Assembly (NCBI RefSeq): GCF_030651915.1
Contig: NZ_JAUSBV010000010.1
Location: 310,001-374,000 of the forward strand
From: Parvibaculum sp.
GTDB lineage: Bacteria > Pseudomonadota > Alphaproteobacteria > Parvibaculales > Parvibaculaceae
DNA: 64,000 nucleotides
Direction: 5' to 3'
A program made the translations under genes and the position numbers. Position 1 is the stretch's first letter. The number at the start of each line of letters is the position of its first letter. This document shows, in pieces, positions 1-64,000 of this stretch. Under the pieces are notes generated by a model. The model worked only from the letters and a program-made list of their open reading frames with translations, was not told where the DNA came from and made no database searches.

Positions 1-2758
1 CGAGCAGCCAATCAGCCGTCTTGATGACTTCGAGATTATGTTCGATGACGACGATGGTGTTGCCGCTGTCGACCAGTTCGTGCAGCACCTCGAGCAGCTT
101 TGCCACATCGTGGAAATGCAGACCCGTCGTCGGCTCGTCGAGAATGTAGATCGTGCGGCCGGTGGCGCGTTTTGATAGTTCCTTGGCGAGTTTGACGCGC
201 TGCGCTTCACCGCCCGACAGCGTCGTCGCCTGCTGGCCGACCTTGATGTAGCCGAGACCGACGCGCTGCAGCACTTCCATCTTGTCGCGCACCGCCGGCA
301 CCGCCTTGAAGAAGCCAGCCGCTTCGTCGACCGTCATCTCCAGCACATCGGCGATCGACTTGTCCTTGAACTTCACTTCCAGCGTTTCGCGGTTGTAGCG
401 ATGGCCATGGCAATTGTCGCATTCGACATAGACATCAGGCAGGAAGTGCATTTCGATCTTGATGACGCCGTCGCCCTGGCACACCTCGCAGCGCCCGCCC
501 TTGACGTTGAACGAAAAGCGGCCGGGCTTGTAGCCACGGGCGCGGCTTTCGGGCAGCTCGGCAAACCAGTCGCGGATGAAGGTGAAGGCGCCGGTATAGG
601 TCGCCGGATTGGATCGCGGTGTGCGGCCGATCGGCGACTGGTCGATGTCGATGATCTTGTCGAGATATTCGAGGCCGAAAATTTCGTCGAAGGCACCGGG
701 ATGTTCGCGCGTGTTGTTGAGGCGCCGCGCCACGGCCTTGTAGATCGTCTCGATCAGGAGCGTCGACTTGCCGCCGCCCGAGACGCCGGTGACGCAGGTA
801 AAAACGCCGAGCGGAATTTCGGCGGTTACATTCTTGAGGTTGTTTTCCTTCGCGCCGGTGACCTTCAACCACTTGCCGTTGCCGGTGCGGCGCGTCGCCG
901 GCACCTCGATCTGGCGAAATCCGGTGAGATACTGGCCGGTCAGACTGTCGGGCGCGGCCATGATGTCGTCGACCGTTCCCTCGGCCACGACTTCGCCGCC
1001 GTGAATGCCGGCGCCGGGACCCATGTCGACCACATGATCGGCGGTGCGGATCGCATCCTCGTCGTGCTCAACGACAATGACTGTATTGCCGAGGTCGCGC
1101 AGCCGCTTCAGCGTTTCGAGCAGGCGGTCATTGTCGCGTTGATGCAGACCGATGGAGGGTTCGTCCAGCACATAGAGCACGCCGGTCAGGCCCGAACCGA
1201 TCTGGGAGGCGAGGCGAATGCGCTGGCTCTCGCCGCCCGACAATGTGCCTGAGTTGCGCGACAGGGCCAGATATTCCAGGCCGACATTGTTGAGGAAATG
1301 CAGGCGTTCGCGGATTTCCTTCAACACACGGCCGGCGATCTCGTTCTGCTTCGCGGTCAGATGCTGGTCGAGATCGGAGAACCAGCGGTTCGCTTCGCGG
1401 ATCGACATTTGCGACACTTCGCCGACATGCAGCTTCGCGATCTTGACCGACAGCGCCTCCGGCTTCAGGCGGAAGCCGCCGCAGGCGTCGCAATTGGTGA
1501 TGCCCTGAAAGCGTTCGATATCTTCGCGCGCCCAGGCGCTGTCCGTTTCGCGCCAGCGCCGCTCCAGATTGGGGATCACGCCCTCAAACGGTTTCTTCGT
1601 CTTGTAAGAACGCATGCCGTCGTCATAGGCAAACGTCACCACTTCGTCGCCCGAGCCGTAAAGGATCACATTCTGCGCTTCTTCCGGCAGTTGCGACCAC
1701 GGCACCGTCATCGAAAACTTGTATTGCTTCGCCAGCGCCATCAGCGTTTGCGTGTAGTAGGGCGAGGTCGAGCGCGACCAGGGCGCGATCGCCCCCTTCT
1801 TCAGCGACAGTCCGTGATCCGGCACCACAAGGTCCGGGTCCATATAAAACTGCGTGCCGAGCCCGTCGCAGGCCGGGCAGGCGCCGAACGGGTTGTTGAA
1901 CGAAAAGAGACGCGGTTCGATCTCGTCGATGGTGAAGCCCGAAACGGGGCAGGCGAAGCGCGAGGAGAAGATAATGCGTTCGGCCGCTTCGCCCTTTTTT
2001 GCATCGGCCATTTCAACGACCGCGATGCCGTCGGCCAGGTTCAGCGCGATTTCGAAACTGTCGGCCAGCCGGTTGCCGAGGTCGGGGCGCACAACGATGC
2101 GGTCCACCACCACGTCAATGTCGTGCTTGATCTTCTTGTTGAGGTCCGGCACGTCGGCGATCTCGTGGAAGGCGCCATCAACCTTGACGCGCTGAAAGCC
2201 TTTCTTTTGCAGCTCGGCGAATTCCTTGCGGTACTCGCCCTTGCGGCCGCGGACGATCGGCGCCAGCAGGAAGAGCCGCGTTCCTTCCGGCAGCGCCATC
2301 ACGCGGTCGACCATCTGGCTGACGGTCTGGCTTTCGATGGGCAGGCCCGTCGCCGGCGAATAGGGGATGCCGATGCGCGCCCAGAGCAGCCGCATATAGT
2401 CGTAAATCTCGGTCACCGTGCCGACCGTCGAGCGCGGATTACGCGATGTCGTCTTCTGCTCGATGGAGATGGCGGGCGAGAGGCCGTCGATCTGATCGAC
2501 ATCCGGCTTCTGCATCATTTCGAGGAACTGCCGCGCATAGGCCGAGAGGCTCTCGACATAGCGGCGCTGGCCCTCGGCATAGATCGTGTCGAAGGCCAGC
2601 GACGACTTGCCCGAGCCCGAAAGCCCGGTAATCACGATCAGCTTGTCGCGCGGCAGCTCCACGCTGACATTGCGCAAATTGTGTTCGCGCGCCCCGATCA
2701 CGCGGATCTGGCGGTGTTGCGTGTCGGGCGCGGCGGCGGGTCTGGAAGAACGGGTCAT
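1..2758 (-). CDS. uvrA: UvrABC system protein A (excinuclease ATPase subunit), C-terminus cut by window edge
   Basis: This is the damage-recognition ATPase of nucleotide excision repair, which loads UvrB onto lesions. About 919 residues are visible from the ATG at 2758; the frame runs off the left edge, so only the last few dozen residues are missing. It has the double ABC architecture: Walker [10 protein letters not shown] at residues 45-53, a second GVSGGGKST, two LSGGE signatures, and [11 protein letters not shown] and DEPTTGLHF Walker B/D-loop regions. The first zinc module reads CPVSGF...CPAC, with serine in place of one of the usual four cysteines; the second has CEVC and CDNCHGH. It diverges from ssb across an SOS box at 2922-2936, so DNA-damage induction through LexA is likely. 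Confidence 0.97.
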
Positions 2759-2921
2759 GCGGAGGAACTCTGGGGAGGCGTCATCCGGCGGGCTGAATGA
2801 CGGATACGGTGTCGGGACCATCTATGTAGGGCAGTCGCCGCCGCTTCAAGGGCCATATGGGGGTGTCAGGAAAGAATCACAGCGGATCGGATTTGAGCTT
2901 GCCATGAATGCCGGACCATGA

Positions 2922-2936
2922 GAACATAATGAGAAC
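2922..2936 (-). promoter_or_regulatory. Alphaproteobacterial-type LexA (SOS) box
   Basis: The plus strand reads GAAC at 2922-2925, seven bases, then GAAC at 2933-2936. On the minus strand this is GTTC-N7-GTTC, the direct-repeat LexA operator known from alphaproteobacteria. It lies about 164 bp before the uvrA start and about 345 bp before the ssb start, in the divergent promoter region. SOS control of uvrA is expected; control of ssb from this distance is inference. Confidence 0.75.
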
Positions 2937-2978
2937 GACGAGCCGGTCAAGGCGTGAGGCGACAGGTGGGGATAGCGT

Positions 2979-3191
2979 TTGATACGCTTGGTTATTCCGA
3001 GCGGCTGCAAACCGCCGGAGCCTCAACAGCTCGCAGACGAGCATGCAAGGCTGGCCCGCGATATGATTATTGCCGATCTGGTGACGAAGGAAGATTTGCG
3101 GTTGGCGCTGTCGCACCAAACTCTTCAGTTTGGGGCCATGCTGGTTGTGGGGCTCGGTCTGCTCTTCGCGGCAATTTCTTTCATCGTTTGA
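2979..3191 (+). CDS. Small single-pass membrane protein, hypothetical (TTG start)
   Basis: A 70-residue frame between uvrA and ssb. The middle is a charged helix-like stretch (LADEHARLARDM, then LVTKEDLRLAL) and the C-terminus is one strong transmembrane segment (residues about 52-69, MLVVGLGLLFAAISFIV). This short coiled-coil-plus-tail-anchor plan resembles DUF1640-like proteins, but that is only an impression. The start is TTG at 2979 behind a purine-rich AGGTGGGGA; an ATG at 3064 would leave only the last 42 residues. It sits 43 bp downstream of the SOS box, so it could be damage-induced. It may instead be a gene remnant. Confidence 0.4.
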   Translation: MIRLVIPSGCKPPEPQQLADEHARLARDMIIADLVTKEDLRLALSHQTLQFGAMLVVGLGLLFAAISFIV

Positions 3192-3281
3192 TCCACAGGT
3201 TTTTTATCGGGTGCGCTGGTTTGCAACCGCCGTCGCGGTTAGGGTCCGGCGCAAGGACAGTTCCAGCGCGAGGGCGAAAAC

Positions 3282-3758
3282 ATGGCAGGCAGCGTCAACA
3301 AGGTGATCCTGGTCGGCAATCTGGGAGCGGACCCTGAAATCCGCCGTACGCAGGACGGCCGTCCGATCGCCAATCTCAGGCTCGCGACCTCGGAAAGTTG
3401 GCGCGACAAGAACACCGGCGAGCGCCGCGAAAAGACCGAGTGGCACCGCATCGTCGTCTTCAACGAGGGTCTCTGCAAGGTCATCGAGCAGTATGTCAAA
3501 AAGGGCGCCAAGCTCTATATCGAAGGCGCGTTACAGACGCGCAAATGGACCGACCAGTCCGGCGTCGAAAAATATTCGACCGAAGTCGTGTTGCAGGGAT
3601 TCAATTCGGTTCTGACCATGCTCGACGGCAAGGGCGGCGGTTCGTCCGCCGGCGGCGACTACGGCGGCGGCAGCGGTTCCGATGATTTCGGCGGCGGTTC
3701 TGGCAGCGGCGGACGCGGCAATTTCACCCAGGACCTCGACGACGAAATTCCGTTCTGA
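3282..3758 (+). CDS. ssb: Single-stranded DNA-binding protein
   Basis: SSB coats single-stranded DNA during replication, recombination and repair and recruits partners through its C-terminal tip. The 158-residue protein begins [19 protein letters not shown] and has an OB-fold to about residue 113 with the usual [10 protein letters not shown] and [12 protein letters not shown] strands. A glycine/serine-rich flexible linker follows, and the protein ends in the acidic tip DDEIPF. Length and ending match a complete bacterial SSB. It is divergent from uvrA, as in many alphaproteobacteria, with the SOS box between them. Confidence 0.97.
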
Positions 3759-3781
3759 AGGGTCGGTGCGGGCTTCAGGCG

Positions 3782-4255
3782 ATGGATCTCTTTCACGTCC
3801 TCGAATATCTACACATTCTCGGCGCCATGGTTCTTTTCGGGACCGGGGTCGGCATCGCCTTCTTCATGTATATGGCCGACCGCAGTGGCGATGTCGCGCT
3901 GATCGCCGGCACGGCGCGGATCGTCGTCATCGCCGATTTGGTCTTCACAGCAACAGCCGTCATCGTTCAGCCGGTCACCGGCCTTGCGATGGTTATGCTG
4001 TCGGGCCATACGCTCGACGAAAGCTGGATTGTGTTGAGTCTCGCGCTTTTCGTGATGGTCGGCCTGTTGTGGCTACCGGTTGTCTGGATGCAGAACGAAA
4101 TGCGCAAGATGGCCGTCGCCGCGCGCGACGGTGGAACGGTGCTGCCTGCCCGCTATCGGCGCTACATGCGCCTCTGGTTCTGGATGGGCTGGCCGGCCTT
4201 TTTCGGCGTACTGGCGATCCTCTATCTGATGATCGAAAAGCCTCAGGTCTGGTAG
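3782..4255 (+). CDS. DUF2269 family integral membrane protein
   Basis: A 157-residue protein with four hydrophobic segments (roughly residues 13-30, 46-72, 83-104 and 130-150). It begins with the typical family opening, in which a conserved His lies in the first helix (YLHILGAMVLFG). The family is recognised as predicted integral membrane protein DUF2269; its molecular function is unknown. It starts 23 bp after ssb and may be read through from it. It converges with the cation ATPase gene, leaving only 21 bp between the two stop codons. Confidence 0.75.
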   Translation: MDLFHVLEYLHILGAMVLFGTGVGIAFFMYMADRSGDVALIAGTARIVVIADLVFTATAVIVQPVTGLAMVMLSGHTLDESWIVLSLALFVMVGLLWLPVVWMQNEMRKMAVAARDGGTVLPARYRRYMRLWFWMGWPAFFGVLAILYLMIEKPQVW

Positions 4256-4276
4256 ACGGGCATATCCATCCGCGCT

Positions 4277-7051
4277 TCAATCCGCGGTTCTGTGCCGCCG
4301 TTTCTGCCAGCCCAAGCGGGTCATTTTCTCGATTTCCAGTATGACGAAAAGCGCGACGCCGACGGCGACAATCGCGAGACCGTCCGTGAAGGCAACCGGC
4401 GCCGTGTCGAATGGCAGCACCATGAATGGCGCGTAGGTGAAGGTGAGCTGCAGCACGATGACGGCGGCGACGCCGGCGAGAACGGCCGGCGTTCCGAAAA
4501 GGCCCCGCAGCGTCAGCGAGCCACCGTGCACATAGCGCACACTGAACAGGTAGAAGATTTCCATCACGACAATCGTGTTGACGACCATGGTCCGGGCGAC
4601 TTCGTTGGGCAGGCCGCGGTCGATCGCCCACGCGAACATGCCGAAGGCACCGAACAGGAACAGGATCGAGATGAAGACGATCCGCCAGACGACGTCGCCG
4701 CGCAGGATCGGCTCGTCGGCCGGGCGCGGTTTCTGGCGCATCGTGCCGGGTTCGGTCGGTTCGAATGCGAGCACCATGGCCAGTGCGACCGAGCTGACCA
4801 TGTTGACCCAGAGGATCTGGACCGGCGTAATCGGCATTTCGAGGCCGGCCAGGATTGCAAAAACGATTGTCATCGATTCTCCGCCATTGATCGGCAGCAG
4901 GAAGAGGATCGTCTTCTTGAGATTGTCGTAGACTGTCCGGCCTTCGCGTATTGCTGCGACGATCGAGGCGAAGTTGTCGTCGGCTAGGACCATTTCGCTC
5001 GCTTCTTTTGCGGCTTCGGTGCCTTTCTGGCCCATGGCGACGCCGACATCGGCGCGCTTGAGCGCCGGCGCGTCGTTGACGCCGTCTCCGGTCATCGCAA
5101 CGGTCAGGCCGTCGGCCTGCAAGGCCTCAACCAGGCGAAGCTTGTGTTCGGGCGTGGTGCGCGCAAAGACCTGGGTTTCGAGAGCGGCCTTTTTCAGGGC
5201 GGCGTCGTCCATCTCTTCAAGGTCGCGGCCGGTCAGGACATGCGGATCGTCCGCCAGCCCGAGCGCGCGGGCAATGGCCTTCGCGGTCAAGGCGTGGTCG
5301 CCGGTGATCATCACAACGCGTATGCCGGCCTGCTTGCAGGCCTTGACCGCTTCGATCGCTTCCTCGCGCGGCGGATCGATGAAACCCACCAGGCCGATCA
5401 GCACCAGTCCGCTCTCGACATGATCGGCCTCGACGGCGCCATGCTCGGCCGAAACCGGCTTCAGGGCAAAGCCGAGAACGCGTTCGCCTCTTGCCGCCAG
5501 TTCATCGACCCGTGCGTGCCAGCGATTGCGGTCGATCGGCACTGTGCCATCGGATGTCAGCACGGCGTCGGCCATCTCGATCAGGCGTTCGGGTGCCCCC
5601 TTGACAAAAATGGCCCGTCCGCTGTCTCCGGCGGCGTGCTCCGCCTCATGCAGCGTCGCCATGAACTTGTGGGCGGAGTCGAAGGGTATCGCGTCGAGGC
5701 GGGCGCGGGCATGGCGGCGTTCGGACGGGTTCCGTCCGGCTTTCATCGCCAAAATCAACAGCGCCGCTTCCATCGGGTCGCCGGCCGCCTTCCAGCTGCC
5801 TGCCTCTTCATGTATCTCGGCGTCGTTGCAGAGCGAGGCCGCTTCGAGAATGGCGGCCAGTTGAGGATGTTCGTCCGGGCCGACCTGCTGTCCGTCGCTG
5901 GTCAGTTTGCCCTCGGGGACATAACCCGTCCCCGAGGCCTCGATCAAACCGTCAGCCGTCACGATCGAACGTGCGGTCATCTCGTTGCGTGTCAGCGTGC
6001 CGGTCTTGTCGGAGCAGATGACGGAGACGGCGCCGAGGGTTTCAACTGCCGGCAAGCGGCGGATGATTGCCTTGCGGCCGGCCATGCGCTGCACGCCGAT
6101 CGCCAGCGTAATCGTCATGATCGCCGGCAGTCCTTCGGGAATCCCCGCAACGAAAAGACCGACGACCGCCATGAAAGCGTCGGCCAGTGCGAAATCCGGG
6201 CGTTGCAGCGCGATGACGAAGACGAGGACGGCCACGCCCATCAACGCAAAGGTAATGTGACGCGCAAAGCGGTCCATTTGCCGGACCAGCGGTGTTTTCA
6301 GTTCGACGACGTCGGCCAGCATGCCGCTGATACGGCCAAGCTCGGTCTGTGTCGCGGTTGCGACCGCAAGACCAGCGCCCTGTCCGGACACGACGATGGT
6401 ACCCGAAAAGACCATCGAACTACGCTCGGCCAGATCGGTTGCGGCAGGTGCGGGAGCGGTCGACTTTTCAACCGGCACGGATTCGCCGGTCAGCGCCGCT
6501 TCGTCCAGTTTGAGGTTTCGGGCGCGGAGCAAGCGGAGATCGGCCGGCACGCGGTCACCTGCTTCGAGAAGTACCAGATCCCCCGGTACGACCTCATCAG
6601 CCTTGATGAGGGTGCGGGTGCCGTCACGCCGTACGGTTGCCTCGGGATCGATCATGCTGCGGATGGCTTCCAGCGCATCTTCCGCCTTGCCCTCCTGGAA
6701 GAAACCAATGCCGGTATTGACGATGACAACTGCAAGGATCACCAGCGCATCGACGCTGTGTCCGATCAGCAGGGCGAGGCCCGCCGCGGCGAGCAGCACG
6801 TAGATCAGCAGATTATTGAACTGGCCGGCCAGCCGCATAAGAGCGCTGCGCCGCCTGGCGGTGGCGAGACGGTTGGGACCGAAGCGTTCGAGACGGGCGG
6901 CAGCCTCCGCAGCACTCAGCCCATCGGCAGAGCTCGTCAGTTGTGCGGCGATGTCGTCGATTGGCAGCGCCGCCCAATCCGGGCGTGCGTCGGTTTCTGA
7001 CGGCGCGGTGGCGGGAGCGACATTGAAGCTTGAGGAACGGTTGCGGGACAT
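4277..7051 (-). CDS. P2-type cation-transporting ATPase (Ca2+/Na+ type)
   Basis: A 924-residue ion pump of the inner membrane. It has the N-terminal cation-ATPase domain (residues 20-100), actuator motif TGES at 188-191, transmembrane ion-site motif PEGL at 305-308, phosphorylation motif DKTGTLT with Asp348, and hinge motifs TGDHALTA and GDGVNDAPALK. The C-terminal six-helix domain is complete. The PEGL signature and the order of parts place it with SERCA/PMCA-like (P2) pumps rather than heavy-metal or Kdp ATPases. I cannot decide between Ca2+, Na+ or another cation. It is divergent from gyrA and monocistronic. Confidence 0.9.
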   Translation of the reverse strand: MSRNRSSSFNVAPATAPSETDARPDWAALPIDDIAAQLTSSADGLSAAEAAARLERFGPNRLATARRRSALMRLAGQFNNLLIYVLLAAAGLALLIGHSVDALVILAVVIVNTGIGFFQEGKAEDALEAIRSMIDPEATVRRDGTRTLIKADEVVPGDLVLLEAGDRVPADLRLLRARNLKLDEAALTGESVPVEKSTAPAPAATDLAERSSMVFSGTIVVSGQGAGLAVATATQTELGRISGMLADVVELKTPLVRQMDRFARHITFALMGVAVLVFVIALQRPDFALADAFMAVVGLFVAGIPEGLPAIMTITLAIGVQRMAGRKAIIRRLPAVETLGAVSVICSDKTGTLTRNEMTARSIVTADGLIEASGTGYVPEGKLTSDGQQVGPDEHPQLAAILEAASLCNDAEIHEEAGSWKAAGDPMEAALLILAMKAGRNPSERRHARARLDAIPFDSAHKFMATLHEAEHAAGDSGRAIFVKGAPERLIEMADAVLTSDGTVPIDRNRWHARVDELAARGERVLGFALKPVSAEHGAVEADHVESGLVLIGLVGFIDPPREEAIEAVKACKQAGIRVVMITGDHALTAKAIARALGLADDPHVLTGRDLEEMDDAALKKAALETQVFARTTPEHKLRLVEALQADGLTVAMTGDGVNDAPALKRADVGVAMGQKGTEAAKEASEMVLADDNFASIVAAIREGRTVYDNLKKTILFLLPINGGESMTIVFAILAGLEMPITPVQILWVNMVSSVALAMVLAFEPTEPGTMRQKPRPADEPILRGDVVWRIVFISILFLFGAFGMFAWAIDRGLPNEVARTMVVNTIVVMEIFYLFSVRYVHGGSLTLRGLFGTPAVLAGVAAVIVLQLTFTYAPFMVLPFDTAPVAFTDGLAIVAVGVALFVILEIEKMTRLGWQKRRHRTAD

Positions 7052-7439
7052 GGGAACAGGAGGCCTCGCGATGGGTTGTCGGTCGTTGTCGGGCGTGGTC
7101 CGAAAGCCGCTGTCGACACTACACGAGGACGTGAACTAGGTGCATTTCGCGCACAGGACATGTTGCCGCGCATGTGCAGCGACGGGCTTTTCCGGACCGG
7201 CTGGCGAGAGCCGTCGCAGGCTTTTGGGAAAGGGCTTTTTTTTCTTTTAATTCAGCATGTTACGGTACGTCTTTTCGCGTCTTTGAAGTTGCCGTGAGAA
7301 GGCGTGTCTGGTAGTCTGCCAACCAGTCAGTCAGAGGGATTCGGCGCGCGTCGTCGGCCCTCGTTTTTGTTCCTTCCGAGCGCCCCCGCGATGCGCGATT
7401 TCGGCCCTTGCGGCAGCGCTCTCAACGTCAGAAAAACAC
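7052..7439. other. 388-bp divergent intergenic region, cation ATPase / gyrA
   Basis: This holds the promoters of both genes. I see no convincing open frame here. The only striking element is a run of eight T at 7236-7243 within a locally AT-rich stretch (7221-7265), which may mark the gyrA promoter region. I do not assign -35/-10 boxes with confidence. Confidence 0.4.
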
Positions 7440-10289
7440 TTGTCCGATACTCAAGACAACGACATTCCGGGTAGCGAGCCGGGCCCGGGCGGCGACACCG
7501 ATGTGGAAAACAGTCTGAACGGCGGCGGTTCGCGTCCGCCGGCCGGCGGCGCGGCGGGCGGCCTTCCGCCGGAGCGCGACGTTTCCCCGATCGCCATCGA
7601 AGACGAGATGCGCAGCTCCTATCTCGATTACGCAATGAGCGTGATCGTCAGCCGGGCGCTGCCCGATGCGCGGGACGGCCTCAAGCCCGTCCATCGCCGT
7701 ATCCTCTTTTCAATGAATGAGAACGGCTACGACTGGAACAAGCCCTATCGCAAGTCGGCGCGCGTCGTCGGCGACGTCATTGGCAAGTATCATCCGCATG
7801 GCGACCAGTCGATCTACGACGCGCTGGTGCGCATGGCGCAGGAATTCTCGATGCGCCTGCCGTTGCTGGACGGGCAGGGCAATTTCGGTTCGGTCGACGG
7901 CGACCCGCCGGCCGCCATGCGTTACACCGAAGTGCGTATGGCCAAGACCGCCCATGCGCTGCTGCGCGACATCGACAGGAATACGATCGACTTCAAGGAC
8001 AATTACGACGGCTCCGAGCGCGAGCCGGTCGTCCTGCCGGCTGAATTTCCAAACCTTCTGGTCAACGGCGCCGGCGGCATCGCCGTCGGAATGGCGACCA
8101 ACATCCCGCCGCACAATCTCGGCGAGGTGATCGACGCCTGCATCGCGCAGATCGACAATCCCGAGATCACGGTCGATGAGCTGATCGAACATGTGCCGGC
8201 GCCCGATTTTCCGACCGGCGGCATCATGCTCGGCCGTCAGGGTGCGCGCTCGGCCTATCATCTCGGCCGCGGCTCGGTCGTTGTCCGGGGCCGGGTCGAC
8301 ATCGAGGAAGTGCGCAAGGACCGCCAGGCGCTGGTCATCACCGAGATTCCCTATCAGGTCAATAAGGCCTCGATGGTCGAGAAGATCGCCGAGCTGGTGC
8401 GCGAAAAGCGCATCGAGGGCATTTCGGACCTGCGCGACGAATCCGACCGCAACGGCATGCGCGTCGTTGTGGAGCTGCGCCGCGACGCGGTGCCCGATGT
8501 GGTGCTGAACCAGCTCTACCGCTTCTCGCCGCTCCAGCAGAGCTTTGGCTGCAACATGCTGGCGCTCGACCATGGCCGCCCGGAGCTGATGAACCTCAAG
8601 CAGTTCCTGGCCATTTTCATTGCCTTCCGCGAGGAAGTGATTTCGCGGCGCACCAAGTTCGAGCTCACCAAGGCGCGCGATCGCGCCCATGTGCTGGTCG
8701 GCATGGCCATCGCGGTCGCCAATATCGATGAGGTGATCCAGCTCATCCGCACCGCGCCCGATCCGGCGGCGGCGCGCGAGCGCCTGATGGCGCGCGACTG
8801 GCCGGCCGCCGATATCTCGCCGCTGATTGCGCTGATCGACGATCCGCGTCACCGCCTGTCGGATGAAGGCACGACGCGCATGTCCGAGGAACAGGCGAAA
8901 GCCATTCTCGAATTGCGCCTGCAGCGTCTCACGGCGCTTGGCCGCGACGAAATCGGCGACGAGCTCAAGGGGCTCGGCGAGAAGATTTCGGACTATCTCG
9001 ACATTCTGCGATCGCGGGAACGCGTGCTCACCATCATGCGCGATGAGCTGCTGGCGATGAAGTCGGAATTCGCCACGCCGCGCCGTACCGAAATCATCGA
9101 GTCGGAATCCGACTTCGAAGACGAAGACCTGATCCAGCGCGAAGACATGGTCATCACCGTCAGCCATCACGGCTATATCAAACGCGTGCCGCTTTCGACC
9201 TATCGGGCGCAGCGCCGCGGCGGCAAGGGTCGATCCGGCATGTCGACGCGCGACGAGGATTTCGTCACCCGCCTTTTCGTCGCCAACACGCATACGCCGG
9301 TGCTGTTCTTCTCGTCCACCGGCATGGTCTACAAGCTCAAGGTCTGGCGCCTGCCGCAATCGACGCCACAGGCGCGCGGCAAGGCGATGATCAACATTCT
9401 GCCGCTGAAGCAGGGCGAGACCATCACCACCATCATGCCGCTGCCCGAAGACGAGAGTAAGTGGGATGAGCTGTTTGTGATGTTTGCCACGAAGAGCGGC
9501 GGCGTCCGGCGCAACAAGCTTTCCGATTTCATCCAGATCAATCGTAGCGGCAAGATCGCGATGAAGCTCGAGGACGAAGGCGACAGCATCATCGGCGTGC
9601 AGATATGCACTGAAAATGACGATGTGCTGCTGACGGCGGCGGGTGGGCGTTCGGCGCGCTTCCCTGTCTCGGAAGTGCGCGTCTTTGCCGGCCGCACCTC
9701 CACCGGCGTGCGCGGCATCCGGCTCGATGAAGGCGACGAGGTGATCGGCATGACGATCCTGCGCCATGTCGAAGTGACCTCGGCGGAGCGCGAGGCCTAT
9801 TTGAAGCAGGCGGCCGCCATGCGTCGGGCTACGCTGGGCGACATTTCGGTCGATGACGGCCCGTCGAAGACCGACGAGGAAGACGCCGACGACGCGGCGA
9901 TCGAGGACCTCACCCTGACCACCGAGCGTTATGCCGAGCTTGGCGCCAAGGAACAGTTCGTGCTCGCCGTCACCGAGAAAGGCTTCGGACGCCGTTCCTC
10001 CTCCTATCGCTATCCGGCCAAGGGCCGCGGCGGCAAGGGCGTCATTGCGATGGATATCGGCGCGCGCAACGGCAGGCTGATCGCCTCCTTCCCGGTTGAG
10101 GACGACGACCAGATCATGCTTGTCACCGATGCCGGCCAGCTCATTCGTTGCCCGGTCCATGACATCTCGATCCAGGCGCGCGGCACGCAAGGCGTCACCG
10201 TCTTCCGCACCGCCGCCGACGAGCGTGTCGTCTCGGTCGAGCGGGTCGAGGAAAGTGCCGACAGCGAAGCCGGCGACGAGCAGGAATAG
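7440..10289 (+). CDS. gyrA: DNA gyrase subunit A
   Basis: The breakage-reunion subunit of gyrase, which introduces negative supercoils with GyrB. The frame gives 949 residues with a glycine/proline-rich N-terminal extension of about 48 residues before the conserved [20 protein letters not shown]. The catalytic tyrosine is Tyr162 in RYTEVRM. The C-terminal beta-pinwheel is present, with an acidic insertion and an acidic tail (DSEAGDEQE). The only upstream in-frame initiator is TTG at 7440, with a poor ribosome-binding site; GTG at 7503 is an alternative. The quinolone-resistance region reads HGDQSIYD, so the position equivalent to E. coli Ser83 is Gln123. coaD follows after 5 bp. Confidence 0.96.
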
Positions 10290-10294
10290 AACAT

Positions 10295-10798
10295 ATGGCG
10301 CGCATCGGACTTTATCCCGGCACATTCGACCCGATGACCAATGGCCATCTCGATGTCATCCGCCGCGCTCTGACGCTGGTCGATCATCTGGTGGTCGCGA
10401 TCGGCGTCAATGCCACCAAAACACCGCTGCTGACGCTTGAGGAACGCTTCGCGCTGATCGAGGCCGAGGCCGCGCCGCTGGCAAAGGCGGCGGGCGCACG
10501 GGTCAGCACGGCCTCCTTTTCCGGCCTTGTCGTCAATGCGGCCGACGAGGCGGGTGCCAGCGTCATCATCCGCGGCTTGCGCGGCGCCGTCGATTTCGAG
10601 TACGAAACCCAGATGGTCGGTATGAACCGCGTCATGAACCCGAAAGTCGAGACGGTTTTTCTGGCCGCTTCGCCCGAAACGCAGTTCATCTCCTCGACGC
10701 TGGTGCGCCAGATCGCCTCGATGGGCGGGGATATCCTGCCCTTCGTGCCCAAGCGCGTCGCCGACAAGGTGCTGGCGCGCATGGCCGAAAAGAAATAA
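10295..10798 (+). CDS. coaD: Phosphopantetheine adenylyltransferase
   Basis: Catalyses ATP + 4'-phosphopantetheine to dephospho-CoA, the penultimate step of coenzyme A synthesis, in the cytoplasm. The 167-residue protein has the nucleotidyltransferase signature YPGTFDPMTNGHLDVI, with the TxGH-type motif in the form TNGH. It also has RGLRGAVDFEYE and the ISSTLVRQ motif near the C-terminus. Its length is normal for the family. It starts 5 bp after the gyrA stop, so it is almost certainly co-transcribed with gyrA. Confidence 0.96.
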   Translation: MARIGLYPGTFDPMTNGHLDVIRRALTLVDHLVVAIGVNATKTPLLTLEERFALIEAEAAPLAKAAGARVSTASFSGLVVNAADEAGASVIIRGLRGAVDFEYETQMVGMNRVMNPKVETVFLAASPETQFISSTLVRQIASMGGDILPFVPKRVADKVLARMAEKK

Positions 10799-10836
10799 TC
10801 GTCGATAGAAGCAGTCATGAGAAACGGGAGTATCCC

Positions 10837-11379
10837 ATGCGTAGACTGACGACCGCGCTGATCGCGCTTCTGGCGCTTGCCGGGCTTTCGGGAAAGGCCT
10901 TCGCGCTTGACCCGGAAAACACCATCTATCTCGATCTCAAGGATGGCCGCGTCGTCATCGAGCTGCTGCCAGAGGTGGCGCCGCGCCATGCCGAACGCAT
11001 CAAGACGCTGGCGCGCGAGGGCTTTTATGACGGCATCGTCTTTCACCGCGTCATCGAGGGCTTCATGGCCCAGACCGGCGACCCGACCGGCACCGGCATG
11101 GGCGGTTCCTTCCTCGACGATCTCAGGGCCGAGTTCTCGCACAATGAAAGCTTCACGCGCGGCGCGCTCGGCATGGCGCGCTCGCAAAGCCCCAACAGCG
11201 CCAACAGCCAATTCTTCATCGTCTTCGACGACGCCTCGTTTCTCGACGGGCAATACACGCTTTTCGGCCGTGTCGTCGAGGGCATGGAATTCGTCGACAA
11301 CATCAAGCGCGGCGAGCCGCCTTCGGATCCCGACAAGATCGTGAAGATGCAGGTTGCCGCCGACGTAAAGGAAAATTGA
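10837..11379 (+). CDS. Periplasmic cyclophilin-type peptidyl-prolyl isomerase
   Basis: A 180-residue cyclophilin with a cleavable signal peptide (MRRLTTALIALLALAGLSG, likely cleavage after KAFA at residue 23), so it folds proteins in the periplasm. The core has FHRVIEGFMAQ (catalytic Arg and the Phe-Met-x-Gln cluster) and NSANSQFFI. As in other bacterial forms, the positions matching human cyclophilin A Trp121 and His126 differ (SFLDGQY). It has a good GGGAG ribosome-binding site. It is followed 7 bp later by a cytosolic paralogue; the pair looks like a tandem duplication that split between two compartments. Confidence 0.93.
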   Translation: MRRLTTALIALLALAGLSGKAFALDPENTIYLDLKDGRVVIELLPEVAPRHAERIKTLAREGFYDGIVFHRVIEGFMAQTGDPTGTGMGGSFLDDLRAEFSHNESFTRGALGMARSQSPNSANSQFFIVFDDASFLDGQYTLFGRVVEGMEFVDNIKRGEPPSDPDKIVKMQVAADVKEN

Positions 11380-11386
11380 AACCGCC

Positions 11387-11860
11387 ATGACCGATATCAA
11401 GGACCCCGAAAACACGCTGATCATGGAGATTCCGCACGGGAAAGTCGTGATCGAGCTCAGGCCCGATCTCGCGCCGAAGCATGTCGCCCGCATCAAGGAA
11501 CTGGCACGTGAAGGTTTTTACGACGGCATCGCCTTTCACCGCGTCATCGACGGCTTCATGGCCCAGGGCGGCGATCCGACGGGCACCGGCTCGGGCGGTT
11601 CGGGCAAGAAGATCCCGGCCGAGTTCTCGAAGGAACCGCATGTCCGCGGCACCTGTTCGATGGCCCGCACGCAAGACCCCAACAGCGCCGATTGCCAGTT
11701 CTTCATCTGCTTCGGCGACACCGCCTTCCTTGACGGGCAATACACCGTCTGGGGCCAGGTGATTTCGGGAATGGACGCCGTCGACAAGATCAAGCGCGGC
11801 GAACCCGTCCGCGATCCCGACCGCATCGTCAAAATGCGCGTCGCGGCGGATGCGGCGTAG
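11387..11860 (+). CDS. ppiB: Cytosolic cyclophilin-type peptidyl-prolyl isomerase
   Basis: A 157-residue cyclophilin without a signal peptide, so cytoplasmic. It shares most of its core with the periplasmic copy just upstream, including AREGFYDGI, FHRVIDGFMAQ, DPTGTG and FLDGQYT. The spacing of 7 bp makes a two-gene unit, probably continuous with gyrA-coaD. The 3' side is followed by a structured REPIN-like element before queA. Confidence 0.93.
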   Translation: MTDIKDPENTLIMEIPHGKVVIELRPDLAPKHVARIKELAREGFYDGIAFHRVIDGFMAQGGDPTGTGSGGSGKKIPAEFSKEPHVRGTCSMARTQDPNSADCQFFICFGDTAFLDGQYTVWGQVISGMDAVDKIKRGEPVRDPDRIVKMRVAADAA

Positions 11861-11886
11861 CCGGCGCCGTCGCAACGCACCTTCTT

Positions 11887-12085
11887 CCACCCTCCCCTGG
11901 GGGGAGGGTCAAACAGAACGGCTTTGGCGATTTATTGCCAAAGCCGTTCGGTTTGGGGCGGGGTCGCTGACTTCGTCGCATGTTTAAACGATAGCGAGTT
12001 CACCGTGGCGAGACCGAGCCCCCGCCCCGAAAAATTCGTCGCTACGCTCTCGAATTTTTCGACCCGCCCCCTAGGGGCGGGTGGG
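11887..12085. repeat. REPIN-like paired palindromic element (copy 1)
   Basis: The 24-bp arm at 11887-11910 matches the reverse complement of 12061-12084 at 21 of 24 positions, and each arm is itself a GC-rich palindrome. Inside are a perfect 13-bp hairpin (11916-11928 with 11937-11949, 8-nt loop) and a perfect 11-bp hairpin, CGAAAAATTCG with CGAATTTTTCG, just before the right arm. The element fills most of the ppiB-queA gap. The same architecture recurs at 21122-21300. One of the hairpins may also terminate the gyrA-ppiB transcript. Confidence 0.75.
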
Positions 12086-12108
12086 ATACATCGGATTGAT
12101 CGAACCCC

Positions 12109-13164
12109 ATGCGCGTTTCCGATTTCGATTTCGAGCTGCCGGAAGCGCTGATTGCGCTTCGGCCGGCCCGTCCGCGCGACGCGGCGCGGATGCTGGTCAT
12201 CGGCCCGGATCAAAACGCGCTGGCCGATGAAACCGTGCGCGACCTGCCCGGCCATCTGCGCCAGGGCGATATCCTCGTCTTCAACGATACGAAGGTCATC
12301 CCGGCCCGTCTCTTCGGCACGCGCCGGCGCGGCGACGCGGAAGCCCGCATCGAGGTGATGCTGCATCTGCGCGCAGGGCCCGCTGCATGGCGCGCCTTCC
12401 TGCGCCCGGCCAAGAAGCTCAATCCCGGCGAGACGATCGAATTTGCCGGCGGGCTCGTCGCCACCGTCGAGGACAAGGGCGAGGGCGGCGAGGCGGGCTT
12501 GCGCTTTTCGCTGTCCGGCGCCGCGCTTGATGCCGCCATCGCCATTGCCGGTGAAATGCCGCTGCCGCCCTATATCGCCCGCAAGCGCGCAACGGACGAG
12601 GCCGACCTTGCGGACTACCAGACGCTCCATGCCAGCGAGCCCGGCGCCGTTGCGGCCCCCACGGCCGGTCTCCATTTCACGCCCGAACTGATGGCCGCCA
12701 TCGAAGCGCGCGGCGTCCACTGCGTCCGGCTGACGCTGCATGTCGGCGCCGGCACCTTCCTGCCGGTCACGGCCGAGGACACTGACGCCCATAAAATGCA
12801 TGCCGAATGGGGCGAGATCGCGCCTGCGGAGGCTGCGGCCATCGAGGAAGCCCGCGCCCGCGGCGGCCGCGTCGTCGCGGTCGGCACCACGGCGCTGCGC
12901 CTGCTTGAAAGCGCGGCGGATGCCGAAGGCCGCATCCATCCCTTTCGCGGCGAGACCGACATCTTTATAACGCCGGGCTATCGCTTCCGCGCCGTGGACC
13001 TGCTGATGACCAATTTCCACTTGCCCAAATCGACGCTTTTCATGCTGGTCTCAGCGCTGCGCTCGCTCGACGAGATGAAGCGCGCCTACGCGCATGCGGT
13101 TGCCGCGCAATACCGCTTCTATTCCTATGGCGATGCCACCTTGATCTACAGGGCCACGCCATGA
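12109..13164 (+). CDS. queA: S-adenosylmethionine:tRNA ribosyltransferase-isomerase
   Basis: QueA transfers and isomerises the ribosyl moiety of SAM onto preQ1 in tRNA to make epoxyqueuosine at wobble position 34. The 351-residue protein opens [20 protein letters not shown] and carries the conserved [25 protein letters not shown] region. It also has PLPPYI, the T-A-G-L-H-F-T block and the C-terminal [10 protein letters not shown] motif. It overlaps tgt by 4 bp (ATGA), so the two are translationally coupled and supply consecutive steps of queuosine synthesis. Confidence 0.97.
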
Positions 13165-14300
13165 GCGCCTTCTCCTTCAGGCTCGCCGCCACTGACGGCC
13201 AGGCCCGCACCGGCGCCATTTCGACGCCGCGCGGGGAAATCCGCACGCCGGCCTTCATGCCGGTCGGCACGGCCGCCACCGTCAAGGCGATGTATCCCGA
13301 GCAGGTGCGCGCCACCGGCGCCGACATCGTGCTCGGCAACACCTATCATCTGATGCTGCGCCCCGGCGCCGAGGAGGTTGCGGCGCTGGGCGGCCTGCAT
13401 CATTTCATGAACTGGCCGCATCCGATCCTGACCGACAGCGGCGGTTTCCAGGTGATGTCGCTGTCGAAGCTGCGCAAGATGAGCGAGGAGGGCGTCGCCT
13501 TCCAGTCGCACTTGGACGGCTCGCGCCACATGCTCTCGCCCGAGCGCTCGATCGAAATCCAGTGCCTCTTGGGTTCCGACATCCAGATGCAGCTCGACGA
13601 ATGCACGCCCTTTCCGGCGACCGAGGCCGAAGCCGAAAAGTCGATGGAACTCTCCTTGCGCTGGGCCGCGCGTTCGAAAGCCGCCTTCGAGGCTGAGCTG
13701 CATCGCACCCCCGGCATGGCGCTGTTCGGCATCGTCCAGGGCAGCACCTATGAGCCCTTGCGCAAGCGCTCGGCCGCCGGCCTGCAGCAGATCGGTTTCG
13801 ACGGCTATGCGGTCGGCGGGCTTGCGGTCGGCGAGGGCCAGGCCGAAATGCTGCGTGTGCTCGATTTCACGGTGCCGGACCTGCCGGCCGACAAGCCGCG
13901 TTATCTGATGGGCGTCGGCACGCCTGACGATCTCGTCGAAGCGGTGCGCCGCGGCATCGACATGTTCGACTGCGTGATGCCGACCCGCAATGGCCGCCAC
14001 GGCCTTGCCTTCACGGCGCGCGGCAAGGTCAACCTCAAGAATGCCCGCCACGCCGCCGATCCGCGCCCGCTCGACGCCGAAAGCACATGCCCCGCCGCGC
14101 GCGACTATTCCCGCGCCTATCTCCATCACCTGATCAAGTCGGGCGAGATGCTGGGTTCGATGCTGGTCAGCTGGATCAACCTCCACTACTACCAGAGCCT
14201 GATGGCCGAGATGCGCGCCGCCATCGCCGAAGCGCGCTTCGAGGCCTTTATCGCCGGCTTCAAGGGCGCCCAGGCCGGCGGCGATATCGAGCCGGTGTGA
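13161..14300 (+). CDS. tgt: tRNA-guanine transglycosylase
   Basis: Exchanges G34 of GUN-anticodon tRNAs for preQ1, the step before QueA. The 379-residue protein has the catalytic aspartates Asp92 (TDSGGFQ) and Asp270 ([14 protein letters not shown]) and the GNTYHL motif. The zinc-binding region is unusual: the C-x-C-x-x-C of Zymomonas TGT is here Ser308, Cys310 and Ala313, and the distal His aligns with Ile339, so three of four ligands are absent. Neighbouring conserved sequence ([10 protein letters not shown]) is intact, so this is not a frameshift. The start overlaps the queA stop. Confidence 0.96.
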
Positions 14301-14469
14301 GGGGCATGGGCTTGCGCTCAAATCTCGGCATCATCCCGTGGTTCGTCCTCCAAATCCCCAAGCCCGAAAAGGATTTACCCGCAATCCAACCCCGTGGTTG
14401 ACCCCGCCCGACGCGCCCCTTAAGTTCCGCCCACCTTTTGAGCGGCGGCACGAGATTCCGCCCTCCGGC

Positions 14470-14544
14470 GGGCCCTTAGCTCAGCGGTAGAGCGGCTGAC
14501 TTTTAATCAGTAGGTCGATGGTTCGATCCCATCAGGGCTCACCA
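14470..14544 (+). tRNA. tRNA-Lys(UUU)
   Basis: A full cloverleaf can be drawn: acceptor GGGCCCT (14470-14476) pairs with AGGGCTC (14534-14540), D-stem GCTC/GAGC, anticodon stem 14495-14499 with 14507-14511, T-arm GATGG-TTCGATC-CCATC. The anticodon loop is CTTTTAA with anticodon TTT at 14502-14504. The CCA end is encoded (14542-14544). Confidence 0.95.
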
Positions 14545-14586
14545 CTCTTTCTCTTTCACGCCATCATTCCGGTCAAAATATCTGTC

Positions 14587-14641
14587 ACCCCGGCGACCCG
14601 CCTCCCATAGCTGCGAAGTAGCGAAGGGAGAAAGCCGGGGT
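14587..14641. repeat. Intergenic REP-type hairpin after tRNA-Lys
   Basis: ACCCCGGC at 14587-14594 pairs with GCCGGGGT at 14634-14641, and inner CTCCC/GGGAG and GCT/AGC pairs extend the fold. Elements of the form CCCCGGC...GCCGGGG are common dispersed repeats in alphaproteobacterial intergenic DNA. It could also end the tRNA transcript. Confidence 0.55.
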
Positions 14642-14720
14642 CCATGGGCGGCACGATTGCCTGACGTCGTTGCCGTGTTGCGGCTAGGTTTGAACGGCCA
14701 ACTCAGCACGGACGACACCC

Positions 14721-15155
14721 ATGCCCCCACACCCCTCCAATCTCCCGCCACCCTATGAAGGCGGCTGCGCTTGCGGCGCGGTCCGCTTTCGCGCCGATGC
14801 CGCGCCGCTCGGCGTCCGCTTCTGTCATTGCCGCATCTGCCAGCAGGCGATGGGGGCGCCATTCCTTGCCGTCGCCTCCTTTCCGAAAGCCGCCGTCACG
14901 GTCACGGGCGCGACGGCGCGCTGGCGCTCGTCGGAAAGGCTCTGGCGTCACTTCTGTCCGCAATGCGGCACGCGGCTGACGCTCGAACCGCTCGACGGTG
15001 CCCGTCTCGGCTTTCCGCTGGCGACGCTCGACAACCCGGCGGCGCTTCATCCGGAAATGCATATCTGGGTATCGTCGCAGGTTCCCTGGCTCGTCATTGA
15101 CGACGGATTGCCGCGCCATGCGGAGGGATCGCCCGAGCCTTACCGGATGACGTGA
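14721..15155 (+). CDS. GFA/CENP-V family zinc protein
   Basis: A 144-residue protein of the family named for glutathione-dependent formaldehyde-activating enzyme. The zinc-binding cysteines are all present: GGCACGAVRF (Cys17, Cys19), FCHCRICQQ (Cys36, Cys38, Cys41) and FCPQCGTRL near residue 80. Most members have no proven reaction, and a formaldehyde role should not be assumed. It is a single gene, preceded by the tRNA-associated hairpin and followed by 336 bp without a gene. Confidence 0.85.
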   Translation: MPPHPSNLPPPYEGGCACGAVRFRADAAPLGVRFCHCRICQQAMGAPFLAVASFPKAAVTVTGATARWRSSERLWRHFCPQCGTRLTLEPLDGARLGFPLATLDNPAALHPEMHIWVSSQVPWLVIDDGLPRHAEGSPEPYRMT

Positions 15156-15182
15156 AAATACGGTGCGCGGATTTTTTGACGC

Positions 15183-15234
15183 GCCTTGTCTGTTCCCGGC
15201 CGGCCGTTTCTTGCTGTTTGCGCGCATCTGGCCG
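15183..15234 (+). repeat. 52-bp direct repeat, left copy
   Basis: This matches 18218-18269 at 49 of 52 positions in the same orientation; together the copies bracket the globin-chemoreceptor gene. The unit contains CTTGTCTGTT and CTTGCTGTT as an imperfect internal direct repeat around a CGGCCGGCCG core. The rest of the 15156-15491 gap shows no gene; it must carry the promoter of the downstream gene. Confidence 0.8.
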
Positions 15235-15491
15235 CCAGAATGCCACGGACCGGGGATCGTTGCCTGTCGGGGGGATGACCCGTCCATGTCATGGCCGCAG
15301 GCCGTACCGGCGCGACAATTTCTCAATGAAAGCTTACCGAAGAACCGTGTCCCGGTTAAGGACACCTTATGGCGTCTTCGCCAATCATGCCGTTGAAAGA
15401 TGCGCATGATGGCAGGCGAACGGGGTAGGCGACTTCATTTCCCGATGCTGTTGCCGTAACGCGCCGAGGGGAATGCCGAGGGGGAATATCG

Positions 15492-18110
15492 ATGACACCG
15501 GAAATCCGACAGCGTGTTCAAGACTCATTTGCGGCCGTTGCGCCGATCGCGGAGCAGGCCGCCGAACTTTTTTACGGCCGCCTTTTCGAGACCGCGCCCG
15601 AACTCAGACCGCTCTTCAAGGGCGACATGAAGGAACAGGGCCGCAAGCTGATGAAAATGCTGGCGATGGCCGTAAGCGGCCTGAACGACATCGACCGCCT
15701 CGTGCCCGCGGTCGAGGCGTTGGGCCGCCGGCATGTCGGCTATGGCGTCAAGCCGGCGGACTACCAGACCGTCGGCGCCGCGCTTCTGTGGACGCTGGAG
15801 CAAGGTCTGGGGGCCCGGTTCACGCCCGATGTGCGGGCCGCTTGGGAAGCCGCCTATGAATTGCTCGCCGGCGTCATGATCAAAGCCTCCCTTTCACCGC
15901 AAACAGCGGAAACCTCACCACCGACAGCACCCGAGAGAAAACCGATGCACAGCATGATCCATCGACTGACAAACGTCTCCCTCGCCGTCAAGATTCCGGC
16001 CCTGGTCGCGATAGCCGCGTTGCTGTCCGTCATCGCCGTCGGGACGATGAGCTACCTTCAAGCGGCCGACGCCCTGCACGCCGAAGCCGAAACCCGATAT
16101 ACCGCTCTTGCCGAAGCGCGGGCGGATGCGCTTGGTTCCTATCTGGGAAGCATCCGGGAAGATCTTAGCGTCACCGCGGCCAACAGCATGGTTGCCGATG
16201 CGCTTGTCGCCTTCGACCAGGGCTTTCGCGAGATAGACCGGGACGGCCGGGGCGCGCAGGTTCTTCAGGACCTCTATATTCGGGGCAATCCGCACCCGAC
16301 AGGCGAGAAGCACAAATGGGATCAGGCTGGCGATGGCTCGACCTACAGCACGGCGCACGGCACCTATCATCCGTGGTTCCGTCAGTTGACCGAAATGCGC
16401 GGCTACTACGACGTCTTCCTGATCTCGCGTAGCGGCGACATCGTCTATTCGACCTTCAAGGAGCTCGATTTCGGAACGAATCTAAAATCCGGTGAATGGA
16501 AGACGAGCGACCTTGCGAAGGTCTTCAATGCGGCCAGCGACAATGCGACGTCCGGTAAGATCGTCTTTACGGACTTTGCGCCCTATGCACCGAGCAATGG
16601 CGCCGCGGCCAGTTTCATCACCACGCCCGTCATGCGCAACGGCCGGTTCCTCGGCGTGCTCGCCTTCCAGATGCCGATCGAGCGCATCAACGCGGTCATG
16701 CAGTCATCCGCCGGCATGGGCGAGAGCGGCGAGACCTATCTGGTTGGCGCCGACTATCTGATGCGCAGCGATTCCCGCTTTTCCAAGACATCGACGATCC
16801 TCGAAACCAGGATCGAAGGCGAAACGGTGAAGGCCGCGCTCGCCGGCGAGAGCGGGATCAGGAACATCCGGGACTATCGTGGCGTCCCGGTGCTCTCCGC
16901 CTTCCGGCCCTTCGACTTCGAAGGCGTGCGCTGGGCCATCATCGGCGAGATCGATATCGAAGAGATGATGATTCCGGCCAACAACATGCGCAACATCGCC
17001 GCCCTTATCGGCCTTGGTGTGCTCATCGTGCTCGCCGCGATCGGGGTCTTCGTTGCGCGTACCATCACGCGGCCGGTCTCCGCCATGACCGGTGCCATGA
17101 ACATGCTTGCGGGCGGCAATCATTCGGTCGAGATCCCGGCAACGGAACGCCGCGACGAGGTGGGGCTGATGGCCAAGGCCGTGCTCGTGTTCAAGGAAAA
17201 CATGATCCGGGCGAAAGAGCTCGCGGTCAAGGAAGCGGCCGCACAGGAACAGCGTGAGCGCCGGGCGCGCGCCATTGACGAGCTCACCGCCTCGTTCGAC
17301 AACGATGTCAGCGCCGTCCTGAAGACGGTGGCATCGGCGGCGACCGAACTGCAAGCGACCTCGCAGAACATGTCGGCGATCGCCGAGGAGACCTCGCGTC
17401 AGGCCGTTGCCGTCGCCGGAGCCTCGGACCAGGCGTCCAGCAATGTGCAGACGGTCGCCTCCGCAACCGAGGAACTTTCGTCGACGGTCGTCGAGATCGG
17501 CCGCCAGGTCACCCAGTCGGCCGAAATCGCCGCCCAGGCCGTCAACGAAGTGACAAAGACCAACGACACCGTGAAGAGCCTCGCGGAAGCGGCGCGGCGG
17601 ATCGGCGATGTGGTCCAGCTCATCAACGACATCGCCGCGCAGACCAACTTGCTGGCGCTCAACGCAACGATTGAGGCGGCACGCGCCGGGGAAGCCGGCA
17701 AGGGCTTCGCGGTCGTCGCGTCCGAGGTGAAGTCCCTCGCCAATCAGACGGCCCAGGCCACCGAGGGCATTACGGCGCAGGTCAGTGCCATTCAGAACGC
17801 CACCGACGGTGCCGTGACGGCGATGGGGAGCATTGGCGACATCGTCGGGCGTGTCGCTGAAATCGCGACGACCATTGCCTCGGCAGTGGAAGAGCAGCAG
17901 GCTGCAACGCAGGAAATCGCCCGCAATGTTCAGCAGGCGGCGCAAGGCACGCAGGAGGTGACCCTCAACATCGCTGGTGTGACCGAGGCGGCGGGCTCGA
18001 CGGGCGTCGCAACCGGACAGGTCCTCAGTGCGGCGAACGAACTTTCGCAACAGTCGGAGAGCCTCAGCGCCCGGGTGGATACCTTCCTGGTGGCGATCAA
18101 GGCCGCCTGA
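15492..18110 (+). CDS. Globin-methyl-accepting chemotaxis protein fusion (transmembrane)
   Basis: An 872-residue fused receptor. Residues 1-133 are a haemoglobin domain of the Vitreoscilla/flavohaemoglobin kind, with Tyr28 (B10), Phe42 (CD1), Gln49 (E7 region) and proximal His81 in GRRHVGYGV. After a Pro-rich linker (134-151) comes a complete transmembrane chemoreceptor: TM1 about 168-188, a periplasmic Cache-like sensor (about 190-500, with [12 protein letters not shown]), TM2 about 501-523, HAMP about 524-577, and a methyl-accepting signalling domain whose tip is 704-750 ([20 protein letters not shown]). It should sense O2 or NO inside and a ligand outside, and signal to CheA/CheW. The ribosome-binding site GAGGGGGA fits the ATG at 15492. 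No che genes are nearby. Confidence 0.92.
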
Positions 18111-18138
18111 TTGGTCTGAATGGTCATTCCGATCGATG

Positions 18139-18168
18139 GACGGCGCGCGGCGGAAGTCGCGCGCCGTC
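18139..18168 (+). terminator. Putative terminator of the globin-chemoreceptor gene
   Basis: A perfect 11-bp stem (18139-18149 with 18158-18168) with an 8-nt loop begins 29 bp after the stop codon. It lacks a clear T-run, so Rho-independent function is not certain. Confidence 0.6.
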
Positions 18169-18217
18169 TGTCGTATCCGAGCGGCGCGCAATCGGCCCGA
18201 AACCGTCTGGTTGATCT

Positions 18218-18269
18218 GCCTTGTCTGTTCCCGGCCGGACGTTTCTTGCTGTTTGCGTGCGTCTGGCCG
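18218..18269 (+). repeat. 52-bp direct repeat, right copy
   Basis: This is the partner of 15183-15234 (three mismatches). It lies between the chemoreceptor terminator and the Hen1-like gene. The rest of the 18111-18336 gap holds no gene. Confidence 0.8.
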
Positions 18270-18336
18270 ATAAAGGCCCCGTTCCGTTCATTGTGCGGGT
18301 GCCGATGCAGGGCCACGAAGCGCAGGGAGACGCCGC

Positions 18337-18963
18337 ATGACCACCTGGCTGCACGAACAGCGGCTGCAAGCGGCGCGCGCGGCCGTGCGAGAGAGCGGCG
18401 CCACCTCCGTGCTCGATCTCGGTTGCGGCGATGGCGATCTGCTCATCCGTCTCGCAGCCGAGCCCGGAATCGCGCGGATCGTCGGCATCGATCTCTGTGG
18501 CGATGCGCTCGGCCGGCTTCGCGCGCGGCTCGATGCGTTGGCGCCAAAGGCGGTGGCCGAGGTCGATCTGGTGCAGGGCTCGATGACCGACGCCCGGGCC
18601 TCGCTTGCCGGCTTCGATTGTGCCGTCCTGATCGAGACCATCGAACATATCGAGCCGGACCGGCTGTCGGTCCTCGAACGCGCCCTCTTTGTCGTGATGC
18701 GGCCGGCAACCGTGATCATCACGACGCCCAACGCTGAATTCAATTCGCTGCTTGGCGTGCCGTCCCACCGCTTCCGCCATCCCGGCCATCGCTTCGAATG
18801 GGACCGCGCCAAGTTCCAGCGCTGGGCGGGCGGCGTCGCGGCGCGCAACTCCTATGCGGTCGCCTGCCGCGATATCGGCGATCGTCACCCGGCGCTTGGC
18901 GGCGCAAGCCAGATGGCGGTGTTCGACCTTGCCCGCCGCCCCGGCGGGCGTCTCGCCGCCTGA
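18337..18963 (+). CDS. Hen1-type RNA 3'-terminal ribose 2'-O-methyltransferase domain, stand-alone
   Basis: A 208-residue class I SAM methyltransferase. The SAM-binding loop is DLGCGDG at residues 27-33. The Hen1 metal site is complete: Glu100, Glu103 and His104 in ETIEHIEP, and His151 in HPGHRFEWDRAKF, followed by the family-typical QMAVFDL end. Hen1 methylates the 2'-OH of RNA 3' ends. In the well-studied bacterial system it has an extra N-terminal domain and is encoded with Pnkp to repair cleaved RNA. Here only the catalytic domain is present and no pnkp or ligase gene lies in the window. A small-RNA or tRNA substrate is inference. Confidence 0.82.
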   Translation: MTTWLHEQRLQAARAAVRESGATSVLDLGCGDGDLLIRLAAEPGIARIVGIDLCGDALGRLRARLDALAPKAVAEVDLVQGSMTDARASLAGFDCAVLIETIEHIEPDRLSVLERALFVVMRPATVIITTPNAEFNSLLGVPSHRFRHPGHRFEWDRAKFQRWAGGVAARNSYAVACRDIGDRHPALGGASQMAVFDLARRPGGRLAA

Positions 18964-18997
18964 ACGGCGCCAACTCCGAAGATGTGCACTCGATTCC

Positions 18998-20374
18998 TCA
19001 CGTCATGCTGCCGGCGAGACTGTCGATCTGCGCCGTTGCGGCATCGGCCTCGGCCGCGAAGGCGAGCCGTTGCGCCAGGCTCTGTCGCAGGCGCCAATAG
19101 GGAAGGGCGTGATGGGAATGCGGCGCCCGGTCGCGCACCCTTTCGATCCAGTCCCAGGCGGCCGTGTTGGCCCGCCCGCTCAGCCCTTGCGCCACCGCAT
19201 AGCCGAAATAGAAGCGGGTCCAATCGGCGGTGTCGCGGAAACCCTGCTCGACGTCCTCAAGCATGGCCGCATCGATCGCATTCTGGCGTGCGGCCAGGTG
19301 AAACCGCAGCAGCGACAATGCCGGCCGCTTCCGGCAGCGCGCCAGCAGCGCCGCCATCGCGGCAGGCGTCATCGGCCCGGCGAAGGTGGCGGCGAGGTTC
19401 GGCGCGGTGAAATAGGGGCCGACCCGCGCATCGATCATTTCCTCCAGCGCCGAAAGCGCTCCGTCGGCCTCGGGGCAGATGCCGTCGGCCAGATCGCGCA
19501 CGGCCTCGATCGCGGCAAGCTGGCGCGGCGCGGGTGCTGCCTGCTGCATGGCACCGTCGATCAGCTTGCGTGCCGCCGTGCCATGGGCCGGATTTCCGGC
19601 CGCCGCCATGGCGGCAAACAGCAGGTGGACATGAAAGGCATAGCCACCATCCCGCCGCAGCCCGGCCTCGATATCGCCGTCGCCGATGCGGGCAAACCAG
19701 CCGGCAATCTCAGCGGCGCGGGCCGCGTCCGGCATGCCGGTGCGGCCGGCGCCGTGAAACGAGAGTGCGGTCACGCGTTGCAGCGTCGTCCAGCGAATGG
19801 CGGGGTCCAGCGCGAAGAATTTCAGCATGTGCCAGACGACGCGGCGGTCGGTTGCCGCCATCCATGCCCCGGCACCGCTGAGATAGACTTCCTTGCTGTG
19901 TGCCAGATGGGTATCGAAGACACCCTTGAACTTGTCCTCGATCAGCAGGCGCTTCATTTCCGGATGGGCGGAGTCGCTGAGCGCCAGCGACACGGCGCCG
20001 TCGACCTGCACGGATACTGCCGGCGTGTCGACCACATCGGCTTTGTCCAGCGCCGCGCCAAGCAGTTCGACATGCCGCGGCAACAGCAGATCGTCATCGT
20101 CATTGTAGAAGATGCGCTCGGCCGCTGCCGCGCGCACCGCGCGGTCGCGATTGGCGACGCCGCGAAACGGTTCCTTCGACCGGTCGGAAAACAGGATGCG
20201 CGGGTCGCTACGGGCGAAGCTCTCGGCGATTTCACGCACTGCCGGCGTCGCGCCATCGCCGGACACCACGATCTCGATGTCGCGCACCGTTTGCGCCTGC
20301 GCCGAGCGGATCGACCAGGGCAGGGTGCTCGCCCTGTCATGGGTCGGGATCACAATGCTCGCATAGGGGGCCAT
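18998..20374 (-). CDS. Family 2 glycosyltransferase
   Basis: A 458-residue protein starting ATG at 20374 behind GGAGA. It begins YASIVIPTHDRASTLPWSIRS, the classic GT2 (GT-A fold) opening, and has the nucleotide-sugar/metal motif region FYNDDDDLLLPRH near residue 95. The second half is helical with no family I recognise. It likely adds a sugar to a surface polysaccharide, together with the epimerase gene 29 bp upstream in the same operon. An upstream in-frame extension to 20593 overlaps that gene and is unlikely to be used. Confidence 0.82.
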   Translation of the reverse strand: MAPYASIVIPTHDRASTLPWSIRSAQAQTVRDIEIVVSGDGATPAVREIAESFARSDPRILFSDRSKEPFRGVANRDRAVRAAAAERIFYNDDDDLLLPRHVELLGAALDKADVVDTPAVSVQVDGAVSLALSDSAHPEMKRLLIEDKFKGVFDTHLAHSKEVYLSGAGAWMAATDRRVVWHMLKFFALDPAIRWTTLQRVTALSFHGAGRTGMPDAARAAEIAGWFARIGDGDIEAGLRRDGGYAFHVHLLFAAMAAAGNPAHGTAARKLIDGAMQQAAPAPRQLAAIEAVRDLADGICPEADGALSALEEMIDARVGPYFTAPNLAATFAGPMTPAAMAALLARCRKRPALSLLRFHLAARQNAIDAAMLEDVEQGFRDTADWTRFYFGYAVAQGLSGRANTAAWDWIERVRDRAPHSHHALPYWRLRQSLAQRLAFAAEADAATAQIDSLAGSMT

Positions 20375-20403
20375 AAGGTCTCCGTCGATCGGCCGGTGGC
20401 GCG

Positions 20404-20952
20404 CTAGCGGAAGATCGGATGATCCGGAAACAGCGCCGACAGAAAAGGCTGCGCCGCGTCCGTTTCGGACAGGATCGGCGTTCGCGTCGGCCAATCGACG
20501 GCCAGCGTCGGATCGTTCCAGGCGACGCCAAACCGGTTCGCCGGATCGAACGGGGCCGAAACATCGTTCAGATAGTCGGTCTCGCTGAAGCAATAAAAAG
20601 CGTTGCTGAGGCCGCGGCTGACAAAGACGCGCGCATATTCGCCGGGTGCGTCGCCCAGCATGAAGCTCTCGCTCTGGCCGAAGGTCGGGCTTTCGGGCCG
20701 CACATCGGCGGACACGAACATCGCGGTGCCGCGCGGCACATAGACAAGCTTGTCCCAGGGCTCGGTATGGAAGCCCCGCAGCACGCCGGCGCGCGAGCGC
20801 GAATGGTTGCCCTGCGCCAGAACCGGCGCCCGCCCCAGCGCCTCGGCAAGCTCGCCGGCCTGATAGCTGTGCTTGAAAAAGCCGCGGCTGTCTTCGCGCA
20901 AAGGCCAGCGAACGAGGAACAGGCCGGCAATCGACGTCGGAAGGACAGGCAT
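20404..20952 (-). CDS. dTDP-4-dehydrorhamnose 3,5-epimerase family protein
   Basis: A 182-residue cupin-fold sugar-nucleotide epimerase. The family markers are FKHSYQ near residue 27, the GVLRGFHTEPWDKLVYVPRG block with the catalytic His, and the SDV/FGVAWNDP region. It forms a two-gene operon with the downstream glycosyltransferase. rfbA, rfbB and rfbD are not nearby, so the exact sugar is unknown. The 20953-21330 gap upstream is mostly a REPIN-like element. Confidence 0.85.
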   Translation of the reverse strand: MPVLPTSIAGLFLVRWPLREDSRGFFKHSYQAGELAEALGRAPVLAQGNHSRSRAGVLRGFHTEPWDKLVYVPRGTAMFVSADVRPESPTFGQSESFMLGDAPGEYARVFVSRGLSNAFYCFSETDYLNDVSAPFDPANRFGVAWNDPTLAVDWPTRTPILSETDAAQPFLSALFPDHPIFR

Positions 20953-21121
20953 GAACGCACCTCAGATCTGGAGTTCAGCTTGATCCAGATCAACCGCGCC
21001 CCCTGCCTGATATGCCAGAACGCAAGGCCGGAATAAATCCCCGATCGGTTGCCAGGCCCGGAAAACGTCATGCAAGGCCCGGCAAACCTCTTTGCGGGAG
21101 CCCTGTCTGTCGCTTGGTGAC

Positions 21122-21300
21122 TTCCCACCCTCCCCCTGAGGGAGGGTCAAAATTCGTCTTCGAATTTTGGGGAGGGGTAAGCGTGGAACGGCAACGCATA
21201 ATCGTGATTCCTGCATCCGCCGATAACGGAGCACCCCTCCCCGAAATTTGTTTCGCTAACGCTGCACAAATTTCGACCCTCCCTCAGGGGGAGGGTGGGA
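21122..21300. repeat. REPIN-like paired palindromic element (copy 2)
   Basis: The 27-bp arm at 21122-21148 is the exact reverse complement of 21274-21300; each arm is a CCCTCC/GGAGGG palindrome. Next to the left arm is an AAAATTCG/CGAATTTT hairpin and GGGGAGGGGT; next to the right arm are ACCCCTCCCC and GAAATTTG...CAAATTTC. The layout mirrors 11887-12085. It lies between the divergent-side start of the sugar epimerase gene and the stop of the Rnk-like gene, and no gene is seen in this 378-bp gap. Confidence 0.8.
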
Positions 21301-21330
21301 AATATCGATATCTCCCGTGTGTCTCCTATC

Positions 21331-21744
21331 TCACCCGCGCTCGACCACCCTCACCACCTTGAGCCAGCGCAGATCGCCATGGCGCGAGCTCCAGGAGATG
21401 GTCTGGCCTTCGCGCATGCCGAGCAGAGCCACGCCGACCGGCGAGGCGATCGAGACCACGCCCTCGTCCGACGAGCGCGCCGTCGGATAGACGAGCGTCA
21501 GCCGCTGCACGCGGCCCTTCATGCCGAAGATGAAGTCGACCGTCGAATTGACGGTCACGACATCGTCCGGCAGTTGCACCAGCGGCAGGACGGTCGCGCG
21601 CGCCAGCTCCCGATCGAGAAAATGCGCGACCTCCGGCAGCACGTCTTCAAGCCCGCCGGCCACCGCCGACAGTTGATCGTATTGCTCCGCCGCCACCATG
21701 ATCGGCGGCATTGCGGCGTGGATCGCTTCTGCATGCACGGTCAT
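21331..21744 (-). CDS. Rnk-like GreA/GreB C-terminal-domain protein (second of pair)
   Basis: A 137-residue protein with the Rnk plan: a short helical N-terminal part (VAAEQYDQLSAVAGGL, about 1-55) and a GreA/GreB C-terminal FKBP-like domain (about 60-135, with the family signature VVSIASPVGVALLGMREGQTI). Rnk binds RNA polymerase in the secondary-channel region but lacks the GreA cleavage finger. The start at 21744 follows the stop of the upstream paralogue by one base (TGAGATG), so the two are translationally coupled. Confidence 0.8.
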   Translation of the reverse strand: MTVHAEAIHAAMPPIMVAAEQYDQLSAVAGGLEDVLPEVAHFLDRELARATVLPLVQLPDDVVTVNSTVDFIFGMKGRVQRLTLVYPTARSSDEGVVSIASPVGVALLGMREGQTISWSSRHGDLRWLKVVRVVERG

Positions 21745-21745
21745 C

Positions 21746-22279
21746 TCAAGCGGCCTCCGGTCCGTTGTTGTCCGGCCCCTCTCCATCCGCCAAGTCTCCG
21801 GCCGGTGCGGCGTTTTCCATGCGGCGGCGGATATCGGCTTCCGGCTGAAAGTCGATGCCGGTGAGTTCGAGCGTCAGCCGCGCACCGTCGAAAAGTTCGG
21901 CCTCGACAATGTCGCCGGCGGACTGGCCGAACAGCGCCAGGCCGATGGGCGTCAGCACGCTCAGATACTGGCCATTCGGTGCCGGCCCCCGCTGCAATTG
22001 CATCATCCGCCGCTCGGCAAGGCGGCCGTCAATTCGATAGCGAACGACGCTGCCCAGCGTCGCCACGGTTTCGGCGACGGCGGCGCCCGCCACCACCTTT
22101 GCCTCGGCGAGTTTCGCGCGGACGCGGGCCCGCATCGGGCTCGTGAGATCGAGGTCCTCGAAGCTCGCGGCTTCAAGCCGCGCATAATCCGACGAGGTCA
22201 GCACGGGCCGCGATGCCGTTTGCGGGTTCGGAACGATATTCAGTTGGGCGCGGCTGCCGCCGCCATTGACGATGGACAT
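21746..22279 (-). CDS. Rnk-like GreA/GreB C-terminal-domain protein (first of pair)
   Basis: A 177-residue paralogue of the following gene. It has an N-terminal helical segment (about 28-65), a GreA/GreB C-terminal domain (about 70-145, VVRYRIDGRLAERRMMQL and LSVLTPIGLALFGQSAGDIV), and a low-complexity acidic tail. A coupled pair suggests a heteromer or divided roles at RNA polymerase; that is inference. A GC-rich imperfect stem at 22354-22399 lies in its 5' leader. The rest of the 319-bp gap to 22598 shows no gene. Confidence 0.75.
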   Translation of the reverse strand: MSIVNGGGSRAQLNIVPNPQTASRPVLTSSDYARLEAASFEDLDLTSPMRARVRAKLAEAKVVAGAAVAETVATLGSVVRYRIDGRLAERRMMQLQRGPAPNGQYLSVLTPIGLALFGQSAGDIVEAELFDGARLTLELTGIDFQPEADIRRRMENAAPAGDLADGEGPDNNGPEAA

Positions 22280-22598
22280 GACAAAACCTCATCGCACGGC
22301 TGGACCCATGGTCCGCCGATGCCGATTGAAATGAAACGATCTGTGAAGTCGGTCCCCGGGTCTGGCTCGCGCAAAGGCGCAAAGCCGCGAGCCCGGGGCT
22401 AATGTCCCGCGAGCAGCGTACCCGGCGTCAGAAAAACAGGTGCGGTGGCTTTGCGCATAATGACCTCAGGCTAGCCCTTGTGCCGGAAAAGTCAAAGCGG
22501 GCAGGGGTGGCCGAACGCCGCAGCCCGATTCGCTTCCCGCTTGCTTTCCCTCCGTCCGCTGAGCACCATGATGCCCGGAAACCGGCAAGGGGGGGTGC

Positions 22599-22982
22599 AT
22601 GATCGACTGGCGCAGATATCCAAATTTCAGCGAGCGCGAATTTCGCTGCTCGGCCACCGGCCAATGCGACATGCAGGCCGAATTTCTTGATGTGCTGCAA
22701 GCGATCCGCACCGAATACGGAAGGCCCATGCGCATCAGTTCGGGTTTTCGTGCCCGCTCGCACCCGGTCGAAAGACGAAAGGCCGCCACAGGCGCGCATC
22801 CTCAAGGCATTGCCGCCGATATTCTGGTCTCCGGCGCGGCGGCGCTGGCGCTGATGGACATTGCCCGCAAGCATGGCATCCGCCGCATCGGCCTCAACCA
22901 GAAAGGCGCCGTCTCCGGCCGCTTCCTGCATCTCGACATTGGCGGGCCGGGCCTGTCGTCGCCAGCCGTCTGGACCTATTGA
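22599..22982 (+). CDS. M15-family (endolysin-like) D-Ala-D-Ala peptidase
   Basis: A 127-residue metallopeptidase that should cut peptidoglycan peptide stems. Zinc ligands are visible as His67 and Asp74 (HPQGIAAD) and His111 (FLHLDIG). SSGFRARSHP and the opening WRRYPNFSEREF are typical of the short phage-type M15 peptidases. There is no signal peptide, so it would need a holin or lysis to reach the wall, or acts as a domesticated phage enzyme. The AAGGGGGGG ribosome-binding site supports the start at 22599. Confidence 0.82.
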   Translation: MIDWRRYPNFSEREFRCSATGQCDMQAEFLDVLQAIRTEYGRPMRISSGFRARSHPVERRKAATGAHPQGIAADILVSGAAALALMDIARKHGIRRIGLNQKGAVSGRFLHLDIGGPGLSSPAVWTY

Positions 22983-23003
22983 ACGGGCGCGCCCGCCGGG
23001 TGA

Positions 23004-23363
23004 TTACGGAGCGGGCGTCACGAGCCTGACGATGCCGACTGCCAAACCCAAAGCCTGATCGACGGCATCGATAATGTCCGTGGTTCGGTCGAGGCCCTTG
23101 AGAATTTCGTCGATCCTTTGATTGGCGGCGACAAGCGCGGCGGTCGCACCGGTAACCTGAGCCGTGGAATTGCGGAGTCCGGCGACAATCGCTGCGGTCA
23201 GCGCATCCCTGCAGCCGTTTAGCAATCTCCCAAGACGTTGGACTGTTTCATCGCTTGCCTGAGGATCGAATCTCGCTTTCCTGTAGGCCGCATGGGCTAG
23301 CCGATAGGCTTCTTCGAGAGCTTCAATCGGGTTCGATGTTTCTGTTGCGGGGTCGTTTGGCAT
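23004..23363 (-). CDS. Hypothetical helical protein
   Basis: A 119-residue protein I do not recognise. It appears all-helical (YRLAHAAYRKARF, ANQRIDEILKGLDRTTDIIDAVDQAL) with a mildly hydrophobic C-terminal helix ending VGIVRLVTPAP. It follows the lipoprotein gene by 47 bp in the same direction and probably belongs to one transcript. Both are poorer in G+C by eye than flanking genes, suggesting later acquisition. A role with the envelope is only inferred from the partner. Confidence 0.6.
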   Translation of the reverse strand: MPNDPATETSNPIEALEEAYRLAHAAYRKARFDPQASDETVQRLGRLLNGCRDALTAAIVAGLRNSTAQVTGATAALVAANQRIDEILKGLDRTTDIIDAVDQALGLAVGIVRLVTPAP

Positions 23364-23410
23364 TGCCGTTCGTCCTCACACCGGGAATTTTTCTGCAGTC
23401 AGAAAACAAG

Positions 23411-24466
23411 TCATTGGTTCACCAGTTTGTTGAGCGTCTCCACGATTTCGTTCAACCGCGCGAGATCGATGGGGACTCCTTCCTCGAGTTTCTGGTGCCC
23501 GGACTCGAGTTCCCGGATAGCGTTGACCATTGCGATGTATTTTTGGGCGCGCTCTGCGGCTATTGTCTTTTGCCGATGCTCGATGACACCGGCAAGCGCC
23601 TTGTTCAGGTTGTCGTATTTTGCCAGTTTTGCGTCAAAGTCTTTGGTCGGGGTAAAACCCAATTCGACAAACGCGGCTCTCTTTTCGGCGGTCTCATCAA
23701 TCGCGCTGTCGCATTTCCCGTTGACCCTTTTGACGCATCTTAATGTATCCCTGAGTTCCGCTTCGATGCCAGGGAGCAGAGTTCTTTGCAATGCCGACAT
23801 GTAATCTCGCTCGCCCTCAAGCGCTTCGGCGAGTGCTTCCAACCCCGGTCTGATTTCACGACTTGCCGCCAGAACAGCACGCTTGTGCGCTTCGACCGCC
23901 AACATGCCGCTGGCTATGGTCGATCTCGACGTCGTCTTTTCGCTAATGGAAGAGATATTCGATTTTGCACGCTTGTTGACGATGGTGATGTAGTCGTTTG
24001 TCTGTTTTGCGAAAGTCGAGATCCGCTGTTCGACATTGCTTTGGTGGTCGCGCAGGGCCAGCTTTGAAAAAGAACGATAGACGGAAACGAGTGCCGCAGA
24101 CGACTTTGCGCGCGCCTCGAATATTTCCTGCATTTCCTTGAGACTTTTGACGGATTCGGACTCGTCCGGTTCCTTGTCCTCTGTCTCTTCTGTATCTATC
24201 GAATTCCTGCCATCCAGATCTATTCGCACTTCGACCTGGAGCTTCGCGATTTCCAGCCTTGCCTGCATTTCCTTCTGCTCGTCATGCAGCGCCGTCGCCG
24301 CCGCCGTTCCGCTGGCGGCCAAAGCCTGTGCCGCATCGAGGCTGACCGAGGAGCAGGCAGCGGTCAGGAGCAGGGCCAACGCCGCAATGGCGGGCAGGAC
24401 GGCGCGGTGCATCGCGCCGGTCGCGCATGAAGCGGTTCTGTCTTCAGGTGATGTCGAATGTGTCAT
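23411..24466 (-). CDS. Hypothetical lipoprotein with long helical body
   Basis: A 351-residue protein. The hydrophobic stretch AIAALALLLTAACSSV contains a lipobox (TAAC), so the mature protein is probably lipid-anchored. The body is highly charged and helical, with a Glu/Asp-rich patch (TEETEDKEPDESE) and probable coiled coil. The start at 24466 has GAGGGG before it; ATG at 24412 would give a more standard signal peptide. No domain is recognised. Its A+T-richer codons differ from neighbouring genes, pointing to transfer. Confidence 0.65.
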   Translation of the reverse strand: MTHSTSPEDRTASCATGAMHRAVLPAIAALALLLTAACSSVSLDAAQALAASGTAAATALHDEQKEMQARLEIAKLQVEVRIDLDGRNSIDTEETEDKEPDESESVKSLKEMQEIFEARAKSSAALVSVYRSFSKLALRDHQSNVEQRISTFAKQTNDYITIVNKRAKSNISSISEKTTSRSTIASGMLAVEAHKRAVLAASREIRPGLEALAEALEGERDYMSALQRTLLPGIEAELRDTLRCVKRVNGKCDSAIDETAEKRAAFVELGFTPTKDFDAKLAKYDNLNKALAGVIEHRQKTIAAERAQKYIAMVNAIRELESGHQKLEEGVPIDLARLNEIVETLNKLVNQ

Positions 24467-24747
24467 ACCGCCGCCCCTCGTTTCCGCAAACAGATTGATC
24501 GACGGCGAAAGTTTTTTCAATCGTTATTTGGACAGTGTCAGTAATATTGACCGAATACTTCGGGCCTCTATTTGTTCTGCTTTTGAAGACCCGAGCGGCG
24601 TCTTCCGAGCGCATGCACGCCGGAGCCTCTTGCCCGCCCTCCGTCTGCTGATCATCATTACCGGGATCGAATCGCGCGGCGGGCTCAGGTGTGGTAGCCG
24701 GCCCGCGCGCTATGCGTTCGGCAACCGGTCAGACAATGGGGGGAACC

Positions 24748-25128
24748 ATGAAGATCGACCGTCTTTTTCTCGTCATCGCGGCTATCTACATCCTGGTGGG
24801 CATGGGGCTCGGGATGTTCATGGGCCAATCTCAGGATTTCTCGCACCGCACAACGCACACCCATATCAACCTGCTGGGTTTCGTCAGCATGACGCTCTTC
24901 GCACTGGTCTATCGCGTCTGGCCGGCGATGCAGCAAAGCGTGCTCGCCAGGATCCATTTCTTCGCCTACCAGATCGGCGCTCTGATCATGGTGTCGGCCA
25001 TTTTCCTGAAATATGGTGGCCATGCGGAGGAGGGCGTTTTTGGGCCGATGTTCGGCGTCTCGGAGGCCCTGCTGGTTCTCGGCATGATCTGCTTCCTGAT
25101 CGGCGTCGTCAGGTCCGCCAGGGAATAA
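24748..25128 (+). CDS. Small four-helix membrane protein resembling haem-copper oxidase subunit I
   Basis: A 126-residue protein with four membrane segments (about 6-25, 38-57, 71-88, 100-122). Between the first and second is HRTTHTHINLLGFVSM (His33, His37, His39), which resembles the haem-ligand helix of CcoN/NorB subunits; His70 and His92 lie in other helices. It is far too short to be an oxidase. A haem- or metal-binding role is possible but unproven. The start at 24748 has GGGGGG upstream. It is divergent from the lipoprotein gene. Confidence 0.65.
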   Translation: MKIDRLFLVIAAIYILVGMGLGMFMGQSQDFSHRTTHTHINLLGFVSMTLFALVYRVWPAMQQSVLARIHFFAYQIGALIMVSAIFLKYGGHAEEGVFGPMFGVSEALLVLGMICFLIGVVRSARE

Positions 25129-25188
25129 GCGGGCGGGCAACAGGCAACGGGCGCGCCTCATACGTGGCGTGATGCCCGTCGCACCCGC

Positions 25189-28100
25189 TCAGGGCGCGAG
25201 ATCGATTTTAGGACCGCCGCCACCTCGGGGTCGGTTGCCGATACCGATTCCGATATTCAGGTTGTCCATGAAATTGGTGTTCTTGACGCAGCTCCCGTTC
25301 CGCTCGCGTGTTCCCTTCGGACATTCGCAGGCGGTGCGCTCGCCATTGAGTGTCATCGGGGCGGCACAAAGCGGCACACAGCCGATGCCCTCCATCACCT
25401 GGCCGTCCGCGCATGAAGCTTGCGGCGGTTCCGGCGCGTCGGGTTCTTCGGGTTCGTCCGGATAGCTCTGCTCCACCGGCTGGACGCAACCGACATCGGT
25501 CACCAGAAATTCACCGGCCGGGCAGGAACAGGTCGTCGGCGAAATCTTGCTCATGTTCGGGTACCGGCAGCTGCATTCATTGCCGCGCAGTACCGCCGAA
25601 TGCCGGTCGCAGGTCGGGCTCTTGACGCAGCCCTCGCCGGCGACAAGCGAACTGCCGCTCGGGCATGCGCAGACGGTCGCGGTTTTTTGTGTCATGTCCT
25701 CGAAGCGGCATTGGCACTGGCCGTCCTTGAGGCGTGTGCTGCGCGGGTCGCATTCGGGTTCCGGCGGCGGCGTCACGGGCGGCGTCACAGTCGGCGCGTC
25801 GACCTCGCTGGTGGCGCAACTCTGGTTGTTGGTATCGTTGCTGTCGACGTGGCCGGATTCCGGCGTCAGGCCGACCGTCGCGCAATTTTCATAGACGAAC
25901 GAGGTCGAACTCGTCGACGGATTGCCCCTGATCGTGATCGGCGGCAGGTGCGCGCCCGTGGCGATTTGCGCCGTGCCGAGATAGGTGCAGCTCAGCGTGC
26001 CGCCGGCGGGAATCGGAAACTGGCCGACAGGGCCGCAATCCCAATCCGTGCCCGATGCATTGGTAAAGATCATTCCCGGCGGCACGACATCCGTCACCAC
26101 GATCGCGCTCTGACCGGTAAAGGGAGCGCCGGTATTGGTCACTGTCAGCGTGAAATCGACGAAGTTGACGATGGTCGGAGGCCCCGCACCCTGTAGTTCT
26201 TCGGTCCCCGCCTCGCCGGTCTTCTCGATGGTGAGGTCGATGATCTCCGGCTCTTCCTCGGGCTCGGTGCCGTCATCGGGCACCGTCACCTCGACAACGC
26301 CGGAGCAGCACAGGTCGGTCCCCGGCTTGCTGCCGCCACCGGTTTCGACCGCATCGACCACGAAACTGACAGTCATGCCGGGCACCAGACCGGTCAGATT
26401 CCAGCTTCCCTGAATCGAACCGCCGCCAAATGTTTGCGACGGCGAAACGACCGTCACGCCGCCGGTCGTCGAACGCACCGTGACAAGCGTCGAGGAAAAG
26501 CCCGGGGGGCCGCTGCCGGACAGCGTCAGCGTTCCGGTTCCATCCGGGTTTGCCGCGAGCGATGGTACAAGCTCCAGACAATCGGGCCCGGTCACGGGGC
26601 CGCATTCGCCGCCCACGGCCATCCCGAGGTCGATACTGGCATCCAGCGTCGAGAATTCATCCGTCAGGGTGGCGGCGTTCGAAACCTCGCCGCAGCCATC
26701 GACCGTCGCGCGGTAACAGATTTGCGACTGTTCGTCGGCGGTGTAATTCAGCTCTATCTGATAGTCGGTCGCAGGCGGCGTGCCGCCGGAATAGGTCGGC
26801 GTGAAGTCGAGCGTGACCGTGCTGCTTGTGCCCGTCGCGGACAGGTTGACGGTATAGCTATTGGCAGCTGTCACGGCGATCGTCTGAAGCACCGTACCGG
26901 AGCCGTCCCTGAGCGTGATCGTGCCCCCGGTCAGCTCTGCCGGACGATTGAGAATTTCGATCGTGGTCCAGGTCGCGTTGTCGGGCTTGTGAAAACAGAA
27001 CGCCTCGTCGAGTTTGAACGTGGCGTGGTAGTCCTGCGGCGTGCAGGCACCGGCCGACGCCGTGCCGTCCAGTCCGAAACGCACCAGGATGCCGCCATGA
27101 CCCAGCCCGTAGATGCAAGATTGCGGGGCGGACGGATCAGACGCATAGCCATAATCGCCAACGCTTCCGCGCGTGGTACCGCCGCCATCGGTCCAGGCAC
27201 CTGAGCTTTTCCAGTAGGGCGTGAACGGCGTGCAGGCGGCATTGGTCGCAAAATCATGGCATTTCGGCACAACGGCGCCTGTATAGGGCGGGTAGAGCAC
27301 GCGCGTGGTGCCCGGAATGTGATAGGCCGCAAAGATCGGCGACGACGACAATGCGGCCGGCCATGCGGTCACGTTGCTTCCGTTGACGGTGCTGAAACAG
27401 CGGAAATTGCTCGCTCCGAAAGTCTGAACCAGGCAGATCGCATTCATGATGCCGCTGCTGTCGATGCCCGGTCCCAGATGGGTTCCAGACGTTGCGCCGC
27501 CGTTCACGCCGCCGGCCGGCCAGCCCGCGCAAAACGAGCCGTCCGACAAATTCAGGCAGTAGACGCGCGGCGGCAGCGTCTCGGAAACGAAGAGCCGCGT
27601 TCCATTCTCTTCGACGAACATGTCGCGCGATCGCGCGCCGGTCGTATGCGGCGGGATCGTCGGCGGCGTCCAGCCCGCACAGGCCGGTGCGCCGGGCAGG
27701 GCGATGTCGACGCAATAAACCTTGTCCAGAGCAAACATCAGCAGGCGCGACGGATTCTGCGGATCGGTCCTCACGCCCGCGACATAGAAATCGAGATTGA
27801 CCCCGACATAAGGTCCGGCGGTGCCGCCCATGTTGAGGCTTGGTTGCCCCGGCAATCCGACGAAGGCGCAGGCCGTATCCGCTTCGGCGTCCCAGCATCC
27901 CAGGCCGAATTCGAGTGTCGTTCTCGAAACCTCGTCGTAGCGGCCGACGGGGAAGTAGATTTTCCTGTCATATACAGCGGCATGCGGAAAATCCGGCGTT
28001 GTCAGCTGTTCCGGCGACGTGCTGACGCGGAGCGGGTAGGCCGGCGTGCAGTTTGCCAGTGTGGCGCCGAGCCAGCACATGATCTTGCCGTTGATGGCTT

Positions 28101-28599
28101 CGTGGTGGTTGATGCCGAAAACCTTGGTGCCGACGGAAGTGACGACGGGCACGGGTTCGTATCCGTCGCCGATGCCGCCCTGGATGCCGGCCGAGCCGGA
28201 TACCGCCGGGATATTGAGCGTGAATCCCGTACCCGGCCCGAAGCCGGGACTGCTGTAGGTTTCGGTGTTCAGATTGTATTCGGGTGTCGAGAGCGTCCAG
28301 CCGGGTGCAACGATGGAGCCGGCCACGTAGGTTTGATTGGGGCTGAGCGTGTCGACGATGCTCACCGGTCCCGACGAACCGCTTACCGGTGGGCTGTAGC
28401 GCAGCACGTATTGAATGATCTGCCCGACCGATACCGGCCCCGTCAGCGGATTGCCCTGGGCGTCATAGGCGGATTTTGTGAAGGACGAGATGCCGTCCCC
28501 GCCGATCATCATGCGCAGTTGGGGCAGGCCCAGCAGGACGATGGCGCCAATGCCCACGGCGGCGGCGGTCCACAAGGCTGCGGTCCTGAAACCGGTCAT
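25189..28599 (-). CDS. Large secreted or surface-anchored protein with DUF11 and Cys-rich repeats
   Basis: A 1136-residue protein. Residues 8-26 form one membrane segment (signal anchor or signal peptide). An N-terminal DUF11-like region is followed by a long beta-rich body. A domain near 690-770 contains DLCCSGVVEVTVP and resembles the C-terminus of the upstream protein. A clear DUF11 domain lies at about 783-933 and Cys-rich repeats of about 42 residues at about 946-1109 (pattern C-x-C-R..., C-x-C-P..., G-C-V). It ends in a glycine/arginine-rich tail. The start at 28599 overlaps the upstream stop (ATGA), proving the operon. The function is unknown; adhesion or an extracellular structure is plausible. 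Confidence 0.75.
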   Translation of the reverse strand: MTGFRTAALWTAAAVGIGAIVLLGLPQLRMMIGGDGISSFTKSAYDAQGNPLTGPVSVGQIIQYVLRYSPPVSGSSGPVSIVDTLSPNQTYVAGSIVAPGWTLSTPEYNLNTETYSSPGFGPGTGFTLNIPAVSGSAGIQGGIGDGYEPVPVVTSVGTKVFGINHHEAINGKIMCWLGATLANCTPAYPLRVSTSPEQLTTPDFPHAAVYDRKIYFPVGRYDEVSRTTLEFGLGCWDAEADTACAFVGLPGQPSLNMGGTAGPYVGVNLDFYVAGVRTDPQNPSRLLMFALDKVYCVDIALPGAPACAGWTPPTIPPHTTGARSRDMFVEENGTRLFVSETLPPRVYCLNLSDGSFCAGWPAGGVNGGATSGTHLGPGIDSSGIMNAICLVQTFGASNFRCFSTVNGSNVTAWPAALSSSPIFAAYHIPGTTRVLYPPYTGAVVPKCHDFATNAACTPFTPYWKSSGAWTDGGGTTRGSVGDYGYASDPSAPQSCIYGLGHGGILVRFGLDGTASAGACTPQDYHATFKLDEAFCFHKPDNATWTTIEILNRPAELTGGTITLRDGSGTVLQTIAVTAANSYTVNLSATGTSSTVTLDFTPTYSGGTPPATDYQIELNYTADEQSQICYRATVDGCGEVSNAATLTDEFSTLDASIDLGMAVGGECGPVTGPDCLELVPSLAANPDGTGTLTLSGSGPPGFSSTLVTVRSTTGGVTVVSPSQTFGGGSIQGSWNLTGLVPGMTVSFVVDAVETGGGSKPGTDLCCSGVVEVTVPDDGTEPEEEPEIIDLTIEKTGEAGTEELQGAGPPTIVNFVDFTLTVTNTGAPFTGQSAIVVTDVVPPGMIFTNASGTDWDCGPVGQFPIPAGGTLSCTYLGTAQIATGAHLPPITIRGNPSTSSTSFVYENCATVGLTPESGHVDSNDTNNQSCATSEVDAPTVTPPVTPPPEPECDPRSTRLKDGQCQCRFEDMTQKTATVCACPSGSSLVAGEGCVKSPTCDRHSAVLRGNECSCRYPNMSKISPTTCSCPAGEFLVTDVGCVQPVEQSYPDEPEEPDAPEPPQASCADGQVMEGIGCVPLCAAPMTLNGERTACECPKGTRERNGSCVKNTNFMDNLNIGIGIGNRPRGGGGPKIDLAP

Positions 28600-30764
28600 G
28601 GCCGCATGCTCCTGCCTTCGGCCGGCCTGCAGATTTCTTCCGGTACTTTCACCGTCAGCGTCGCGCGGCAGCAATCATAGGGCTCGCCTGTCAGGCGTGC
28701 GGCATCGTCGAAACCGCAAACATCGATCGTCACCGTCTGGCCCGGCGTCGCGCCGCTCAACGAAATCAGACCCGGTGGCGGCACCACGGGAATGACCGGG
28801 CCGTTGCTGACACTGACGCCCGGCGTCGACGAATAGGCCGTCAGCGTATCCATGCCGATTCCGGCGATGTCCTGCGTAAAGATCTTGAATATCCAGCCGC
28901 CCGCCTCGGGATCGCAGATCGCCTCGCCGCTCACATTCATGCAGATTTCGGGTTCTTCGTCCGGCAGGCAGTCCGGGCCGAAGCAGGAGATGCAATCCGG
29001 GCCGATGCAGGGCGGCACACAGTCGAGGCCGACGCACTCGCCCTCTGGAAGATCGGTGTCCGGAAAATCGGTTCCGCCGGGCGGGTCTGTCAGCGGCACA
29101 GGCGGCAGAGCCCGCTGCTCCGTCACAACCCCGCCGGCCGGCAACACGCCGCAGGCGCCGACCGCACAGCCGAGACGATAGACCTCGACGTCGCCCACGG
29201 TGCCGGCGGCCGCCACCGAACTCATCCGGTCCGTGTAATTGACGAAGTAGCTGATGGACGGGGGCACGTTGAAGCCGCGCACCGGTCCTTTGGGACTGAT
29301 CTGCAAGCCATGAGCGTTGAGCGGTCCGTCGGGAATGAACAGATCATCCTGCTGCTGGAAATCGCGCAACATGTCGCCGGTGAGGAAAATGCCGTCCTCG
29401 CATGCCGTCAGGTCGATCGTTCCGTCGGGGTTGTATCCATAGCCCAGAGAGACACCGCCGGCGCTGTTGCGGTGGTCGCCCGCATAGCCCACCGCATACT
29501 CCTCGGGTGCCTGGTACCAGGCGCTCGGCGTTTCCGGATCGTCCGGCTTCTCGCGCCAGAAGCGGTTGACATGTGCAATGCCGTGCGGCGCCTGAGCATC
29601 ATAGCCGTAGGTCGTTCCGATCACCGAGCGCTGGGCGACGATCATGGCGCCGTCATAGGCGAAGACAATGTCCGAAACCGGTGCGGCATTCATGGCGCCC
29701 GGTAGGGAAATTTCCATGCGCGGGTCTTTGACGAAGTCGCCGTCCTTGTCGAGACCGACCGACCATATCTGTCCGCTATCGGCTTCCGGCTCGCCGGCTT
29801 TGACCGGCGCAAGGCGGCCGGCGGCAACTGCGTAATAGAGCCGCCCCTCATGCGTTGCGAGACCCCAGACGCGCCGTTCGGCATGGGTGAAGCCCCATGT
29901 CGCGGTGTCTTCCGTATCGAATGCCGCGTCTGCAATGTTTGCCCGCGCCGCCGGATCGTGGGCTCGCCTCGGCAGGCGCGCGGCGGCGCGGCCGGTTGTT
30001 CCGTGGTCGAAATATCCGAGATCGGTGCCGTCGAGGGCAAAACGATGGATCATCCCGGTCGACAGATCCGACACGAAGAGCTGCCGATGCGCTGCGTCAT
30101 AGGCGATGTTGCCGAGCGCGGCCGGGCCGCTCGTCTTGCCACCCAGTTTGACATCCGCAAAGAGCGAGATTTCGCCGCTGCGCCCGTCGACCTTCCAGAT
30201 GCTGCCGGGGCCGCCGCCGGGGCCGAACTGACCCGGCGCCCAACCGGCGGTTGCCTCGCCCTTTCTCCGGCGCTCGGGCAAGCCGTCGCCGTCGCTGTCG
30301 GGCGTTGCGATGTTGAGCCCGTAGACAGACGTCGCGGTCAGGTAAATGTCGGGATAGGCGCGGTTGTCGATCGCGATGCCGAAAACCTGACCGACGGCGC
30401 GCGCCGGTATGTCGCGTTTGTGGGGCGCCGCCCAGAACGCGCCGTTCCAGACGAAATCGGGCTTCTTGGGATCGAAAATGCGCGCCGACGGACCGTTTGG
30501 ATCGATAAAGGTCTGGTCCGGGGCCGTTTTTCCGGCCGGCAGCGGCTTGGCGGGATCGGGCGGAATGACGCCGGAAAACCCGGTGACGATCGCATCGCCC
30601 AGACTAAGCGTCGGCACGCGATCGAGGGGATGAAGCGCCGACACGGACACCGGCGGACGGCAATAGCACAGCAAAAGCAATAGTATGATGATGACAAGGA
30701 CAGCCACCGCAACCTGTGCGGCGAGCCGTTTTCGACTTCGCCTCGATGATTGGCGCCCGATCAC
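28596..30764 (-). CDS. Membrane-anchored beta-propeller-like protein with GPDC repeats
   Basis: A 722-residue protein starting GTG at 30764 behind GGAAAA. A basic N-terminus and one transmembrane segment (about 16-34) precede a Cys-poor body that looks like a beta-propeller (repeated GQVFGIAID, GNIAYDAAHRQLFVSDLS, VWGLATHEGRLYYAV, SDIVFAYDGAMIVAQ). At about 577-602 is a run of GLDC/GPDC repeats. The last 80 residues (TLTAYSSTPGVSV...CCRATLTVKVP) are similar to a domain in the downstream protein. The gene pair is translationally coupled and divergent from a LuxR regulator. No dedicated secretion genes are adjacent. Confidence 0.72.
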   Translation of the reverse strand: MIGRQSSRRSRKRLAAQVAVAVLVIIILLLLLCYCRPPVSVSALHPLDRVPTLSLGDAIVTGFSGVIPPDPAKPLPAGKTAPDQTFIDPNGPSARIFDPKKPDFVWNGAFWAAPHKRDIPARAVGQVFGIAIDNRAYPDIYLTATSVYGLNIATPDSDGDGLPERRRKGEATAGWAPGQFGPGGGPGSIWKVDGRSGEISLFADVKLGGKTSGPAALGNIAYDAAHRQLFVSDLSTGMIHRFALDGTDLGYFDHGTTGRAAARLPRRAHDPAARANIADAAFDTEDTATWGFTHAERRVWGLATHEGRLYYAVAAGRLAPVKAGEPEADSGQIWSVGLDKDGDFVKDPRMEISLPGAMNAAPVSDIVFAYDGAMIVAQRSVIGTTYGYDAQAPHGIAHVNRFWREKPDDPETPSAWYQAPEEYAVGYAGDHRNSAGGVSLGYGYNPDGTIDLTACEDGIFLTGDMLRDFQQQDDLFIPDGPLNAHGLQISPKGPVRGFNVPPSISYFVNYTDRMSSVAAAGTVGDVEVYRLGCAVGACGVLPAGGVVTEQRALPPVPLTDPPGGTDFPDTDLPEGECVGLDCVPPCIGPDCISCFGPDCLPDEEPEICMNVSGEAICDPEAGGWIFKIFTQDIAGIGMDTLTAYSSTPGVSVSNGPVIPVVPPPGLISLSGATPGQTVTIDVCGFDDAARLTGEPYDCCRATLTVKVPEEICRPAEGRSMRP

Positions 30765-30858
30765 TTTTCCAACATCTGCCTGCGTTTCCGCGTGACAGCC
30801 CCCGTATTCATCGCCCCGTTCTCTTTCTACAGCGATCTTGAGCGTCCGGCGCTATCGC

Positions 30859-30880
30859 GACTGGTCCGTTCGGACTAGTC
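30859..30880. promoter_or_regulatory. 22-bp dyad, candidate LuxR-type operator
   Basis: GACTGGTCC at 30859-30867 and GGACTAGTC at 30872-30880 are inverted repeats (8 of 9 matching) around GTTC. The dyad lies 40 bp before the LuxR-family start and 94 bp before the divergent secreted-protein operon. Size and position suit an operator for the adjacent regulator. Confidence 0.45.
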
Positions 30881-30920
30881 TCCACCGTCGGTCTGCTTTT
30901 CCGAATGGAGTTTGGCGACC

Positions 30921-32042
30921 ATGTTCAGCGCGGACGACCACGACAGGCTTGTCTCGCAATTCTATTCGTCCGCGATGGGCGATACGCCATGGACCGCCAC
31001 GCTCGCTCATGCCGCCGACCTCTTCGGCAGCAGCGCGTCTCTCATTCAGGTCCGTGATTCATCGAAGCAGACGGTTGCGGTCGAGAACCACGGTTACTCG
31101 CGGGAATTTTCCGACGCCTTTTTCGCCAGCGAGGCTTTTGCCAACGATCCGCGTCTGGCCTATTTTGAGAAGGTGCGGCCGGGTTCGGTTTATTTCGACC
31201 ACATGCTCTATGACGTCGAGGAAATGAACCGCAATCGCTGGTGCCGCGAATCCTGCGACATTCTGAAAGTGAAATACCAGCTCGGCGCGGTCTTGAGCTT
31301 GCCGAATGACGCAACGGCGGGATTTGCAATTCTGAGCAGCCCGAAGGAAGGGCATGCATCGGAAGCCGCCATCGAGTCATTCCGCCGCCTTGCGCCGCAT
31401 ATCCAGCAAGCCTGCGCGCTCGGCCATGTCATCGAGACCCAGGCCGCAACGCGCGCGGTTCTGCTCGATGCGCTGGCGCGGAAATCGGACGGTGTCATCC
31501 TTCTCGGCCGCAATGCAAAACCGACTTTCATGAACGACGGCGCGACGGCGATCCTGAATGCGGGTGACGGGTTTTCTCACACGGCGGCCGGCGGCTTCGT
31601 TGCACACCGGCCTCCCGAAACCCGCAAGCTTCAGCACCTGATCCGCGACGCTGTCATGCGGCCCTCGCAGCCCGATGCCGGCTATGAGGCATATGTGCTG
31701 GTGACGCGGCCGTCCGGAAAGCGGCCCTATGTTCTGCGGATCATTCCCGCGCCTGCGACCGAGCGTTTTCTGGCCAGCCAGACCATCGCATCCGTAATCC
31801 ATATTCAGGATCTGGCGGCTGTTCCGCTTCCGTCCAGGGGTGCGCTTTGCCAGGCTTTCGGACTGACGGAACGCGAAGCGGATCTGGCGATCGAACTCGT
31901 GCGATGTGCCGATCTCGACGCTGCAGCGATCAACGCCCACATGGCCTACAACACGGCGCGCAATCATCTGCATGGAATCTTCCGGAAAACCGGTTCGACA
32001 AGTCAGGCGGAGCTTCTCCAGGTCCTGGGCCGACTTCACTAG
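30921..32042 (+). CDS. LuxR-family transcriptional regulator
   Basis: A 373-residue protein with an N-terminal sensory part (about 1-300, PAS/GAF-like by layout; no autoinducer-binding motif that I can identify). It has a C-terminal LuxR-type helix-turn-helix at about 305-370 (LTEREADLAIELVRCADL, then NTARNHLHGIFRKTG). ATG at 30921 with GGAG 10 bases upstream is preferred over TTG at 30912. It is divergent from the beta-propeller/DUF11 operon, with a 22-bp dyad in between, so it is a candidate regulator of that operon and of itself. Confidence 0.82.
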   Translation: MFSADDHDRLVSQFYSSAMGDTPWTATLAHAADLFGSSASLIQVRDSSKQTVAVENHGYSREFSDAFFASEAFANDPRLAYFEKVRPGSVYFDHMLYDVEEMNRNRWCRESCDILKVKYQLGAVLSLPNDATAGFAILSSPKEGHASEAAIESFRRLAPHIQQACALGHVIETQAATRAVLLDALARKSDGVILLGRNAKPTFMNDGATAILNAGDGFSHTAAGGFVAHRPPETRKLQHLIRDAVMRPSQPDAGYEAYVLVTRPSGKRPYVLRIIPAPATERFLASQTIASVIHIQDLAAVPLPSRGALCQAFGLTEREADLAIELVRCADLDAAAINAHMAYNTARNHLHGIFRKTGSTSQAELLQVLGRLH

Positions 32043-32136
32043 GGTTCCTGCCGCGGTCGGATTTTTGGCCGGCTCTTATTATTTGGTAACCCTGTCTGGC
32101 TAATCTCCGTCCGGAACGGCCAAGGCGGATCTCCGG

Positions 32137-32964
32137 ATGACGGGTTACAGGGACGAAATCGGGCAGACATTGTGCGCGGCGCGGCAGGCGGCCGGGCTGA
32201 CGCTGGGCGATGTCGCGGCCAAAATCCGCATCAAGCCGGTCTATCTCGCGGCGATCGAGGCGGGCCATTTCGAACGCCTGCCGGCGCTTCCGCAGACGCT
32301 CGGCTTCACCCGCACCTATGCCCGCCACCTCAAGGTTGATGTCGAAGCGCCGCTGGCCCGGCTCGGCGAGGAGGTGCATCGCCACATCGACAGCACCGAC
32401 TATTCGGCGCCGGAACTGGCCTGGGCCGAGGTGCCGATGCGGCGTATCGCCTGGGTCGCCGCCGGCGCTGTTTTCGGCGTGGCGTTGCTGACCTTGTCGA
32501 TCGTCGATTTCGGGCCGTCGCCGGTCGCGCCGGTGCCGGAGCGCTTGCCGCCCCTGCACGCCGTCGCGCCCGCGGCGGCACCGGTCCGGGCGATCGCGCC
32601 TGCCGCCATCCCCGCCACCGTCGCTGTGCCCGTTCGCTCCGTCCACGGATCGTCGCCGGTCTCGGCCGTCATGGCGGCGGCGCTGTTCGGTCGCGGCACG
32701 GCGGCCGCCGCGCCGCCGGCCACGACCGCGCCCGTCGCGGCCGCTACACCGGTCCCCGATCTCGTCGCGACGATGAGCGTCTATCTGCGCGCGGCGCCGG
32801 CCAATGAGGGGCGCGTGCTCGGCGTGCTCACCGCCTGCGAGCCGCTGACGCTGGTCGGCGAGGGCCGCTATGGGCAGTGGCGCCAGGTCAAACGGGCCGA
32901 TGGCGTCACGGGCTGGGTCTTTCACGGCTATCTCGGCACCAAGGCGCCTGCCGCCTGCCGCTGA
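32137..32964 (+). CDS. RodZ-like helix-turn-helix membrane protein with SH3-like C-terminus
   Basis: A 275-residue protein. Residues 5-70 form a RodZ/HTH_25-type domain (GQTLCAARQAAGLTLGDVAAKI, then IEAGHFERLPALPQTLGF). A transmembrane segment follows at about 102-124, then an Ala/Pro-rich periplasmic linker (about 125-205) and a bacterial SH3-like domain (about 208-270, ending GVTGWVFHGYLG). RodZ normally links MreB to the membrane; the SH3 end instead suggests wall binding. It could be an auxiliary RodZ paralogue. It is a single gene converging on the carbonic anhydrase. Confidence 0.75.
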   Translation: MTGYRDEIGQTLCAARQAAGLTLGDVAAKIRIKPVYLAAIEAGHFERLPALPQTLGFTRTYARHLKVDVEAPLARLGEEVHRHIDSTDYSAPELAWAEVPMRRIAWVAAGAVFGVALLTLSIVDFGPSPVAPVPERLPPLHAVAPAAAPVRAIAPAAIPATVAVPVRSVHGSSPVSAVMAAALFGRGTAAAAPPATTAPVAAATPVPDLVATMSVYLRAAPANEGRVLGVLTACEPLTLVGEGRYGQWRQVKRADGVTGWVFHGYLGTKAPAACR

Positions 32965-33050
32965 AGGGCGCGGGGAGGGGGGCATGTCCCCGGTGCCGGT
33001 CCGCCCGAGATGGCGCCGTCAATTAGCTCCAGATCTCGATTTGCCGTCAC

Positions 33051-33078
33051 CCCGGGGACAAGTTTTTTTATCCCCGGG
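33051..33078. terminator. Hairpin between convergent genes
   Basis: CCCGGGGA at 33051-33058 pairs with TCCCCGGG at 33071-33078 around a 12-nt loop rich in T. It lies between the RodZ-like gene and the convergent carbonic anhydrase gene, where a bidirectional terminator is expected. Confidence 0.5.
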
Positions 33079-33126
33079 TCGCGCCGTGACTTATCCCCGG
33101 CCCCGAAAGCCGGCGGCGGGCATTTG

Positions 33127-33154
33127 TGACAGTTTTTTGACAGTTTTGTGACAG
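33127..33154 (+). repeat. Three TGACAG hexamers with exact 11-bp period
   Basis: TGACAG occurs at 33127, 33138 and 33149, separated by TTTTT and TTTTG. The period of 11 bp places all three on one face of the helix. They end eight bases before the stop codon end of the carbonic anhydrase gene at 33162. Confidence 0.6.
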
Positions 33155-33161
33155 AGGGGGG

Positions 33162-33809
33162 TCAGCTGTGATCGGCGACGTCTGTGAAGCTGTCTGTTTC
33201 GGCGTCATAGATCGACAATTTGCCGCTGCCGATGCCGTAGAACCAGCCATGCAGGCGCAGCGTGCCGGCCTTTTCGCGTTCGGCGATGAACGGGAAAGTT
33301 CGAAGCATTTCAAGGGATTGCACGACGGCGCGCTGTTCCATCAGGCGCAGCAGGGCGGGCTTGTCGAGATCGCCATGGGCCGCGCGCACGGCCGTCTCGA
33401 CGCCGGTTGCCAGCGACATCCAGTTGGAAATGAACTCGCCTTCCGGCGGATGTCCGCAGCCGGCGTCATAGAGCGCCTCGATGCCGCCGCAACTGACATG
33501 GCCCATTACAATTACATCAGCAATTTCAAGGCCTTTGATGCCAAACTCCAGAGCGGCACTGGTGCCGTGATAGTTGCCGTCGGGCTGGTAGGGCGGCACC
33601 AGATTGGCAACGTTGCGGACGACGAAAAGTTCTCCGGGGTCGGACGAAAAGATCATCGCCGGGTCGGCGCGGCTGTCGCAGCAGGCGACGATCATCGCCT
33701 TGGGCCGTTGGCGGCGGGCCGCAAGTGCTTGATATCTGGCCTCATTCTGCTTGTAGGCGCCGGCGCGGAAAGCGCGGTATCCTTCAATCAGGCTGTCGAT
33801 CGTGTCCAT
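33162..33809 (-). CDS. Beta-class carbonic anhydrase
   Basis: A 215-residue zinc enzyme interconverting CO2 and bicarbonate. Zinc ligands are Cys43 (in ACCDSRADP, with the Asp45/Arg47 dyad), His104 and Cys107 (GHVSCGGI). VVRNVANLVPPY and the GTSAALEFG helix are typical of plant/E. coli-type beta enzymes. The ATG at 33809 gives the normal family length; a longer frame to 34025 has no family-like sequence. It has no signal peptide, so it is cytosolic. Confidence 0.94.
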   Translation of the reverse strand: MDTIDSLIEGYRAFRAGAYKQNEARYQALAARRQRPKAMIVACCDSRADPAMIFSSDPGELFVVRNVANLVPPYQPDGNYHGTSAALEFGIKGLEIADVIVMGHVSCGGIEALYDAGCGHPPEGEFISNWMSLATGVETAVRAAHGDLDKPALLRLMEQRAVVQSLEMLRTFPFIAEREKAGTLRLHGWFYGIGSGKLSIYDAETDSFTDVADHS

Positions 33810-34068
33810 GCGGTCGGCGCTCCTGGCTGGTCTCGGCGGGTCTTCATACACAAGCCGCGCTGCCGATGAAAGATGCCGCGGCGGCAAGGCTTTGCGGTAT
33901 CCTGTGACAGTGAAACGGGCAGGCTGCCTGCCAATTGTGCAAGCCTCGCGCGGCTGCCGCTGATTTCGCGCCCGCTCCGCTGCGCCATAGGCACAGGCCC
34001 GGATTCTGCATAGACTTTGCGCCAAAAAGGGCGTGCTCGGGACGCCGGTTCAGTCGATGAGGGAAGAC

Positions 34069-34404
34069 ATGTCGTATGTCGAAATGTTCGAAAGTCTGTC
34101 GCTTGAAAGCCAGATTTCGATTGGCGGGTTGGTACTCTTGCTGGTGATCCTGACGGCGCTGCATGTACGCAGCCTGCTGGCCTTGCGCGCCGAGCGCGCC
34201 GAGCGCGGCGCCCGGGAAATGAGCGCTCGCATCGACGCCCTGATGCGAAAACTCGAAGGAAAGACTGGAAGAAACGGCCGCCCCGATCCCGCCATCCTGC
34301 GTCCGCGTCCACTGCAACGCAGCGCCGCCAAGACGGTTCCGGCGGCACGCTGTCCCTCCAATGGCCTTGTGCCGCAGCGCCGCGTCCGGTCGCGTTTGGC
34401 GTAA
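34069..34404 (+). CDS. Small single-pass membrane protein, hypothetical
   Basis: A 111-residue protein with one transmembrane helix (about 17-36, IGGLVLLLVILTALHV). A charged helix follows (RAERAERGAREMSARIDALMRKLEG) and a basic, proline-containing tail. The start at 34069 has GGGAAG upstream. No family is recognised. It lies between the divergently oriented carbonic anhydrase and the cysD operon and ends before a strong terminator. Confidence 0.55.
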   Translation: MSYVEMFESLSLESQISIGGLVLLLVILTALHVRSLLALRAERAERGAREMSARIDALMRKLEGKTGRNGRPDPAILRPRPLQRSAAKTVPAARCPSNGLVPQRRVRSRLA

Positions 34405-34469
34405 GCGGCCCCATCTGCGGCGTTTTTGGCGCTTGCAAAGGCGATCAGGTCGCATTAAATCACAGACAC

Positions 34470-34500
34470 AAACGGGGTTTGGAACATAAACCCCGTTTTC
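34470..34500 (+). terminator. Rho-independent terminator upstream of cysD
   Basis: AAACGGGGTTT at 34470-34480 pairs perfectly with AAACCCCGTTT at 34488-34498 around a 7-nt loop, followed by T-rich sequence. It ends the preceding transcript 49 bp before the cysD start, and could also act as an attenuator in a cysD leader. Confidence 0.7.
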
Positions 34501-34548
34501 TTGTGTATTATCGCATGTCGCAGGCCGGGCCTGCGCAGGAAGGCCGTC

Positions 34549-35343
34549 ATGGATCGCCTCGATCAGCTCGAAAGCCAGAGCATTTTTATCTTCCGCGAAG
34601 CCTTCAACAGGATCGAGAATATCGCGATGCTGTGGTCCTTGGGGAAGGACTCCAACGTGATGATCTGGCTGGCGCGCAAGGCTTTTTTCGGTCATGTGCC
34701 GTTCCCGGTGATGCATGTCGACACTGGCAAGAAGTTCCCCGAAATGTACGATTTCCGCGATCGGTACGCCGCCGAATGGGGCCTCAATTTCATCCGCGAA
34801 GAATGCCCGCCGCTGGAAATGACCGATGAAACGCTGCCGCCCGCTGCGCGTTCGGCCGCCCGCAAAACAGAAGGTTTGAAGCTCGCGATCAAGAAGTACG
34901 GCTTCAACGCGCTCTTTGCCGGCATTCGCCGCGACGAGGAAGCGACCCGCGCCAAGGAGCGCGTCTTCAGCCCGCGCGGCCTCACCGGCCAGTGGGACTT
35001 CAAGGATCAGCCGCCGGAATTCTGGGACCAGTTCAAGACCGATTTCCCGCCGGGAACGCATATTCGCATTCATCCGCTGCTGCACTGGACCGAAGTCGAC
35101 ATCTGGCTCTATACGCTGCGCGAACAAATCCCGACGATCCCGCTCTATTTTGCCAAGGACGGCAAGCGTTACCGCTCGCTCGGCGACAAGGACATCACGT
35201 CGCCGGTCGCAAGCACGGCAACGACGATCGAAGAGATCATCGAGGAACTGCGCACCACGAAGGTTTCCGAGCGATCGGGTCGGGCCATGGATCACGAGTC
35301 GGAGGATGCCTTCGAGCGTCTTCGCGCCGACGGCTACCTCTAG
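34549..35343 (+). CDS. cysD: Sulfate adenylyltransferase subunit 2
   Basis: CysD forms APS from ATP and sulfate, driven by the GTPase CysN. The 264-residue protein has the PAPS-reductase-like fold with SLGKDSNVM as the pyrophosphate loop, HVDTGKKFPEMYDFRD, and the C-terminal RSGRAMDHESEDAFERLRADGYL-type ending. ATG at 34549 with GGAAGG upstream is preferred to a longer frame. cysNC follows after 12 bp in the same operon. Confidence 0.96.
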   Translation: MDRLDQLESQSIFIFREAFNRIENIAMLWSLGKDSNVMIWLARKAFFGHVPFPVMHVDTGKKFPEMYDFRDRYAAEWGLNFIREECPPLEMTDETLPPAARSAARKTEGLKLAIKKYGFNALFAGIRRDEEATRAKERVFSPRGLTGQWDFKDQPPEFWDQFKTDFPPGTHIRIHPLLHWTEVDIWLYTLREQIPTIPLYFAKDGKRYRSLGDKDITSPVASTATTIEEIIEELRTTKVSERSGRAMDHESEDAFERLRADGYL

Positions 35344-35355
35344 GGAAATTCGAGC

Positions 35356-37272
35356 ATGTCCGAAGCATCAGAAGCCAAACTGAGACTGGCCGCCGTGAAC
35401 CCCACTCCCGCATCAGCGCGCGACCTTTTACGCATCGTCATTGTCGGCCATGTCGATCACGGAAAATCGACGCTGGTCGGCCGGATGTTTCATGACACAG
35501 GCTCGCTTCCCGACGGCAAATACGAATCCATCAAGACCATGTGCGAGCGCCGCGGCGTTCCTTTCGAATGGGCCTTTCTGATGGATGCGCTGCAGGCCGA
35601 GCGCGATCAGGGCATTACAATTGACACGAGCCAGATCTGGTTCAAGACGGACTATCGCGACTACACGATCATCGACGCGCCGGGTCACAAGGAATTCCTC
35701 AAGAACATGATCACCGGCGCGGCACAATCCGATGCGGCGCTGCTGATTATCGACGCGGCCGAAGGGGTGCGCGAGCAGTCCCGCCGGCACGGCTATTTGC
35801 TGCATCTTCTTGGTATCCGTCAGGTCGCTGTTGCGGTCAACAAGATGGACCTCATCGCCTATGAAAAAGACCAGTTCGATCTCATCGAACAGGAATACCG
35901 CGACTATCTGACATCGATCGGTGTGACACCGACATTTGTCATTCCGGTCTCGGCGCGGCAGGGCGACAACATCGTCGAACCGTCGGCACAGATGCCCTGG
36001 TACAAGGGGCCGACAGTGGTCAAGGCGCTCGACAGCTTCATGCCGACGGCGGCGCCGGTCGAACGGCCGCTGCGTTTCCCGGTGCAGGATGTCTACAAGT
36101 TCGATCAGCGGCGGATCATCGCCGGGCGTATCGAAGAAGGCCACCTGCGTGTTGGCGATACGCTGATGTTCTCGCCGTCGAACAAATCGGCGCGCGTGCA
36201 GAGCATCGAGTTCTGGTCGACGGTTCCGGGCAAGAAGGCGCCGACCGAAGCGTCCGCGGGCGAGTCCGTGGGCATTACGCTCGATGAACAGATCTTCGTC
36301 GAACGTGGTGAGCTTGCCAGTCATGTCGAGCATTCTCCCATTGAAACCGATGTGTTCCGCGCCCGCATTTTCTGGCTTGGGCATGAGCCGCTGCTGAAAG
36401 GCAAGAGCTACCGCATCAAGCTCGGCACGCTGGAGGCGCCCGTCACCGTTCAGTCGATCGAGAGCATCATCGACACAAGCGATCTCTCGAATACGTCTTC
36501 GCATCAGGTCGAGCGCAACCAGGTCGCCGAAGTCGTGTTGCGCGCGCGGCGGATGCTGGCCCTTGATGAGTTCAGCAAGGCGCCCAAAAGTGGCCGCTTC
36601 GTGCTCGTCGACAAGTATGACATTGCCGGTGGCGGCATCATTTCGATGGACGGCTATGCCGACCAGCGCGACCTCATTACCTCACGCTCGACCAATATCA
36701 CGCGCGTCGTGCATGGCATTGACACGGCGGCCCGCGCGTTCCGCAACGGACACAAAGGCGGCGTCCTCTGGTTCACCGGCCTTTCCGGTGCCGGCAAGTC
36801 GACACTCGCCGTTGCCCTCGAAAAGAAGCTCTTCGAGAAGGGTTATAACGTCTACGTGCTCGACGGGGATAACGTTCGTCACGGCCTCAACGCAAATCTC
36901 AGTTTTTCGCCGGAAGACCGGGCGGAAAACATTCGACGAGTCGGTGAAGTGGCAGCCCTTTTCGGCCGTGCGGGCATGATTGCCATCACCTCGTTTATCT
37001 CGCCCTATCGCTCGGATCGCGACCGGGCGCGTGAGGCCGCCGAGAATTTCCACGAAATTCACGTCAAGGCCGACGTGGCGACCTGCGAGGCGCGGGATCC
37101 GAAGGGCCTCTACAAGAAGGCGCGAGCCGGTGAAATTAAGGATTTCACAGGCATTTCCGCGCCCTATGAGGCACCTGACAGCCCTGAACTCGTCGTCGAT
37201 ACGGCTGATACCCAGATTGACGAATGCGTCGAGCGGCTCGTCAACTATGTGGAGACGAAGTTCAAGGTATAA
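35356..37272 (+). CDS. cysNC: Bifunctional sulfate adenylyltransferase subunit 1 / APS kinase
   Basis: A 638-residue fusion making PAPS. The N-terminal GTPase (about 25-440) has [16 protein letters not shown] and NKMDL and a translation-factor-like barrel. The C-terminal APS kinase (about 460-638) has [19 protein letters not shown] and [13 protein letters not shown]. The same fusion occurs in rhizobial NodQ and in cysteine biosynthesis. No cysH or cysI lies nearby and sugar-nucleotide genes follow, so PAPS for sulfated surface glycans is an option besides assimilation. galE starts 37 bp later. Confidence 0.96.
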
Positions 37273-37309
37273 GGGCTCGACAGGTCTCCAGAGGCGGACA
37301 GGACCCTGA

Positions 37310-38299
37310 ATGAGCATTCTCGTTACCGGTGGCGCCGGCTATATCGGCAGTCACGCTGTTATCGACCTGATGAATGCCGGCGAAGAGGTTGTCGTGATCG
37401 ACAATCTCTCAACCGGCTTTGACTGGGCCGTACAGGTGCCCGAGGCGCTGATTGTCGGCGACATAGCCGACGAGGCGCTGGTCGATCGCGTCATCGCGGA
37501 GCGCAAGGTCGAGGCGGTTATTCATTTCGCGGGCTCGATCATCGTGCCCGAGTCCGTCTCCGATCCGCTGAAATACTACCTCAACAACACGGCCAGATCG
37601 CGAACGCTGATCGAACGTTGCGTCCGGGGCGGGGTCGGGCACTTCATCTTTTCGTCGACTGCTGCGGTCTACGGCACGCCGGAACACTCGCCGGTCAACG
37701 AGGATGAACCTCTGGTGCCGATGTCGCCATATGGCCGCTCCAAGCTGATGACCGAATGGATGCTGCGCGACATCGCCGAAGCACATGAAATGACCTATGC
37801 GGCGTTGCGCTACTTCAATGTTGCGGGTGGCGATCCCGAGGGACGGGTTGGACAGTCGACTGCCAACGCGACCCACCTCATCAAGGTGGCCTGCCAGACG
37901 GCTCTCGGCCAGCGGCCCTACATCGAAGTCTACGGGGAGGACTACCCGACTCCTGACGGCACCTGCATTCGGGACTACATTCATGTCAGCGACCTGGCTG
38001 CTGCACATACGGCTGCATTGAACCACCTTCGCGACGGCGGTCGGAACCTGGTTGCCAATTGCGGCTACGGACACGGCTTCTCTGTGCGCGATGTACTGCG
38101 CTCGGTTGAACGTGCCGCCGGGCGCAAGTTCGAGATTCGACAGGCGCCGCGGCGCGCGGGCGACCCGGCATCCATTGTTGCCGATCCGGCAAGGATCAAG
38201 CAGACGCTGGGTTGGACTCCGGCCTATGATGATCTCGACACGATTGTCACGCATGCGCTGGCATGGGAACAGAAGCTCGCAGCGCGAAATCGGCTTTGA
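37310..38299 (+). CDS. galE: UDP-glucose 4-epimerase
   Basis: A 329-residue extended SDR enzyme interconverting UDP-glucose and UDP-galactose. It has the NAD-binding GGAGYIGSH, the substrate segment FSSTAAVYGTPEHSPVNED, the catalytic Tyr-x-x-x-Lys in SPYGRSKLM, and RYFNVAGGDPEGRVG. It is 37 bp downstream of cysNC and co-directional, probably the third gene of that operon, and supplies galactose units for surface polysaccharide. Confidence 0.93.
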   Translation: MSILVTGGAGYIGSHAVIDLMNAGEEVVVIDNLSTGFDWAVQVPEALIVGDIADEALVDRVIAERKVEAVIHFAGSIIVPESVSDPLKYYLNNTARSRTLIERCVRGGVGHFIFSSTAAVYGTPEHSPVNEDEPLVPMSPYGRSKLMTEWMLRDIAEAHEMTYAALRYFNVAGGDPEGRVGQSTANATHLIKVACQTALGQRPYIEVYGEDYPTPDGTCIRDYIHVSDLAAAHTAALNHLRDGGRNLVANCGYGHGFSVRDVLRSVERAAGRKFEIRQAPRRAGDPASIVADPARIKQTLGWTPAYDDLDTIVTHALAWEQKLAARNRL

Positions 38300-38420
38300 C
38301 GAGCGAACTTGTCCCCGGTCGGCCGGGATGGGGCAACATAGTGAAATATAAGTTTATTTCCGGAAGATTCGGGCGATGTGCGAATTTCAGCCGCACCCAG
38401 AATGGAGCTAGTCGGAGACC

Positions 38421-39785
38421 ATGACGAGAGGCAACGTCAGCACCGTCATTCTTGCTGCGGGCAGGGGCACGCGGATGAAATCCCGGCTGCCGAAAGTGCT
38501 GCATGCGATTGCCGGCCGGCCGTTGCTCGGACACGTGCTTGCAGCCGTCGAGAAAGCCGACGTTGCGCATCCCGTCCTGGTGCTGGCACCGGATATGGAC
38601 AGTGTGGCGTCCTTTGCACGGTCGGTATTGCCCGGCATTGCGACAGTCGTTCAGCCGTCGCCGCGCGGAACCGGCGACGCCGTACGCGCCGCCGAAACGG
38701 CGGTCGGGCAGGGTGCGGGCGTGGTGCTTGTCGTGTTTGGCGACACGCCGCTGGTGCGCAGCGAAACGCTTTCGCAGATGATCGAATGCTGCACGGAAGA
38801 GATGCCGGTTGTCGTGCTGGGGTTTGAGGCCGTAGATCCTGCGCCTTACGGCCGTCTCGTCCTTGACGAGAAAGATATGCTGGTCCGGATTGTCGAAGCG
38901 AAGGACGCGTCGCCTGCCGAACGTGAAATTCGTCTCTGTAACGGCGGCGCGATGGCCGTCCGTCGTGAGCACATGTTTCGTCTGCTGGCTCTGGTCGGCA
39001 ATGACAATGCCAGCGGCGAATACTATCTGCCGGATGTCGTCGGCCTCGCGCGGACCGAAGGACTTCCATGCACGGTGGTACGTGCAACCGAAGAAGAAAT
39101 CCAGGGTGTCAACAGTCGCGCTGACCTCGCAGCGGCGGAAGCCGCCATGCAACGGCGCCTTCGAAAATCTGCTCTCGATGACGGCGTCACGATGCTTGAT
39201 CCGGATACCGTCTATTTGAGTTTCGACACCAAGATCGGCTCGGATGTCACGATCGGACAAAACGTCGTCTTCGGCCCGGGCGTGCGGATTGCCGAAGGCG
39301 CAACGATCAAAGCCTTCTCGCATATCGAAGGTGCATCCATTGCCGAGGGAGCGGAGATCGGGCCGTTTGCACGCATTCGGCCCGGAACCGAAGTTGGCCG
39401 CAAGGCGAAGATCGGCAATTTCGTCGAGACGAAGAAAGCGAAGATCGAAGAGGGCGCGAAGGTCAGCCATCTGTCCTATATCGGCGATGCACGTGTCGGC
39501 GCATATGCGAATATCGGTGCGGGTACGATCACCTGCAACTATGACGGCTACGACAAATTCTTCACGGATATCGGATCTGGCGCCTTTGTTGGCTCCAATA
39601 CGTCGTTGGTCGCGCCGGTCACGATCGGCGACGGCGCTTATATCGGCTCGGGCAGCGTTATCACGAAAGATGTCGCGTCCGACGCTCTGGCCGTTGCGCG
39701 CGGCAAGCAATTCGAAAAGGGCGGTTGGGCGACCAAGTTCCGCGCGGCGCATGAGAGCGTCAAAAAGATATCATCGGGCGAATAG
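38421..39785 (+). CDS. glmU: Bifunctional UDP-GlcNAc pyrophosphorylase / glucosamine-1-P acetyltransferase
   Basis: Makes UDP-GlcNAc for peptidoglycan and lipopolysaccharide. The 454-residue protein has the N-terminal pyrophosphorylase (LAAGRGTRMKSRLPKVLH, then GTGDAVRAAE) and a C-terminal left-handed beta-helix from about 255. The acetyltransferase His/Asn region includes SYIGDARVG and CNYDGYDKF. The ATG at 38421 has GGAGA upstream. glmS begins 2 bp after the stop, so the pair is tightly coupled. The 121-bp gap before glmU probably has its own promoter. Confidence 0.96.
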   Translation: MTRGNVSTVILAAGRGTRMKSRLPKVLHAIAGRPLLGHVLAAVEKADVAHPVLVLAPDMDSVASFARSVLPGIATVVQPSPRGTGDAVRAAETAVGQGAGVVLVVFGDTPLVRSETLSQMIECCTEEMPVVVLGFEAVDPAPYGRLVLDEKDMLVRIVEAKDASPAEREIRLCNGGAMAVRREHMFRLLALVGNDNASGEYYLPDVVGLARTEGLPCTVVRATEEEIQGVNSRADLAAAEAAMQRRLRKSALDDGVTMLDPDTVYLSFDTKIGSDVTIGQNVVFGPGVRIAEGATIKAFSHIEGASIAEGAEIGPFARIRPGTEVGRKAKIGNFVETKKAKIEEGAKVSHLSYIGDARVGAYANIGAGTITCNYDGYDKFFTDIGSGAFVGSNTSLVAPVTIGDGAYIGSGSVITKDVASDALAVARGKQFEKGGWATKFRAAHESVKKISSGE

Positions 39786-39787
39786 TC

Positions 39788-41611
39788 ATGTGTGGAATTG
39801 TCGGCATTGTTGGAACGGAACCGGTTGCGCCTATCATCCTGGAAGCGCTGAAGCGGCTGGAGTATCGCGGCTATGACAGCGCCGGCATCGCAACGCTCAA
39901 TGGCGGCGGCATCGAAAGACGCCGGGCCGAAGGCAAGCTCGTCAATCTCGACAGATTATTGACCGACAACCCGCTCGATGGCGTTATCGGTATCGGCCAC
40001 ACCCGATGGGCAACACATGGTGCACCAACGGAGCGAAATGCCCATCCGCATGCAACCGACCGTGTCGCCATTGTTCACAACGGAATTATCGAGAATTTTC
40101 GCGAGTTGCGCGAGCGGCTGACGGCGGGCGGTGCGACATTTACCACCGAAACGGACTCGGAAGTCGTTGCGCATCTTGTGACGCACTTCCTGGACAAAGG
40201 ACTTGCGCCACGGGAAGCCGCCGCCGCCGCCATTCTCGAACTCGAAGGCGCTTTTGCGCTCGGAATCGTATTTCGCGGCGAAGAAAATCTTATTGTCGGC
40301 GCACGCCGGGGACCGCCGCTCGCGATCGGCTACGGCAAGGGCGCCATGTATCTCGGATCGGATGCATTCGCGCTCGCGCCGATGACAAGCCGCGTAAGTT
40401 TCCTTGAAGACGGTGATCGGGTTGAGATCACTCGCGAGGGTGCATCCGTGTTCGATGCGCTTGGCAAAGCGGTTCAACGCCCGATCAAAATCACTGACGT
40501 TTCGGCGGCCTTAGTCGACAAGGGAAATCACCGGCACTTCATGGCCAAGGAGATATTCGAACAGCCGGAAGTTGTCGGCCACACGCTGTCGGAATATGTG
40601 AACCCCATCGACGACACGATCCGCCTTCCCGATTTGGCTGTCGATCTTGCCTCGGTGCCGCGGATCACGATGATCGCCTGCGGGACGGCTTACTATGCCG
40701 CGATGGTCGCCAAGTACTGGTTCGAGCGCTATGCGCGGATCTCGGTCGAGGTGGATATTGCCTCCGAGTTCCGTTATCGCGAAGCGGCGATGCCGGAAGG
40801 CGGCCTGGCCATCTTCATCTCGCAATCGGGTGAAACGGCGGACACGCTGGCGGCATTGAATTACTGCCGTGCGCAGGGACAGAAAATTCTCTCGGTCGTC
40901 AATGTGACGGAGTCGTCGATCGCGCGCGCGTCGGACGCAATCCTGCCCACCTTTGCAGGCCCCGAGATCGGAATTGCCTCCACAAAAGCCTTCACCTGCC
41001 AGTTGACGACGCTTGCAGCCCTGGCGATACGTGCCGGTCTCGCACGCGGGACTCTCGACCGTGCCGATGAAGAAAGGCTCGTACGGACACTCATGGAGGT
41101 GCCCCGTCATATTTCGGAAGCGCTGGCGAAAGACAATGAAATCCAGATGCTCAGCGCCGAGATTGCGAAGGCTCGCGATGTTCTCTATCTCGGTCGCGGG
41201 CACAATTACCCGATCGCGCTTGAGGGTGCACTTAAACTCAAGGAAATTTCCTATATCCACGCAGAAGGCTATGCGGCGGGCGAATTGAAGCACGGGCCGA
41301 TCGCTCTTATCGACGAGGAAGTGCCCGTCATCGTGATTGCGCCGGTGGATGCCCTGTTCGAGAAGACCATTTCGAACATGCAGGAAGTGATCGCGCGCGG
41401 CGCGCGTGTCGTCCTGATTTCCGATCGCGCCGGTATCGAACGGGTCGGGCCGGGCGTTTGGGCGACCATCGAAGTGCCAAGCGTCGATCCGCTGATCGCA
41501 CCGATCGTCAACGCCATTCCAGTGCAACTCCTTGCTTATCATACCGCTGTGTCCAAGGGCACGGACGTCGATCAGCCGCGCAACCTCGCAAAGTCGGTGA
41601 CGGTCGAGTAA
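39788..41611 (+). CDS. glmS: Glutamine-fructose-6-phosphate aminotransferase (isomerising)
   Basis: First step of hexosamine synthesis: fructose-6-P + glutamine to glucosamine-6-P. The 607-residue protein starts MCGIVGIVG with Cys2 as the N-terminal nucleophile. The glutaminase domain (1-240) has GHTRWATHG; two SIS domains follow (SQSGETADT, ALEGALKLKEISYIHAE) and it ends LAKSVTVE, the usual C-terminus. It is translationally close to glmU; there is no room for a glmS ribozyme. Confidence 0.97.
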   Translation: MCGIVGIVGTEPVAPIILEALKRLEYRGYDSAGIATLNGGGIERRRAEGKLVNLDRLLTDNPLDGVIGIGHTRWATHGAPTERNAHPHATDRVAIVHNGIIENFRELRERLTAGGATFTTETDSEVVAHLVTHFLDKGLAPREAAAAAILELEGAFALGIVFRGEENLIVGARRGPPLAIGYGKGAMYLGSDAFALAPMTSRVSFLEDGDRVEITREGASVFDALGKAVQRPIKITDVSAALVDKGNHRHFMAKEIFEQPEVVGHTLSEYVNPIDDTIRLPDLAVDLASVPRITMIACGTAYYAAMVAKYWFERYARISVEVDIASEFRYREAAMPEGGLAIFISQSGETADTLAALNYCRAQGQKILSVVNVTESSIARASDAILPTFAGPEIGIASTKAFTCQLTTLAALAIRAGLARGTLDRADEERLVRTLMEVPRHISEALAKDNEIQMLSAEIAKARDVLYLGRGHNYPIALEGALKLKEISYIHAEGYAAGELKHGPIALIDEEVPVIVIAPVDALFEKTISNMQEVIARGARVVLISDRAGIERVGPGVWATIEVPSVDPLIAPIVNAIPVQLLAYHTAVSKGTDVDQPRNLAKSVTVE

Positions 41612-41777
41612 CCGGCGATTCGCGGTCGGTCCGAGTTGCGGTTCCCGAGCCCTCTCGGCAAACGTCTGATTTCATTGATATTTTTACTCCTCCGCTAACG
41701 CTTGAAGGCGCCGTGATAGATTTGCCGTGCAACAAGCGACGATGCTTCGGGGAGGGCCGGCGAATGCGGCGTCAAAA

Positions 41778-43043
41778 ATGCCCAGCCTGACACACACAAT
41801 GCGGCATCATTTGTGGGCTCTTGCACTTGCAGCGGTGGTGGCAAGTGCGGCGCCGTCCCGGGCTGAAGAAGCAGAGGCGACGGCGCTTATGAGCGCCGGT
41901 GCCGCGGCGATAGAAAACGATCACTTCGACAAGGCCGTCGCCGATTTCTCAAATGCGCTGGATAGCGGTGGACTCGACGCCGCAGGGCGTGCCCTTGCTC
42001 ACTATCATCGTGCAATCGCCCTGCAGAAGACCGGACAGCAGGACGGGGCGATCGCGGACTACACGCGGGCTATCGCCTCAAACATGCTGCCTGTCCCGGT
42101 TCAGGCACGGGCGCATTTCAATCGTGGTATTGCCCTTGTCGCCATCGGCGATGCCGGCCTGGCGGAGGCCGACTACCGCGCGACTATTGCGCTCGCGCCG
42201 GAGTATGCGGCGGTCTACCACAATCTTGCCAATCTCGAACGGCGCCGGCACGACTACGAGGCTGCCATCGTCAACTATTCTGCCGCGATCCGGCTCATGC
42301 CCGGTAACGAGCGCAAGCTGCCGCTTTTCGGCAGGGCGCTGGCCTATGAGCAAATTGGAAATCTGCGAAGTGCCGAGGCCGATTTGCGGGATGCGTTGGC
42401 TATCGATCCCGAGTTCGAGGTCGCCGGCGCCAAACTCGCCGAGATTTCGACCGACACCGGGCCTCGCGGCGCACAGAGCGCTGCCTCGGTTCAAACGGCC
42501 AAGGCGCCGGAGCCTCGCGTCTTGCCGGCCATGCTGACACCGTTCCAAAGCGCCTCATCCGGGAATGAAGGTGGCCCTGCCATTCGCATCACAAGTTCCG
42601 GGGGTTGGGAGACGACAGCGGTTCGAACTGCGGCTGCCAACAAGCCCGTCGATATCTCCCCCGCAGCGGCGGTCGAACCGGCTGAAGAGGATGAGAAGGT
42701 GCCTGCGGACCGACTGACGACGGCCTCATTACGACCGACCGCGCTTGTGCCGCATGTAACGGAATCGAGTGCGATGCGGTCTCCGGCGACAACGGCGCAA
42801 TACCGGATACAGCTTGGGGCCTTCCGCGACGAACAGAGTGCCGTTCTTGAATGGGACAAGATTTATCGAGCAGCAGAGGCGGTGGTTGGCAAATTTGAAC
42901 ATTTTGTACAGCGTGCCGACCTCGGCGAACGCGGTACTTTCTACCGGCTCAGGGCCGGCGCCTTTGATGGCGTGGCCGAAGCGCGATCTGTGTGCAAGGC
43001 CCTCGATGCCCGGAAGATCGCTTGCGTGGTCGTTGAGGGTTGA
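41778..43043 (+). CDS. Secreted TPR protein with C-terminal SPOR domain
   Basis: A 421-residue protein with a signal peptide (MRHHLWALALAAVVASAAPSR region, cleavage near AEE). Tetratricopeptide repeats cover about 35-215 (ALAHYHRAIALQKTGQQDGA, ARAHFNRGIALVAIGDAGLA, AAVYHNLANLERRRHDYE). A disordered linker leads to a SPOR domain at about 340-420 (YRIQLGAFRDEQSA...YRLRAGAF). SPOR domains bind denuded peptidoglycan, so it likely acts at the division site or wall. The start is uncertain: GTG at 41727 and ATGs at 41742 and 41799 are alternatives. It is a single gene 166 bp after glmS. Confidence 0.8.
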   Translation: MPSLTHTMRHHLWALALAAVVASAAPSRAEEAEATALMSAGAAAIENDHFDKAVADFSNALDSGGLDAAGRALAHYHRAIALQKTGQQDGAIADYTRAIASNMLPVPVQARAHFNRGIALVAIGDAGLAEADYRATIALAPEYAAVYHNLANLERRRHDYEAAIVNYSAAIRLMPGNERKLPLFGRALAYEQIGNLRSAEADLRDALAIDPEFEVAGAKLAEISTDTGPRGAQSAASVQTAKAPEPRVLPAMLTPFQSASSGNEGGPAIRITSSGGWETTAVRTAAANKPVDISPAAAVEPAEEDEKVPADRLTTASLRPTALVPHVTESSAMRSPATTAQYRIQLGAFRDEQSAVLEWDKIYRAAEAVVGKFEHFVQRADLGERGTFYRLRAGAFDGVAEARSVCKALDARKIACVVVEG

Positions 43044-43209
43044 CGGGCAACTGCGTCGCCCACCTGGGTCACAGCATTCTCTGACCGGCGGTTGACGTAG
43101 CGGCGGCATGGGGCTCAGGCACCGCCCACAGGGACGGTTGTCGGGAGGCCGATTTCATCGATAAACTCGCGGCAACAATAAGCAACCGAGTGTTCGGAAA
43201 GGGAGACGA

Positions 43210-44718
43210 ATGGCCCAGCAAGCGGTGGGACTTACAGCCTATGGTGCATATATCCCGCGCCTACGACTGCAGCGAAAGGCCGTGGCTCAGGCAAATGCAT
43301 GGATCGCGCCCAATTTCCTTGGAAAGGGGAAGGGCGAGCGCTCGATGGCCAATTGGGACGAGGATGCCGTCACGATGGCGGTCGAGGCGGCACGCGATCT
43401 TCTCGGTCCGGATGACGACAGAAGTCATGTCGATGCGCTCTATTTCGGCTCCACGACCATGCCGTTCAAGGATCGTCTCAACAGTGGCATCATCGCCGCG
43501 GCGCTGACGCTGGATGAAAATGTGCGTGCCGTAGACGTGGCGTCGACGCAAAGGGCCGACACCTCGGCATTGATGCAGGCGCTCGCGGCGGTGAAGGCCG
43601 GCGAGGCGAAGAGCGCGCTCGTGCTGGCGGCCGACCACAGGAAGACCAAGGCGGTCACTTCGCAGGAGCTCGATTTTGGCGACGGTGCCGCGGCCGTGAT
43701 GATCGGTTCGGACAATGTCATTGCCACGTATCTTGGCGGCGCAAGTCTCACGATCGATTTCATCGACCACTTCAGGGGTGACACTGAAGAATTCGATTAT
43801 AATTGGGAAGAGCGGTGGATACGGGACGAAGGTTTTGCCAAGATCGTTCCGCGCGCAGTCAAAGCAGCGCTTGAAAAGTCGGGCGTAAGCGCCGGAGATA
43901 TCAAACATTTTGTGCTGCCGTGCATCTTTGGTGACAAGTTCGCGCAGCAACTTGCCAAACGGTCTGGAATTGCGCCGGAAGCAGCGCGCGACACATTGGC
44001 TCTGAATTGCGGGGAGACCGGCGCGGCACATGCGCTCGTCATGCTGGTGCATACGCTCCAGAAAGATGCAAAGCCAGGCGACAAGGTTCTGATGTTGCAT
44101 TTCGGCGGTGGCTGCGATGCGCTGATTTTCGAGGTAACAGACAAGATCGCCAGTCAGGCCGGCAAGCGCGGCGTTGTGGGCTCGCTTGCCGCCCGTGTTG
44201 AGGAGACCAATTACCTGAAATTTCTCACTTTCAACGGCCTCGTTGAGTGGGAAAAGGGGATGCGCGCCGAGCAGGACAAGAAAACGGCTTTGACGACGCT
44301 CTACCGCAATGAGGACATGCTGATGGGCCTCGTTGGCGGCCGTTGCAAGGAGACCGGCGTCGTGCAGTTCCCGCGTTCTCGCATTTCGGTCAATCCCAAC
44401 AATCACACGGTCGACACGCAGGAGCCTTACAAGTTCGCCGAAAGGAAAGCGAAAATCCTGTCGTGGTCGGCCGATTTCCTGTCCTTCAGCATGAATCCGC
44501 CCAATCATTACGGCATGGTCGTTTTTGACGAGGGTGGTCGTATCATGATGGATTTCACCGATGTCGAAACAGGCTCGGTCGATTCCGGCATGGAAGTGAA
44601 GCTCGTGTTCCGGATCAAGGAATTCGACGACAAGCGCGGTTTCCGCCGATATTTCTGGAAAGCGGTACCGATAGCGACGAGTGGAGCAAAATCACAAACG
44701 GGCCAGGCGGCCGAATAG
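43210..44718 (+). CDS. HMG-CoA-synthase-like protein fused to a degenerate DUF35 (OB-fold) domain
   Basis: A 502-residue thiolase-fold protein. Residues 1-345 resemble archaeal-type HMG-CoA synthase/KAS III (VGLTAYGAYIPRLRL, DFGDGAAAVMIGSDNV, LNCGETGAAHAL). Residues about 370-485 match a DUF35 Zn-ribbon/OB-fold (GGRCKETGVVQFPRSRISV). The nucleophile region (residues 108-120, VDVASTQRADTSA) has no cysteine, and the catalytic His region reads HFVLPCI. Only one zinc-ribbon cysteine (Cys379) remains. It may be a non-catalytic scaffold or CoA-binding partner of the thiolase encoded 12 bp downstream. Confidence 0.8.
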   Translation: MAQQAVGLTAYGAYIPRLRLQRKAVAQANAWIAPNFLGKGKGERSMANWDEDAVTMAVEAARDLLGPDDDRSHVDALYFGSTTMPFKDRLNSGIIAAALTLDENVRAVDVASTQRADTSALMQALAAVKAGEAKSALVLAADHRKTKAVTSQELDFGDGAAAVMIGSDNVIATYLGGASLTIDFIDHFRGDTEEFDYNWEERWIRDEGFAKIVPRAVKAALEKSGVSAGDIKHFVLPCIFGDKFAQQLAKRSGIAPEAARDTLALNCGETGAAHALVMLVHTLQKDAKPGDKVLMLHFGGGCDALIFEVTDKIASQAGKRGVVGSLAARVEETNYLKFLTFNGLVEWEKGMRAEQDKKTALTTLYRNEDMLMGLVGGRCKETGVVQFPRSRISVNPNNHTVDTQEPYKFAERKAKILSWSADFLSFSMNPPNHYGMVVFDEGGRIMMDFTDVETGSVDSGMEVKLVFRIKEFDDKRGFRRYFWKAVPIATSGAKSQTGQAAE

Positions 44719-44730
44719 GGAGACACGAAC

Positions 44731-45933
44731 ATGGCGGCAGGTATCAAGGACAAGGTCGCGATCCTCGGCATGGGGTGCTCGAAATTCGGCGAGCGATGGG
44801 ATGCCGGGCCTGAGGATCTGATGGTGGAGGCCTATCTCGAGGCGATGCAGGATGCGGGCATCGAACCGACGCAGCTCGACGCGGCATGGTTCTCGACCCA
44901 TATCGACGAAATTGGCACCGGCAAGGGCGGTACGCCGCTATCCGTGGCGCTCCGGCTCCCGAATATCGCCGTGACGCGCGTAGAAAACTTCTGCGCCTCC
45001 GGTTCGGAAGCGTTTCGCGGGGCCGTCTATGCTGTCGCATCCGGTGCGGCGGACATAGCGCTCGCGGTTGGCGTCGAGAAGCTCAAGGACACCGGCTATG
45101 GTGGCCTGCCGGTCGGCAATATGGGCACGCTCAACCCGCAATGGTCGCCGTCGGGTTCCGCCCCCGGTAACTTCGCGCAGCTCGCATCCGCCTACCGGGC
45201 CAAGCATGGCGTCAGCAGGGAAGACCTCAAGCGCGCGATCGCGCATGTTTCCGTGAAGAGCCATGCCAATGGCGCCAAGAACCCGAAGGCTCATCTTCGT
45301 AACGTGGTGACGGAAGAGCAGGTGCTGAATGCGCCGATGATCGCGGAGCCGCTCGGCCTCTTCGATTGCTGTGGTGTGTCCGACGGCGCGGCGGCTGTGA
45401 TCGTCACCACGCCTGAAATCGCGAAAGCCATGGGCAAGAAGGACATCGTCACCGTGAAGGCGATGCAGCTTTCGGTCTCGAACGGCCTCGAATCCCAGCA
45501 CAACAGCTGGGACGGCAGCTACTTCCATACGGCACGGATCGCGGCCAAGAAGGCCTACAAGGAAGCCGGCATCGACAATCCGCGCGACGAAGTCAGCATG
45601 ATAGAAGTGCATGACTGCTTCTCGATTACCGAACTCGTGACCATGGAAGATCTCTTCATCTCGCCAGAGGGCGGAGCCGTGAAGGATGTCATGGACGGTT
45701 TCTACGACGCCGACGGCAAGGTGCCCTGTCAGATCGATGGTGGCCTCAAGTGCTTCGGTCATCCGATCGGTGCGTCGGGCTTGCGTATGGCTTACGAGAT
45801 GTACCTTCAGCTTCAGGGCCGCGCCGGCGACCGACAGCTTGCCAATCCGAAGATTGGCCTGACACACAATCTGGGCGGCGCGCCGTCGCAGAATGTCTGC
45901 TCGGTGACAATCATCGGTGCCCACGGCGCCTGA
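44731..45933 (+). CDS. Thiolase (acetyl-CoA acetyltransferase / SCP-x type)
   Basis: A 400-residue thiolase. Catalytic residues are Cys88 (NFCASGSEA), His294 (EVHDCFS) and the His344/Cys341 pair (CFGHPIGASG). The sequence is closer to archaeal and SCP-x-type thiolases than to FadA or PhaA. It starts 12 bp after the HMGS-DUF35 gene, which recalls archaeal thiolase-DUF35-HMGS complexes. The substrate is unknown; the facing operon encodes enoyl-CoA hydratase and other acyl-CoA-associated proteins. Confidence 0.92.
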   Translation: MAAGIKDKVAILGMGCSKFGERWDAGPEDLMVEAYLEAMQDAGIEPTQLDAAWFSTHIDEIGTGKGGTPLSVALRLPNIAVTRVENFCASGSEAFRGAVYAVASGAADIALAVGVEKLKDTGYGGLPVGNMGTLNPQWSPSGSAPGNFAQLASAYRAKHGVSREDLKRAIAHVSVKSHANGAKNPKAHLRNVVTEEQVLNAPMIAEPLGLFDCCGVSDGAAAVIVTTPEIAKAMGKKDIVTVKAMQLSVSNGLESQHNSWDGSYFHTARIAAKKAYKEAGIDNPRDEVSMIEVHDCFSITELVTMEDLFISPEGGAVKDVMDGFYDADGKVPCQIDGGLKCFGHPIGASGLRMAYEMYLQLQGRAGDRQLANPKIGLTHNLGGAPSQNVCSVTIIGAHGA

Positions 45934-45955
45934 GTGACCGAACCTGTCTGAATCC

Positions 45956-45986
45956 GTGAAGGCCGGGCTATGTTCCCGGCCTTCAC
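45956..45986. terminator. Bidirectional terminator hairpin
   Basis: A perfect 12-bp stem (45956-45967 with 45975-45986) around a 7-nt loop sits between the convergent thiolase and enoyl-CoA hydratase genes. Confidence 0.8.
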
Positions 45987-46026
45987 TACATTCAGGGCAT
46001 ATGATGGTGCCTTGGGCACATGCCTC

Positions 46027-46839
46027 TTATGAGCTGCGATTGATGTCCTCGTCGCCGGCGACAAACATCTTCATCAGCCGGAGGGCATCGGGATCGGTGG
46101 CGACAAGCGCGGCAAATCGGCCTCGCGCGTTGGACAGGCTCTCTGAAAGGGGACGATCCGCCGCCGATTTCACAAGGGCCTTGGCATCGGCAAGCCCCTG
46201 CTGACTCTTTCCGGCAAGCTCACGGGCCAGTTGATGGGCCCGATCGATCGCACGCCCTTTGACGCATTCATGGACGAGCCCCAATGCGGCGGCCTCTGCA
46301 GGCCCGACCGTGCGGCCGCACAGGATCAGCTCCAGCGCACGGGCTTCTCCGAGCAGCCGGGGCAAGCGTTCCGTTCCGCCGGCGCCGGGAAATATGCCGA
46401 CATTCGTTTCAGGCAGCCCGATCCGGTAATCGCCGGCCTCGGCGATGCGCAAATCGCAGCAAAGCGCAAATTCGAAGCCGCCGCCCTGACAGAAGCCGTT
46501 GATGGCGGCAATTGTCGGCTTGGGCATCCGGTCGATCTTGTCGAAAGTTCGTGAGAGCGCCGTTTCAGATCGGCCTCGTTCGAAGATTTCCTCCTTGCTG
46601 GCCGGATTTTTCTGCAGCGCGTCGGCAAAACCCAGAATCTCGGCTACATCGTAGTGACGGATAAAGACATTCTCGATACCGCCCGTGAAGACGACAACGC
46701 GGACGGCGTCGTCGGCGCTCAACTCGTCTGCGATTCGATCGATTTCCTGCATCTGCACGGCATTCATGTAGCCGCGTGGCGGGTTGACGAAGGTAACGGT
46801 CGCAACCCCTTTGTCGATTGCCAGTGCCGTCAGGTTCAT
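46027..46839 (-). CDS. Enoyl-CoA hydratase/isomerase family protein
   Basis: A 270-residue crotonase-fold protein, last gene of a five-gene operon. The oxyanion-hole segments are visible: FTGGIENVFIRHYDVAE and INGFCQGGGFEFALCCDLRIA, then LPETNVGIFPGAGGTERLPRLLG. It should hydrate or isomerise an enoyl-CoA in the cytoplasm. Its start overlaps the stop of the DUF3089 gene (ATGA), so the two are translationally coupled. Confidence 0.9.
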   Translation of the reverse strand: MNLTALAIDKGVATVTFVNPPRGYMNAVQMQEIDRIADELSADDAVRVVVFTGGIENVFIRHYDVAEILGFADALQKNPASKEEIFERGRSETALSRTFDKIDRMPKPTIAAINGFCQGGGFEFALCCDLRIAEAGDYRIGLPETNVGIFPGAGGTERLPRLLGEARALELILCGRTVGPAEAAALGLVHECVKGRAIDRAHQLARELAGKSQQGLADAKALVKSAADRPLSESLSNARGRFAALVATDPDALRLMKMFVAGDEDINRSS

Positions 46840-47966
46840 CGCCGTGCCTCCATCTCGAGATAGGCTGCGACACGTGTATCGAGATTGGCGCGCATATTCA
46901 TATAGAAGAGGTTGTAGTCATAGATGTGGTAATCGCCGCTTCGCACACCCATTGTGAATCCTGCCTCGTTCTCGTCGATGGTGATCAGCAAGACACCGTC
47001 GTCGCAGGCGGCGCCGGTCAGCGCCGGACGCGGCGCCGGAAAGGCCTCATCCGAGCCGACGAATGGCAGACTGCCGAGATTTTCCGATGCAGCGGCCGCG
47101 CTTCCGACCAGCCAGTTCAGCGGATTGACACAGGCAAGCGACGCCCCGCCGATCATCCGATAGCCGCCATCGATCCATGTCGTGCCGTCCTCAACCCAGC
47201 CTCGGCGCGGTGCCGACGCGTTCATGGAATTCCAATTGACCGTACACCCCGTTGCCTCAGGGCCATTGCATGGCTCGATCCCATCGATGCCGAGATCTTC
47301 CGGCAGCACCGATCCGATCAGATAGGCGGCGATCATCCGATCGGCCAGCGGCGTGCCGGCGATTTCCTCCTGCAACAGTCTGGATCCATGCAATCCACCC
47401 TGGCTGTGACCGGCCAGGATAAAGGGTCGCTCTTCATTTCGTTCTGCAATGAAGTTTCGGAAAGCCTCACGGACGTCACGGTAAGCAAAATCCAGTGCCG
47501 CATGTTCATTCTCGCCCTTGCCGATAAAGGCATAAACCGTTGCCTGTCGATAGCGCGGCGCGAAGATGCGACAGCATCCATTGAACACGCTGGCCTGATA
47601 GCGCAGGACGCCGCTTTCGAGACGATCCAGCGAGAACCCCGGTTCGTCGTACCGCGCATTCCAGCCTGCCTTGCCGTAGTAGGTCGTGGGATGAATAAAG
47701 AAGACGTCGACATCGGCGTTTGCCTGATTGTCCGTGAGGCCGCTTCCGGCGGGCACAACATCAGCAAGATCGGTCCGCCCGGGAAGCGCGGCCCAAGAGT
47801 CGTCCAATGTATAGTCCGGTGCCGGCGGCGCCTTGGCTTCGTCGAAGCCGGTCCATGGCTTCAGCAGAACATGGTATTGCGCCGGTTTGTTCACATAGAG
47901 AAAACCACCGACCAGGATGGCGAGAACTGCAAGACCGCCTGCAGTCCAAAGTACCTTCTTCAACAT
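46836..47966 (-). CDS. DUF3089 alpha/beta-hydrolase-like protein, membrane-anchored
   Basis: A 376-residue protein with an N-terminal transmembrane anchor (about 5-25). The DUF3089 core has VFFIHPTTYY near residue 90 and the nucleophile elbow AGHSQGG with Ser188, so it is probably an esterase or lipase-like enzyme of the envelope. A later Asp/His pair cannot be assigned with certainty. It is the fourth gene of the operon and could release a fatty or hydroxy acid for the CoA-dependent steps; that role is inference. Confidence 0.82.
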   Translation of the reverse strand: MLKKVLWTAGGLAVLAILVGGFLYVNKPAQYHVLLKPWTGFDEAKAPPAPDYTLDDSWAALPGRTDLADVVPAGSGLTDNQANADVDVFFIHPTTYYGKAGWNARYDEPGFSLDRLESGVLRYQASVFNGCCRIFAPRYRQATVYAFIGKGENEHAALDFAYRDVREAFRNFIAERNEERPFILAGHSQGGLHGSRLLQEEIAGTPLADRMIAAYLIGSVLPEDLGIDGIEPCNGPEATGCTVNWNSMNASAPRRGWVEDGTTWIDGGYRMIGGASLACVNPLNWLVGSAAAASENLGSLPFVGSDEAFPAPRPALTGAACDDGVLLITIDENEAGFTMGVRSGDYHIYDYNLFYMNMRANLDTRVAAYLEMEARR

Positions 47967-47982
47967 CGACTAATCCTCGTCT

Positions 47983-48360
47983 TTATCGACCGTCTTCGAC
48001 CGCGCGCTTGTAGCCCGAATAGTTGGGCTGGTCGATTGCGAGCTTGGTCAGCGTCGTCGCCCAGAGGTGATCTGTCAGACCCGGTGTTTCGAGACCGATG
48101 GAGCCGTTTTCGATGCGCGCGCACAGTTCGCGATTGAGCTCCTGCAGCGTTCCTTCGCGCCCAAGCAAGGCTTTAAGGCGGGCGGCCTCACCGGTATTGG
48201 CCGAGGGCGCAATTTCGAGCTCACGTTTGACGATGTCCAGCGCGTTGGCCGCGACACGGGCATGAAAGGCGGTGTGACCCTGAAGCTGCGGCATGGCGTG
48301 ATTGCGAATGAATTCGGCGACGGCTTCAACGAGCTCTGCAGCTGTCGGTTGATCCTGCAT
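47983..48360 (-). CDS. DUF6285 domain protein
   Basis: A 125-residue, mostly helical protein (LVEAVAEFIRNHAMP, HTAFHARVAANALDIVKREL, LWATTLTKLAIDQPNYSGYK). The family is found beside aminoglycoside-phosphotransferase-like and acyl-CoA dehydrogenase genes; its function is unknown. ATG at 48360 follows the upstream phosphotransferase by 10 bp. A longer in-frame extension overlaps that gene and is not used. Confidence 0.75.
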   Translation of the reverse strand: MQDQPTAAELVEAVAEFIRNHAMPQLQGHTAFHARVAANALDIVKRELEIAPSANTGEAARLKALLGREGTLQELNRELCARIENGSIGLETPGLTDHLWATTLTKLAIDQPNYSGYKRAVEDGR

Positions 48361-48370
48361 CTTCGACTCC

Positions 48371-49378
48371 TCAGTTGCGTGGCGCCAACAGGCGCAGCAA
48401 ATCGACTTCGGTTTCGGATGAACGGCGCCCGATTGTTGCACGCTCGACGGACCGGTCCGTACCGCTCTTGAATGCCGTGACCATGATGGTGCACATAACG
48501 CCCCATTTGAGCGTTCCCAACACTTCCCAGTATTTGACGCGTGCAGGATCAATCTTGAGGCCGCCGGCGGATTCGTAGCCCTCGAACATATCCTCGCGTG
48601 AGCCGAATCCGCCGACGGGCTGGTCGATATTGCCAAAACGCCATGAATTGACACAGATCCAACCGAGATCCTCCATCGGGTCGCCGATATGCGCCAGTTC
48701 CCAATCAAGGACCGCTCGTACGCCGTCCGGCCCGATCATCAAATTGCCGTTTCGAAAATCGCCGTGCACCAGCGTATGCGCGGTTGTTTCGGGCGGGGCA
48801 TTGTCCCGCAGCCAACGAAAGGCCAACTCGAAAACCGGATGAGGATGACCATGCGCCTTGTAGGTTTCCAGATACTGTATGATTTCGCTGCGCGCCGGCG
48901 AGGTCCGCAAGGGCGGGAGCGACTCCATTTTGATACGATGCAACCTTGCGAGGATTTCGCCGCATTGACGGGCCAGTTTCGGTCGCGCCGCAGCAAACTC
49001 GTCATCACGCAGGATTTTTCGCGCGATCGTCTCTCCGGCAATGCGGTCCATGATGAAGCCGTGACCAAGACCGTCGTCAGGCGCGAGAACGTGACGAACG
49101 GTCGGGACCGGAACGTCCGCATGACCCGCCAGATCGATCAATCGGGCTTCGGTTTCAAGCGGAACGGCGGTTGCGCGGGAATCACGCGCGCCGCCGGGCG
49201 CACGACGCAGGATGAGAAGTACGGGCTCCTTGCCTGCAGTGGTGACGTCGAACGACCATGTTTCCTGACTCGCACCGCCGGACAGACGCTTGAGATTCGT
49301 GATGCCGGTTGCGCCCGGTATATGGTTGCGCACGACCGCGGCAAGCGGAGCTGAAAGTGGGTTTTCCTCCACGCCCAT
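48371..49378 (-). CDS. Aminoglycoside-phosphotransferase-like kinase (acyl-CoA-associated type)
   Basis: A 335-residue protein-kinase-fold phosphotransferase. It has RLSGGASQETWSFDV, LILRR (nucleotide Lys replaced within ILRR), HGFIMDRI, the catalytic loop HGDFRNGNLMI and the metal motif LDWELAHIGDP. Close relatives are usually fused to or beside acyl-CoA dehydrogenases and probably phosphorylate a hydroxy-acyl substrate, not an antibiotic. Its start lies one base after the upstream stop (TGACATG), so the operon is coupled. Confidence 0.85.
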   Translation of the reverse strand: MGVEENPLSAPLAAVVRNHIPGATGITNLKRLSGGASQETWSFDVTTAGKEPVLLILRRAPGGARDSRATAVPLETEARLIDLAGHADVPVPTVRHVLAPDDGLGHGFIMDRIAGETIARKILRDDEFAAARPKLARQCGEILARLHRIKMESLPPLRTSPARSEIIQYLETYKAHGHPHPVFELAFRWLRDNAPPETTAHTLVHGDFRNGNLMIGPDGVRAVLDWELAHIGDPMEDLGWICVNSWRFGNIDQPVGGFGSREDMFEGYESAGGLKIDPARVKYWEVLGTLKWGVMCTIMVTAFKSGTDRSVERATIGRRSSETEVDLLRLLAPRN

Positions 49379-49379
49379 G

Positions 49380-50414
49380 TCAGTGACCCGCACCGACAGG
49401 TCGACCGTCGACGATCTGATCAAGATATTCCGACAGACCATAACCGGTCACACCATTGCAGCGATATTCCGTCATGCCTTCGGTGATACGGGTATTCAGA
49501 TCGGTTCCATCTGGAGCCTTGCGGCGGTTGCGCAACGGAATCAGCGACAGGACCTTGCCGTCAATGTCGTACACGGCGCCCGATTCCGTGACCACATGGG
49601 CGTGCAGGGCGGTTTGGTACCAGTTGTCATCCCATTCGCTCTCGATCGTGCACGACTGGATAAGATCATAGGCCCCGTCTTTCAGAACCATGCCGCCCTG
49701 GCGCTGCTTTCCTTCGTCGTTGGTGACGATCGAAATCATCATGCCGAAGTCGCGGCCGAAATTCATCGGCAGCCAGCGATACCAGTGGATCGCCTGCCAG
49801 TAGCGGGGGCCCCAACTCTTGTCGCGCAATCCGAAACCCGACACGTTGAAACGCTCATCGCCGACAATGAAGTAACCTTTGGCTGCCATGTGCTGTTCAT
49901 AGTGAGCCTTGGCAAAGGATTTCTCCGGGTCGAGATCGAGCGGCGAGCCGTCGTCCTTGACGGTTTCGCCACCGAACATCGGCGACACACCTTCGTAGTC
50001 AAGGACGACCTCGCAGGGAACGACGGGATTGTTTTTGAAGGCCTGCGCCGGATCGGCCATTTCGAGCGGGTTGGCGAGGACCACAACGTTTCCGGTGTAA
50101 CTCACCCGGAGCCGCCTGAAAGGTTCGATAACCTCGAATTTCATGCCCCCGGCATTCATGGCCTCGTTACCCGATATTTTGGGCCGCGCATACATGAACG
50201 CGACGCGCCCGTCGGGCAGATAGAGGCAATTGGACATTTCGGCATAGCCCTCGTTAGGGCGATTGCCGAGCCGAAACCAGCCGCCTGTCTTGTTGGCCGG
50301 ATCGAACATGTTGAAATACATGCTCTCGTTATAGTTCAGGGCTGCATCGGGCTTGTGGGTGTATTCGTCCGCCGGCTCGAGACGAAGTTTTGTTCCGGGT
50401 GGGGTCGAGGCCAT
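49380..50414 (-). CDS. DUF7064/DUF7065-like beta-rich protein
   Basis: A 344-residue protein, first in the operon. It resembles lipocalin/AttH/CrtC-like double beta-barrels (ESMYFNMFDPANKTGGWFRLGNRPNEG-type opening, DKSWGPRYWQAIHWYRWLPMNF). No catalytic residues can be assigned. ATG at 50414 behind GGAGA is preferred; ATG at 50480 is possible. Its relatives often sit near acyl-CoA and steroid/terpenoid degradation genes, so a role with a hydrophobic substrate is inferred. Confidence 0.7.
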   Translation of the reverse strand: MASTPPGTKLRLEPADEYTHKPDAALNYNESMYFNMFDPANKTGGWFRLGNRPNEGYAEMSNCLYLPDGRVAFMYARPKISGNEAMNAGGMKFEVIEPFRRLRVSYTGNVVVLANPLEMADPAQAFKNNPVVPCEVVLDYEGVSPMFGGETVKDDGSPLDLDPEKSFAKAHYEQHMAAKGYFIVGDERFNVSGFGLRDKSWGPRYWQAIHWYRWLPMNFGRDFGMMISIVTNDEGKQRQGGMVLKDGAYDLIQSCTIESEWDDNWYQTALHAHVVTESGAVYDIDGKVLSLIPLRNRRKAPDGTDLNTRITEGMTEYRCNGVTGYGLSEYLDQIVDGRPVGAGH

Positions 50415-50599
50415 ATCGTCGTCTCCGCTGATGGTGTTTCGGGAGCCTCGGTCGAGCTCCCTGTATATCAATTTCGACATGATGGATCGGGCGAGCCTGA
50501 CAGGGAAGAGGCGCAATGGTATGAAACAAGTGTGCGTGCTGGAGGCCAGCGCGCCCCGGCGTCAACCCATGACCCCGGGCGACGACGAAACAGCGGAAT

Positions 50600-51343
50600 A
50601 TGGCAGAACGCATGAACGACCGACAGAACGACGAAACACCGCCGACAGAGAGCGAATCCACCCTGATTCTGCCGGCCAGGCGGCCGCGGTTTATGGCGCG
50701 TATTCGAAACTATTTCCTGACCGGCATGGTCGTGGCCGCGCCGATCGGATTGACCATCTGGATTACGCGCTGGTTCATCGATCTGATCGACACATGGTTC
50801 ACGCCGCTTCTGCCGCGCCAGTATCACCCTGATGCCTACCTGCCGTTCGATATTCCGGGGCTGGGCCTTCTCATTGCATTTGTCTTGCTGACACTTCTGG
50901 GAGCGCTGACGGCCAATATTTTTGGTCGCACCGTACTCAATTTTGGTGAACGGATTGTCGCCCGGATGCCAGTGGTACGCAGTATTTACGGCGCCCTGAA
51001 GCAAATATTCGAGACTGTCATATCGCAGTCAAGTGCGTCGTTCCGGGAAGTTGGCCTCATCGAATATCCCCGCAAGGGAATTTTTTGCATCGTCTTCATT
51101 ACCACGCAGACGAATGGCGAGATCGTCGATCGTGTCGGGCGAGAACTCGTCAGTGTGTTTCTACCGACAACGCCGAACCCGACATCGGGATTTCTTCTAT
51201 TCGTCCCGAAGGATGATGTGCAGGTCCTGGATATGACGATTGAGGAAGGCGCCAAGTTGATCATTTCGGCCGGCCTTGTCGAACCAAAGCATCGAAAAGA
51301 CGACGACGAGCCGATTACCGTGAACAACCCGGCCGGCCTTTAG
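50600..51343 (+). CDS. DUF502 family membrane protein
   Basis: A 247-residue inner-membrane protein with two main hydrophobic regions (about 37-65 and 88-115). The family core is RNYFLTGMVVAAPIGLTIWITRW, given here only as its two halves RNYFLTGMVVAA and PIGLTIWITRW. It continues MPVVRSIYGALKQIFETV and TPNPTSGFLLFVPKDDV. The function is unknown, although it is widely conserved beside recG in alphaproteobacteria. It converges on recG, with 6 bp between the stops. Confidence 0.85.
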   Translation: MAERMNDRQNDETPPTESESTLILPARRPRFMARIRNYFLTGMVVAAPIGLTIWITRWFIDLIDTWFTPLLPRQYHPDAYLPFDIPGLGLLIAFVLLTLLGALTANIFGRTVLNFGERIVARMPVVRSIYGALKQIFETVISQSSASFREVGLIEYPRKGIFCIVFITTQTNGEIVDRVGRELVSVFLPTTPNPTSGFLLFVPKDDVQVLDMTIEEGAKLIISAGLVEPKHRKDDDEPITVNNPAGL

Positions 51344-51349
51344 GCGTCG

Positions 51350-53434
51350 TCAACCGGATCGCAGATATCGGATGGCCTCATCTCGCTCGAAGAGGTAGAG
51401 CAGATTACGCAGCGCTCCGCCGCGCGGGCTTACCAGTTCGGGGTCGGCATTGAGGACCAACATGGCGTCATCATAGGCAGCGGCGAGAAGCTCCCGTTGT
51501 TCGTCAACGCGGGCAATCCGGAACGACGGCATGCCGCTTTGCCGGGTGCCGAGAAGTTCGCCTGCGCCGCGCAAGCGCAAGTCCTCTTCGGCAATGCGAA
51601 ATCCGTCCTCTGTTTCGCGCATGATCCGGATGCGCGCCTCCGCCGTTTCGCCCAGAGGCGATTGATAGAGGAGCAAGCATGACGACTTTTCGCTGCCGCG
51701 GCCGACACGCCCGCGCAGCTGGTGAAGCTGGGCGAGGCCGAAGCGCTCGGCATGCTCGATAACCATGACCGTTGCGGAGGGCACATTGACACCGACTTCG
51801 ATGACTGTCGTGGCGACAAGGATACGGATGTCGCCGGCTGCGAACCTTGCCATGACATTGTCTTTCTCGGACGCCTTCATGCGGCCGTGCACAAGGCCGA
51901 CAATGTCACCAAAGATCGAATGCAGATGCTTGTTTCGCTCCTCGGCCGCCGCCGCATCGATCTCGTCCGATTCCTCAACCAACGGACAAACCCAGTAGAT
52001 TTGTGCGCCTCTATCAAGCGCGCGCCGCAAGCTTGCGACGACATCATTCAGTCGCTCAAGCGGCAGAGCGCTCGTAACGACTGGTGTGCGTCCCGGAGGC
52101 TTTTCGTCAAGACGCGACACATCCATATCGCCATAGGCGGTGAGCGTCAGTGTGCGGGGAATGGGCGTAGCGGTCATCACCAGGACATCCGTCCCAACAC
52201 CACCTTTGGCTGTCAACATGAGGCGCTGATGAACGCCGAAGCGATGCTGTTCGTCGACGACAGCGAAGGCTAGCGCACGGAATCCGACATCCTCTTGAAA
52301 AAGCGCGTGGGTGCCGACAAGAATGTCGATCTCGCCATTCGCAACAGAATCCAGGATGGCCGCGCGGCGGGCGCCCTTCTCCCGGCCGGTCAGCAGTTCA
52401 AGCCGGACACCAGCAGCTGCACATAACGGGGCCAGCGTCGCATGATGCTGGCGGGCAAGAATTTCGGTCGGCGCCATCATGGCCGCCTGAAAGCCCGCTT
52501 CGACAGCGTTTAGCATCGCGAGGAGGGCCACCACGGTCTTGCCGCTGCCGACATCGCCCTGGAGCAGGCGCAGCATGCGGTGGGTACCCGTCATGTCCGC
52601 AAGGATTTCATCCAGTGTGCGTGTCTGAGCGGCAGTGAGCGCGAATGGAAGTGCCGCAATGACCTGTTTCCGCAAGCGTCCATCGCCGGCGACGGAACGG
52701 CCGGGCAACCGCCGCATACGCAACCGCACAAGGCCGAGAGCCAGTTGATTGGCAAGCAGTTCATCATAGGCCAGACGGGCGCGCGCAGGCGCGCCGGTTT
52801 CGAGATCGCCCAGCGTTTGGGGTTCGTGGGCGGCCTGAACGGCGGTGCGCCAGGATTGCCATCCCCGTGCTTTTAGCCAGCTCGGGTCCTGCCATTCAGG
52901 CAGGTCGGGCAGAAAATTCATGGCGGCGCGAGCGGCCTTCTGGATGGCTCTCAATGGCAGACCCGCGGTCAGCGGATAGACCGGTTCAAGAAGCGGCAGC
53001 GATGGCATTTCTTCAGGTTTTACAATGTGATCCGGGTGGGTCATTTGCGCTTGACCCTGATAGAACTCGATACGACCCGAGACGATGCGCTGCGCACCTT
53101 CGGGAAGCGTTTTGAGTAGATGGTCGGGCCGGGTGTTGAAGAAGACGATCTGCATTTCACCTGTTGAGTCAGAGACATGCACCCGATATGGCAGCCGCGG
53201 GTTGCGGGGTGGCACATGCAGGCCGACGGTCACTTCGATGGTGGCGATCTCTCCGTCGCGGATTTCGGCGATTTTTGGACGGCTGCGGCGATCGATGAGA
53301 CCGCAAGGCAGATGCCAGAGAAGGTCGACGACCTTGCTACCTGTCAGATTTTCCACACGTTTTTCGAGCCGGGGGCCGATTCCGGGGAGGCTGCGCACGG
53401 GCGCGAAGAGCGGAAAAAGAATCTCAGGCCGCAT
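51350..53434 (-). CDS. recG: ATP-dependent DNA helicase RecG
   Basis: Remodels stalled replication forks and Holliday junctions. The 694-residue protein has an N-terminal wedge (about 1-240, RSLPGIGPRLEKRV), Walker A GDVGSGKT, the DEQHRFG box, TATPIPRTL, and the C-terminal LRGRVGRG and GTRQSG motifs. ATG at 53434 follows GGGGAC; ATG at 53452 is an alternative. It is divergent from sdhE and mfd. Confidence 0.96.
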   Translation of the reverse strand: MRPEILFPLFAPVRSLPGIGPRLEKRVENLTGSKVVDLLWHLPCGLIDRRSRPKIAEIRDGEIATIEVTVGLHVPPRNPRLPYRVHVSDSTGEMQIVFFNTRPDHLLKTLPEGAQRIVSGRIEFYQGQAQMTHPDHIVKPEEMPSLPLLEPVYPLTAGLPLRAIQKAARAAMNFLPDLPEWQDPSWLKARGWQSWRTAVQAAHEPQTLGDLETGAPARARLAYDELLANQLALGLVRLRMRRLPGRSVAGDGRLRKQVIAALPFALTAAQTRTLDEILADMTGTHRMLRLLQGDVGSGKTVVALLAMLNAVEAGFQAAMMAPTEILARQHHATLAPLCAAAGVRLELLTGREKGARRAAILDSVANGEIDILVGTHALFQEDVGFRALAFAVVDEQHRFGVHQRLMLTAKGGVGTDVLVMTATPIPRTLTLTAYGDMDVSRLDEKPPGRTPVVTSALPLERLNDVVASLRRALDRGAQIYWVCPLVEESDEIDAAAAEERNKHLHSIFGDIVGLVHGRMKASEKDNVMARFAAGDIRILVATTVIEVGVNVPSATVMVIEHAERFGLAQLHQLRGRVGRGSEKSSCLLLYQSPLGETAEARIRIMRETEDGFRIAEEDLRLRGAGELLGTRQSGMPSFRIARVDEQRELLAAAYDDAMLVLNADPELVSPRGGALRNLLYLFERDEAIRYLRSG

Positions 53435-53530
53435 CGCCGTCCCCATGGGCACAGGTGGGAATCACGCTTCCATTCTAATGACATAGAGGCCGGAGCGGTC
53501 TATATCCCGAACTCGAAAGGGACAAGGACG

Positions 53531-53836
53531 ATGGCTGAAACAAGCGCCGAGGATCATCGCGCAAGACTGCGGCGAATGGGCTTCAGATCCTGGCACCGGG
53601 GTATCCGGGAGATGGATCTTATCCTCGGACATTTTGCCGACAGCACTTTGGAATCGTTGAGTTTTCCAGAACTCGACCAATATGAGGCGCTGCTCGAGGC
53701 CGAGGATACATCCCTCTACAACTGGATTACGGGGCGTGAAACGGTGCCCATGGAACATGACACGCCGCTGCTTGCCCGTATCCGCACATTCAATCACCTG
53801 AAGGGAACGCTTTGGGCCGACCGGAGCGAGAACTAA
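53531..53836 (+). CDS. sdhE: FAD assembly factor SdhE
   Basis: A 101-residue protein promoting covalent flavinylation of succinate dehydrogenase. The diagnostic RGxxE is in HRGIREMDLILG, followed by LDQYEALLEAEDTSLYNWITG. The start is ATG at 53531 with AAGGA upstream. It is divergent from recG and only 4 bp upstream of mfd, which is the usual alphaproteobacterial order recG-sdhE-mfd. Confidence 0.94.
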   Translation: MAETSAEDHRARLRRMGFRSWHRGIREMDLILGHFADSTLESLSFPELDQYEALLEAEDTSLYNWITGRETVPMEHDTPLLARIRTFNHLKGTLWADRSEN

Positions 53837-53840
53837 TTTC

Positions 53841-56800
53841 TTGAAAAGAATGCAGGAATTGGCGGCGATGCCGGGCCGGCTGACGCTCGGCGAAACGCCG
53901 GAAGGCTTCGATGCGCTGGCGCTGGCCGACATCGCGCGCGCATGCCGGAGCATGTCAAATGGCATGGTTGGGCATGTTGCTCGCGACGATGCCCGCATGG
54001 CGGCGCTTGCCGAGGCTCTCGCGTTCTTCGCCCCTGATATCGACGTCGAACTTTTCCCCGCCTGGGACTGCCTGCCTTATGACCGCGTGTCCCCGAACGG
54101 CGATATCAGCGCACGCCGCATGGCGACGCTGTCGCGGCTGGCGGCGCGGGTGGAGACGGGTGGGGACAAGCCGCTCGTCGTCTTGCTCACCGTCAATGCG
54201 GCGCTGCAACGCGTCCCCGCACGGGAAACGGTCAGCGGCGCGGCGTGGTCGGCGCATGTCGGCAACCGGGTCGACCTCGATGCGCTGACCTCCTATCTGG
54301 CGGCCAATGGCTACAACCGCACTGGCACGGTGCGCGAGCGCGGCGAGTTTGCCGTCCGGGGCGGCATCGTCGACATTTTCCCGCCCGGTCTGGAATTGCC
54401 GATCCGACTCGACATGTTCGGCGACACGCTGGACGCGGTCCGGAGCTTCGATGCCGAAAGCCAGCGTACCGTCGGTCAGCTCTCCGGTCTCGACCTCGTG
54501 CCGGCCAGCGAAATTCATCTCGACGCCGAGACGATCCGCCGATTTCGGGCGGGATATGTGGCAGCGCTCGGCGCGGTCAATGACGGTGACCCGCTCTATG
54601 CCGCGGTCAGCGAGGGCCGCAAACATGCGGGCATGGAACACTGGCTGCCGCTGTTCCACGAGAAGCTTGAAACGATTTTCGATTATATGCCGGGTGCGAC
54701 GGTAACCCTCGACGCGCAGGCCGAAGAAGCCAGGGGCGCACGGCTCGAACTCATCAGCGACTATTATGATGCCCGTGTCACGGCGCGCGGCACCAAATCG
54801 ACCGTCGACGCACCGAGCTACAAACCGCTAAAACCCGAAGCGCTCTATCTCGACGCAGCGGAGTGGGATGCCATCCTCGATGCGCGGCCGGTGCGCGCCT
54901 TTACGCCGTTTCGCGTTCCCGAGGGTGCCGGCATCAACCTGGGCGGAAAGCAGGGACGAAGTTTCGCGCCGGAACGCGCGCAGGACGGCGTCAATATTTT
55001 CGAAGTTCTCGGCGGCCACATCGCCGGTCTACGCCGGGCAGGCAAACGGATAGCAATTGCAAGCTGGACGGAGGGCGCACGGGATCGGCTGGCCCATGTA
55101 CTCGGCGATCATGGTATCGGAAATGTTCTCATTGCGGATTCATGGTCTCAAGTTAACACTGTTAGCAAAAATACAGTTTCACTAATTGTTCTCGGCATCG
55201 AGGCCGGATTCGAAACGGCAGACCTCGCCGTCATTGGTGAGCAGGATGTGCTGGGCGACCGGTTGGTACGCCAGCGCCGGAAAAAACGGGCCGAGAATTT
55301 CCTGACCGAAGCGTCGAGCTTGTCGCCCGGCGATTTCGTCGTGCATGTCGATCACGGTATCGGACGGTTCGAGCGGCTGCTGACCATCGAGGTCATGGGT
55401 GCGCCACATGACTGCCTGTTGCTTGTCTATCAAGGCAACGACAAGCTCTATTTGCCGGTCGAAAACATTGAGCTGTTGTCGCGCTACGGTTCGGACGATG
55501 CGGAAGCGCAGCTTGACCGGCTGGGGGGCACCGGCTGGCAGGCGCGAAAGGCCCGTCTCAAGGAACGCATCCGCGAGATGGCCGGCGAGCTCATCAAGAT
55601 CGCCGCCGCGCGCGAGTTGAAAAAAGCTCCCGTCATGGAGCCGCAGCCGGGCGCCTATGACGAATTCTGCGCCCGCTTTCCCTTTACCGAGACCGACGAT
55701 CAGGAACAGGCCATCGAGGCCGTGCTGGCGGATCTGGCACGCGGACGGCCGATGGACCGACTGGTTTGTGGCGACGTCGGATTTGGCAAGACCGAAGTCG
55801 CTTTACGCGCGGCCTTTGTCGCCGCACTGAACGGCTACCAGGTGGCCGTTGTCGTGCCAACGACACTTCTGGCGCGCCAGCATTTCAAAACCTTCAACGA
55901 CCGTTTCCATGGATTACCGGTCAAGATCAGGCAGATGTCGCGGCTTGTCGGCACCAAGGAGATGGCGGAAGCGAAGGCGGGTCTCACCGACGGTACGGTC
56001 GACATCGTCATCGGCACCCATGCGGTGCTCGGCAAACAGATAAAATTCCGCAATCTGGGGCTTGTTATCGTCGATGAGGAGCAACATTTCGGCGTCGGCC
56101 ACAAGGAGCAGTTGAAGGCCCTGCGTGCCGAGGTTCATGTGCTTACACTGACGGCAACGCCAATTCCACGAACGTTGCAGATGGCCCTGTCGGGCGTTCG
56201 CGAGCTTTCGATCATCGCAACTCCGCCGGTCGACCGCCTTGTCGTTCGCACCTATGTCTCGCCGTTCGATGCGGTCGTCATGCGCGAGGCGTTGATGCGG
56301 GAGCATTTTCGCGGCGGGCAGAGCTTTTATATCGTGCCGCGTATTGCCGATCTTTCCGAGGCCGGCGAGTTTCTGAAGCAATATGCGCCGGAAGTGAAAT
56401 TCACGATCGCGCATGGACAAATGGCGCCGGGCGAAATCGAAGACAAGATGACGGCGTTTTACGACGGTAAATACGATGTGCTGGTTTCGACCACCATTGT
56501 CGAATCCGGGCTCGACATTCCGACCGCCAATACGCTGATTGTGCACCGCGCCGATATGTTCGGTCTCGCGCAGCTCTATCAGCTTCGCGGGCGTGTCGGC
56601 CGTTCGAAAGCCCGCGCCTATGCCTATCTGACCGTGCCTGCGAACCGGACATTGACGCCGGCGGCCGAGCGGCGCCTCAAGGTGCTGCAGTCGCTCGACT
56701 CGCTTGGCGCCGGTTTTTCGCTCGCCAGCCACGATCTCGATATTCGCGGCGCCGGCAATCTGCTCGGCGACGAACAGTCGGGCCATATCCGGGAAGTCGG

Positions 56801-57344
56801 ATATGAGCTCTACCAGTCAATGCTGGAAGAGGCCGTGGCCGCAATGCGTGGCGGCGGTGCGGAGGAAGACGAGGAGGGCCGCTGGTCGCCGCAGATCAAT
56901 GTCGGCACGCCGGTGCTTATCCCCGAAAACTATGTGCCCGACCTTGAGGCGCGGATGTCGCTTTACCGGCGGCTTTCCGATGTGGAGACTCGCGCCGAGA
57001 TTGACGGCTTCGGCGCGGAGCTGATCGACCGTTTCGGCAAGCTGCCGGAGGAAGTCGAGTTCCTGCTGAAGATCGTCGAGATCAAGGGCATGTGCCGTGC
57101 GGCCAATGTCGAGAAGATCGAAGCCGGCCCCAAAGGTATCGTGCTGACATTCCGCGACAACACCTTCGCCAATCCGGCCGCCCTGGTCGAGATCATCAAC
57201 GACGAACGCGGGAATGCCAAGCTCAGGCCCGATCACAAGCTCGTCTTCAGGCGCGACTGGGATACGCCCGAAGAAAGACTCACCGGCACCTATGCGCTGA
57301 TGCGGAAACTCGCGGAGTTGGCGGGCGCGGCAAAGGCGGCGTAG
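53841..57344 (+). CDS. mfd: Transcription-repair coupling factor
   Basis: Removes RNA polymerase stalled at lesions and recruits UvrA. The 1167-residue protein has the UvrB-like N-terminus ([12 protein letters not shown]), the polymerase-interacting domain ([18 protein letters not shown]), the translocase with [10 protein letters not shown] near residue 644, [20 protein letters not shown] and LRGRVGRS, and the C-terminal TRCF domain. The start is TTG at 53841 or ATG at 53850; both lack a strong ribosome-binding site. A short A+T-rich stretch (55150-55192) lies inside the gene without breaking the frame. Confidence 0.96.
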
Positions 57345-57352
57345 ATTTTCGC

Positions 57353-57826
57353 TTACTGAGAGTTCTGTTCAAGCATCTCACTCAGAAGGCCAACGGCTTG
57401 CATGACGGTGATCGAATAGATTCCGCCCTTTTCCGATTTCCATACTTGATAGCCTTCTTCAAATTCCGCACCGGGCGCGACGTCGCTCTCCAAGAGTTGG
57501 TCCACTGACCCAGCTATTGCCGACATTTCAAAGGGCATGTGGCTGACCGTCATGGTGCCGTCCGGTGTCACGAGTCCTGGAGGTGCGGGTACACCAAGAA
57601 GTGAAACATGAACAGCGTGCATGTCGTTCCATTCTTCAATACGTCCGATGACAACTTTCGTCGTGGTTGGCTCCACCGACTTGATCGACCAGAGCTGATG
57701 CGGTCGGAGAATTGGCTCTGAGGTTTCGTTTTCTGCCATGCCTGTAGTTGAAGCGAATTGAATGCATAAAAAAAGAAGGATGCACCTTGAGATTTTACGT
57801 GCCGCCATAGCCGATTGAGGTTTCAT
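57353..57826 (-). CDS. Secreted hypothetical protein
   Basis: A 157-residue protein with a signal peptide (KISRCILLFLCIQFAST, cleavage probably near GMAENE). The mature part is beta-rich and contains HQLWSIKSVEPTTTKVVIGRIEEW and LLGVPAPPG, which I do not recognise. It ends near a helical tail (VMQAVGLLSEMLEQN). The start overlaps the upstream stop (ATGA), so it is coupled to the membrane protein before it. Codon use is A+T-richer than in flanking mfd. Confidence 0.65.
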   Translation of the reverse strand: MKPQSAMAARKISRCILLFLCIQFASTTGMAENETSEPILRPHQLWSIKSVEPTTTKVVIGRIEEWNDMHAVHVSLLGVPAPPGLVTPDGTMTVSHMPFEMSAIAGSVDQLLESDVAPGAEFEEGYQVWKSEKGGIYSITVMQAVGLLSEMLEQNSQ

Positions 57827-58272
57827 TTTTTGCCTCCGCGCCAGAGACCCCAAATGATCAGGACAACGCCGAGGACCATTGCCACGGACAGGCTGATCAG
57901 CAGAAAGGAGATGATTGCCTCCTGCGTCCCTGAACCTGCCATTCCCTGCGCGGCGATCGGCATCATGCCAGCGCCGGCCCCCCAAATACCCGCCAGCAAT
58001 ACGCCCAGCCAATTGGCGAAGGCGGCATAGGTCACAAGCCAGAACGCACTGAGAAGCGCCACCGAACCGAGCACGAGGCGCGGCCAAAGCAGACCGAGAA
58101 GCACCAGGAACATTCCGTTCATGAGTCCTTCAAGATGCGCCGAAAGTCCCATGCGCGGATTGGCGATGCCCCCGGAAATGAACCCCGTGAGAAGCCCAAT
58201 CAGGAAGAGAACGATACCCAGCAGCAATAACCAATACGCCTGCTGCTCCTGTCGCAGCGACAATGAAGACAT
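57823..58272 (-). CDS. Hydroxylaminobenzene mutase / styrene-oxide isomerase-like membrane protein
   Basis: A 149-residue protein with four membrane helices (about 14-34, 48-70, 75-98, 118-144). The segment NPRMGLSAHLEG with His46 matches the signature region of HabA/HabB and StyC, where a histidine in this position supports haem-dependent isomerisation. Many homologues in non-degraders have unknown substrates. It is translationally coupled to a secreted protein and follows the FrnE-like gene, all on the minus strand. Confidence 0.65.
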   Translation of the reverse strand: MSSLSLRQEQQAYWLLLLGIVLFLIGLLTGFISGGIANPRMGLSAHLEGLMNGMFLVLLGLLWPRLVLGSVALLSAFWLVTYAAFANWLGVLLAGIWGAGAGMMPIAAQGMAGSGTQEAIISFLLISLSVAMVLGVVLIIWGLWRGGKK

Positions 58273-58290
58273 GAAATCCCCCCTTTGGAT

Positions 58291-58944
58291 TTACTGCGCG
58301 GCGCTGACCGCTTCTTCCGCTTCCTTGGCCAGCAGCTTGTCGAACATGCGCACCAGTGTTTCCGGCTCCTGCGCACCGACCATCACCCACTTCGAATTGA
58401 TGACAAAACTCGGGACACCCTGAATGCCGAGTTCGCGCGCGGTCATGTCCTCGCGGCGTACCAGTTCCTTGTCGGCATCGCCGCTCAGCAAGCCGCGCAC
58501 AATGTCGGTGTCCATGCCGGCTTCGGCCGAGGCATCGACCAGTACGTCGTGCGACCCGATATCTTCGCCGTCCTCGAAGTAGCGGCGGAAAAGGATATCG
58601 ACCATTTCGTTCTGGCAGCCGGCCGTACCCGCCCAGCGGATCAGCCGATGGCTGTCGAGCGTATTGGGCGAACGCTCGATCCTGTCGAAGCGGAACTCAA
58701 TGCCGACCGCCGCGCCGAACTCGCGGATCGTGTTGCCCACTTCCCTGGCACGTTCCGATCCGAATTTCTTTTCCATGTAGGCTTTGCGGTCAACGCCCCC
58801 TTCGGGGATCGACGCATCAAGCTGAAAGGGGCGCCAGGCGAGCGTGATGTTCGTACCGCCATGCATCGTCAGCGCTTCGTCGAGACGCTTCTTGCCGATG
58901 TAGCACCACGGGCAGACCGTATCCGAGACGACATCGAGTTGCAT
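58291..58944 (-). CDS. DsbA-family FrnE-like oxidoreductase
   Basis: A 217-residue thioredoxin-fold protein without a signal peptide. The redox motif CPWC is at residues 11-14, and GIQGVPSFVIN carries the cis-proline. It is related to FrnE and 2-hydroxychromene-2-carboxylate isomerase. A cytosolic disulfide or isomerase role is likely; the substrate is unknown. It is divergent from the SDR gene and 18 bp upstream of the mutase-like gene. Confidence 0.88.
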   Translation of the reverse strand: MQLDVVSDTVCPWCYIGKKRLDEALTMHGGTNITLAWRPFQLDASIPEGGVDRKAYMEKKFGSERAREVGNTIREFGAAVGIEFRFDRIERSPNTLDSHRLIRWAGTAGCQNEMVDILFRRYFEDGEDIGSHDVLVDASAEAGMDTDIVRGLLSGDADKELVRREDMTARELGIQGVPSFVINSKWVMVGAQEPETLVRMFDKLLAKEAEEAVSAAQ

Positions 58945-59088
58945 TTCTGGCCTCCGCCGCGCGTTTTCGATGGGTGATTATGAGGCCTGAAACGCAGGGG
59001 CCGCAAGGCACCGGTGGGCCGCCACTTGACGGGGCGGGCGACGCACGCGAAGAGTCCAGCAAAATCAAACGGCTGGAGGCTACACGCA

Positions 59089-59868
59089 ATGACCGAGACA
59101 ACCGAAGTCAGGCTCCCGGATTACGATCTCGGCGGTAAGGTGGCGCTGGTGACGGGCGCGACCAGCGGGCTCGGCAGACGCTTCGCTCTGGTGCTGGCGA
59201 AGGCCGGGGCGAAGATCGCCATTACCGGTCGGCGGGTCGAACGGCTCGCCGCGCTCAAATCCGAGATCGAGGCGACAGGCGGCGTGGCGGCGGCGATCGC
59301 CCTCGACGTCACGGATCCGGCGAGCATCGCGGCCTGCATGGCGGAGGCCGAGCACACGCTCGGACCGGTCGACATTCTCGTCAACAATGCCGGCATGAAT
59401 GTGCAGGCGCTTCCGGCCGAGGTGACGCCGGAAGGCTTCGACACGATGTTCGACACCAATGTGCGCGGTGCCTTCTTCATGGCGCAGGCGGCCGGACGCT
59501 CGATGATGGCGCGGGGCGCGGGCGGCCGCATCATCAACATTGCTTCCATCGGCGCGCATACGGTTCTTCCCGGACTGACGATCTATTGCATGACCAAGGC
59601 AGCGGTCGGCATGATGACCAAATCGCTCGCCAAGGAATGGGCGCGGAAACAGATCAACGTCAACGCGATGTGCCCGGGCTTCATCGAGACCGAACTCAAC
59701 TCGGACTGGTTCGGTACCGAGGGCGGGCAAAAGCAGATCAAAAGCTGGCCCCGGCGGCGGCTCGGGGTCGAGGAGGACCTCGACGGGACGCTGTTGCTTC
59801 TGGCGTCCGACCACGGACGGTTCATCACCGGGTCGCTTTTCACCGTCGATGACGGGCAGTCGCTCTGA
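59089..59868 (+). CDS. Short-chain dehydrogenase/reductase
   Basis: A 259-residue NAD(P)-dependent oxidoreductase. It has TGATSGLG (cofactor loop), NNAG, and the catalytic Tyr-x-x-x-Lys in YCMTKAAVG, ending with the C-terminal FTVDDGQSL. ATG at 59089 has GGAGG upstream; the longer frame from 59014 is unlikely. The substrate cannot be read from sequence; neighbouring acyl-CoA genes suggest a hydroxyacyl or alcohol substrate. Confidence 0.9.
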   Translation: MTETTEVRLPDYDLGGKVALVTGATSGLGRRFALVLAKAGAKIAITGRRVERLAALKSEIEATGGVAAAIALDVTDPASIAACMAEAEHTLGPVDILVNNAGMNVQALPAEVTPEGFDTMFDTNVRGAFFMAQAAGRSMMARGAGGRIINIASIGAHTVLPGLTIYCMTKAAVGMMTKSLAKEWARKQINVNAMCPGFIETELNSDWFGTEGGQKQIKSWPRRRLGVEEDLDGTLLLLASDHGRFITGSLFTVDDGQSL

Positions 59869-59964
59869 CAGACGACGAAATGCCCGATTTTCGGTAACAC
59901 TTCATTAAGCATGATGGCTCATAATTTCCCCGAATCCTCTTTCAAGGTAATCAGAGGACGAATC

Positions 59965-60261
59965 GTGGGAAAACTCTTCGTCGGATTTGTGTTGGGCTTT
60001 CTTGCCTGCACTTGGACTTATGGAATCAATCCGACTGAGGCCGCTTTCGGCCTCAGTCACAAGATTGCTGCGGCCCGCGATCATCTGCAGACTGAGTATA
60101 ACGTCGAGCGGCCGCTCGGCCACAAAGGTCAGTACGCGTGGGTAGGCCGAAACGGCGACGTTAAAACCATCTCGGCCGAGGTCCCGCACCCGACAATAGA
60201 CCCCCTTGAACATCGTCGCGCTTACTGGCTAAGTCAGGCAGGCGGTTTGCCTCCGATGTGA
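59965..60261 (+). CDS. Small membrane-tethered protein (sm1), hypothetical
   Basis: A 98-residue protein with GTG start at 59965 behind AGAGGA. An N-terminal hydrophobic segment (GKLFVGFVLGFLACTWTYG) is followed by a conserved-looking Pro-Thr-Glu-Ala turn, a charged helix and a Pro-rich end. It resembles the 56-residue protein at 61946-62116: both share G-x-V-x-G-F-x-x-C-x-W-x5-P. No domain is known. A near-consensus CtrA-like GTAA-N7-TTAA lies at 59894-59908. Confidence 0.6.
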   Translation: MGKLFVGFVLGFLACTWTYGINPTEAAFGLSHKIAAARDHLQTEYNVERPLGHKGQYAWVGRNGDVKTISAEVPHPTIDPLEHRRAYWLSQAGGLPPM

Positions 60262-60287
60262 AGCGCACCCGCCAGAACGGGGGCTTC

Positions 60288-60383
60288 ATGATCGGTGGAC
60301 TGACTGTTGAGAGCTGGCTGGTTCTTGGGCTACCCGCGCTTGCCATCATGGCATCCGCCGTCAGCTGGTTTCGCGCCCGATGA
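60288..60383 (+). CDS. 31-residue single-pass membrane microprotein, coupled to putP
   Basis: ATG at 60288 with GGGGG upstream opens a frame of 31 codons ending TGA at 60381-60383. The product begins MIGGLTVESWLVLGLP and has one hydrophobic helix (about 8-27) and a basic tail. Its TGA overlaps the putP ATG (ATGA), so putP translation depends on this frame. Other solute:sodium symporters have tiny accessory subunits; a similar role here is inference. Confidence 0.6.
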   Translation: MIGGLTVESWLVLGLPALAIMASAVSWFRAR

Positions 60384-61834
60384 CCGCGACGCTGCCTCTC
60401 ACCATCGCGGTCTATCTGCTGGCGATGCTGGCGCTCGGCGTGGCCGCCTATCGCTTCACCAACAATCTCAAGGACTACATTCTCGGCGGACGGCAGCTTG
60501 GCCGCTGGGTGGCGGCGCTTTCGGCCGGCGCCTCCGACATGAGCGGCTGGCTGATGCTCGGGCTGCCCGGCGCGGTCTATCTCTACGGCCTCAACCAGAT
60601 ATGGATCGCGGTCGGGCTGGTTGCGGGCGCATTTCTCAACTGGCGGTTCATTGCGCGGCGCCTGCGGCGCTATACCGAGGCGGCCGGCGATGCGTTGACG
60701 CTGCCGGACTATTTCGAAAACCGTTTCGCCGACCGGAGCCGCGTGTTGCGCGTCGCCAGCGCCTTTGTGATCCTGATTTTCTTCACGATCTACACATCGG
60801 CAGGTCTTGTGTCGGGCGCCATCCTGTTCGAACAGGTGTTTGGCCTCGACTATCATTGGGCGCTGGCCATCGGCGCCGTCAGCATCCTGTCCTATACGGC
60901 GATCGGCGGCTTTCTCGGCGTCTGCTGGACCGATACGGTGCAGGGCGTGATGATGTTCTTCGCGCTGCTGATCGTGCCGGCCGTCGCCATTTCGGCAATG
61001 GGCGGCGTCGAGGCAATGATTGCCGGTGCCAACAGCGCCGGGCCGACAGGCGCACTCGACGCCTTTCACGACATCAGCCTGATCGGTGCGGTTTCGCTGA
61101 TGGCGTGGGGGCTCGGCTATTTCGGCCAGCCGCACATTCTGGCGCGCTTCATGGCGATCCGCGACGAGGCGGCATTGCCGGGCGCGCAGTTGATCGGCAT
61201 GACCTGGATGGTGCTGGCGCTTTACGGCGCCGTGGCGACCGGACTTGCCGGTATCGGCTATTTCGCCGCCGCGCCGCTCGCCAATCCCGAGACGGTGTTT
61301 CTGGCCTTGTCGCAGGCGCTGTTCAGTCCGGTGATTGCGGGGGTGCTGCTGGCCGCCGTGCTGGCGGCGGTGATGAGCACGGTCTCCTCGCAGCTTCTCG
61401 TGTCGTCGAGCGTCATCGCCGAGGATTTCTGGAAGCGCATTTTCCGGCCCGATGCGCAAGCGCGTGAATTGCTGATGGCGGGGCGGGCATCGGTCATCGT
61501 CATCTCGGTGGCGGCGCTCCTGCTGGCCCTCGACCGGGACAGCACGGTGCTGGCACTGGTCGCCTATGCCTGGGCCGGGTTCGGCGCCGCCTTCGGGCCG
61601 GTGGTGATCCTGTCGCTGTTCTGGGGCCGCATGACGCGCAATGGTGCGCTGGCCGGCATGGTCGCGGGCGCCGCCACGGTCATTGTCTGGAAGCAGCTCT
61701 CAGGCGGGATTTTCGACCTCTATGAAATTCTGCCCGGCTTCGCCGTGGCGATGCTGGCGGTCGTTATTGTCAGCCTGGCCGGCCGTGCGCCGCCGGAGGA
61801 AGTACGCGCCAGGCATGGCGCCATCGCGCATTAA
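60380..61834 (+). CDS. putP: Sodium/proline symporter family protein
   Basis: A 484-residue solute:sodium symporter with about 13 membrane helices. It carries the PutP-typical SDMSGWLMLGLPG near residue 55 and GYFGQPHILARFMAIRD. Proline is the likely substrate by family, but other substrates are possible. It starts inside the stop codon of a 31-codon frame. The N-terminal segment DYILGGRQLG is the normal family opening. Confidence 0.9.
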   Translation: MTATLPLTIAVYLLAMLALGVAAYRFTNNLKDYILGGRQLGRWVAALSAGASDMSGWLMLGLPGAVYLYGLNQIWIAVGLVAGAFLNWRFIARRLRRYTEAAGDALTLPDYFENRFADRSRVLRVASAFVILIFFTIYTSAGLVSGAILFEQVFGLDYHWALAIGAVSILSYTAIGGFLGVCWTDTVQGVMMFFALLIVPAVAISAMGGVEAMIAGANSAGPTGALDAFHDISLIGAVSLMAWGLGYFGQPHILARFMAIRDEAALPGAQLIGMTWMVLALYGAVATGLAGIGYFAAAPLANPETVFLALSQALFSPVIAGVLLAAVLAAVMSTVSSQLLVSSSVIAEDFWKRIFRPDAQARELLMAGRASVIVISVAALLLALDRDSTVLALVAYAWAGFGAAFGPVVILSLFWGRMTRNGALAGMVAGAATVIVWKQLSGGIFDLYEILPGFAVAMLAVVIVSLAGRAPPEEVRARHGAIAH

Positions 61835-61945
61835 CCATTTCACTGTACCTTTTTGAAACAAGCCATTGATTTTGCTTGCGTTTTTATGGTTCGTGCGAGA
61901 GATTTTAACCGTGTTGCAGTTGTAGATTGAGAGGGCCGGACCCCA

Positions 61946-62116
61946 ATGTCCAATTTCCTGATGGGCATTGTTTTCGGATTTTTCCTGTGTGTCTGGGTGC
62001 TCGATGCGAGCCCCATGACCGCAACGGCATCATTGTTTGAGCGTGTCCGCCAGGTGCAGGTCTCGTTCGCGGCCGAGCATGAGCCATTGCCGCAGGAACG
62101 GCCGGCGCGGCCCTAG
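61946..62116 (+). CDS. 56-residue small membrane protein (sm2), related to sm1
   Basis: The frame from ATG 61946 to TAG 62114-62116 encodes MSNFLMGIVFGFFLCVWVLD, then a helix ending in PQERPARP. The hydrophobic segment shares G-x-V-x-G-F-x-x-C-x-W-x5-P with the protein at 59965-60261. It converges on the acyl-CoA ligase, and the two stop codons share one CTAG (62113-62116). The function is unknown. Confidence 0.55.
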   Translation: MSNFLMGIVFGFFLCVWVLDASPMTATASLFERVRQVQVSFAAEHEPLPQERPARP

Positions 62117-63669
62117 ACGCGCCGCAGCGCCCGTCGCATCACCTTGCCATTGGCCGTTCGGGGCAGGCTGTCGACGAAAATCACCTCGCGCGGGCGCTTG
62201 TAGGCGGCCAGGCGCCTCTCGGCCCAGGCGAGAATCGCGGCGGCGTCGGGTTCGGACGCCTCTTTCGGCACCACAAAAGCGGCAATGACCGACAGATCCT
62301 CCCGGACATGCAGCTCGGTGACCGCGACCTCCTGCACATCGGGATGGCCTGCCAGCGCCGCCTCGACCTCCTGCGGCGAGACGCGGTAGCCCATCGCATT
62401 CATCAGGTCGTCGGCGCGGCCGTGATAATGCATGTAGCCATCGGCGTCGAAACTGGCGAGATCGCCGCCGATGAACCACTCGCCGCGATAGACGTCGGCC
62501 TCTTCTTCGGGGCGCCGCCAGTAGCCGAGCATCAGCCCGGGATCGGAACGGTGGACGGCCAGCAATCCGGTCTCGCCGGGGGGCAGCGGCTCGAGACCGC
62601 CATCGACCGGCAGCGCCGCCACGCAGCGGCCGGGCTGCGGCCGACCCGGGCTTCCAGCACGGATTTCCATGCCCGGCGCGGTCGAGACATAGGTCGAGCA
62701 TTCCGACATGCCCAAGGCCTCGTAGAGGTCCTTGCCGGTCGCCTCCCGCCAGTGCTCGAGCAGGGCCGGCGACAGCGCCTCGCCGGCGGTCAGGCCGTGG
62801 CGCAGGTTTGAAATGTCATGCGCGGCGAGATCGCAATATTTCAGGATCTGGCGATAGAGCGTCGGCACGGCGGCAAAGAGCGTGGCGCGCGTCTTTTCCA
62901 TCAGCTTCGGCCAGACCTGCACATCCTTTTCGCCATTGTAGAGAATGGTGGTCGCGCCATTGGCCCATGGGTCGGTCAGGCCGACACCCAGCGTATAGGT
63001 CCAGTTGAAGGCACCGGCATGGAGCATCGTGTCGGCGGGCTCGATGCCGTACCAGCCCCGATACATTGGCCGACGACCCCAGGCGCTGCGATGGGCATGC
63101 AGGACGCCTTTCGGGCGGCCGCTGGTGCCAGAGGTGTAGACCAGGAAGGCCGGATCGTTGGCGCCGGTATCGGCGTAGCCGGCCCGCGGCGCATGCGCCT
63201 TCAAGCGCTCGATCATGGCCGCATCGATCACCCGCACGCCGCCCGTCTGCATGTGCATGCCGGGCGCCAGTGCGACTGCGGCGGCGGCTGAATCCGCGAG
63301 CAGGAAGTCGGCCTCGTCGGCGGTGAGTTGCGAGGAGGAGGGAAGCGGCACGATGCCGGCCGCCAGCGCGCCGAAAAAGAGCAGCGCATAGTCGGATGTG
63401 TTGGGCATGCGGATCATCAGACGTTCGCCGGATGCGAAACCTTCCGCCAGCAACCCGGCCGCCACGCGGCGCACCGCGTCATCGAGTGCGCCATAGCGCC
63501 AGCGCTCGGCCGTTTCGAGCGGCGCGTCGGCGTCGCCGACAACGACCAGCGCGATCTTCTCCGGCGTCTCCTTCGCCGCGCGCGCCAGGCAATAGCGCGC
63601 GATGTTGAAGGATGCGGGGCAGGGCTCGCCGGTATAACCGCGAGCGATGGCGGGAGCGGGCAGGGGCAT
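62113..63669 (-). CDS. AMP-forming acyl-CoA synthetase (benzoate-CoA ligase-like)
   Basis: A 518-residue ANL-family ligase. It has the P-loop VYTSGTSGRPKGV, ALGMSECSTYVST, GEWFIGGDLASFDADGYMHYHGRADD and the C-terminal catalytic Lys in RTANGKVMRR. The overall sequence resembles benzoate/aminobenzoate-CoA ligases. ATG at 63669 is preferred over a longer start. It is divergent from the racemase-like gene and may supply CoA esters to it. Confidence 0.9.
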   Translation of the reverse strand: MPLPAPAIARGYTGEPCPASFNIARYCLARAAKETPEKIALVVVGDADAPLETAERWRYGALDDAVRRVAAGLLAEGFASGERLMIRMPNTSDYALLFFGALAAGIVPLPSSSQLTADEADFLLADSAAAAVALAPGMHMQTGGVRVIDAAMIERLKAHAPRAGYADTGANDPAFLVYTSGTSGRPKGVLHAHRSAWGRRPMYRGWYGIEPADTMLHAGAFNWTYTLGVGLTDPWANGATTILYNGEKDVQVWPKLMEKTRATLFAAVPTLYRQILKYCDLAAHDISNLRHGLTAGEALSPALLEHWREATGKDLYEALGMSECSTYVSTAPGMEIRAGSPGRPQPGRCVAALPVDGGLEPLPPGETGLLAVHRSDPGLMLGYWRRPEEEADVYRGEWFIGGDLASFDADGYMHYHGRADDLMNAMGYRVSPQEVEAALAGHPDVQEVAVTELHVREDLSVIAAFVVPKEASEPDAAAILAWAERRLAAYKRPREVIFVDSLPRTANGKVMRRALRRV

Positions 63670-63820
63670 GGCGCGTTTGTAGAGGCGGAAGCGAAAACCG
63701 GCAAGGGAGCCCGCGCCAGCCCGCCCTTGCGTCAATCCGGCCAGCGTTTACGGGCCTCGCCGCAGCCTGTACAAATCTCCTCCAACAAACGGCAAACAGC
63801 TGAATTCAAGGGAGCACGTC

Positions 63821-64000
63821 ATGGGTAGCGGACCGCTGAGCGGCATCAAGGTCGTCGAATTCGCAGGTATCGGGCCGGGGCCCTTCTGCGCCATGCTGCT
63901 CTCCGACATGGGTGCGGATATCATCCGCATCGACCGCAAGGGCGGGCGCGGCGGCTCGAAATTCGATATCGGTTCGCGCGGCCGGCGCTCGGTCGCGCTC
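63821..64000 (+). CDS. CaiB/BaiF CoA-transferase or alpha-methylacyl-CoA racemase, N-terminus only
   Basis: The first 60 codons of a gene cut by the window edge, with GGGAG upstream of ATG 63821. The opening [29 protein letters not shown] is given in parts: [15 protein letters not shown], then [13 protein letters not shown]. This is diagnostic of the CaiB/BaiF family and closest in wording to alpha-methylacyl-CoA racemase. It likely acts on branched acyl-CoAs. Confidence 0.88.

Follow-up and report, generated by a model that had tools for sequence, protein, structure and literature searches.

Within a stretch of 64,000 nucleotides from Parvibaculum sp. (Alphaproteobacteria; contig NZ_JAUSBV010000010.1 of assembly GCF_030651915.1, positions 310,001 to 374,000), referred to here as the window, one open reading frame appears to join a haemoglobin domain to a complete chemoreceptor. 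This raises the question of whether the two parts really form one protein, how they came together and what a globin might contribute to a receptor which already carries a sensor outside the membrane. A 2026 review of aerotaxis gives HemAT-Bs, HemAT-Hs, GCSBh and Atu1027 as the validated globin receptors and describes HemAT-Bs as a globin, a linker and a signalling domain (PMC13401364). HemAT carries a Protoglobin domain (PF11563; PMC6194562), and Atu1027 is reported to lack transmembrane segments (PMC10851874).

Domain organisation and type of globin

The frame (Table 1) includes 872 codons from its ATG, with no internal stop codon. A search of the whole genome recovers the same fusion as a stop-to-stop frame of 893 codons that lies midway along a 599-kb contig. 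Upstream of Met1 the frame is closed by a TAG at 15426, and the interval between the two is free of ATG, GTG and TTG codons. Four Pfam-A domains are recovered in the protein, all above the curated cut-offs: Globin PF00042 (residues 27-129, E 3.4e-19), dCache_1 (residues 194-485, E 1e-15), HAMP (residues 520-570, E 6.4e-9) and MCPsignal (residues 674-831, E 9.7e-31). An AlphaFold2 monomer model of residues 152-575, calculated from a 17-row receptor alignment, shows the succession TM1, double Cache and TM2-HAMP (pLDDT 87.3). In a fold search this region retrieved first the integrative models of whole MCPs, then the sensor domains of PctA, CtaA and DctB and, lower, those of TlpQ and McpH. Searches bearing on the Cache ligand returned nothing useful in the PDB from the single sequence, HAMP regions only from a profile, and general dCache relatives without ligand assignment from the fold.

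Table 1. Features of the fusion gene and its flanks (positions in the window)
Feature	Positions	Strand	Evidence
Whole gene, 872 aa: globin-linker-TM1-dCache-TM2-HAMP-MCPsignal	15492..18110	+	ORF, Pfam-A
59-bp direct repeat flanking the gene, left copy	15176..15234	+	two places in genome
Shine-Dalgarno-like GAGGGGG, 7 nt before Met1	15478..15484	+	sequence; duplex energy -10.7 kcal/mol, strongest of 7 starts tested
Globin domain, residues 1-133 (Y28 B10, F42 CD1, Q49 E7, K52 E10, R80, H81 F8, Y84)	15492..15890	+	Pfam, alignment, model; HGbRL numbering (PMC4476040)
Pro/Thr/Ser-rich linker of 18 residues, 134-151	15891..15944	+	composition, GC3
Weak Shine-Dalgarno-like GAGAG, 7 nt before Met152	15933..15937	+	sequence, duplex energy
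Met152, possible internal start	15945..15947	+	aligned with start codon of globin-free ortholog in congeneric G010
TM1, residues 165-183	15984..16040	+	hydropathy 2.43; long helix in model
Periplasmic double-Cache sensor, residues 194-485	16071..16946	+	Pfam dCache_1; fold matches
TM2, residues 502-520	16995..17051	+	hydropathy 2.87; model
HAMP domain, residues 520-570	17049..17201	+	Pfam; profile match to AF1503 HAMP structures
MCP signalling domain, residues 674-831	17511..17984	+	Pfam
59-bp direct repeat, right copy	18211..18269	+	90% identical

These domains, the hydropathy and the AlphaFold2 model bear out the preliminary description of this locus, which had proposed a cytoplasmic N-terminal globin on a complete transmembrane MCP with Cache and HAMP domains; as far as sequence and model can tell, the gene is confirmed to encode a transmembrane dCache-HAMP chemoreceptor of this kind. 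The order TM-dCache-TM-HAMP-MCPsignal is that of class I dCache-HAMP chemoreceptors. The two strict hallmarks of globin-coupled sensors are both lacking: the protein has no match to Protoglobin PF11563 up to E 1, and it does not have a soluble globin-linker-MCP form. Neither an FAD/NAD reductase, the hallmark of flavohaemoglobins, nor an N-terminal PAS domain, the hallmark of Aer-type receptors, is found with Pfam, and the globin occupies the place of the latter.

For residues 1-133, AlphaFold2 (with a 13-row globin alignment) predicts a 3-over-3 globin fold with a mean pLDDT of 94.5. The best PDB match of the model is O2-bound HGbI (3s1i; TM 0.93, rmsd 1.1). By sequence, the nearest solved chain is that of HGbRL (E 2.7e-30) followed by HGbI (2e-23), the neuroglobins (7e-17 and weaker), flavohaemoglobin (1.9e-14) and Vitreoscilla haemoglobin (5e-14). 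On both sequence and model the globin is thus of a Hell's-Gate (HGbI/HGbRL) and neuroglobin-like type and is less close to the Vitreoscilla/flavohaemoglobin group to which it had been assigned at first; HGbRL and HGbI are nearer by sequence and HGbI is nearer by structure. The accompanying statement that it is distinct from the sensor globin of HemAT holds, the domain being PF00042 and not Protoglobin.

Since the alignment to HGbRL is free of gaps over residues 2-131, the published HGbRL numbering can be used for the window globin. Tyr28(B10), Phe42, Gln49(E7), Lys52(E10), Arg80, His81(F8) and Tyr84 are all kept. Columns conserved at a level of at least 95% in 101 other globins are retained without exception (35/35) and the Tyr at B10, Phe at CD1, Gln at E7 and His at F8 occur in every one of these relatives (101/101), so that the hallmark residues are indeed present as originally noted. 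Lys at E10 is shared with 98 of the 101 and is therefore not diagnostic of the HGbRL type. To judge by these residues, the haem pocket is conserved and not decaying. Both HGbI and HGbRL bind O2, which HGbI holds by Tyr(B10) together with Gln(E7). In HGbRL the residue that closes on the haem is Lys52, and a ligand that displaces it is proposed to generate the signal (PMC4476040).

The top sequence match would also suggest a site-swapped dimer like that of HGbRL. Of 18 positions contrasted between HGbRL and HGbI (PMC4476040), six are HGbRL-like in the window globin (including Trp100 and Thr101), six are HGbI-like (including Gly63 and Pro72 in the E-F region) and six are like neither. The monomer model fits HGbI, with helices at 46-65 and 67-84 separated by one residue, and is of a kind which cannot show a swap; its TM score of 0.47 against single HGbRL chains is to be read with this in mind, since comparing a chain of a swapped dimer with an unswapped monomer is bound to give a low score.

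Globins on other chemotaxis proteins

In a sample of the class, 54 of 385 genomes encode globins of this family at E 1e-15; judging from frame length, this cut-off seems to admit flavohaemoglobins too. At 1e-25 they occur in 31 of 398 genomes in a sample of the phylum. Two overlapping samples of another class gave 36/293 at 1e-30 and 61/312 at 1e-25. A scan of contigs provided the best 80 of 476 confirmed relatives, and records near the window genome possibly lie outside these 80. Among the best 30 of 274 matching plasmid records, the highest globin identity was 60%.

Several of these globins are parts of chemotaxis proteins. Eleven are proteobacterial globin-PAS-MCP fusions (L070, L114, L189-L191 and L208-L213), L131 is a short globin-MCP and in L013 and L150-L154 the globin is C-terminal to the MCP. 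Two others are ended by their contigs before any MCP part: L108, which reads globin-TM-unnamed region-TM-HAMP-PAS-HAMP, and L143, which reads globin-TM-HAMP-PAS. Of these 20 proteins (18 with an MCP match together with L108 and L143), 18 lack any TM-like segment; the exceptions are L108 with two and L143 with one. The sample with 61/312 positive genomes includes 33 places in frames of at least 780 codons, one of which has internal stops. The eight examined, from seven genomes, are six globin-PAS-MCP proteins, a CheA with an internal globin (L214:369-2885, with one marginal TM-like score) and an incomplete frame (L214:4174-5502, with no TM-like segment), the last two being counted outside the 20. 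Five more long open frames (L149, L079, L105, L118 and L139) have the globin as their only Pfam match.

HGb-related globins, as identified by sequence, are thus repeatedly fused to chemotaxis proteins in Proteobacteria. The assumption in the preliminary description that known globin chemoreceptors are soluble proteins of the HemAT type stands as regards the distinct Protoglobin, but needs to be widened since related PF00042 globins recur in this way. Membrane receptors that combine a globin with a periplasmic sensor are thus rare among the fusions examined, but the window protein is probably not unique. In the open-access literature, a body of text with most subscription papers and all preprints outside it, we found no account of a transmembrane MCP that carries an HGb-type globin; passages of PMC1457004, PMC3770913 and PMC3403918 describe none.

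The window protein resembles HemAT in having an N-terminal globin and a C-terminal MCP signalling domain (PMC13401364). It differs from it in the globin family, PF00042 of the HGb type instead of Protoglobin, and in the TM1, periplasmic Cache, TM2 and HAMP inserted between globin and signalling domain. HGbRL of Methylacidiphilum infernorum (3wfw/3wfx) is similarly the N-terminal globin of a putative sensor and shares Tyr28 and Lys52(E10), but its output domain is Roadblock/LC7 and there is no membrane part. HGbI and neuroglobin share the fold, and HGbI, the top structural match, also the distal Tyr/Gln pair; unlike the window receptor, these are stand-alone globins with no output domain. Vitreoscilla haemoglobin and the flavohaemoglobins belong to the same broad bacterial group and have Tyr(B10)/Gln(E7) (PMC4476040), but are more distant from the window globin, which has no FAD/NAD reductase attached.

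Among fusion proteins, Cc_4972 of Corallococcus coralloides (PAS, Bac_globin and MCP) also has a globin other than Protoglobin on an MCP, but is labelled Bac_globin (PF01152) and described as cytosolic, with a PAS and no periplasmic sensor (PMC6194562). The 11 globin-PAS-MCP proteins are closer in having a related PF00042 globin at the N-terminus of an MCP, but none of them has a TM-like segment (0/11) and a PAS stands where the window protein has its Cache. In the nematode protein GLB-33 a globin is joined to a putative transmembrane receptor, but this is an animal receptor, described as of unknown function, and not an MCP (PMC13331133).

Origin of the fusion and its translation start

In 26 congeneric genomes, some of them incomplete, the globin domain has no close match (identity of at most 34%). 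It is present in 9 of 13 genomes of the family outside the genus, with 61-66% identity and in stand-alone frames of 140-196 codons. The MCP half has a single close ortholog among the 24 congeners searched, in G010, with 79% identity over residues 152-872. This ortholog carries no globin and its start codon aligns with Met152 of the window protein. At E 1e-30, the sensor domain was found in 76 of 385 genomes of the class sample; the globin is absent from all 33 other distinct sensor-domain places examined from that search (33/33), as well as from two further receptor places (G040:C2 and G016). The fusion to a dCache receptor was seen in one genome only. With a globin-free ortholog in G010 and stand-alone globins in the family, the fusion looks derived, and the simplest reading of these sequences is that the globin was added in the lineage of the window genome. 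We infer that a globin gene and an MCP gene were joined in frame. An intermediate with a globin gene directly 5′ of an MCP gene was not found among 95 globin loci, which include some duplicates and many short ones. An MCP in another frame was present at four of the 95: in G078 it lies upstream of a divergent globin and in L097, L100 and L132 it lies about 3.5 kb away.

In a tree of the globins (103 rows, 133 columns), the window globin falls in a 37-row set with SH-aLRT 95. The set is composed of the window globin, its duplicate and 35 globins mostly from Alphaproteobacteria by title, with no MCP match. AU tests were made without three long-branch rows and the window duplicate, on a tree which does not include L208-L214. 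A clade of the window globin with eight N-terminally fused globins (p-AU 0.36) was not rejected, nor was one with 15 MCP-fused rows (p-AU 0.18). The fusion is nevertheless likely to have arisen independently of the other MCP-fused globins, mainly because the receptor halves differ.

The methyltransferase downstream of the fusion is found in only 2 of 40 other genomes and, against window positions 9001-24000, the G001 stretch shares only the methyltransferase and the G010 stretch only the MCP. An empty site was not identified by synteny in these two stretches. The gene is flanked by a 59-bp direct repeat; a dispersed repeat was considered as an explanation and rejected, as this sequence occurs at two places only in the genome.

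The linker between the two halves also bears on the origin. Its GC3 is 7/18, compared with 0.78 for the globin, 0.78 for TM1-dCache and 0.83 for HAMP-MCP. It is the lowest-GC3 window of 18 codons among 855, tied with an overlapping neighbour (binomial P 0.00025 at p 0.79; the linker composition, its GC3 and this P were chosen post hoc). The low GC3 fits a former gene end with intergenic DNA that is now translated, which is probably what the linker represents. Long and probably flexible, the linker offers no obvious rigid coupling, which counts against the mode of action proposed below.

The position of Met152 raises the possibility that the functional receptor is a short MCP starting there, alone or together with the long form, and that the globin is separate, poorly made or a by-product. 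The globin-free ortholog of the congener starts at exactly this position and a GAGAG lies 7 nt upstream. With an anti-Shine-Dalgarno sequence, we obtained duplex energies of -10.7 kcal/mol for Met1 and -5.2 kcal/mol for both Met152 and Met155. Of 3000 random windows, 0.7% reach -10.7 kcal/mol and 19% equal or exceed the strength of the Met152 site. Four neighbouring genes gave -3.1, -3.2, -3.3 and -8.1 kcal/mol, and as three of the four are without a good site, the duplex energy is a weak guide in this genome. Met1 is favoured as the start within this limit, and the globin half is fully conserved in the 35 columns and so is not decaying. A second, short product from Met152 is possible. That the short form, alone or together with the long one, is the functional receptor is unlikely.

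The host genome (3.5 Mb, 11 contigs, 100% complete) includes three matches to the MCP signalling domain: the window gene, L156 and L157. L156 consists of a Protoglobin (5.5e-41) and an MCP domain and is therefore a HemAT-type receptor, while L157 has no known sensor domain. Near L156, Pfam identifies cheA (Hpt, H-kinase_dim, HATPase, CheW and receiver domains), cheW, cheB and cheR as well as a gene for a receiver protein; a PAS histidine kinase lies in between. The cheA, cheW, cheB and cheR genes are on a contig other than that of the fusion gene. Apart from the fusion, the genome yielded a single PF00042 globin, which is distant and lies on contig C10. By sequence, two of the three host chemoreceptors carry globins, and these belong to different families.

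Proposed mode of action and implications

Two chemoreceptors with cytoplasmic domains related to O2 or redox sensing, Aer of E. coli and DcrH of Desulfovibrio, offer a comparison in the placing of the sensor, and DcrH has a periplasmic part, a HAMP and an MCP domain as in the window receptor (PMC13401364). The cofactor domains differ from the window globin, being an FAD-PAS in Aer and a di-iron hemerythrin in DcrH, where the O2 domain is C-terminal. Aer is anchored in the membrane through its middle. By analogy, the window protein would have the domain order of Aer, with the globin replacing the PAS and a Cache in the periplasm.

We consider it fairly probable that the protein is a membrane receptor controlled both by O2 or NO bound to the haem of its Hell's-Gate-type globin and by a periplasmic ligand. 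Haem loading, ligand identity, dimer contacts, signalling and the integration of two inputs are what we infer in proposing this. O2, and perhaps NO, would bind to the haem of the globin, either directly or with displacement of Lys52(E10), and binding would move helix E and the loop CE. The paired globins, tethered beside TM1 and HAMP, might then repack against each other, against TM1 or against the HAMP domain under the membrane. Control of CheA would shift through the signalling hairpin on which the periplasmic ligand also acts, and the effect would add to the Cache signal. Given the Pro/Thr-rich composition and probable flexibility of the linker, the globin would be likelier to touch HAMP from the side than to push rigidly on TM1. 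Such a lateral contact has been proposed for Aer of E. coli, between its N-terminal PAS and HAMP.

Two other roles for the globin are improbable to a similar degree. It could act without signalling, as a local scavenger of O2 or NO or as an NO dioxygenase at the chemoreceptor array. The haemoglobin superfamily is described as one in which NO dioxygenation is common (PMC3820574) and stand-alone relatives of this globin are common, but the fusion protein has no reductase domain, and the recurrence of related globins on MCPs, with one case in CheA, speaks for signalling. Alternatively, the haem pocket or the surface of the globin could sense a cue other than a gas, such as redox state, a lipid or an alcohol. 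HemAT responds to ethanol without haem (PMC7542364), HGb-I responds to lipid (PMC11203436) and hexacoordination by Lys52(E10), as it may be read from the structural study (PMC4476040), could confer a redox response. However, HGbI binds O2 with the same pair, Tyr(B10)/Gln(E7) (PMC4476040). An assembly or sequencing artefact which joined two genes would account for a fusion seen in a single genome with its junction in a low-GC3 linker, but this is very improbable since the gene lies far inside its contig, the frame is open from Met1 to its end and the 95 globin loci, many of them short, include no stand-alone globin with an MCP directly 3′ and thus no known pair to mis-join.

If the globin and the Cache both act in signalling, as in the reading we prefer, the receptor would belong to a membrane-anchored globin-chemoreceptor class which is apparently undescribed. 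The grounds for and against such a class seem to us roughly even. One polypeptide would read a periplasmic ligand together with cytoplasmic O2 or NO. Globins of the HGb type would have been recruited repeatedly, to the N-terminus of MCPs, to their C-terminus and to the inside of CheA, and two of the three receptors of this bacterium would be haem sensors of distinct lineages, one soluble and the other membrane-bound.

Chemoreceptors are divided into class I, with periplasmic sensing, and classes II and IV, with cytoplasmic sensing (PMC13401364). The fusion receptor, with a Cache in the periplasm and a haem-type globin in the cytoplasm, has a sensor on either side of this divide. If functional, it would provide a compact and genetically tractable case in which the integration of signals from outside and inside by one receptor could be measured. 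The same receptor with and without the globin in two congeners forms a natural before-and-after pair. With three MCPs, one of them of the HemAT type, the system could also show why a cell keeps two lineages of sensing globins.

Possible membrane globin receptors, and globin–MCP proteins without TM-like segments

In two metagenome records (L108 and L143 in the table), a globin precedes TM and HAMP segments; both frames are incomplete, being ended by contig ends, and they are possible further membrane globin receptors. The opposite order is found in six small proteins, in which the MCP signalling tip is followed by HGb-type globin, two copies in locus L150 and one each in L013, L151, L152, L153 and L154. 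Their frames are 271–562 codons long and carry no TM-like segments. These are also absent from the proteins of globin-PAS-HAMP-MCP architecture encoded at loci L189–L191 and L208–L213, from another class of the same phylum. Among 312 genomes of that class there were 33 globin places with frames of at least 780 codons, eight of which were read.

The repeat and the HemAT-type receptor of the window's genome

The globin-MCP gene lies between two copies of a direct repeat, of which no further copies were found elsewhere in the genome at the sensitivity of the genome search. This genome also encodes a Protoglobin-MCP receptor of HemAT type (L156), close to its cheA, cheW, cheB and cheR.

Coordinates of the repeat and of the globin-containing frames
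Feature	Location	Remarks
Direct repeat, two copies	window 15176-15234, 18211-18269	59 bp, 90% identity; either side of globin-MCP gene
Incomplete frame	L108:574-3435	
Incomplete frame	L143:1571-3154	
HemAT-type receptor	L156 (G000:C8:1152266-1153684)	
CheA with globin	L214:369-2885 (G808:C28)	Hpt - Globin (284-387) - H-kinase_dim - HATPase - CheW
Globin-PAS protein, beginning	L214:4174-5502	

Globins beside or within chemotaxis genes

Locus L018 (genome G078) holds a divergent globin gene that stands alone, with the end of a HAMP-MCP gene ~180 bp upstream of it; the pair possibly constitutes a two-gene receptor. At L214 the globin lies inside the CheA kinase itself, in a single frame of 838 aa, and the same stretch holds the beginning of a globin-PAS protein. 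A CheA able to sense gas would be striking.
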